Shown piece by piece: positions 1 through 23,544 of a stretch of 23,544 nucleotides of DNA. How positions within the stretch are numbered: position 1 is the first letter of the stretch; each line of letters begins with the position of its first letter. The notes beneath the pieces are model-generated. The model searched no databases. It was given only the letters and a program-made list of their open reading frames with translations, and was not told the DNA's origin. Source of the DNA: a virus; IMG/VR virus record IMGVR_UViG_3300021168_000087, positions 1 to 23,544 of that record; one strand, given 5' to 3'. Both the position numbers and the translations under genes were made by a program.

Positions 1-210
1 AGCCAAGGCTTGTTCCTCCCCGTTTCGCTCGCGCCGCGCCGCGCGTCGCCCAGAAAATGATCTGTTAACTTAGGCATACGCCGCGGCCTCTGTCACGCGG
101 TGGTCACGCAATCGTCATCGACGCGCGAGCAAGCACTCGCGCATTCGGTTGTGTGCTGTTTTCATCCGTCGGCAATTGAGAGCGAGATACTCAATGTCGC
201 TTTTGGCGAA
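1..210. other. Non-coding left edge
   Basis: I find no convincing gene here. A direct repeat GTCACGC occurs at 92-98 and 103-109, one helical turn apart. An inverted repeat GCGCGAG/CTCGCGC (123-129 and 136-142) lies beyond the end of the leftward repressor gene, without a T-tract, and could be a weak transcript end. Confidence 0.4.
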
Positions 211-468
211 CTAAGCCTTTGACGCCCCGTCACGCCGCTTGATCGCCTCCTCCACACCCTCGGCCGTCACCTCAGGCCATGCGTGAAAAATCTCCATCAC
301 AATCTCAACCTCGCGCGGGATCGGCCGCTCACCCCGAAGCCAACGCCGCACCGTGACCGGCTCAACCTCAAAAAACCGAGCAATATCCTTGTGAAAAGCG
401 GTCAGCGACTGCTTTCGCCGCACACGCAAACAGTCATCAATCAGATAACTTAGCCGCTCTGGCGTCAT
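211..468 (-). CDS. Small HTH DNA-binding protein, candidate phage repressor
   Basis: The 85-residue product has a helix-turn-helix in its middle: residues around AFHKDIARFFEVEPVTVRRW fit helix, turn and recognition helix of a Cro/XRE-like domain. Size and position, alone on the minus strand facing a rightward early operon across a 284-nt control region, fit a temperate-phage repressor or Cro-type regulator; that role is inferred from layout. The ATG at 466-468 is the first that leaves the control region free. An upstream in-frame start would add 30 residues without domain character. The ribosome binding site is poor (G/C-rich, no clear AGGAGG). No dimerisation or peptidase domain is present, so it is not a LexA/CI-type self-cleaving repressor. 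Confidence 0.7.
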   Translation of the reverse strand: MTPERLSYLIDDCLRVRRKQSLTAFHKDIARFFEVEPVTVRRWLRGERPIPREVEIVMEIFHAWPEVTAEGVEEAIKRRDGASKA

Positions 469-752
469 GGCCCGGGGCCCCTTGTTTTTATTGGGTGGAC
501 ACCGTTCGCAACGAAAGCCCCCGATGCGCAACAAGAGCTTGCAATTGCCGGTTGCCAAAAATTAATTTTCGCCGGCCAAACGGCCCGGTTGTGGACATCT
601 TTCGCCTGGGTTCTCGCAAGCAGTTGATTCGAAAGCGCAAGCGAACGCTCTTTCGTCGATGCAAGTTTATCTTGCATCGTACAGTGTGTTTGCCGTAGCT
701 TGATCTTCCTGCGCCGCCGCCCATCGCGGAGCGGCCGGGAGGGCAAATTTCC
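469..752. promoter_or_regulatory. Divergent control region between repressor and early operon
   Basis: This 284-nt gap separates the leftward HTH gene from the rightward early operon and holds no credible gene. It contains a GCAATTGC palindrome (541-548), an AT-rich palindrome AAAATTAATTTT (558-569) that stands out in this GC-rich DNA, and a strong inverted repeat at 657-679 listed separately. A possible rightward -35 TTGCAT (673-678) overlaps the right arm of that repeat; the matching -10 (about 696-701) is weak. A GATTC (CcrM-type GANTC) site lies at 626-630. It is probably the lysis/lysogeny control region. Confidence 0.55.
657..679. promoter_or_regulatory. Inverted-repeat operator candidate, copy 1
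   Basis: A perfect 9-bp inverted repeat: CGATGCAAG, spacer TTTAT, CTTGCATCG. Its inner 7-bp arms and 5-nt spacing are repeated at 7290-7310 before the excisionase gene. A dimeric repressor binding site is the simplest reading. It lies about 75 nt before the first early gene and overlaps a possible -35 box. Confidence 0.6.
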
Positions 753-971
753 ATGACGAGCGACGCTCCCGACTTCAGCATCCTCGACATTCCGATGACG
801 CCGGAAACGCGCCGGCGCCTGCGCCGCGAGGCCGAGGCCTTCATCGAAAGCGAGCTCCTTGTGCCGGACCATTTCGCGGCCGCTCTCGCCATCATGTCCG
901 ACGAGGTCGTCGACGCCGTCGCCGTCGCGCTCCGCGTGACCGTCCTGACGACCATCGACCCGGAGGAGTGA
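753..971 (+). CDS. Small acidic phage protein, unknown function
   Basis: A 72-residue acidic protein, first gene of the rightward early operon. The start is well supported by GGGAGGG at 737-743, nine bases upstream of the ATG. The sequence is mostly predicted helix, with a basic stretch (TPETRRRLRREAEAF) followed by an acidic, alanine/valine-rich C-terminal helix. No cysteine pairs, membrane segment or recognisable domain. Its stop lies 5 nt before the next start, so the two are probably co-translated. Early-operon proteins of this size often modulate host factors, but nothing in the sequence shows what this one does. Confidence 0.65.
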   Translation: MTSDAPDFSILDIPMTPETRRRLRREAEAFIESELLVPDHFAAALAIMSDEVVDAVAVALRVTVLTTIDPEE

Positions 972-976
972 CCGGC

Positions 977-1534
977 ATGACCGCGACGCTGCACCGGCGG
1001 CCTGCACCGCAGACGCCGCGGCCACCGCGGCCGCCTGGGCCCGAACGGGTCACGACCGTCCGGTTTCCCGACCTCAAACCCGACGGCTGCCGGTGGGCCC
1101 TCTGTGGCCCGCCGTTCCGCTTCTGCAACGCCACGAACGACGGGAGGTCGCGCTATTGCGCGGCTCATCACGCGGCCGCCGCTCGCGGAGGTGGCCAAGG
1201 GAACAAAGCCATGAGCGACAAGACAGCCCTCGAGGAGTTTCTCGAAAAGCGCGACGCGGTGCTCCGCAATCCGACCGAGGAAGCGGCGAGAGAATGGCGG
1301 GACCTCAATGGTCCCGGGCCGCCGGACTTTCCCGACGTGCCGCTGGCGACGGTCCACAGGGCCAGGCTCCAGTGGCTCGACGCCACCGACGCCATGCTGG
1401 CCGAGAGCGTCGCGTGGCTACAAGCGCGCGGCTACGACACGACCGAGCGCATTAGGCCGCCGCTGACACCTGCCGAGCGTGACCGGCAGCGCGCGTTGCA
1501 GGGCAAACCGCCGCTCGCGGAAACGCCTCCCTGA
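977..1534 (+). CDS. Protein with GcrA-type Cys/His motif and helical C-terminus
   Basis: The 185-residue product starts with a Pro/Arg-rich tail, followed by a Cys/His cluster: Cys38-Arg-Trp, Phe-Cys50-Asn, Tyr-Cys61 and His64. This matches the C-terminal metal-binding-like motif (C-R-W ... F-C-G ... Y-C-x-x-H) of GcrA, the alphaproteobacterial cell-cycle regulator that binds sigma70 and GANTC-methylated promoters. The N-terminal HTH of GcrA is absent. A charged helical region follows (from about residue 78). The ATG at 977 is preferred because GGAGG (962-966) sits 10 nt upstream; a GTG at 968 is too close. An internal ATG at 1211 with AAGGGA upstream could make a separate 107-residue protein. 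Function is inferred from the motif alone. Confidence 0.65.
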   Translation: MTATLHRRPAPQTPRPPRPPGPERVTTVRFPDLKPDGCRWALCGPPFRFCNATNDGRSRYCAAHHAAAARGGGQGNKAMSDKTALEEFLEKRDAVLRNPTEEAAREWRDLNGPGPPDFPDVPLATVHRARLQWLDATDAMLAESVAWLQARGYDTTERIRPPLTPAERDRQRALQGKPPLAETPP

Positions 1535-1553
1535 ACGCTCACTGAAAAAGGAC

Positions 1554-1578
1554 GGGCTGGAGCCGCCCCCTCCAGCCC
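1554..1578 (+). other. Strong hairpin before the PEP-CTERM gene
   Basis: GGGCTGGAG (1554-1562) pairs perfectly with CTCCAGCCC (1570-1578) around a 7-nt C-rich loop. There is no T-tract, so it is not a standard intrinsic terminator. It could attenuate transcription, protect the mRNA end or set apart expression of the following gene. Confidence 0.55.
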
Positions 1579-1614
1579 TCCTAAGCCCATGGGGCCATCG
1601 AAGGAACGAAAGCT

Positions 1615-2343
1615 ATGCGATCCACCATTGTCTCAATATCCGCCGCGGCTCTCATCATCGCGGCCGGCCTGACGCCCGCGCACGCGCGCCTGCAACTCTC
1701 GATCTCGGCCAACGGCTCAACGTTCACCTGCTTCGACGGTCAATTGTCGTGCGACGTGAGCGGCGGGGCAAACAATTTGCTGACGATCGACCAAACGATC
1801 GGCGGTGCGTTCGCGCAGATCACGCTCGCCACCTCGAGCTTCGGCGCGGTCAACGAGCTCACCCTGTCGAGCGCAAACATCATCAACGAGAGCGGCGCGC
1901 CGATCGACATCAAGCTCCTGGCGAGCGACACCGGTTTCGTCCCGCCGGTGAGTTTCATCAAAAACAGCGCGTCGCTGACCTTCAACGACGCCGTCGGCTC
2001 ACCGGCCTCGACCGAGCAATTCTGGGCCGACGCGGCGGGCGCCCAAGGGGCGAACCCCAACAATACCCCTGGTGCCTTGCTGGCCACGGTGACAGGCACG
2101 CCGCTCACCAACCCCGACAGCTTCAGCGGCAGCCTGACCAAGCCGTTCGACGCGCTCGCGCCGTTCAGCATGACCGAAGGCGCTTCGCTTAATTTGATCA
2201 CCGGCGGCAGCGTGACGGGCTTTTCCCAAAACATGCAGTCGGGCGTCGTGCCGGAGCCCTCGACCTGGGCGCTGATGCTGATCGGCTTCGCGGCGCTCGT
2301 CGGCCTCGCCGCTCGCCGCCGCAGCACGGCCACGGCGGCATGA
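1615..2343 (+). CDS. PEP-CTERM exported protein carried in phage early operon
   Basis: The 242-residue protein has a Sec signal peptide (hydrophobic core residues 4-19, cleavage likely after AHA at 22-24), a beta-rich Ser/Thr/Asn-rich body with two cysteines (39 and 46) that may form a disulfide, and a C-terminal PEP-CTERM sorting signal: V-P-E-P at 212-215, Trp218, a membrane segment to about 232 and Arg234-236. Known biology of this tag: the protein is exported, then cut and sorted by a host exosortase, often in strains that make exopolysaccharide. No exosortase is seen in the window. AAGGA lies 8 nt before the ATG. The stop overlaps the next phage gene start (ATGA), so it is translationally joined to the early operon. 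Likely lysogenic or early cargo acting on the cell surface; the exact role is unknown. Confidence 0.85.
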   Translation: MRSTIVSISAAALIIAAGLTPAHARLQLSISANGSTFTCFDGQLSCDVSGGANNLLTIDQTIGGAFAQITLATSSFGAVNELTLSSANIINESGAPIDIKLLASDTGFVPPVSFIKNSASLTFNDAVGSPASTEQFWADAAGAQGANPNNTPGALLATVTGTPLTNPDSFSGSLTKPFDALAPFSMTEGASLNLITGGSVTGFSQNMQSGVVPEPSTWALMLIGFAALVGLAARRRSTATAA

Positions 2344-2645
2344 ACGCGCCGACGATGGCGTGGCGCGAGAAGGTCGACTGGCGCGATGTGCCGGAGCGGA
2401 TGCGCGCCGGCATCGTCCGCTATGTCGAGCGCGGGATACCGCCCGGGCATTTCCTCCAGGCGCTGTTTAAGAACGACCTGATGGAGGCGATGGGTCGCGC
2501 CGACGATGAGAACGCCCACATCGTCCCGAGCTACGCGCGCCTCTTGGTCAACAGCCTGCCGCGCGGCTGTTGGGGAAGCGAAGAGAACTACGACGCCTGG
2601 GTCAAGCGCGGCGGCCTCGTTGGCATAGGGGACGAGGCCGCATGA
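2340..2645 (+). CDS. Conserved phage hypothetical protein
   Basis: The 101-residue product has a pattern I recognise, from memory, in small proteins of proteobacterial phages: an R-Y-V-E-R-G-I-P-P-G-H-F-L-Q-A segment, then N-D-L-M-E-A, R-A-D and, near the end, W-G-S-E-E-N-Y-x-A-W. No biochemical role is known to me. It overlaps the PEP-CTERM stop by 4 nt (ATGA) and overlaps the exonuclease start by 4 nt, so three genes are read as one coupled unit. The family membership supports a phage origin for this operon; the function stays unassigned. Confidence 0.8.
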   Translation: MNAPTMAWREKVDWRDVPERMRAGIVRYVERGIPPGHFLQALFKNDLMEAMGRADDENAHIVPSYARLLVNSLPRGCWGSEENYDAWVKRGGLVGIGDEAA

Positions 2646-3589
2646 ACGAGATCGCAAGATTCGCGATCACCGATCGTGCGTCGTGGCTGGCGAGGCGGGA
2701 ACAGGACGTGACCGCCTCGGTCGCCGCCGCGCTCTTCGGTCCCGAGGTCCACCCGTACATGACGCCCTATGGGCTGTGGTGCCTCAAGCGCGGACTGCTC
2801 ACGGAAGATTCCGGCGAGACGTCGGCGATGCGACGCGGACGGCTTCTTGAGCCGATCGCGTTGCAGCTGCTGCAGGAAGAAAAGCCCGAGTGGATCATCC
2901 AGCCGCACCGTTTCTACTACCGCGACGGCGAGCAGCGGCTCGGCGCGACGCCTGACGCGCTCGCGTCGCGTCCCGACGTCGAAGGGACCGGCGTCGTCCA
3001 GATCAAGACGGTCGGCCACTTCGCGTTTAAGAAAGGCTGGCGGGGCGAGGACGGCGAGGTCGAGGTCCCGCTGTGGATTGCGGTCCAGGCAAGCGTCGAG
3101 GCGGCGCTGACCGGCGCCAAGTGGGCGGCGATCGCCGCCATGGCGCTCGGCGACGGCGGCCTCGAGATGCACGTCGCGGACGTGCCGCTTCGGCCGGGGC
3201 TGATCGTCCGGCTGCGCGTGTTGGTCGCCGATTTCTGGCGGCGGGTGGTGGACAACGATCCTTACCCGCCTGACTACGGAAAAGACGCAGCGACCCTGGC
3301 GCGGGTCTACGCCGACGACGACGGCGGTGAGGTTGATCTGACCGGCAACGAGCGCGCGCTCGAGCTAGTCGAGGAGCGCCAGCGGCTTAAGACGATCGAG
3401 AGCGCCGGCGACGCCGCCGGCAAGGAGCGCAAGCCTCTCGACACGGAACTGGTTCATCTGCTCGGCAACGCCGCGCGGGGAACGCTCGGGGACGGCCGGG
3501 TGATCACAGCGAAGACCGTCAAGCGGGCCGAGTACGTGGTCAAGGCGACTTCGTACCGCGCCATCAAAGTGAAGGAGTTCAAAGCATGA
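2642..3589 (+). CDS. YqaJ-family phage recombination exonuclease
   Basis: A 315-residue PD-(D/E)XK nuclease of the YqaJ/lambda-exonuclease type, expected to resect double-strand ends for RecT annealing. Visible motifs: R-R-G-R-L-L-E70 (helical acidic motif), G-A-T-P-D105 and Q120-I-K122, with Q149 in the following helix. The family usually has Glu in place of Q120; I believe a Q-x-K variant also occurs among phage relatives. The C-terminal third has a charged helix (about 240-265), possibly for partner contact. The ATG at 2642 overlaps the previous stop (ATGA). RecT is encoded 1.3 kb downstream, with a small protein, a terminator and a DNA-binding protein between them. Confidence 0.9.
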   Translation: MNEIARFAITDRASWLARREQDVTASVAAALFGPEVHPYMTPYGLWCLKRGLLTEDSGETSAMRRGRLLEPIALQLLQEEKPEWIIQPHRFYYRDGEQRLGATPDALASRPDVEGTGVVQIKTVGHFAFKKGWRGEDGEVEVPLWIAVQASVEAALTGAKWAAIAAMALGDGGLEMHVADVPLRPGLIVRLRVLVADFWRRVVDNDPYPPDYGKDAATLARVYADDDGGEVDLTGNERALELVEERQRLKTIESAGDAAGKERKPLDTELVHLLGNAARGTLGDGRVITAKTVKRAEYVVKATSYRAIKVKEFKA

Positions 3590-3912
3590 CGCTGCCGGCT
3601 ATTTTTCCCATCGTCACCAAGAAAAAGTCCTCAATCCTGGAGGAGGTCCAAGTTCTTGTCCGCGAGCACTGGGGCGACGAGAAGCTGCGCGAATATCTTG
3701 AAGCCGTGAAGAACACAAACGCCGTCACCGGGAGCGTCATAGGGGACAAGATTTTCGCCGCCGCCTTGATCAAGGAGAAGGCGAAGAAGTCGGGGTTCAG
3801 CGCGGTCGCCAGCGCGAAGGAGGCCGCTATCGCCCGTTCCATGCAGGTTGTTCTGCGCCGTGTGCAGTTGAGCCATACGCAGCGGTTAAGTGCGGTGAAG
3901 CTGGCGGCGTAA
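3586..3912 (+). CDS. Small basic protein, unknown function
   Basis: The 108-residue basic protein starts inside the exonuclease stop (ATGA overlap) and is the last gene before a strong terminator. Predicted mainly helical: a Glu/Lys-rich helix (about 16-45), then an alanine/lysine-rich segment and an Arg-rich C-terminal helix. No cysteine, membrane segment or known motif is visible. It could bind DNA or partner the exonuclease, but I see no direct evidence. Confidence 0.7.
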   Translation: MTLPAIFPIVTKKKSSILEEVQVLVREHWGDEKLREYLEAVKNTNAVTGSVIGDKIFAAALIKEKAKKSGFSAVASAKEAAIARSMQVVLRRVQLSHTQRLSAVKLAA

Positions 3913-3923
3913 CGCAAGGAAGG

Positions 3924-3951
3924 GGCCGGATGAATGGCATCCGGCCTTTTT
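3924..3951 (+). terminator. Intrinsic terminator inside the early region
   Basis: A perfect 9-bp stem, GGCCGGATG (3924-3932) with CATCCGGCC (3938-3946), a 5-nt loop and five Ts (3947-3951): a textbook rho-independent terminator. Only 28 nt separate it from the next ATG, leaving little room for a new promoter, so downstream genes probably depend on read-through or antitermination. Confidence 0.9.
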
Positions 3952-3979
3952 ACATCAATAAACGAGAGAGATCTTCGAT

Positions 3980-4843
3980 ATGAGCACGGACGACAATATC
4001 GTCAAGCTGCCCGATCGGCTGGAACGGCGGGCGCAGAAGATCGATGCCGCGATCACGCGGCGCGGCAAAGCCGATGCTGATTGGCGGGAAGCGACGCTCG
4101 AGCTGGCGGTCGAACTTGCCGGGGCGCGTGCTGATCACGGCAAGAACGATAGCAGCTTTGGCAAATGGCTCGATGGTCGCTTCGGCGACAACGTTCTGCC
4201 CCCAAAGGAGCGCTCCATCCTGATAAGGTGGGGCAATGACCCTGATCAGACCCGCATCATACTGGAAAAGACAGAGAGCCGGTCAATACAAGGGATCGAC
4301 CTGACCTTTGTTAGCTCTAACAAAGGCCCCCCTGCGAAACCCGCTCCCAAGCGGGAAATGGCACAGACCTATGCCCTAGCTGTCGAAGCCACGAGCGGCA
4401 AGCTGCCGACAGCACCGCAGATCGCCCGCGATGTATCCGTCTCGCCCTGCACGGCCACCAACGTCTTGCGCGACATCAGAAGCCGCCGTTCCGAAGCCGA
4501 TGGTCCAGTGGTCTTCACGAAGGCGCAGGAAGCTCACGTCAACGCCGCTATCACCCGTCGCACGCGAGAGCTGGAAGACAGTTTCAGCGAGCGCATCCGC
4601 AAGGCCGCGCAGGAACTCTATGACAAGAATTTTCCAGACTTTCAGGAGGAACTGAACAGAGCGCACCGGACGGAAAAATACTACCGCAAGCTGATCGACA
4701 TGCACCAGCCGATCCTAACCGACGCGGAATTCCTGCTCATTCTGGCATGCCTGCATCCAGACAATTCGGCCTCCAACGAGAGGCGCGAGACTGCCTTCAG
4801 GACGTTTAACGCCGTGAAGTTTCGCCTGACGGGGAAAGCATAA
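3980..4843 (+). CDS. DNA-binding protein with central HTH, possible replication or regulatory factor
   Basis: The 287-residue protein has three parts. Residues 30-85 form a helical domain (E-L-A-V-E-L-A-G-A-R ... F-G-K-W-L) resembling DUF3102-like phage/plasmid proteins. A Pro/Lys-rich linker (112-125) leads to a helix-turn-helix at about 141-170 (P-T-A-P-Q-I-A-R-D-V ... N-V-L-R-D-I). A long helix (190-235) precedes a conserved-looking C-terminus with L-A-C-L-H-P-D at about 255-261. A 22-bp palindrome lies in the DNA of the linker (4305-4326). Layout and domain order would suit an initiator, partition or early regulatory protein; this is inference. A GAGAGA purine stretch precedes the ATG. 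Confidence 0.7.
   Translation: MSTDDNIVKLPDRLERRAQKIDAAITRRGKADADWREATLELAVELAGARADHGKNDSSFGKWLDGRFGDNVLPPKERSILIRWGNDPDQTRIILEKTESRSIQGIDLTFVSSNKGPPAKPAPKREMAQTYALAVEATSGKLPTAPQIARDVSVSPCTATNVLRDIRSRRSEADGPVVFTKAQEAHVNAAITRRTRELEDSFSERIRKAAQELYDKNFPDFQEELNRAHRTEKYYRKLIDMHQPILTDAEFLLILACLHPDNSASNERRETAFRTFNAVKFRLTGKA
4305..4326. repeat. Palindrome inside the HTH-protein gene
   Basis: CCTTTGTTAG (4305-4314) and its exact complement CTAACAAAGG (4317-4326) are separated by two bases. It lies in codons 109-116, in the linker between the N-terminal domain and the HTH of the encoded protein. It could be a binding site for that protein, an origin-type element as in lambda O, or an mRNA hairpin. Confidence 0.6.
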
Positions 4844-4865
4844 TCAAGGTGACAGGAGGAGCGTC

Positions 4866-6125
4866 ATGAATTCGGACGTTGCAATCAGGGAACCGACGAT
4901 CGCCGCCGAACTCGGCCAGCGCCAGCCACAGTTCAAAGCCGCGCTGCCTGGACATATTCGGGTCGAGCAGTTCGTCCGCGTCGTCCTGACAGCGGTCCAG
5001 ACCAATCCGAAACTGGCGACCGCGGACCGCCAGAGCTTGTGGACCTCGTGCATGAAGGCGGCGCAGGACGGCCTTCTGCCTGACGGCAGGGAAGGGGCGC
5101 TTGTCATCTATTCGACGAGAGTCGGCAAAGAGTGGATCGACAAGGTCGTCTGGATGCCGATGATCGCAGGCCTTCGAAAGAAGGTGAGGAACAGCGACAC
5201 CATCTCGACTTGGGATGTGCACGCCGTCCACTTGAAGGACAAATTCGATTACGAGGAGGGCGACGATCCCTACATCAAGCACAAGCCTTACATGCCGAGG
5301 CCGCTCGAACGATCGGGCGCGGAGAGCGACGAGCAATATGCCGCGCGGCTGCGCGCGCACATCGACCCCGGCCCGCTGACTTTCGCCTATTCGATCGCGG
5401 TCCTGAAGACCGGCGAGAAGAGCCGCGACGTGATGAGCCGGTTCGAGATCGACTGTGTGCGCGACGCCTACTCCAGGCCCGACAGGGACGGCAACTTCTC
5501 GGCGATGTGGGTCAAGAGCTACGACGAGGCGGCGAAAAAGACGGTGGCGCGTCGGCACTCCAAAGTGCTGCCGATGTCGACCGATCTCGATGATCTCCTC
5601 CACCGCGACGATGAACTCTATGATCTGAAGGGGGCCAGTGATAAGGTCCTGGCCGGCCCCCGCCCCAAGTCGTTGATCGCCCGCCTCGACGCGCTGGCCG
5701 GGGTCGAGGACATTCCACACGACCCGGAGACGGGCGAAATCAGAGATCAGATTTCGGGGGACTCCCCTCCCGAAACGACGGCAGACGAGAGCGTCGCTGC
5801 CGGCGCGCGTGACGCAGGGCAAGGGCGTCCTCTCCCGCCGGCCTCGGGTGATCAGGCTGGCCGCCCTGCGTCCGCTGCGCCGCCCCGGTCGGCGCCGCCG
5901 CCGCCCGACGACAGCCTGCCCGATGACAATGCGGCGCTCGATCGCGGCGCGCTGCTCCAGGATCTCATGCAGACCGGCGAAAGGATCGCGCGCGAGAAGG
6001 GTGCAGCCGCGCTCGATCGCTGGCTCGACGACGATCTCAACGGCGACGAACTGGCGGTCTTGACCGCTGGCCACACCCGCCGGCTGAAGCAGATCGCCGC
6101 CGAAACCATGAAAGCGCGCGCGTGA
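4866..6125 (+). CDS. recT: RecT-family single-strand annealing protein
   Basis: The 419-residue protein carries RecT homology in about residues 15-260: Q-F-K-A-A-L-P at the start, then D-R-Q-S-L-W-T-S-C-M-K-A-A-Q-D-G-L-L-P-D, the invariant-looking M-P-M-I-A-G-L-R-K-K block (about residues 97-106), and V-K-S-Y-D-E-A-A-K-K-T. It should anneal complementary single strands made by the YqaJ-type nuclease, supporting phage recombination or replication. The C-terminus is extended: an acidic, Pro/Ala-rich, probably disordered stretch (about 285-355) and a final helical tail. That tail might recruit host SSB or another partner. AGGAGG sits 6 nt before the ATG. Confidence 0.93.
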   Translation: MNSDVAIREPTIAAELGQRQPQFKAALPGHIRVEQFVRVVLTAVQTNPKLATADRQSLWTSCMKAAQDGLLPDGREGALVIYSTRVGKEWIDKVVWMPMIAGLRKKVRNSDTISTWDVHAVHLKDKFDYEEGDDPYIKHKPYMPRPLERSGAESDEQYAARLRAHIDPGPLTFAYSIAVLKTGEKSRDVMSRFEIDCVRDAYSRPDRDGNFSAMWVKSYDEAAKKTVARRHSKVLPMSTDLDDLLHRDDELYDLKGASDKVLAGPRPKSLIARLDALAGVEDIPHDPETGEIRDQISGDSPPETTADESVAAGARDAGQGRPLPPASGDQAGRPASAAPPRSAPPPPDDSLPDDNAALDRGALLQDLMQTGERIAREKGAAALDRWLDDDLNGDELAVLTAGHTRRLKQIAAETMKARA

Positions 6126-6131
6126 CGCTCG

Positions 6132-6368
6132 ATGCTCAAGATCCAATCCTGGCAATCGATGAACGGTCCGACCTACGTCGTAGTCGAGCACCACTGCATC
6201 CTCTCGTTTCATAAAACGCGGGAAGAAGCCGAAGCCGCCATGGCGCAGATCGAACGGGCGCGGACGGAGCGGGCCATCGCTCTCGCGGGCCGCCGGGACG
6301 AGGCGCAGCTCCAACAGCCGGCGCCCCCACCGCGGCCGGAGCCAAGTCGTCCATTCAAGAAGCCATGA
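6132..6368 (+). CDS. Small phage protein, unknown function
   Basis: The 78-residue product starts 6 nt after recT. The first 30 residues look like a short beta-strand unit (T-Y-V-V-V-E-H-H-C-I-L-S-F), followed by an alanine/glutamate helix and a Pro-rich tail. No recognised family. The ATG at 6132 is used because of its closeness to recT; a second ATG at 6159 is possible. The ribosome binding site is weak for both. Confidence 0.55.
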   Translation: MLKIQSWQSMNGPTYVVVEHHCILSFHKTREEAEAAMAQIERARTERAIALAGRRDEAQLQQPAPPPRPEPSRPFKKP

Positions 6369-6381
6369 GGGGAAATGAAAA

Positions 6382-6585
6382 TTGACTGCGCCGATCAGCA
6401 CGCTCGACAAGTTGAAGTGCGCGCAGCGCGAACTGGCCTTGAGAAAAAGCGTCTACCAGAAGCGGGTGACGGGCGGCCTCATGAGCCAGGCCAAGGTCGA
6501 TCATGAGATCGCGGCGATGGCGGCGATCGTTGAGGACTATGCCCGCCTGGTCGCCGAAGAGACGGAGAAAGAGCGGCTGCTATGA
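6382..6585 (+). CDS. Small helical phage protein, TTG start
   Basis: The 67-residue protein starts at TTG (6382-6384), with GAGGGG about 9 nt upstream. It resembles small early proteins of Rhizobiales phages: R-E-L-A-L-R-K-S-V-Y, then G-L-M-S-Q-A-K-V-D-H-E-I-A-A-M and a Glu-rich end with E-R-L-L. The family pattern supports this frame and the rare start over a nearby ATG at 6375, which opens a 43-residue frame without domain character. The stop overlaps the next start (ATGA). Function unknown. Confidence 0.75.
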   Translation: MTAPISTLDKLKCAQRELALRKSVYQKRVTGGLMSQAKVDHEIAAMAAIVEDYARLVAEETEKERLL

Positions 6586-6680
6586 CCTGCGCACGCTGCG
6601 GAAGGATGGCCAAGGAAAGCGCGCTTTGCCGATCGTGCGCGACGACGTTGGCCAACAAGAAGCGCAAAGAGGTCGAGTGA
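6582..6680 (+). CDS. 32-residue zinc-ribbon microprotein
   Basis: A very small gene overlapping the previous stop (ATGA). The 32-residue product has two Cys-x-x-Cys pairs (Cys3/Cys6 and Cys16/Cys19), followed by a basic tail rich in Lys, typical of a minimal zinc ribbon. The coupled start, correct metal-ligand spacing and lack of any other gene in the slot support it as real. A nucleic-acid or protein-contact role is likely but not shown. Confidence 0.6.
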   Translation: MTCARCGRMAKESALCRSCATTLANKKRKEVE

Positions 6681-6681
6681 C

Positions 6682-6861
6682 ATGGGCAAGGCGACGCAAA
6701 GCTATTGGTCGAACCACCACGCCAAGGAGAAGGCCAAGCGCCGCCTGTCTCCCGAGGATTTGCTCCTGCGCGAGGCGCAAGCCAAACGGATGATCGAGGC
6801 GAGCGCCAAGCTTGGCAACGACAAGCCCAAGGTGTTGCGGGTCTTGAGGCAGCGCTCATGA
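6682..6861 (+). CDS. 59-residue basic phage protein
   Basis: The ATG lies 1 nt after the stop of the zinc-ribbon gene, in the same operon direction. The product is 59 residues, very rich in Lys/Arg and helical (for example A-K-E-K-A-K-R-R-L and L-L-R-E-A-Q-A-K-R). It has no cysteine or membrane segment. The spacing and the absence of a competing frame support it; function is unknown, possibly nucleic-acid binding. Confidence 0.5.
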   Translation: MGKATQSYWSNHHAKEKAKRRLSPEDLLLREAQAKRMIEASAKLGNDKPKVLRVLRQRS

Positions 6862-6935
6862 AGGCGAGAGGCCCTCTCCCTTCGCCGGCCGCGTCGCGCG
6901 CCGCTGCCGCCGGTCGCCTTCAAGGAGCGGGTGCT

Positions 6936-7193
6936 ATGACCATGCCCGGCTTCTGGATGAACGAGACGAGCGGGGTCTTGCGCCCCGCCGTCGAGGCCTA
7001 CCTGAAGCATGAGGCGCTGACCGACGCGCAGATCGCGGCGCTGCGCGCCTACCTCCGGCAATGGATGGCGGCACCGTGGCCACCCGGACCGGGAATCGAG
7101 CGTCTGCGCGCGAAGGTCGACGGCCTGCAGGCACACGAGGCGATCGACGATTGGGTCGACGACGCCCTGGCCGAGGGCATCGACCCGCTGTGA
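6936..7193 (+). CDS. Small acidic phage protein, unknown function
   Basis: The 85-residue product is a recurring type in Rhizobiales prophages (from memory): an N-terminal M-P-G-F-W-M-N-E, a helical stretch with A-Q-I-A-A-L-R-A-Y-L-R-Q-W, and an acidic end with W-V-D-D-A-L. The ATG at 6936 is chosen because AAGGAG (6922-6927) lies 8 nt upstream; an in-frame ATG at 6858, overlapping the preceding stop, would add 26 low-complexity residues. It is the last gene before the xis/int control region. Confidence 0.7.
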   Translation: MTMPGFWMNETSGVLRPAVEAYLKHEALTDAQIAALRAYLRQWMAAPWPPGPGIERLRAKVDGLQAHEAIDDWVDDALAEGIDPL

Positions 7194-7234
7194 GTTTCTG
7201 AGAGTTCGGTCCGCCTACGCGCCTGTCGGATGGA

Positions 7235-7276
7235 CTGAAGGGACCGGTTCCGGCGCTGGAGCCGGTCCCACTTCAG
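7235..7276 (+). other. Long hairpin before xis
   Basis: Twelve base pairs (7240-7251 with 7258-7269, one G-U pair) are extended outside by CTGAA/TTCAG after a small bulge. No T-tract follows. It sits between the last early gene and the operator upstream of xis, so it could limit read-through from the early operon into xis/int or stabilise the mRNA end. Confidence 0.5.
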
Positions 7277-7289
7277 GGGCGCTGGGGGA

Positions 7290-7310
7290 TATGCAAGCTG
7301 AACTTGCATA
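7290..7310. promoter_or_regulatory. Inverted-repeat operator candidate, copy 2, before xis
   Basis: TATGCAAG, five-base spacer CTGAA, CTTGCATA: perfect 8-bp arms. It shares the pattern ATGCAAG-N5-CTTGCAT with 657-679 and lies 17 nt before the xis ATG. A TTGCAT at 7304-7309 could serve as a -35 box, but the matching -10 would fall on the start codon, so promoter placement is uncertain. Confidence 0.6.
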
Positions 7311-7327
7311 AACAACGGGAAGCAAAT

Positions 7328-7750
7328 ATGAAACCTCAAATGGTCGATCCGACCAGCGTCGCGCCCGACACCCCGCTGAGGCTCGACATCGCTGCAAAAC
7401 TGGCTTTTCCCGATGGGTCCATGACCGCAAGCGGTCTACGCCGGGAAATAGCTAAAGGGCGGCTGACGGTCGAGACCATCGCGGGGAAGCAATACACCAC
7501 GCTCGCGAACGTGGAGGAGATGAGGGGACTATGTCGAACGCAGCCAAACCAGCCCGTCTCTGGCTCCGGGACGTCCGGGGGAAAAAGCTCTGGTACATCC
7601 GTGACGACGGACGCAAAATTGCAACTGGCTGCGGCGCTGATGACCGCGCGGGGGCTGAAGAAAAGCTCGCGGAATACCTCGCCGCCCGCATCAAGCCGAA
7701 CTACGACAGCGGACGTGACCCCGCTGCCATCACGCTCGCCGAACTCCTGA
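7328..7750 (+). CDS. xis: Excisionase-like small DNA-binding protein
   Basis: The 140-residue product has a winged-helix/MerR-like unit in its first 65 residues: L-R-L-D-I-A-A-K-L-A-F, then G-S-M-T-A-S-G-L-R-R-E-I-A-K-G-R-L and a strand V-E-T-I-A-G-K-Q-Y-T-T-L. This fits recombination directionality factors that bend DNA at att sites. The C-terminal half is Ser/Thr-rich and low in structure, and its last 220 nt overlap the integrase gene in another frame. From memory, related Rhizobiales proteins have the same S-R-N-T-S-P-like tail, which argues that the overlap is coding in both frames. GGGAAG precedes the ATG. Confidence 0.75.
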   Translation: MKPQMVDPTSVAPDTPLRLDIAAKLAFPDGSMTASGLRREIAKGRLTVETIAGKQYTTLANVEEMRGLCRTQPNQPVSGSGTSGGKSSGTSVTTDAKLQLAAALMTARGLKKSSRNTSPPASSRTTTADVTPLPSRSPNS

Positions 7751-8631
7751 ACATCTACCAGCAGGACCGCGGCGCGAAGATCGCCCGGCCTGAGGCGCTC
7801 GGGCAGCGGGTGGTGAAGCTGCTTGAGTTTTTCGGAACGAAGCCGGTGACGGCGCTGAACAAACGCTTGTGCCGGACCTACGCGGAAGCTCGCGGCAGCG
7901 AACAGGCGGCCAGACGTGAGCTTGAAGATTTGAGCGCGGCGCTTGGCCACGCATACGAAGAAAAGATTCTCAACGTCGATTTTCGCCGGGACATCGAATT
8001 GCCAGCGAAGGCTCCTGCCCGCGACCGATGGCTCACGCGGTCGGAGGCGGCAAGGCTGCTGTGGGCAGCGTGGCGCTTTCGGCAGCGCGAACGAGGCGGG
8101 GAGATCGGCCGCCTGTCCCGACAGCACCTAGCCAGGTTCATTCTGGTGGCGCTCTACACCGGGACGCGCTCGGCGGCGGTCTGCGGGGCGGCCATGGGTC
8201 CGGCGATCGGCCGTGGCTACGTCGACCTCGAACAAGGCGTCCTCTATCGCCGCGCGTCCGGAACAGCAGAGACGAACAAGCGCCAGCCGCCCGTCCGCTT
8301 GCCGGATCGTCTGCTTGCCCATATACGCCGATGGAAGCGTCGGGGCATTTCGCTGAAGGCGGTCGTGGAGTTCAATGGCGAGCCGGTCGGGAGCGTCAAG
8401 AAGGCGTTCGCTCGCTGCGTCGCCGACGCCGGACTGGAGGGTAAGGTGTCGGCGCATACGCTGCGCCATACGGCGATCTCTTGGGCGCTGCAGAATGGCG
8501 CTTCGATTTGGGAGGTCAGCGGCTTCTTCGGCGTTTCGCCGCAGGTGATCCTCAAGGTCTACGGGCACCACTGTCCCGAGCAGCACAAGGCGGTCGCCAA
8601 CGCCATCACCCGCAAGGCGCATGGACGCTAG
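7531..8631 (+). CDS. int: Tyrosine-type phage integrase
   Basis: The 366-residue enzyme inserts and excises phage DNA at att. The C-terminal catalytic domain shows T-G-T-R213, Lys250 in T-N-K-R, the H309-T-L-R312-H box and the nucleophile Tyr344 in K-V-Y-G-H-H. The residue that is usually His or Trp in the L-G-H-S motif is Val335 here (F-F-G-V-S), a change I recall from other alphaproteobacterial integrases of this branch. Residues 1-60 should form the arm-binding domain and 65-150 the core-binding domain. The attachment core starts about 140 nt after the stop, with flanking arm-type repeats. The start overlaps xis by 220 nt; GAGGGG and GGAGGAG lie just upstream. Confidence 0.95.
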   Translation: MSNAAKPARLWLRDVRGKKLWYIRDDGRKIATGCGADDRAGAEEKLAEYLAARIKPNYDSGRDPAAITLAELLNIYQQDRGAKIARPEALGQRVVKLLEFFGTKPVTALNKRLCRTYAEARGSEQAARRELEDLSAALGHAYEEKILNVDFRRDIELPAKAPARDRWLTRSEAARLLWAAWRFRQRERGGEIGRLSRQHLARFILVALYTGTRSAAVCGAAMGPAIGRGYVDLEQGVLYRRASGTAETNKRQPPVRLPDRLLAHIRRWKRRGISLKAVVEFNGEPVGSVKKAFARCVADAGLEGKVSAHTLRHTAISWALQNGASIWEVSGFFGVSPQVILKVYGHHCPEQHKAVANAITRKAHGR

Positions 8632-8662
8632 GGGGCTGGAACAAAAGGTGATGGAAAGGTTC

Positions 8663-8699
8663 TGTGGCCCGGTTGTGGCCCAGTTGGGAGGCCAGTTGG
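8663..8699 (+). repeat. Left arm-type repeats of attP
   Basis: TGTGGCCCGGT (8663-8673) is followed directly by TGTGGCCCAGT (8674-8684), and a degenerate GGCCAGTTGG lies at 8690-8699. The 11-bp spacing keeps the copies on one face of the helix. The same tandem pair occurs on the other side of the core, as expected for integrase arm-binding sites. Confidence 0.7.
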
Positions 8700-8774
8700 G
8701 GAACAAACCGGGACAATTGGGGCCGAACACGACAAAAAACGTCAAATATATCAAAGGGTGGCCTATCCGCGCCG

Positions 8775-8823
<49 letters not shown>

Positions 8824-8856
8824 CATTTCAAAGACTTAGCAACTTCCGGCAAATCG

Positions 8857-8878
8857 TGTGGCCCAGTTGTGGCCTAGT
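8857..8878 (+). repeat. Right arm-type repeats of attP
   Basis: TGTGGCCCAGT (8857-8867) is followed directly by TGTGGCCTAGT (8868-8878). With two following bases, the block matches the left block 8663-8686 at 22 of 24 positions and in the same orientation. Repeats on both sides of the tRNA core indicate a complete P-core-P' site. Confidence 0.7.
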
Positions 8879-8918
8879 TGAAAGCCTAAAGGCCGCCCCG
8901 GACGAGCCCCACACTTGG

Positions 8919-9000
8919 CCGCTGGCGGCATTTAAGCCGGCGAGGCTATCGACGCCCAACGCGGGCCGACTTCGCCGCCAGCGGGGCGCGGTGGCCCCGC
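8919..9000. repeat. Inverted repeats right of attP
   Basis: CCGCTGGCGGC (8919-8929) and its exact complement GCCGCCAGCGG (8974-8984) are 44 nt apart. GCGGGGC (8981-8987) also pairs with GCCCCGC (8994-9000). They may be host-factor or structural elements at the end of attP; no gene is visible between 8632 and 9299. Confidence 0.45.
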
Positions 9001-9015
9001 CGTGGCGCGGGCAAC

Positions 9016-9054
9016 AAAAAAAGCCCCGCCCGACCCGCAAGGGCCAGACGGGGC
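9016..9054 (-). terminator. Leftward intrinsic terminator
   Basis: On the minus strand, a 14-bp stem (9054-9041 with 9036-9023, mismatch-free when G-U pairs are counted) with a 4-nt loop is followed by seven Ts (9022-9016). It would stop leftward transcription, most simply that of the late operon after it has passed antisense through the 9300-11025 genes, before it reaches attP and int. Confidence 0.8.
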
Positions 9055-9104
9055 AAAGACGCCGCAGGGAGGAAAACGGCGGCGATTCGGCGATTAAACT
9101 TTTT

Positions 9105-9148
9105 TCGCCAATTGGCGATATTTCGGTTGACGCGTCGCCAATTGGCGA
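9105..9148. promoter_or_regulatory. Twin palindromic operators around a rightward promoter
   Basis: The 14-bp palindrome TCGCCAATTGGCGA occurs twice, at 9105-9118 and 9135-9148, with centres 30 bp apart (about three helical turns). TTGACG (9127-9132) is a good -35 box, and the second palindrome fills its spacer; the -10 would fall near 9150-9155 and is weak. A dimeric repressor bound here would block the promoter, and cooperative binding or looping is possible. The operon starting at 9300 is the likely target. A GATTC site lies at 9084-9088. Confidence 0.7.
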
Positions 9149-9299
9149 GCATCGTCACGGTCATGGAAGCGGCACGGTCCGCTTCCCCTACCGGAGCGAG
9201 GCGCCTCCGGCGCTACCGACCCCTCCCGAGGGTCGGGGCGGAAAGCAAAGGGAACCAGAGGAGGCAATCCTGCCTCCGGCCCTTTCGGGAGTTCTCTCC

Positions 9300-9494
9300 G
9301 TGCTTCTTCTCTCCTCCACCGACCTCGCGATCGCCTTGGCGATCTCCTCCAACACCCTCCGGGTCGAGGTTCGGCCCTCGCGCTTCGGCGACACCTTCGT
9401 CGCCCTCTCTGACGAGGTGGGCCTCATCGAGGTCCACCTGACCCAGGAGGCGGCAGACGCCCGCCTCGCGGCGATCAGCGCGGCGCTCGAGTGA
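9300..9494 (+). CDS. Small hypothetical protein, first gene of operon beside attP
   Basis: A 64-residue protein, beginning at a GTG with GGGAG 8 nt upstream. The sequence reads as a compact alpha/beta unit: a hydrophobic N-terminus (L-L-L-S-S-T-D-L-A-I-A-L-A-I), strands around L-R-V-E-V and F-V-A-L-S-D-E-V-G-L-I-E-V-H-L, and a C-terminal helix of Ala/Arg. No known domain. The stop overlaps the next start (GTGA), which supports it. The exact start is uncertain because the frame is open far upstream through the operator region. Confidence 0.5.
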   Translation: MLLLSSTDLAIALAISSNTLRVEVRPSRFGDTFVALSDEVGLIEVHLTQEAADARLAAISAALE

Positions 9495-9688
9495 GCGCTG
9501 CGGAGTTCACCGCGTGGGTGGCGCACATGCGCGCCACCCACAATCTTTCCGAGCGCGATCTCGTCAGACTCCTCGGGACTGGCTCGAACCAGATCACCCG
9601 ATGGAAGCGCAATGGCGCGCCGCCGTATATCGCCTTCGCTTGCGCGGCAATCGCGGCTGGCTTGCCCGGGTGGTCGGTCGCCGCATGA
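9491..9688 (+). CDS. Small XRE-like HTH protein
   Basis: The 65-residue product is nearly all one helix-turn-helix domain: W-V-A-H-M-R-A-T-H-N as helix 1, then L-S-E-R-D-L-V-R-L-L-G and S-N-Q-I-T-R-W-K-R-N-G as the paired helices of an XRE-like fold. It could bind the twin palindromes at 9105-9148 and control its own operon; this is an inference from closeness. It begins at GTG overlapping the previous stop (GTGA), and its stop overlaps the next gene (ATGA). Confidence 0.75.
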   Translation: MSAAEFTAWVAHMRATHNLSERDLVRLLGTGSNQITRWKRNGAPPYIAFACAAIAAGLPGWSVAA

Positions 9689-9903
9689 CTGAAATCGAGA
9701 ACTCGTTCACCTGCCCGCGCTGCGGCTTCAAGAGCTACAACCCCAGCGATCAGCGGGAGCGCTATTGCGTGCGCTGCCACCTCTTCGTCGACGACCCCGA
9801 CGATCATCTCGACCGCATGAGAGGCGCTGCATGTTCGGCAGAGGCGACGAAGTTATCGACACGATCCAGACGATCGGCATCGTCGCCAACACGGCGGTGC
9901 TGA
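9685..9903 (+). CDS. Small zinc-ribbon protein
   Basis: The 72-residue product has a classical zinc ribbon in its first 35 residues: C-P-R-C near the start and Y-C-V-R-C about 15 residues later, with a short S-Y-N-P-S-D turn between. Similar mini-proteins (C-P-R-C ... N-P-S-D ... Y-C-x-x-C-H) are widespread in actinobacterial and rhizobial phages, without known function. The basic, Ser/Arg-rich C-terminus lies in the 73-nt overlap with the next gene and is probably unstructured. Start coupled to the upstream stop by ATGA. Confidence 0.75.
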   Translation: MTEIENSFTCPRCGFKSYNPSDQRERYCVRCHLFVDDPDDHLDRMRGAACSAEATKLSTRSRRSASSPTRRC

Positions 9904-10226
9904 TTTACATCGTCTGGCGGTTCGACCAGGCCATCCGTGGAGCCTCCAAGGGGATGAGCGCTGCGATCGGGCAGACCGAGGAATTCCGGCTAGAGTTCCG
10001 ACAGGAGCTCGAACGCACGTGGCGGCGGATCGAAAAGCTCGAGGATGACCTCGCCAAGCTTGCGCAACAATCCGACCGGGCCAAGCTTGGCGAATGGGTC
10101 GGGGAGGCATGGCAGCACATTGTAAAGTTGGAGGCCCGCCAAGACGCGGCTGAGAAGGGCGAGCCGCCGCCTCCGAGCACGCGGCCGACCGACCCGCCGC
10201 TTGGCTCCGGCGGAACGCCCCAATGA
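9831..10226 (+). CDS. Membrane-anchored coiled-coil protein
   Basis: The 131-residue product has one membrane segment at about 12-29 (I-Q-T-I-G-I-V-A-N-T-A-V-L-I-Y-I-V-W), followed by a basic residue pair. A heptad-like charged helix covers about 45-85 (E-E-F-R-L-E-F-R-Q-E-L-E and K-L-E-D-D-L-A-K-L), and the tail is Pro-rich. A cytoplasmic coiled coil tethered to the inner membrane is likely. It could be a superinfection-exclusion, holin-regulating or spanin-like component; none can be chosen from sequence. The ATG at 9831 lies within the preceding gene. Confidence 0.7.
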   Translation: MFGRGDEVIDTIQTIGIVANTAVLIYIVWRFDQAIRGASKGMSAAIGQTEEFRLEFRQELERTWRRIEKLEDDLAKLAQQSDRAKLGEWVGEAWQHIVKLEARQDAAEKGEPPPPSTRPTDPPLGSGGTPQ

Positions 10227-10474
10227 TGGGCCGGCGCCTGACCCAGAATGAAATCATCCAAGCGCGGCGAAGAGCAGAGCGTGGGTATGGGCGCGTGATC
10301 AAAGGCGCGCTGATGTTGCTTCCACGCCCCGTCAGGCGTTGGGTGGTACTACGGCTTGCTGCAATGTTTGTGCGGGCGATGAAGCGCCGAGGCTATACCA
10401 CAAGCGACGTGATGCCCTTGTTCGAGGATGCGTCCGACAACGCGCGCCGCAAGCGCGACTCGGCCAGCGAATGA
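10223..10474 (+). CDS. Small basic hypothetical protein
   Basis: The 83-residue product has a basic N-terminus (Q-A-R-R-R-A-E-R-G), a short hydrophobic/amphipathic stretch (A-L-M-L-L-P-R-P-V-R-R-W-V-V-L-R-L-A-A-M-F-V) that might contact the membrane, and an acidic then basic tail. Both ends overlap neighbours by 4 nt (ATGA), so it is a coupled member of the 9300-11025 operon. I do not recognise the family. Confidence 0.65.
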   Translation: MMGRRLTQNEIIQARRRAERGYGRVIKGALMLLPRPVRRWVVLRLAAMFVRAMKRRGYTTSDVMPLFEDASDNARRKRDSASE

Positions 10475-11025
10475 GACAGTGCGGCGACTGCCAGCTGTGC
10501 TGCAAGCTGGTCCCGGTCAACTCGCTCGGCAAAGACGCGGGCGTGCGCTGCCGCCACCAGAAGGCCGGCAAGGGCTGCCTCGTCTACCACAAGCCAGGGA
10601 TGCCGCCGGAATGCGCGCTCTGGACGTGCCGCTGGCTGGGCAACAACGACACCGCGGATCTCTCGCGCCCCAACCGCTCGCACTATGTCCTCGACGTCAT
10701 ACCCGACTACATCACCATGCTGAACAACGAGACGGGCGAGCGGGAAGCTATCCAGGCGGTGCAGATCTGGGTCGACCCGAACTTTCCCGACGCGCATCGC
10801 GACCCGGCGCTGCGCCGCTACCTTGAGCGGCGCGCGGAGGAAAACATCGTCGGGCTGGTGCGCTGGAACAATGAGCGCGGCCTCGTTATCTTTCCGCCGG
10901 CGCTGTCGCGCGACGGACAATGGAACGAGGTCGGGAGCAACCTTTCCGCCAAGACCCATAGCCTCGCCGAGACGGCGGCGGCGCTCGGCGGCGAGGTCAT
11001 CAACGTGGTGATGGAATCGCGCTAG
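10471..11025 (+). CDS. YkgJ-like Cys-cluster protein
   Basis: The 184-residue protein opens with C-G-D-C-Q-L-C-C (Cys4, 7, 10, 11), followed by Cys27, Cys36, Cys48 and Cys53. This is the signature of the YkgJ/UPF0153 family, thought to bind zinc or an iron-sulfur cluster. The rest is alpha/beta with conserved-looking L-D-V-I-P-D-Y and W-N-N-E-R-G-L-V-I-F-P-P segments; no catalytic role is established. Homologues occur in prophages of many proteobacteria, from memory. It is the last gene of the rightward operon and ends in a CTAG that is also the stop of the leftward holin-like gene. Confidence 0.8.
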   Translation: MRQCGDCQLCCKLVPVNSLGKDAGVRCRHQKAGKGCLVYHKPGMPPECALWTCRWLGNNDTADLSRPNRSHYVLDVIPDYITMLNNETGEREAIQAVQIWVDPNFPDAHRDPALRRYLERRAEENIVGLVRWNNERGLVIFPPALSRDGQWNEVGSNLSAKTHSLAETAAALGGEVINVVMESR

Positions 11026-11330
11026 GGCGTCGGCGGCCGTTGCGCCTGCATGAGCTTCAGCGCGTCCTCCGGCATGATGCAGTGGGTGCTCTTGTCGACC
11101 AGCGCGTTGGTGTCTTTGATGATCTCCGTCCATTGCGAATAGAGCTTGTCGTTGGCGGCGAACAGCGCCGCCACGGTCGTCTCAGTGCGGCTGGTGATGC
11201 GGGACAGGTAATAAAACAGGAACAGCAACAGCGCGATGTTCATCAAGCCCATCGCCAGGGCGAGCGGCTGCTGGCGCAGGGCGTCGACGATGCCGCCAGC
11301 GGTCTTGACGCCTTCTTCCAGAACGCCCAT
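11022..11330 (-). CDS. Single-span membrane protein, holin candidate
   Basis: The 102-residue protein has an amphipathic N-terminus (G-V-L-E-E-G-V-K-T-A-G-G-I-V-D-A-L), a membrane segment (about 23-42, ending F-L-F-Y-Y-L) and a helical soluble tail. It lies directly downstream of the endolysin, the usual site of a holin or lysis accessory, and similar proteins occur there in alphaproteobacterial phages (from memory). The ATG at 11330 is chosen because GGAGGAG precedes it by 6 nt; a GTG at 11351 overlapping the endolysin stop lacks a binding site. The stop TAG shares the CTAG with the opposite-strand gene. Confidence 0.7.
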   Translation of the reverse strand: MGVLEEGVKTAGGIVDALRQQPLALAMGLMNIALLLFLFYYLSRITSRTETTVAALFAANDKLYSQWTEIIKDTNALVDKSTHCIMPEDALKLMQAQRPPTP

Positions 11331-11347
11331 CGGCGGCTCCTCCTCGG

Positions 11348-11887
11348 TCACGCGAGCGCGGACTTGGCGCGGTCGAGATAGGCGATGCGGCTGCCAAGCC
11401 CGTTCAGCCCGCCGTTGATCGCCTTCGTCGCGCCGCGCACATCATCCTTGTCGGCATGCCGGTTGAGCTTGTGGGTCGACCAGTACCAGGCGGCGATCTC
11501 GGCCGCCCACGGCATCTTGCCAGCGTCCTGCGGATGGCTGACGAAGTCGTGGTCGAACGCCTTCGACGCGCCAGTGTAGTTATAACGCCCGGTCAACTGG
11601 ATCAGGCCGCGGCCCTTGAACCGGCGGCCATCGCCCTTGACCACGTTGCCGAGATCCTTGCGACCCTCGTAGGCCGCGCCGCTGGCGTATTCCTCCATCG
11701 TCTGGAAATGGTCGCTTTCGTGCGCGACCTGGGCGAGGAAGTGCGCCTGCCGCAGCGGCGTGTCGATGTGATACTTCTTGGTCAGCCGCGGCAGCTCGGC
11801 AGCAAAGCCTTCGATGATCTCGGCCTTGCCGTGCGGGGCGATCTTGCGAAGCACGGCTTCCCATTGCTCCGGGGTACGATCGGTCAC
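11348..11887 (-). CDS. GH19-type phage endolysin
   Basis: The 179-residue enzyme belongs to the chitinase-like GH19 endolysins that cleave peptidoglycan glycan strands. It shows Q-A-H-F-L-A-Q-V-A-H-E57-S-D-H-F, with Glu57 as likely general acid, M-E-E-Y-A as the second acidic site (65-66), and F-K-G-R-G-L-I-Q-L-T-G-R-Y-N-Y (90-104), the family signature. There is no signal peptide or membrane arrest signal, so release needs a holin; the next gene is a candidate. Translation starts at GTG (11885-11887), which has GGAGG upstream and overlaps the stop of the LuxR-type gene (GTGA). Confidence 0.93.
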   Translation of the reverse strand: MTDRTPEQWEAVLRKIAPHGKAEIIEGFAAELPRLTKKYHIDTPLRQAHFLAQVAHESDHFQTMEEYASGAAYEGRKDLGNVVKGDGRRFKGRGLIQLTGRYNYTGASKAFDHDFVSHPQDAGKMPWAAEIAAWYWSTHKLNRHADKDDVRGATKAINGGLNGLGSRIAYLDRAKSALA

Positions 11888-12114
11888 GTTCGTCCTCCGA
11901 GGTCGGCGCAGGTCAAAATGCCCTGCGCGACGGCGACCGCGGTCGCCTGTTTCAGGCTCACGCAATTGAGCTTGTAGCGGCTGTGGTCGAGGTTGGTTTT
12001 GACGGTGGAGAACGCGATCCCGAGGATGCTCGCCGTCTCGGCGTAGGTCTTGCCGCGCGCGGCCCACAGCAGGCACTCGCGCTCGCGGCGCGAGAGCGGG
12101 CAGGCCGGCGCCAT
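11884..12114 (-). CDS. Stand-alone LuxR/GerE-type HTH regulator
   Basis: The 76-residue product is one complete LuxR-type DNA-binding domain: L-S-R-R-E-R-E-C-L-L-W-A-A-R-G-K, T-Y-A-E-T-A-S-I-L-G-I (scaffold helix) and S-T-V-K-T-N-L (recognition helix), closing with K-Q-A-T-A-V-A-V-A-Q-G. No receiver, autoinducer or other sensor domain is present. It lies between tail-fibre genes and the endolysin, with its stop overlapping the endolysin start. Single-domain LuxR proteins occur in other alphaproteobacterial prophages; a role in late or lysis timing is inference. The ATG at 12114 gives the exact domain; the binding site is weak. Confidence 0.85.
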   Translation of the reverse strand: MAPACPLSRRERECLLWAARGKTYAETASILGIAFSTVKTNLDHSRYKLNCVSLKQATAVAVAQGILTCADLGGRT

Positions 12115-12121
12115 CAGCAGG

Positions 12122-12289
12122 CTACTTCGGCGGCGTGGCTGCCGCTGCTGCCGCCTGGGATTTGATGGCGATGGTCTTGAGCAGCGCCTCGAGCGCGTCG
12201 GCGATCCAGCGTTCGTAGGACGTTCCCGCGTCCCCACCATCGATCTTCTCCTTCTGCGCCAGGAGGGCGGCGATCTCTTCGTGGGTCAT
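12122..12289 (-). CDS. Small late protein, unknown function
   Basis: The 55-residue product has two charged helices (E-E-I-A-A-L-L-A-Q-K-E-K and Y-E-R-W-I-A-D-A-L-E-A-L-L-K) and an Ala/Pro tail. The gene lies 5 nt after the fibre gene and 7 nt before the LuxR-type gene in the same direction, so it belongs to the late operon. No recognised domain; a small chaperone or structural accessory is possible but unproven. Confidence 0.6.
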   Translation of the reverse strand: MTHEEIAALLAQKEKIDGGDAGTSYERWIADALEALLKTIAIKSQAAAAAATPPK

Positions 12290-12294
12290 TGGGG

Positions 12295-12834
12295 TCAGTC
12301 GTAGGGCTGGATGTGGAGGATGACGTCGATGGTCGCCGCCGAGCCCTGCGCGGTGGTGATGCGAAAGAACAAGGTCGCGGTGGTGAAGAAGGTCGCCGGC
12401 GCGAGCGCCAGCGTCAGGTCGATCGCGTTGCCCGCCGTGGCTGGCGAAGTCGAGGTCAGGCCGGACAGCGCCTGCGGCGAGGCGATGGCGACGCCGCCGC
12501 CCGAGGCGGCGTTGTAGAGCGCGGCCTGCGCGGCGGTGAGCGGGACGCCGGTGTCGGCGATCACGGTCAGGCGGGTGACGCGGTAGCGAGTGACCCCGGG
12601 AGGCAGCGGCACGATGAGCGGCGTGTCGGCGACAAGGTTGGCGCTGACCGCCTTGGCGATCACCGCGTAGCTCGCGACCTCCGTCATCTTCGGGACGGCG
12701 AAGCCGCCGACGGTCGACGCGTCGCCGACCACCAGACGGTTGTGGTCGGTGTCGACCCACACCTCGCCCGCCATCGGCGTGTTGGTCGCGATCTGCGCCG
12801 CCGTGCCGCGCCGGAGTTGAAGTTGCTCGCTCAT
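12295..12834 (-). CDS. Tail fibre protein with Mtd-like N-terminus
   Basis: The 179-residue protein opens with Q-L-R-R-G-T-A-A-Q and G-E-V-W-V-D-T-D-H-N-R-L-V-V-G-D, the motif seen at the N-terminus of major tropism determinant and many tail-fibre proteins, where it forms an attachment knob. The rest is beta-rich, Ala/Thr-rich and probably a trimeric sandwich. Located just after the tail-tip gene (ATGA overlap), it is a likely receptor-contact or baseplate decoration protein. No C-type lectin variable region or nearby reverse transcriptase is visible, so this is not evidence of a diversity-generating element. Confidence 0.75.
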   Translation of the reverse strand: MSEQLQLRRGTAAQIATNTPMAGEVWVDTDHNRLVVGDASTVGGFAVPKMTEVASYAVIAKAVSANLVADTPLIVPLPPGVTRYRVTRLTVIADTGVPLTAAQAALYNAASGGGVAIASPQALSGLTSTSPATAGNAIDLTLALAPATFFTTATLFFRITTAQGSAATIDVILHIQPYD

Positions 12835-15401
12835 GGGACGGTCCCGAGGTCGGAGATGTGGATCGGCGGGTCGACGATCGCGCCGAAGTCGTCGCTGACG
12901 TCGATCACCCCGGCGACGGGGCCGAGGTCGAGCGGGATCCCGCTCGCCAGCTTAATCGCGATCGGGTGCGGCACGACGCCGAAATTGCCGAGGTCGATGA
13001 CGGCGCCGATCGCGTCCGCGACCCCGCCGAAGTCGTCGGTGATGGTCGGCGCGGCGCTGACCTGGCCGAGGTCGACCGGCGAGCCGGATTGCAGCTGGAT
13101 GGCGATCGGGTGGGAGGTTCCGGCCGAGCCGATGGTGATCTGGTAGACCGCGCAGTCGGACAGCATCTGCGCGCCGCCGCCGAAGGCGTTGAAGCTCTGG
13201 AACTTGAAGTAGATCGTCTGGCCGGTGACGCCAGCCGGAATGTCGTAAGTGACGATTGCGTCGTCCAGGCGGGCGAAAAAGCTCCCGGTCGAGTGCGCGG
13301 CCGGCGCCGTCCCGTTCAGGCCGCGATAGAGCCCGGTGAGGGCGTAGGCGTTGGCCGCGGTGAGGGTCGCATTGGTGTAGCTGACGAGCTCGTTGTCGAC
13401 CAGCGAGCGGGTGACGCCGAGCGAAGCCGAGGTCGGGTCGACGTTGGAGAGCGAGCCGGCGCTCATCGTGAGATCGACCGACAGCGTGTGGGTGGGGTCA
13501 GTCCCGGCGATGGCGATCGGCAGCGGGGCCGAGAGCAGCCCTTGGATCAACGGCTGGGTGATGGTCGCGACCTGGGCGTAGGTCGCATTGTCGAACGAGG
13601 CCCAGATGTTGGCGCCGCCCCATTGCGTCGATGCGCCCGCCGCCTGCGGCGAGGCGCCGGCCCAGACCTGGGCCACGCCGGCGGTCAGGGAGGTCGGCGG
13701 CTGATAGATGAGCGGGTTGTTGACGGAGATGGCGGTCTGGGAGAACGAGTGCTGGCGGCTGGTCGAACCGGCGGACGGGTTCGCCGCCGGGGTGGCGATG
13801 CCGGAGACCAGCTCCTCGGCGGTGACGGTCAGGAGGCCGTTGTCGTCCTCCTCGATCGAGACGATGCGGACATGGGCCTGATCCAACCCGAGCGCGAGGT
13901 CGGTGATCGTCACCACGTCCATCGGATCGAGAAGGCAAAACTCCCACGAGAGCTTGAAGGTGTACTTGGCGCGGACGTAGAGGCCGCGCTGGAGGATCAG
14001 TTGCGCGACCACCGGCCCGATGGTGAACTCGTCGCAAATCTCATGCGCCGAAATGGTCGAGCCGACGCGCGGGCCGTACATCTCGATCTGCGCCTGATCG
14101 CGCGCCTCGACCGGCGTCACGCTGTAGGCGTTCGACTGGCTGGTGACTTCGATGCGCTGGATGTTGGGCAGCGAATAGACGTCGGCGCGGTCGACGTTGA
14201 CGGGATCAGCGTCCTTCTCGGCATAGAAGTCGGCGTCGCCGAGGTCATAGATCGGGGTCAAGAGCGGCGCAAACCCGGTCGCCGCCTTGACCGTGTAGGT
14301 CATGATGACCGGCTTGCCCTCGTCGCCGTTGGAAAAGATGTAATTGCCGATCGGGTTCATCCCGTAAGTGCCGGGGAACAGGGTGAAGTTCGACGGCGAG
14401 ATGACGAAGATGCCGATGTAGAGGAGCGGGATGCCGCTCTCGGCATAGACCACGCCGCCGTCGTGGACGAAATTGTCTGGCGAAGAGACGCCGATCTGGG
14501 CGGGCAAGTAGTAGGTGGTGCCGCTGTCTGGCGGCACGACATAGGGGATGGAGAAGTTGCGGGTGAAGGTCTGGGTCGAGCCTTCGACTACTTCGGTGTC
14601 GCCGTAGGGAATAAACTTGAGCAGGCCGCCGCTCCACACCGCGGCGCAATTGCAAATCTGGAGCCAGCGGTTGAGGATCGAGGAGGCGGCCTCCGCCGAT
14701 GAGATCAGCGGCGAGAAGCAGATGCCAAGCGAGCGGCAATAGGTCTGCAAGGAAGCGTCGCTGCCCGCGCCGTAGAGCGTCGTCATGTCGATCGAGGCAG
14801 GATCGAAGCCGGCGCCGTAGCGCGGGTTGGTGAGGAAATCGAGGATCACTTGCGCGGGGTCGGCGTCGTGCCCGTTGACGCCGGAGCCGGCGAGGTTGCC
14901 GAACACCTCGAAAGTGAGGTTGCCGATGGTCGGCGTCATGCCCATCTGGTACCACGCCGCCGCCATGTAGGCGGTGCCGGGGTAGTGCAGCGCCTGCGAC
15001 GGATACCACCATGTCGTCCAGTTCCAGACGTCTTGCTCGCCGGCCGGCCCGCTGCCGCCGCCGTAAGCGTTGAACATCAGGTACTGGAAGGTCGAGATCG
15101 ACTGGTCCTTCCAGGTGAAGCCGATGCCGTTGATCGGCCCCTCGCACAAGGCGAGGATGATGTCGGCGCGATATTCGGTTTGCTTCTGACTGCCGCCGGT
15201 GAGCCCGCTCAAGGCGTGCGACTTGCCCTTGCCCTTCGGCTCGGTCTGGAACGAGGTGAAGCCGTTCATCCAGATCAGGTTGCCGCTCATCTTCTGCCGG
15301 CCCCACAGGATCGGGATCGGCAGGGTAGCGACCGAGGTGTTCAGTTGTAGCCCGGTGTAGGCGGGCTTCTGATCGACCTTCTTGCCGAGCAGGAAGCTCA
15401 T
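12831..15401 (-). CDS. Tail-tip / host-specificity protein
   Basis: The 856-residue protein is the central tail-tip component, comparable to lambda J and GTA gp15. Its start, S-F-L-L-G-K-K, then I-P-I-L-W-G-R-Q-K-M-S-G-N and E-Y-R-A-D-I-I-L-A-L-C-E-G-P-I, is typical of the family; a phage-tail_3-like region follows (about 280-600, with R-D-Q-A-Q-I-E-M and a D-P-M-D-V-V-T-I-T-D segment). Fibronectin-like modules come next. The last 94 residues hold two copies of a 46-48-residue repeat (H-P-I-A-I ... D-L-G ... D-D-F-G ... D-L-G). It is shorter than GTA gp15, about 1300 residues from memory. Overlaps on both sides by ATGA. Confidence 0.88.
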   Translation of the reverse strand: MSFLLGKKVDQKPAYTGLQLNTSVATLPIPILWGRQKMSGNLIWMNGFTSFQTEPKGKGKSHALSGLTGGSQKQTEYRADIILALCEGPINGIGFTWKDQSISTFQYLMFNAYGGGSGPAGEQDVWNWTTWWYPSQALHYPGTAYMAAAWYQMGMTPTIGNLTFEVFGNLAGSGVNGHDADPAQVILDFLTNPRYGAGFDPASIDMTTLYGAGSDASLQTYCRSLGICFSPLISSAEAASSILNRWLQICNCAAVWSGGLLKFIPYGDTEVVEGSTQTFTRNFSIPYVVPPDSGTTYYLPAQIGVSSPDNFVHDGGVVYAESGIPLLYIGIFVISPSNFTLFPGTYGMNPIGNYIFSNGDEGKPVIMTYTVKAATGFAPLLTPIYDLGDADFYAEKDADPVNVDRADVYSLPNIQRIEVTSQSNAYSVTPVEARDQAQIEMYGPRVGSTISAHEICDEFTIGPVVAQLILQRGLYVRAKYTFKLSWEFCLLDPMDVVTITDLALGLDQAHVRIVSIEEDDNGLLTVTAEELVSGIATPAANPSAGSTSRQHSFSQTAISVNNPLIYQPPTSLTAGVAQVWAGASPQAAGASTQWGGANIWASFDNATYAQVATITQPLIQGLLSAPLPIAIAGTDPTHTLSVDLTMSAGSLSNVDPTSASLGVTRSLVDNELVSYTNATLTAANAYALTGLYRGLNGTAPAAHSTGSFFARLDDAIVTYDIPAGVTGQTIYFKFQSFNAFGGGAQMLSDCAVYQITIGSAGTSHPIAIQLQSGSPVDLGQVSAAPTITDDFGGVADAIGAVIDLGNFGVVPHPIAIKLASGIPLDLGPVAGVIDVSDDFGAIVDPPIHISDLGTVP
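12834..13115 (-). repeat. Tandem protein repeat at tail-tip C-terminus
   Basis: Residues 763-810 and 811-856 of the tail-tip protein are related repeats: both carry H-P-I-A-I near the start, S-G-x-P-x-D-L-G, D-D-F-G and a closing D-L-G. They probably form stacked beta units at the tip. Confidence 0.75.
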
Positions 15402-15844
15402 GGCGCTTCGCCCCAGTAGGAGGCGTAAAGCGCGATCTCGATCTTGAGCAGCTTGTTGCGGGCGACCTCCTCCTCGATCACCGAGCCGACCGGCTGGAAG
15501 GAATGGACGATGGTGAGCGGATCGGCGCGGGTGACGATCGCGCCGTGCGAGAAGCAGCGGCCGACGCGGAACATCACCACGTCGCCCGCTTCCGGTTTTT
15601 TTACCTGATGCGAGCGGGCCAATAGGACGCCGAGGAAGCGCTCCTCGCTGCGGTGCAGATACCAGTCGGCCGGATAGGGGCGCGGGTCGAACAGGGGAAC
15701 CAGCCCGACGTTGATGTAGACGCGCGCCAAGAGCATCGCGCAATCGACGCCCGCGCCCTTGACGTCGGCCTGATGGACCCAGGGCGTCCTGATCCAGCTG
15801 CGCGCCTCCGCGACCACGGCTGCGCGCTCGGCCTCGGCGCTCAT
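15398..15844 (-). CDS. NlpC/P60 tail peptidase
   Basis: The 148-residue protein is a papain-like peptidase of the NlpC/P60 class, used by tails to cut peptidoglycan during DNA entry. The catalytic Cys35 lies in G-V-D-C-A-M-L, His100 in F-S-H-G-A-I-V, and His114 in T-I-V-H-S-F may be the third polar residue. Order (DUF2163, this gene, tail tip) is the same as gp13-gp14-gp15 of the Rhodobacter GTA. Both ends overlap neighbours by ATGA. Confidence 0.9.
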   Translation of the reverse strand: MSAEAERAAVVAEARSWIRTPWVHQADVKGAGVDCAMLLARVYINVGLVPLFDPRPYPADWYLHRSEERFLGVLLARSHQVKKPEAGDVVMFRVGRCFSHGAIVTRADPLTIVHSFQPVGSVIEEEVARNKLLKIEIALYASYWGEAP

Positions 15845-16707
15845 ACGCTCATCTCGACCGGAGGCACGAACGGGAAGCCGCGGAAGTGCTGGATGTTGTT
15901 GAACTTCGCCTTGCACGTCCCTTGCGTGTGGTCGCAGCCGAAATAGGCGTTGAACAGGTCGCCAACGACTGGGACCGCCGGCAGGGGATAGAGGAGGCCG
16001 AGCGCCACGCCGGGATCGACCGCGCTGATCGTGGTGCGGATCCCGGCATTGAGGCCGGTCTCCATGTTGAGCGCGCCCTGCAACATGCCGATGTTGGCGC
16101 CGCTCCACAGGATGGTGGTCTGCGACGAGCCGGCCGCGATGGCGCCCGAGAAGGTGAACAGCCCTTTGTTCACGGTGCAACCCTGGTCGTAGAGGACGTG
16201 GCTGCACGTCGCCGAGAACAAATTGTGCGGCATGTCATATTCGAGCACCGCAAGGTCGCTGGCGACGGTGATCTTGGCCTGCGTGCGCCCGACGCTGTCG
16301 ATGGTCGAGACGCGGCCCTGGAACAAGAGCACCCCGTCCGCGCCCCCGGTCAATTGGTTTGACAGGAAGACGCGCCAGCGCTGCACCTTGGCGCCGTCGA
16401 ACGCGCCGTCGGCGATCGCCCGCATGAGCGGCGCGCCCTTGATGGTGGTGGTCGGGTAGGCGGCGAGCGTGATCTGCTGCTTGTCGACCTCGAGGCCGGT
16501 CGAGCATTTGTACTTGAGGCCGTCGATCAGCGCCGAGTTGGCGATGAAGGTCACGCCGTTCCACGTCACGCTCTGGTCGTAGTTGGTCAGGTGGAAGGCG
16601 TCGCCGGTGGCGAGCGTGATGGTGAAGCAGTCGGCGATGGTCATCACGGCGTCGCTCTTGCGCGCCGCGTCGAGGTAGGTCTTGAGCGGAAAGGAGACCT
16701 GCTTCAC
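15841..16707 (-). CDS. DUF2163 / BR0599-family tail hub protein
   Basis: The 288-residue protein matches the DUF2163 and phage BR0599 C-terminal families: N-terminal A-D-C-F-T-I-T-L-A-T-G, F-H-L-T-N-Y-D-Q-S-V-T-W-N-G, and a Cys-bearing C-terminal region with C-S-H-V-L-Y-D-Q-G-C and F-N-A-Y-F-G-C-D-H-T-Q-G-T-C. In GTA-type tails this protein joins the distal tail ring to the tip. It starts with GTG (16705-16707) overlapping the stop of the DUF2460 gene (GTGA), so its translation probably depends on that gene. The four late cysteines could bind metal or form disulfides. Confidence 0.9.
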   Translation of the reverse strand: MKQVSFPLKTYLDAARKSDAVMTIADCFTITLATGDAFHLTNYDQSVTWNGVTFIANSALIDGLKYKCSTGLEVDKQQITLAAYPTTTIKGAPLMRAIADGAFDGAKVQRWRVFLSNQLTGGADGVLLFQGRVSTIDSVGRTQAKITVASDLAVLEYDMPHNLFSATCSHVLYDQGCTVNKGLFTFSGAIAAGSSQTTILWSGANIGMLQGALNMETGLNAGIRTTISAVDPGVALGLLYPLPAVPVVGDLFNAYFGCDHTQGTCKAKFNNIQHFRGFPFVPPVEMSV

Positions 16708-18374
16708 AGCCGCACCTGCCGGAACTTGAGCGACTTCAATTGCCAGAGGTTGTCCATGAACTGCTCAAAGTCGATCATGTCCTCGAGGAAGCGGCAGATG
16801 AAGCCGTAGCGGAAGTCGGCCGAGATCACGACCCCGCTAGCCGGGGCTGAGGCGAAGGTGATCTCCGAGCCGGCGACCTGCCATCCCGATGGGGTCGGAA
16901 CGCCGTCGAGATAGATGGCGTCGACCCCCGTCACCCATGAGACCGCTTCGACCTGGCCGCCGAACACGCGCACGAACTGGAAGGCGACGGTCGTTCCGTC
17001 GCCCGCGCCGATGCCCTGGCCGACCATGGTGTTGAAGTCGGGATCGATGAACAGGAACGAGCCGCGCTGGCCGCCGCGCGCGAGATAAAAGCCCATGAGG
17101 GTTTGCAGCGTCTGATTGCCGGCGCCGGGATAGGCGGCGTTGGAAGCGAGCGCATCGTAGGAGAGCTCGAACTCCCACAGCGCGTCGGTCCACAGGGCGA
17201 GCCTGACCTCCGCGCCCGAGGCGTGGGTGACGGTGATGGTGTCGAAGGTCGGGCGGCGATGCACCGACCAACCGAGGCCTGGAAGGAACGGCAGCGCACC
17301 GGGCGGGGTGACAAGCGCGCCCATGCCGCGCACGTCGGCGAAGGCGTCGACCTCGCCGGTCCCGACCGCGGCCGCAAAGCCGGCGCCTCTGACATCGGCG
17401 CCGGCGTCAACTTCGCCCGCGCCGCTGACGGCTGTGATAACCGCGCCCGCGCCGGTGACGGTCGCGCCCGCGTCAACCCTACCAGCGCCGGGGGACGTGA
17501 CTGCGCCCGCCCCTGTGACGGTCGCGCCCGCATCTGCTTCGCCCGCCCCGCGAGCGACAGTGATGGTCGCGCCCGCCCCTGTGACGGTCGCTGCGGCATC
17601 GACCTCGCCGACGCCGGCAAGCGGCGGCGCGCCTGCCGAGGCCCATTGCTCAAGCGCGACCTGCGTCACCAACGCCTGAGTGGCGACGCTCGTCGTCGTC
17701 GCCCATTCCTCCAGCGCGACCTGCGTGACTTGCGCGGGCGCATTGGTCGCCGCCCATTCCTCCAGCGCGGATTGGGTGGCGAGCGCGTTGGTGGGGATTG
17801 ACGCGCCTGCGGTGAGGCCACTGGTGAACCCTGCCGGGACCGCGCCGCTGAAAGCGCTGTCGCCGAAGTTGGCGGTGTACGTGTGCCCACTGGTATTGAG
17901 GAAGGCGTAGGGATAGAGAGGGACGCCGGTATTGCCTATCGAAACCAAACTTATCCCGCCAACACCCGTATTGGGGGCGGCGCTCGCGTTGCCGTTCCAA
18001 TTGCCCGCAGGCGCAACGCGGAACCAGATTAGTTGATTGACGAGATCCAGCGCGATCCCGATGACATCGCCATTCGCCCGCGCGCCTAAACTTGATCCCG
18101 TATTGACGCCTGCAAGCTGGATCGCTCCGGCATTGGTGACGTTGCACCAAAGCGCCGGAGACGCTCCGGCAAGAGAAGCTCCTTGCGCCGCCGCTCCGAC
18201 AACGGAAGACGCACCCCACGTCGTCGCGGTGACTTCCCAGTAGAACTTGCCTGTGATCTGCCGATCAGCAGCACGAACACCGCCGCCAACCCCAGCAGCT
18301 GTTATCGTCAGGTTGCCATTCGTCAGGTTGATGCTGGCGCTCTTGTCGGTCGTGCTCCAGGCGGTGTTCGCCAT
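16704..18374 (-). CDS. SPRY-like / repeat / DUF2460 fusion tail protein
   Basis: The 556-residue protein has four parts. Residues 1-190 look like a SPRY or lectin-like sandwich (G-K-F-Y-W-E-V-T, then D-V-I-G-I-A-L-D and L-I-W-F-R-V). Residues 198-247 contain three copies of Q-x-A-L-E-E/Q-W-A, a motif common in phage tail proteins. Residues 254-353 hold five Gly/Ala/Asp repeats (G-x-G-x-x-D-A-x-A-x-V). Residues 361-556 are a complete DUF2460 distal-tail domain (G-W-S-V-H-R-R-P, W-E-F-E-L-S-Y, F-L-E-D-M). A second DUF2460 gene lies at 20393-22081. The fusion places a possible receptor-binding domain on the distal tail ring. Start overlaps the previous stop by 1 nt (TGATG). Confidence 0.85.
   Translation of the reverse strand: MANTAWSTTDKSASINLTNGNLTITAAGVGGGVRAADRQITGKFYWEVTATTWGASSVVGAAAQGASLAGASPALWCNVTNAGAIQLAGVNTGSSLGARANGDVIGIALDLVNQLIWFRVAPAGNWNGNASAAPNTGVGGISLVSIGNTGVPLYPYAFLNTSGHTYTANFGDSAFSGAVPAGFTSGLTAGASIPTNALATQSALEEWAATNAPAQVTQVALEEWATTTSVATQALVTQVALEQWASAGAPPLAGVGEVDAAATVTGAGATITVARGAGEADAGATVTGAGAVTSPGAGRVDAGATVTGAGAVITAVSGAGEVDAGADVRGAGFAAAVGTGEVDAFADVRGMGALVTPPGALPFLPGLGWSVHRRPTFDTITVTHASGAEVRLALWTDALWEFELSYDALASNAAYPGAGNQTLQTLMGFYLARGGQRGSFLFIDPDFNTMVGQGIGAGDGTTVAFQFVRVFGGQVEAVSWVTGVDAIYLDGVPTPSGWQVAGSEITFASAPASGVVISADFRYGFICRFLEDMIDFEQFMDNLWQLKSLKFRQVRL
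17316..17615 (-). repeat. Five Gly-x-Gly-x-x-Asp-Ala repeats
   Basis: Five units of about 20 residues (each around G-x-G-x-x-D-A-x-A-x-V-x-G-x-G) make up residues 254-353 of the SPRY/DUF2460 protein. The DNA is correspondingly repetitive and could expand or contract by recombination. Confidence 0.8.
17634..17783 (-). repeat. Three A-L-E-E-W-A repeats
   Basis: Residues 198-247 of the SPRY/DUF2460 protein contain three spaced copies of T-Q-x-A-L-E-E/Q-W-A. Such units link domains in many phage tail proteins. Confidence 0.75.
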
Positions 18375-19879
18375 CAGGCGACGACTTTCGGCCCGATCTG
18401 CGCGCTATTGACCGCCGCAGCAGTCCACGCCGCCCCGGTATTCGGGTCAGTCAAGTCCATCCGCCACGCCCATTGCCAGCCGGACGTGGTCAGGACCAGT
18501 GTCGGCGAGGCGACGGTGGTCGCGCCGCTCTTGAGTTGCACCGCGGCGGTGCGGGTTCCGGCGTCGCTCTTTTGCATGTAGGCGCGCACCGTGGTGGCGA
18601 TCACCGTCGTCGGCGTCGAGGCGATGGAGGCGACGCCGTAGAAGTCGGCGTCGCCGGGGTTGCTGTCGAACACGTAGGAGGTCGCGCCGTCCTGCTGCGG
18701 CTCTGAAACCGCTTGCCAGTTCGCGGGTGTGGAAGCGTATGTCCACGACATCAACGCCGACCGTATAGGACTGGTCGTGACAGGATTGGCTTGCGGGAAA
18801 GCGGCGTAGGATTGGGTCGCCGTGGCCATGGTTGTTTGCGCAGAGAGGGGATTGTTCCAACTGCCGACTGACGTGTCACACATCGCACCGACCCAGTACT
18901 GAACGCCTTTGACAATGGCGACCCCGGTGAACGCGAACGTGTTCGTCCCGGTTAGGACAGGATTGACGACAGCAGTCGCTGACGCCAGCACCGCTCCCGG
19001 CCCGTTAGCCCCGTTGTCGGCGAAGATGGCGCACTTCATGTTGCCCGAGTTGCCGGTTGCGGTCGATATTCCGACGCTGGTCACCGTGCCGCTGTAACCA
19101 GCGATGAAGGCTGTGAACACTGCCGTGTTATTGGCAATGGAGGTGCTCTGACCCCCGCCCTGCACCGGCGAAGTCTGCGTCAACGCGCCGGTCGAGGTGC
19201 GGGCGAATTGCACGCTCTGATCGCTCGCGGGCATCCGGATGAAGCAGCGGATGTCGCCCAGCCACACGCCGGTCGCTGCGCCGCTCTGCCAGAACAGGTC
19301 ATCGATAAAATGACTAGAAACGACGGTAGAGCCGTTTCCGATTTGAAGCTTGTTAGCGTAATTGTTGGCTGTGCCGCCCCGGGTGTTGAGACTGGTCGCG
19401 GTGAAATCAGCGACATTGTTGCCGTTTTTGCGGACAGTGAAACTGCCGCTCGTATTGCTGATAACCACCTCGAACTCGAAAGCGTACCAGGTGCTCGCCA
19501 CGGGAAACGCGCCCGTGTAAGTCGCCAGCACGGTTCCGGTCGAAGCGCCCGATGTCAACAAGATCGCGCCATCCGAACGAAATACGATAGAACATTGCGC
19601 CGTCGAACCATCGGTCAACTGAAAATACGCGCCCAGGGTCGAGCCACTGACTGCGGCTGTCTGCTCAAACGAGACGACGAGATGGTGGACGGCGTCATTG
19701 ACGCCGCTGCTTTTGACAAGATTCGAATTCGCGCTGGTAAAACGAAGACACTGGCTGCCAAACCGGCCTGGAGACAAAGGCGAAAACCCACCGATATTGG
19801 TCGCGCTATCCCAATAGCCGTTGAGCATGTCAGCGGGCAGCGCGTAGAGATCGAAGCCGTCGCCAAAGGAATACGCCAT
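18374..19879 (-). CDS. LamG-like tail decoration protein
   Basis: The 501-residue protein begins with a LamG/concanavalin-type sandwich (residues 1-220): F-G-D-G-F-D at the start, H-H-L-V-V-S-F-E, S-T-W-Y-A-F-E-F-E-V and I-D-D-L-F-W-Q-S near its end, all typical of phage tail lectin-like domains. A Ser/Thr/Ala-rich region follows, and the C-terminus (about 375-501) resembles a second beta-sandwich. A carbohydrate- or receptor-contact role is likely. It lies between two tail genes and has no signal peptide. The start is 1 nt after the Gp80-like stop; its own stop overlaps the next ATG (TGATG). Confidence 0.75.
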   Translation of the reverse strand: MAYSFGDGFDLYALPADMLNGYWDSATNIGGFSPLSPGRFGSQCLRFTSANSNLVKSSGVNDAVHHLVVSFEQTAAVSGSTLGAYFQLTDGSTAQCSIVFRSDGAILLTSGASTGTVLATYTGAFPVASTWYAFEFEVVISNTSGSFTVRKNGNNVADFTATSLNTRGGTANNYANKLQIGNGSTVVSSHFIDDLFWQSGAATGVWLGDIRCFIRMPASDQSVQFARTSTGALTQTSPVQGGGQSTSIANNTAVFTAFIAGYSGTVTSVGISTATGNSGNMKCAIFADNGANGPGAVLASATAVVNPVLTGTNTFAFTGVAIVKGVQYWVGAMCDTSVGSWNNPLSAQTTMATATQSYAAFPQANPVTTSPIRSALMSWTYASTPANWQAVSEPQQDGATSYVFDSNPGDADFYGVASIASTPTTVIATTVRAYMQKSDAGTRTAAVQLKSGATTVASPTLVLTTSGWQWAWRMDLTDPNTGAAWTAAAVNSAQIGPKVVA

Positions 19880-19880
19880 C

Positions 19881-20392
19881 TCACTGCTCGTTGACCGCGG
19901 TGCCGGGGGTCAGTTGCGGCGAGGTGCCGCCAGTGACGGTGAGCGCCGGGGTGATCGAGCCGCGATACATGATGACCAGCGCGCCGACGCAATTGGTACC
20001 GGCGGTCGGGACGCCGATCGAGAACCAGCTCTCGGTCTCGGTGCCGCTGGTCGAGGCGGGGAAGGTGATCGCGGTCGACGGGTTGGCGGTCGAACCGGTG
20101 ACCGTCCAGGCGCCGGGCGCGCGCGCCACCGGCACTCGCGCGTAGCCGGCATAGGCTGCTTCGTTGGTCGAGAGCGTGCCGGCCGCGCCAGGATCGGCGG
20201 TGTGCAGCGCCACGCACAGAACCGTCGCCGGATTGGTCGCGGTGTTGTCGGCGACGCCAGCGATGCCGACGCCCTGAAGGTTCAGCTTCAAGAGCGCGTT
20301 GGCGTAAGTTCCGCCCTTGCCGCCGACCGCGAGTGCGGCGAGCGGCGCAAGCACGAGCGCCGCCGCGCCGAGTGCGGCGATAATCTTGAGCT

Positions 20393-20396
<4 letters not shown>
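19881..20396 (-). CDS. Gp80-like tail protein with signal-peptide-like start
   Basis: The 171-residue protein has two parts. Residues 1-23 read as a Sec signal peptide: basic start (M-K-L-K), hydrophobic core and an A-L-A-type cleavage site. The rest matches a common phage tail family: T-Y-A-N-A-L-L-K-L, V-A-L-H-T-A-D-P-G, N-E-A-A-Y-A-G-Y-A-R-V and G-A-W-T-V. Virion proteins are assembled in the cytoplasm, so a signal peptide is unusual. The start is firm because the ATG overlaps the upstream stop (ATGA), although a later start cannot be excluded. Either the leader is a membrane anchor, or the protein is exported. Confidence 0.8.
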
Positions 20397-22077
<1,681 letters not shown>

Positions 22078-22081
<4 letters not shown>

Positions 22082-23544
22082 CGGGTGAAGGAGCGCAGGC
22101 CGAGCGTCGCGCCGTGGCGCACCGCGCGATCCATCGCGGTGGCGATTGCCCTGTGGTTGCCCTGGAAGAACTGATGAACGCTCGCGCCGTCGACCGCGCT
22201 GACGTTGAAGTGAACGGCGGGGTTGATCGACACGCTCTTGGCCCCGGCGGCCCCGCCGGCGGGAACTGCGTCGCCCCGGCCCATCCGGTCGAAGCCGCCG
22301 CCCGACATGAACGAGCGGAATTCATCCGCGACCCCGCCGCGCGACGGGATGACCATTTCGCCCTGATGCACCGCGGCGATCATGTCGCGCGGCAGCGACC
22401 ACGCGCCGGTGTCGAAGGCCGCGCCCGCCGCCAGAACGGTCGCCTGCGCGCCCGCAGCTGGCCCAGCCGCGAACGGGCCGAGCAACGGCGCCAGAAAACC
22501 AAACACGCCGCCGAAGGTCTTAGCTCCATCGATGGCGATCGAGGAGGTGGCGTTGGCGGCCTGCGAGGCGATGCCGGCTGCGCCGCTCGCGGTCTGCGAG
22601 GCGGCGACCGCGGTGTTGCCGGCGATCTGGGAGGCGTTGAGCGCCGCCGACGCCGCCGTGTTGGAAGCGACCGCGAAGGCGTGCTCGGTGACCCACTTGA
22701 TGGCGAACTTGACGGCGTCCTCAGCCATCGACTTGGCCATGTTGGAGAACGCCTGTTTCATCGTCGTCGTGCCGTTCATGATGCCGCTGACCTGCGAGTT
22801 CATCGCGCCAGCGATGGTGTCGGCCATTTTCTGCCACGCCTTCTGCGCGTCCTCGGCCGCCTTGAGTTGGGTCTCCTTCACCTGCTGGGCGTATTTGGTT
22901 TCCGCCGCCTGAAGCTCGGAGAGGATTTTCTGCCGTTCGGGCGGGCGCAGGTTGTCGAGCGCTAGTTCCTGGGCGTAGATCGACCGCTCGGCGGCGATCT
23001 CGTCGGCCAGCGCCGCCTTGGTCAGCGCGACCTTCTGGCTCTCGCTGATCTGCTTGGCGCGAAACTCGAGGTCGATGTCCTTGATTTTGTTTTGAGCGGC
23101 GGTGCGCGCGGCGGCGATCTCCTCTTGCGCCTTCTGCATCGCTAACGACTTCGACTGGTCAGCGTAGCGGGTCTCGATCGCGATCTTCTCCGCTTCCGCC
23201 GCGTTCTTTGCCGCGACGTCGGCGCCGGCCGCCTTGATCTTGAGATCGGCGAGCGCCAGTTCCGCCGCCTTCTCCTTCTCGATGTCGCCCGCCTGCTTGG
23301 CCTTGGTGGCGTCGAGGCGGGCGGCGCTCTCGGCCTGCTTCTCCTCGGCGGTGGTCACCGCCTCGGTCGCCTTGGCGACTTCGGTCTTGAGCTTGGTGAT
23401 GCGCTCCTGGGTCGCGCCGGTCTTCTCCGCATTGGCGAGGTCGGCCTCGGCCGCCGCCTGAAGCTTCTTGGCGTTCTCGACCGCATCGCCCTTCTGCTTG
23501 GCGTCGGCCTCATCGATCCCCAGCTTGGTCTTCGCCGTCTCGGT
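22078..23544 (-). CDS. Tape-measure protein, C-terminal part (cut by window edge)
   Basis: The frame is open to the right edge with no start, so the gene is partial (488 codons here). From the edge inward there is a long Lys/Glu/Ala coiled coil, then Q-K-A-W-Q-K-M-A-D-T-I-A-G-A-M and M-K-Q-A-F-S-N-M-A-K-S-M-A-E-D-A-V-K, typical of lambda-H-type tape measures. A hydrophobic Ala-rich stretch with P-L-L-G-P-F-A-A-G-P follows, and the end shows A-I-A-T-A-M-D-R-A-V-R. This protein sets tail length and helps DNA cross the envelope. Its stop overlaps the DUF2460 start (ATGA). A GTG at 23356-23358 is in frame but internal. Confidence 0.88.

Follow-up and report, generated by a model that had tools for sequence, protein, structure and literature searches.

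Gp80, a known virion family, has a variant with a Sec-type leader that occurs repeatedly, and one such protein is encoded in a stretch of 23,544 nucleotides of viral DNA (IMG/VR record IMGVR_UViG_3300021168_000087, positions 1 to 23,544, hereafter the window), where an earlier note, made from the sequence alone, had pointed to a tail-family protein with such a leader and had suggested an exported or membrane-held form of it. The open reading frame is indeed present on the minus strand, and its first 23 residues have the anatomy that was described, M-K-L-K followed by a hydrophobic core of about 13 residues and then A-L-A. The Gp80-like nature of the body was also confirmed by the Pfam profile (PF23140; E 4.7e-11, 43.6 bits versus a curated cut-off of 27, residues 51-134), Gp80 being the only Pfam match of this ORF, while PHROGs assigns the same region to phrog_240, 'head protein'. 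Among the literature titles surveyed, none reports a Gp80 with a leader.

The gene is placed between a DUF2460/Gly-rich gene and a 501-aa gene, within a minus-strand tail cluster which also includes a tape-measure-like gene and a large gene coding for Phage-tail_3 and Rcc01698 domains (Table 1). DUF2460 genes occur twice in this cluster; in one of them the domain is C-terminal, behind a weak SPRY match that lies under its cut-off, and in the other it is N-terminal, ahead of a Gly-rich tail. The same arrangement, with Gp80 flanked on both sides by DUF2460 genes, was also seen in contigs L002, L009 and L153. The window, with a GC content of 65%, does not cover the whole phage genome, since the record IMGVR_UViG_3300021405_000368, which is 100% identical over window positions 1-14686 (in two pieces), continues past its left end.

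Table 1. Positions in the window of the leadered Gp80 gene, its parts and the neighbouring genes of the tail cluster
Feature	Position	Strand	Remarks
Gp80-family ORF with Sec-type leader	19881..20396	-	171 aa, stop included
Shine-Dalgarno-like GGAGAG	20403..20408	-	6 nt before ATG
ATGA overlap	20393..20396	-	stop of upstream tail gene / start of Gp80 ORF
Predicted leader	20328..20396	-	residues 1-23, cleavage expected after ALA
Predicted mature body	19884..20327	-	residues 24-171, one helix + beta-rich fold
Cys61 codon	20214..20216	-	common to five leadered bodies
Cys136 codon	19989..19991	-	inside 5-residue insertion versus leaderless rows of alignment A1
Upstream tail gene	20393..22081	-	DUF2460 domain, then Gly-rich C-terminus
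Downstream 501-aa gene of tail cluster	18374..19879	-	phrog_2448 (function unknown in PHROGs)
Second DUF2460 gene	16704..18374	-	
Baseplate hub gene	15841..16707	-	Phage_phiJL001_Gp84_N, Phage_BR0599

To judge by the start signals, the leader is part of the translated product. The ATG has the GGAGAG site ahead of it and overlaps the stop of the preceding tail gene, and the end of the leader coincides exactly with the N-terminus of the leaderless relatives, which begin with M-A-G-G-K-G in L003 and L153 and with M-S-K-G-N or M-S-K-S-N in many others. None of the codons ATG, GTG and TTG occurs in the window at the position of that leaderless start (codons 23-28), and therefore a leaderless product cannot simply begin downstream. 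The nearest in-frame alternatives are codon 15 (GTG) and codon 36 (TTG), neither of them with a purine-rich site within the 18 bases on its 5' side. On these grounds, a true start downstream of the leader, one of the two outcomes which the earlier note had named as refuting its own reading, was rejected.

The charged n-region, the hydrophobic core and the terminal A-x-A of a Sec substrate were recognised by a simple rule of our own and by eye. Under this rule, only 2 of the 142 window ORFs pass, the Gp80 ORF and a PEP-CTERM protein, as do 2 of the 638 window start codons which have 60 open codons after them. Since 329 of 20,000 shuffles of the residues of the Gp80 ORF pass as well, composition alone yields such a leader in fewer than 2% of cases. 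The recurrence of the leader on eight other contigs is a stronger argument than these chance counts.

In fact, of the 190 distinct Gp80 bodies in the sample, 182 are leaderless and 8 have a leader, the latter being spread over nine contigs, one of which is the window. The statement of the earlier note that a leader is not normal for tail parts is thus borne out within this family, in a sample that leans towards the query (the best 80 of 395 relatives in one search and the best 80 of 259 in another). The sample was derived from 221 domain hits in 211 sources, which gave 213 ORFs with a match starting within the first 25 positions of the profile, 212 rows with a usable junction, 191 distinct bodies and, after removing one contained fragment, 190. 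A body was counted as leadered when its 10-residue hydropathy exceeded 2.0 and no start was present at the junction, a cut set after inspecting the list; leadered rows reach at least 2.06 and the others at most 1.73, with the rows at 1.66-1.73 having a Met at the junction. A further match to the junction pattern, L137, was dropped as a Gly-rich protein. None of the genome-contig rows scored was leadered.

In all eight leaders, a Lys or Arg close to the start is followed by a hydrophobic core and by an A/V-x-A site (Ala at -1, Ala or Val at -3), which directly precedes the usual family N-terminus. The leaders themselves are largely different in sequence (the window, L002, L009, L138, L142, the close pair L028/L141, and L211), and a Shine-Dalgarno-like site stands before each of the seven leadered starts examined. 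With a stricter Sec rule, 6 of the 196 members tested pass, every one of them leadered; L211, with Asp at position 2, fails. Signal peptides usually evolve faster than the proteins that they precede, and between the window and L002 the leader likewise changes somewhat faster than the body: of the leader codons, 9 are identical, 6 differ synonymously and 8 non-synonymously, versus 81, 31 and 37, respectively, of 149 body codons (stop included). As regards gene neighbourhood, the flanks examined include a DUF2460 gene next to Gp80 in 9 of 16 leadered rows (5 contigs) and in 5 of 196 leaderless ones, and the L028 group adjoins a tape-measure gene.

A search of 50,697 deposited phage records gave 12 matching records with each of four leadered queries, and five of these 12 had entered the sample. 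The matches begin after the leader, except for that of the L028 query in OL963731, which reaches residue 15, the annotated gene there starting with M-S-K-G-N; no leader was seen in these 12 records, the N-termini having been read in five of them.

The trees do not settle the number of origins, and the leader perhaps arose more than once. A quick tree of 109 rows gave four changes, of which the starred branches force one, and a careful tree of 58 rows gave three, of which they force two; in the latter, built with the 50 leaderless rows most similar to the leadered ones and with Cys masked in all rows, a single change was found in 0% of 200 bootstrap trees from a bootstrap that had not settled. 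The AU test did not reject one clade of all eight leadered bodies (p 0.057), and gave p 0.49 for the seven without L211.

With regard to the fold, an AlphaFold2 model computed from alignment A4 has a mean pLDDT of 89.7 and a pTM of 0.81, the body blocks lying at 84-98 and the leader, predicted as coil, at 55-73. The top PDB match of this model is 8jou, GP4 fibre I (Foldseek E 6.8e-4, 8jou_a), to which the predicted structure aligns with Z 10.4 and rmsd 3.5 over 117 residues in VIA; the A4 profile also matches 8jou chain a (E 3.5e-9). The next matches are the neck/connector chains K of Sf14 (9c39, Z 9.0) and Bas63 (9mt4, Z 8.8), and the first nine VIA rows are all virus tail, neck or baseplate parts, rows with Z < 8 being, by the tool's own note, possibly of little meaning. 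The likeness to GP4 fibre I thus extends to sequence family, profile match, fold and location in a tail gene cluster, whereas a Sec-type leader and an extra pair of Cys set the window subfamily apart; in addition, tape-measure, DUF2460, hub and Rcc01698-like genes are found in the window cluster, while Pfam calls GP4 a podophage. In the case of the Sf14 and Bas63 chains, the resemblance covers model residues 26-171, the predicted mature part, but is one of fold only, with 13% identity.

The body has kept the core of the family. Among leaderless rows, 41 columns reach 80% conservation; leadered rows retain these at 0.80-0.95, versus 0.78-1.0 (median 0.90) in the leaderless rows themselves. One of the 41 is the start Met, which is absent from leadered rows by definition. 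Moreover, Gp80 is present as a single copy in each of the nine leadered records, several of which are fragments.

Cysteine content distinguishes leadered from leaderless bodies. Seven of the eight leadered bodies have two Cys and one has four, while the 182 leaderless bodies have none in 77 cases, one in 89, two in 13, three in 2 and five in 1, with four in none of them. Three layouts were found: Cys61/Cys136 in the window, L002, L009, L138 and L142; Cys75/Cys128 by ungapped count (A4 columns 75 and 133) in L028 and L141; and the four Cys of L211. At A4 columns 61, 75, 119, 126, 133, 136 and 145, all of them Cys positions of leadered bodies, no Cys is found in any of the 84 leaderless rows. 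The fourth Cys of L211 is Cys115, which is shared with 30 of those 84 rows and is absent from the other seven leadered rows. Fisher's test of leader versus Cys gave 5.6e-9 with rows taken as independent and 5.4e-4 if only the three layouts count, and, because five of the eight bodies share one layout, the true value should lie between the two or below. More paired and fewer single Cys fit the pattern that an oxidising compartment would be expected to favour. Nevertheless, paired Cys do not require export, since a disulfide network has been described in the capsid proteins of phage 7-7-1, in a text passage that does not name export (PMC12796354). A search with the Cys61 motif returned 47 stretches, three of them the known leadered members L138, L139 and L142; the other 44 gave no match to the Gp80 family at E < 1e-3, and thereby neither a new member nor a counter-example. 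This search was not exhaustive, since the pattern missed L002, a known carrier.

The leader and the Cys pattern together fit Sec export followed by folding in an oxidising compartment. From them we infer that the gene product would be a Sec preprotein, exported by the Sec machinery of the host and cut by signal peptidase I after ALA, which would release a 148-residue Gp80 fold with the same N-terminus as the leaderless relatives; after reaching the oxidising periplasm, this mature part would fold there and form a disulfide between Cys61 and Cys136. Although made with the tail operon, the protein would then act outside the cytoplasm, where, by imitating the phage's own fibre/neck domain on the envelope side, it might occupy or mask the site used by virions, blocking re-adsorption or superinfection and sparing progeny or the infected cell. 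Export, under either this role or a structural one, is considered probable, and an exported form is the best reading of the gene, so that the earlier interpretation was right in kind and is partly supported, by the recurrent leaders, the processing site at the exact junction and the Cys pattern, with export itself still a deduction from sequence. The complete statement, with export, cleavage, disulfide and blocking, is our first choice, held tentatively and at slightly less than even confidence; a surface decoy, as the earlier note had put it, is possible.

The blocker role is proposed by analogy with lambda Lom. If the protein is indeed a blocker, phage envelope exclusion proteins such as Cor, Llp and Ltp, the last a membrane-held mimic of a tail component, would act in a similar way. 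Lom has a signal peptide and is an envelope protein coded between the tail spike and tail fibre genes, within a tail gene cluster (PMC12309495). It differs in being an outer-membrane beta-barrel, whereas the leadered Gp80 comes from a virion fibre/neck family.

The role ranked close behind that of a blocker keeps export and changes the function. The protein would be a virion part matured in the periplasm, exported, oxidised and joined to the assembled virion once lysis brings cytoplasm and periplasm together, with the structural role of its leaderless relatives. The retained core residues and the single copy in each leadered record fit such an unchanged role as well, and the tail, neck or baseplate nature of the first nine VIA rows speaks for it, as does L153, which holds a leaderless Gp80 in the same slot between DUF2460 genes. 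Nevertheless, tailed virions assemble in the cytoplasm, and a periplasmic part would therefore be unreachable until lysis; furthermore, no precedent was found in the literature, as judged by titles. A virion part is regarded as somewhat unlikely, and the blocker is preferred.

Two further explanations are ranked lower. A hydrophobic N-terminus can serve as an uncleaved anchor, which would hold the body at the inner membrane, as an insert during entry or for assembly, but the core is short for this, Ala at -1 and A/V at -3 are found in all eight leadered bodies, and the junction falls exactly at the leaderless start. The entry-phase membrane insert of the earlier note is disfavoured by the same features and by the low-confidence coil of the leader in the AlphaFold2 model, and anchoring is the least probable of the explanations considered. 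Only a little more credible is a leader without export, in which a tail protein that stays in the cytoplasm would have gained an Ala/Leu-rich N-terminal extension by chance, the genome being GC-rich. The GC content of the window and the shuffles which pass the Sec rule would allow it, but such an accident sits poorly with the recurrence in eight distinct bodies with diverged leaders, with the scarcity of window ORFs that pass the rule and with the Cys parity of leadered bodies.

Other candidate exported proteins were observed on these contigs. The PEP-CTERM gene of the window (1615-2343, plus strand) codes for a product of 242 aa that begins with a Sec-like leader and has a PEP-CTERM motif (PF07589, E 4.5e-8) at its C-terminus; its contig also has RecT, YqaJ and an integrase-like gene (27.0 bits versus a cut-off of 27.1). 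Relatives are present in 11 viral contigs, one of them an overlapping record of the same phage, with two early cysteines kept in 11 of 11, and none was found in the 50,697 deposited phages; by its sequence, the protein looks like a member of a phage-borne family of exosortase-type surface proteins. L269 and L270, which enter no count given here, have relatives of this gene together with Gp80-like genes without a leader. In L211, the ORFs 1432-2004, 7176-7916 and 7916-8782 around the leadered Gp80 all begin with Sec-like leaders, and the last of them matches Glyco_hydro_56 (PF01630, E 1.7e-7). No PHROG match was obtained for the four neighbours tested, so that no tail context emerged for this Gp80 member, and no relative of 7176-7916 was found in the viral contigs, apart from the ORF itself, or in the deposited phages. 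This region of L211 is possibly a block of exported proteins.

In tailed phages, the components of the particle are regarded as being produced and put together in the cytoplasm. It is conceivable, though we put it forward with less confidence than the blocker statement, that tailed phages have repeatedly routed a fibre/neck domain through Sec and given it disulfides, either to be added at lysis or to act as an envelope mimic. Leader plus paired Cys would be a signature to seek in other tail families. If the protein is a virion part, periplasmic maturation of a virion component would be shown to be possible; if it is a blocker, it would represent a new source of exclusion proteins, built from the phage's own particle.
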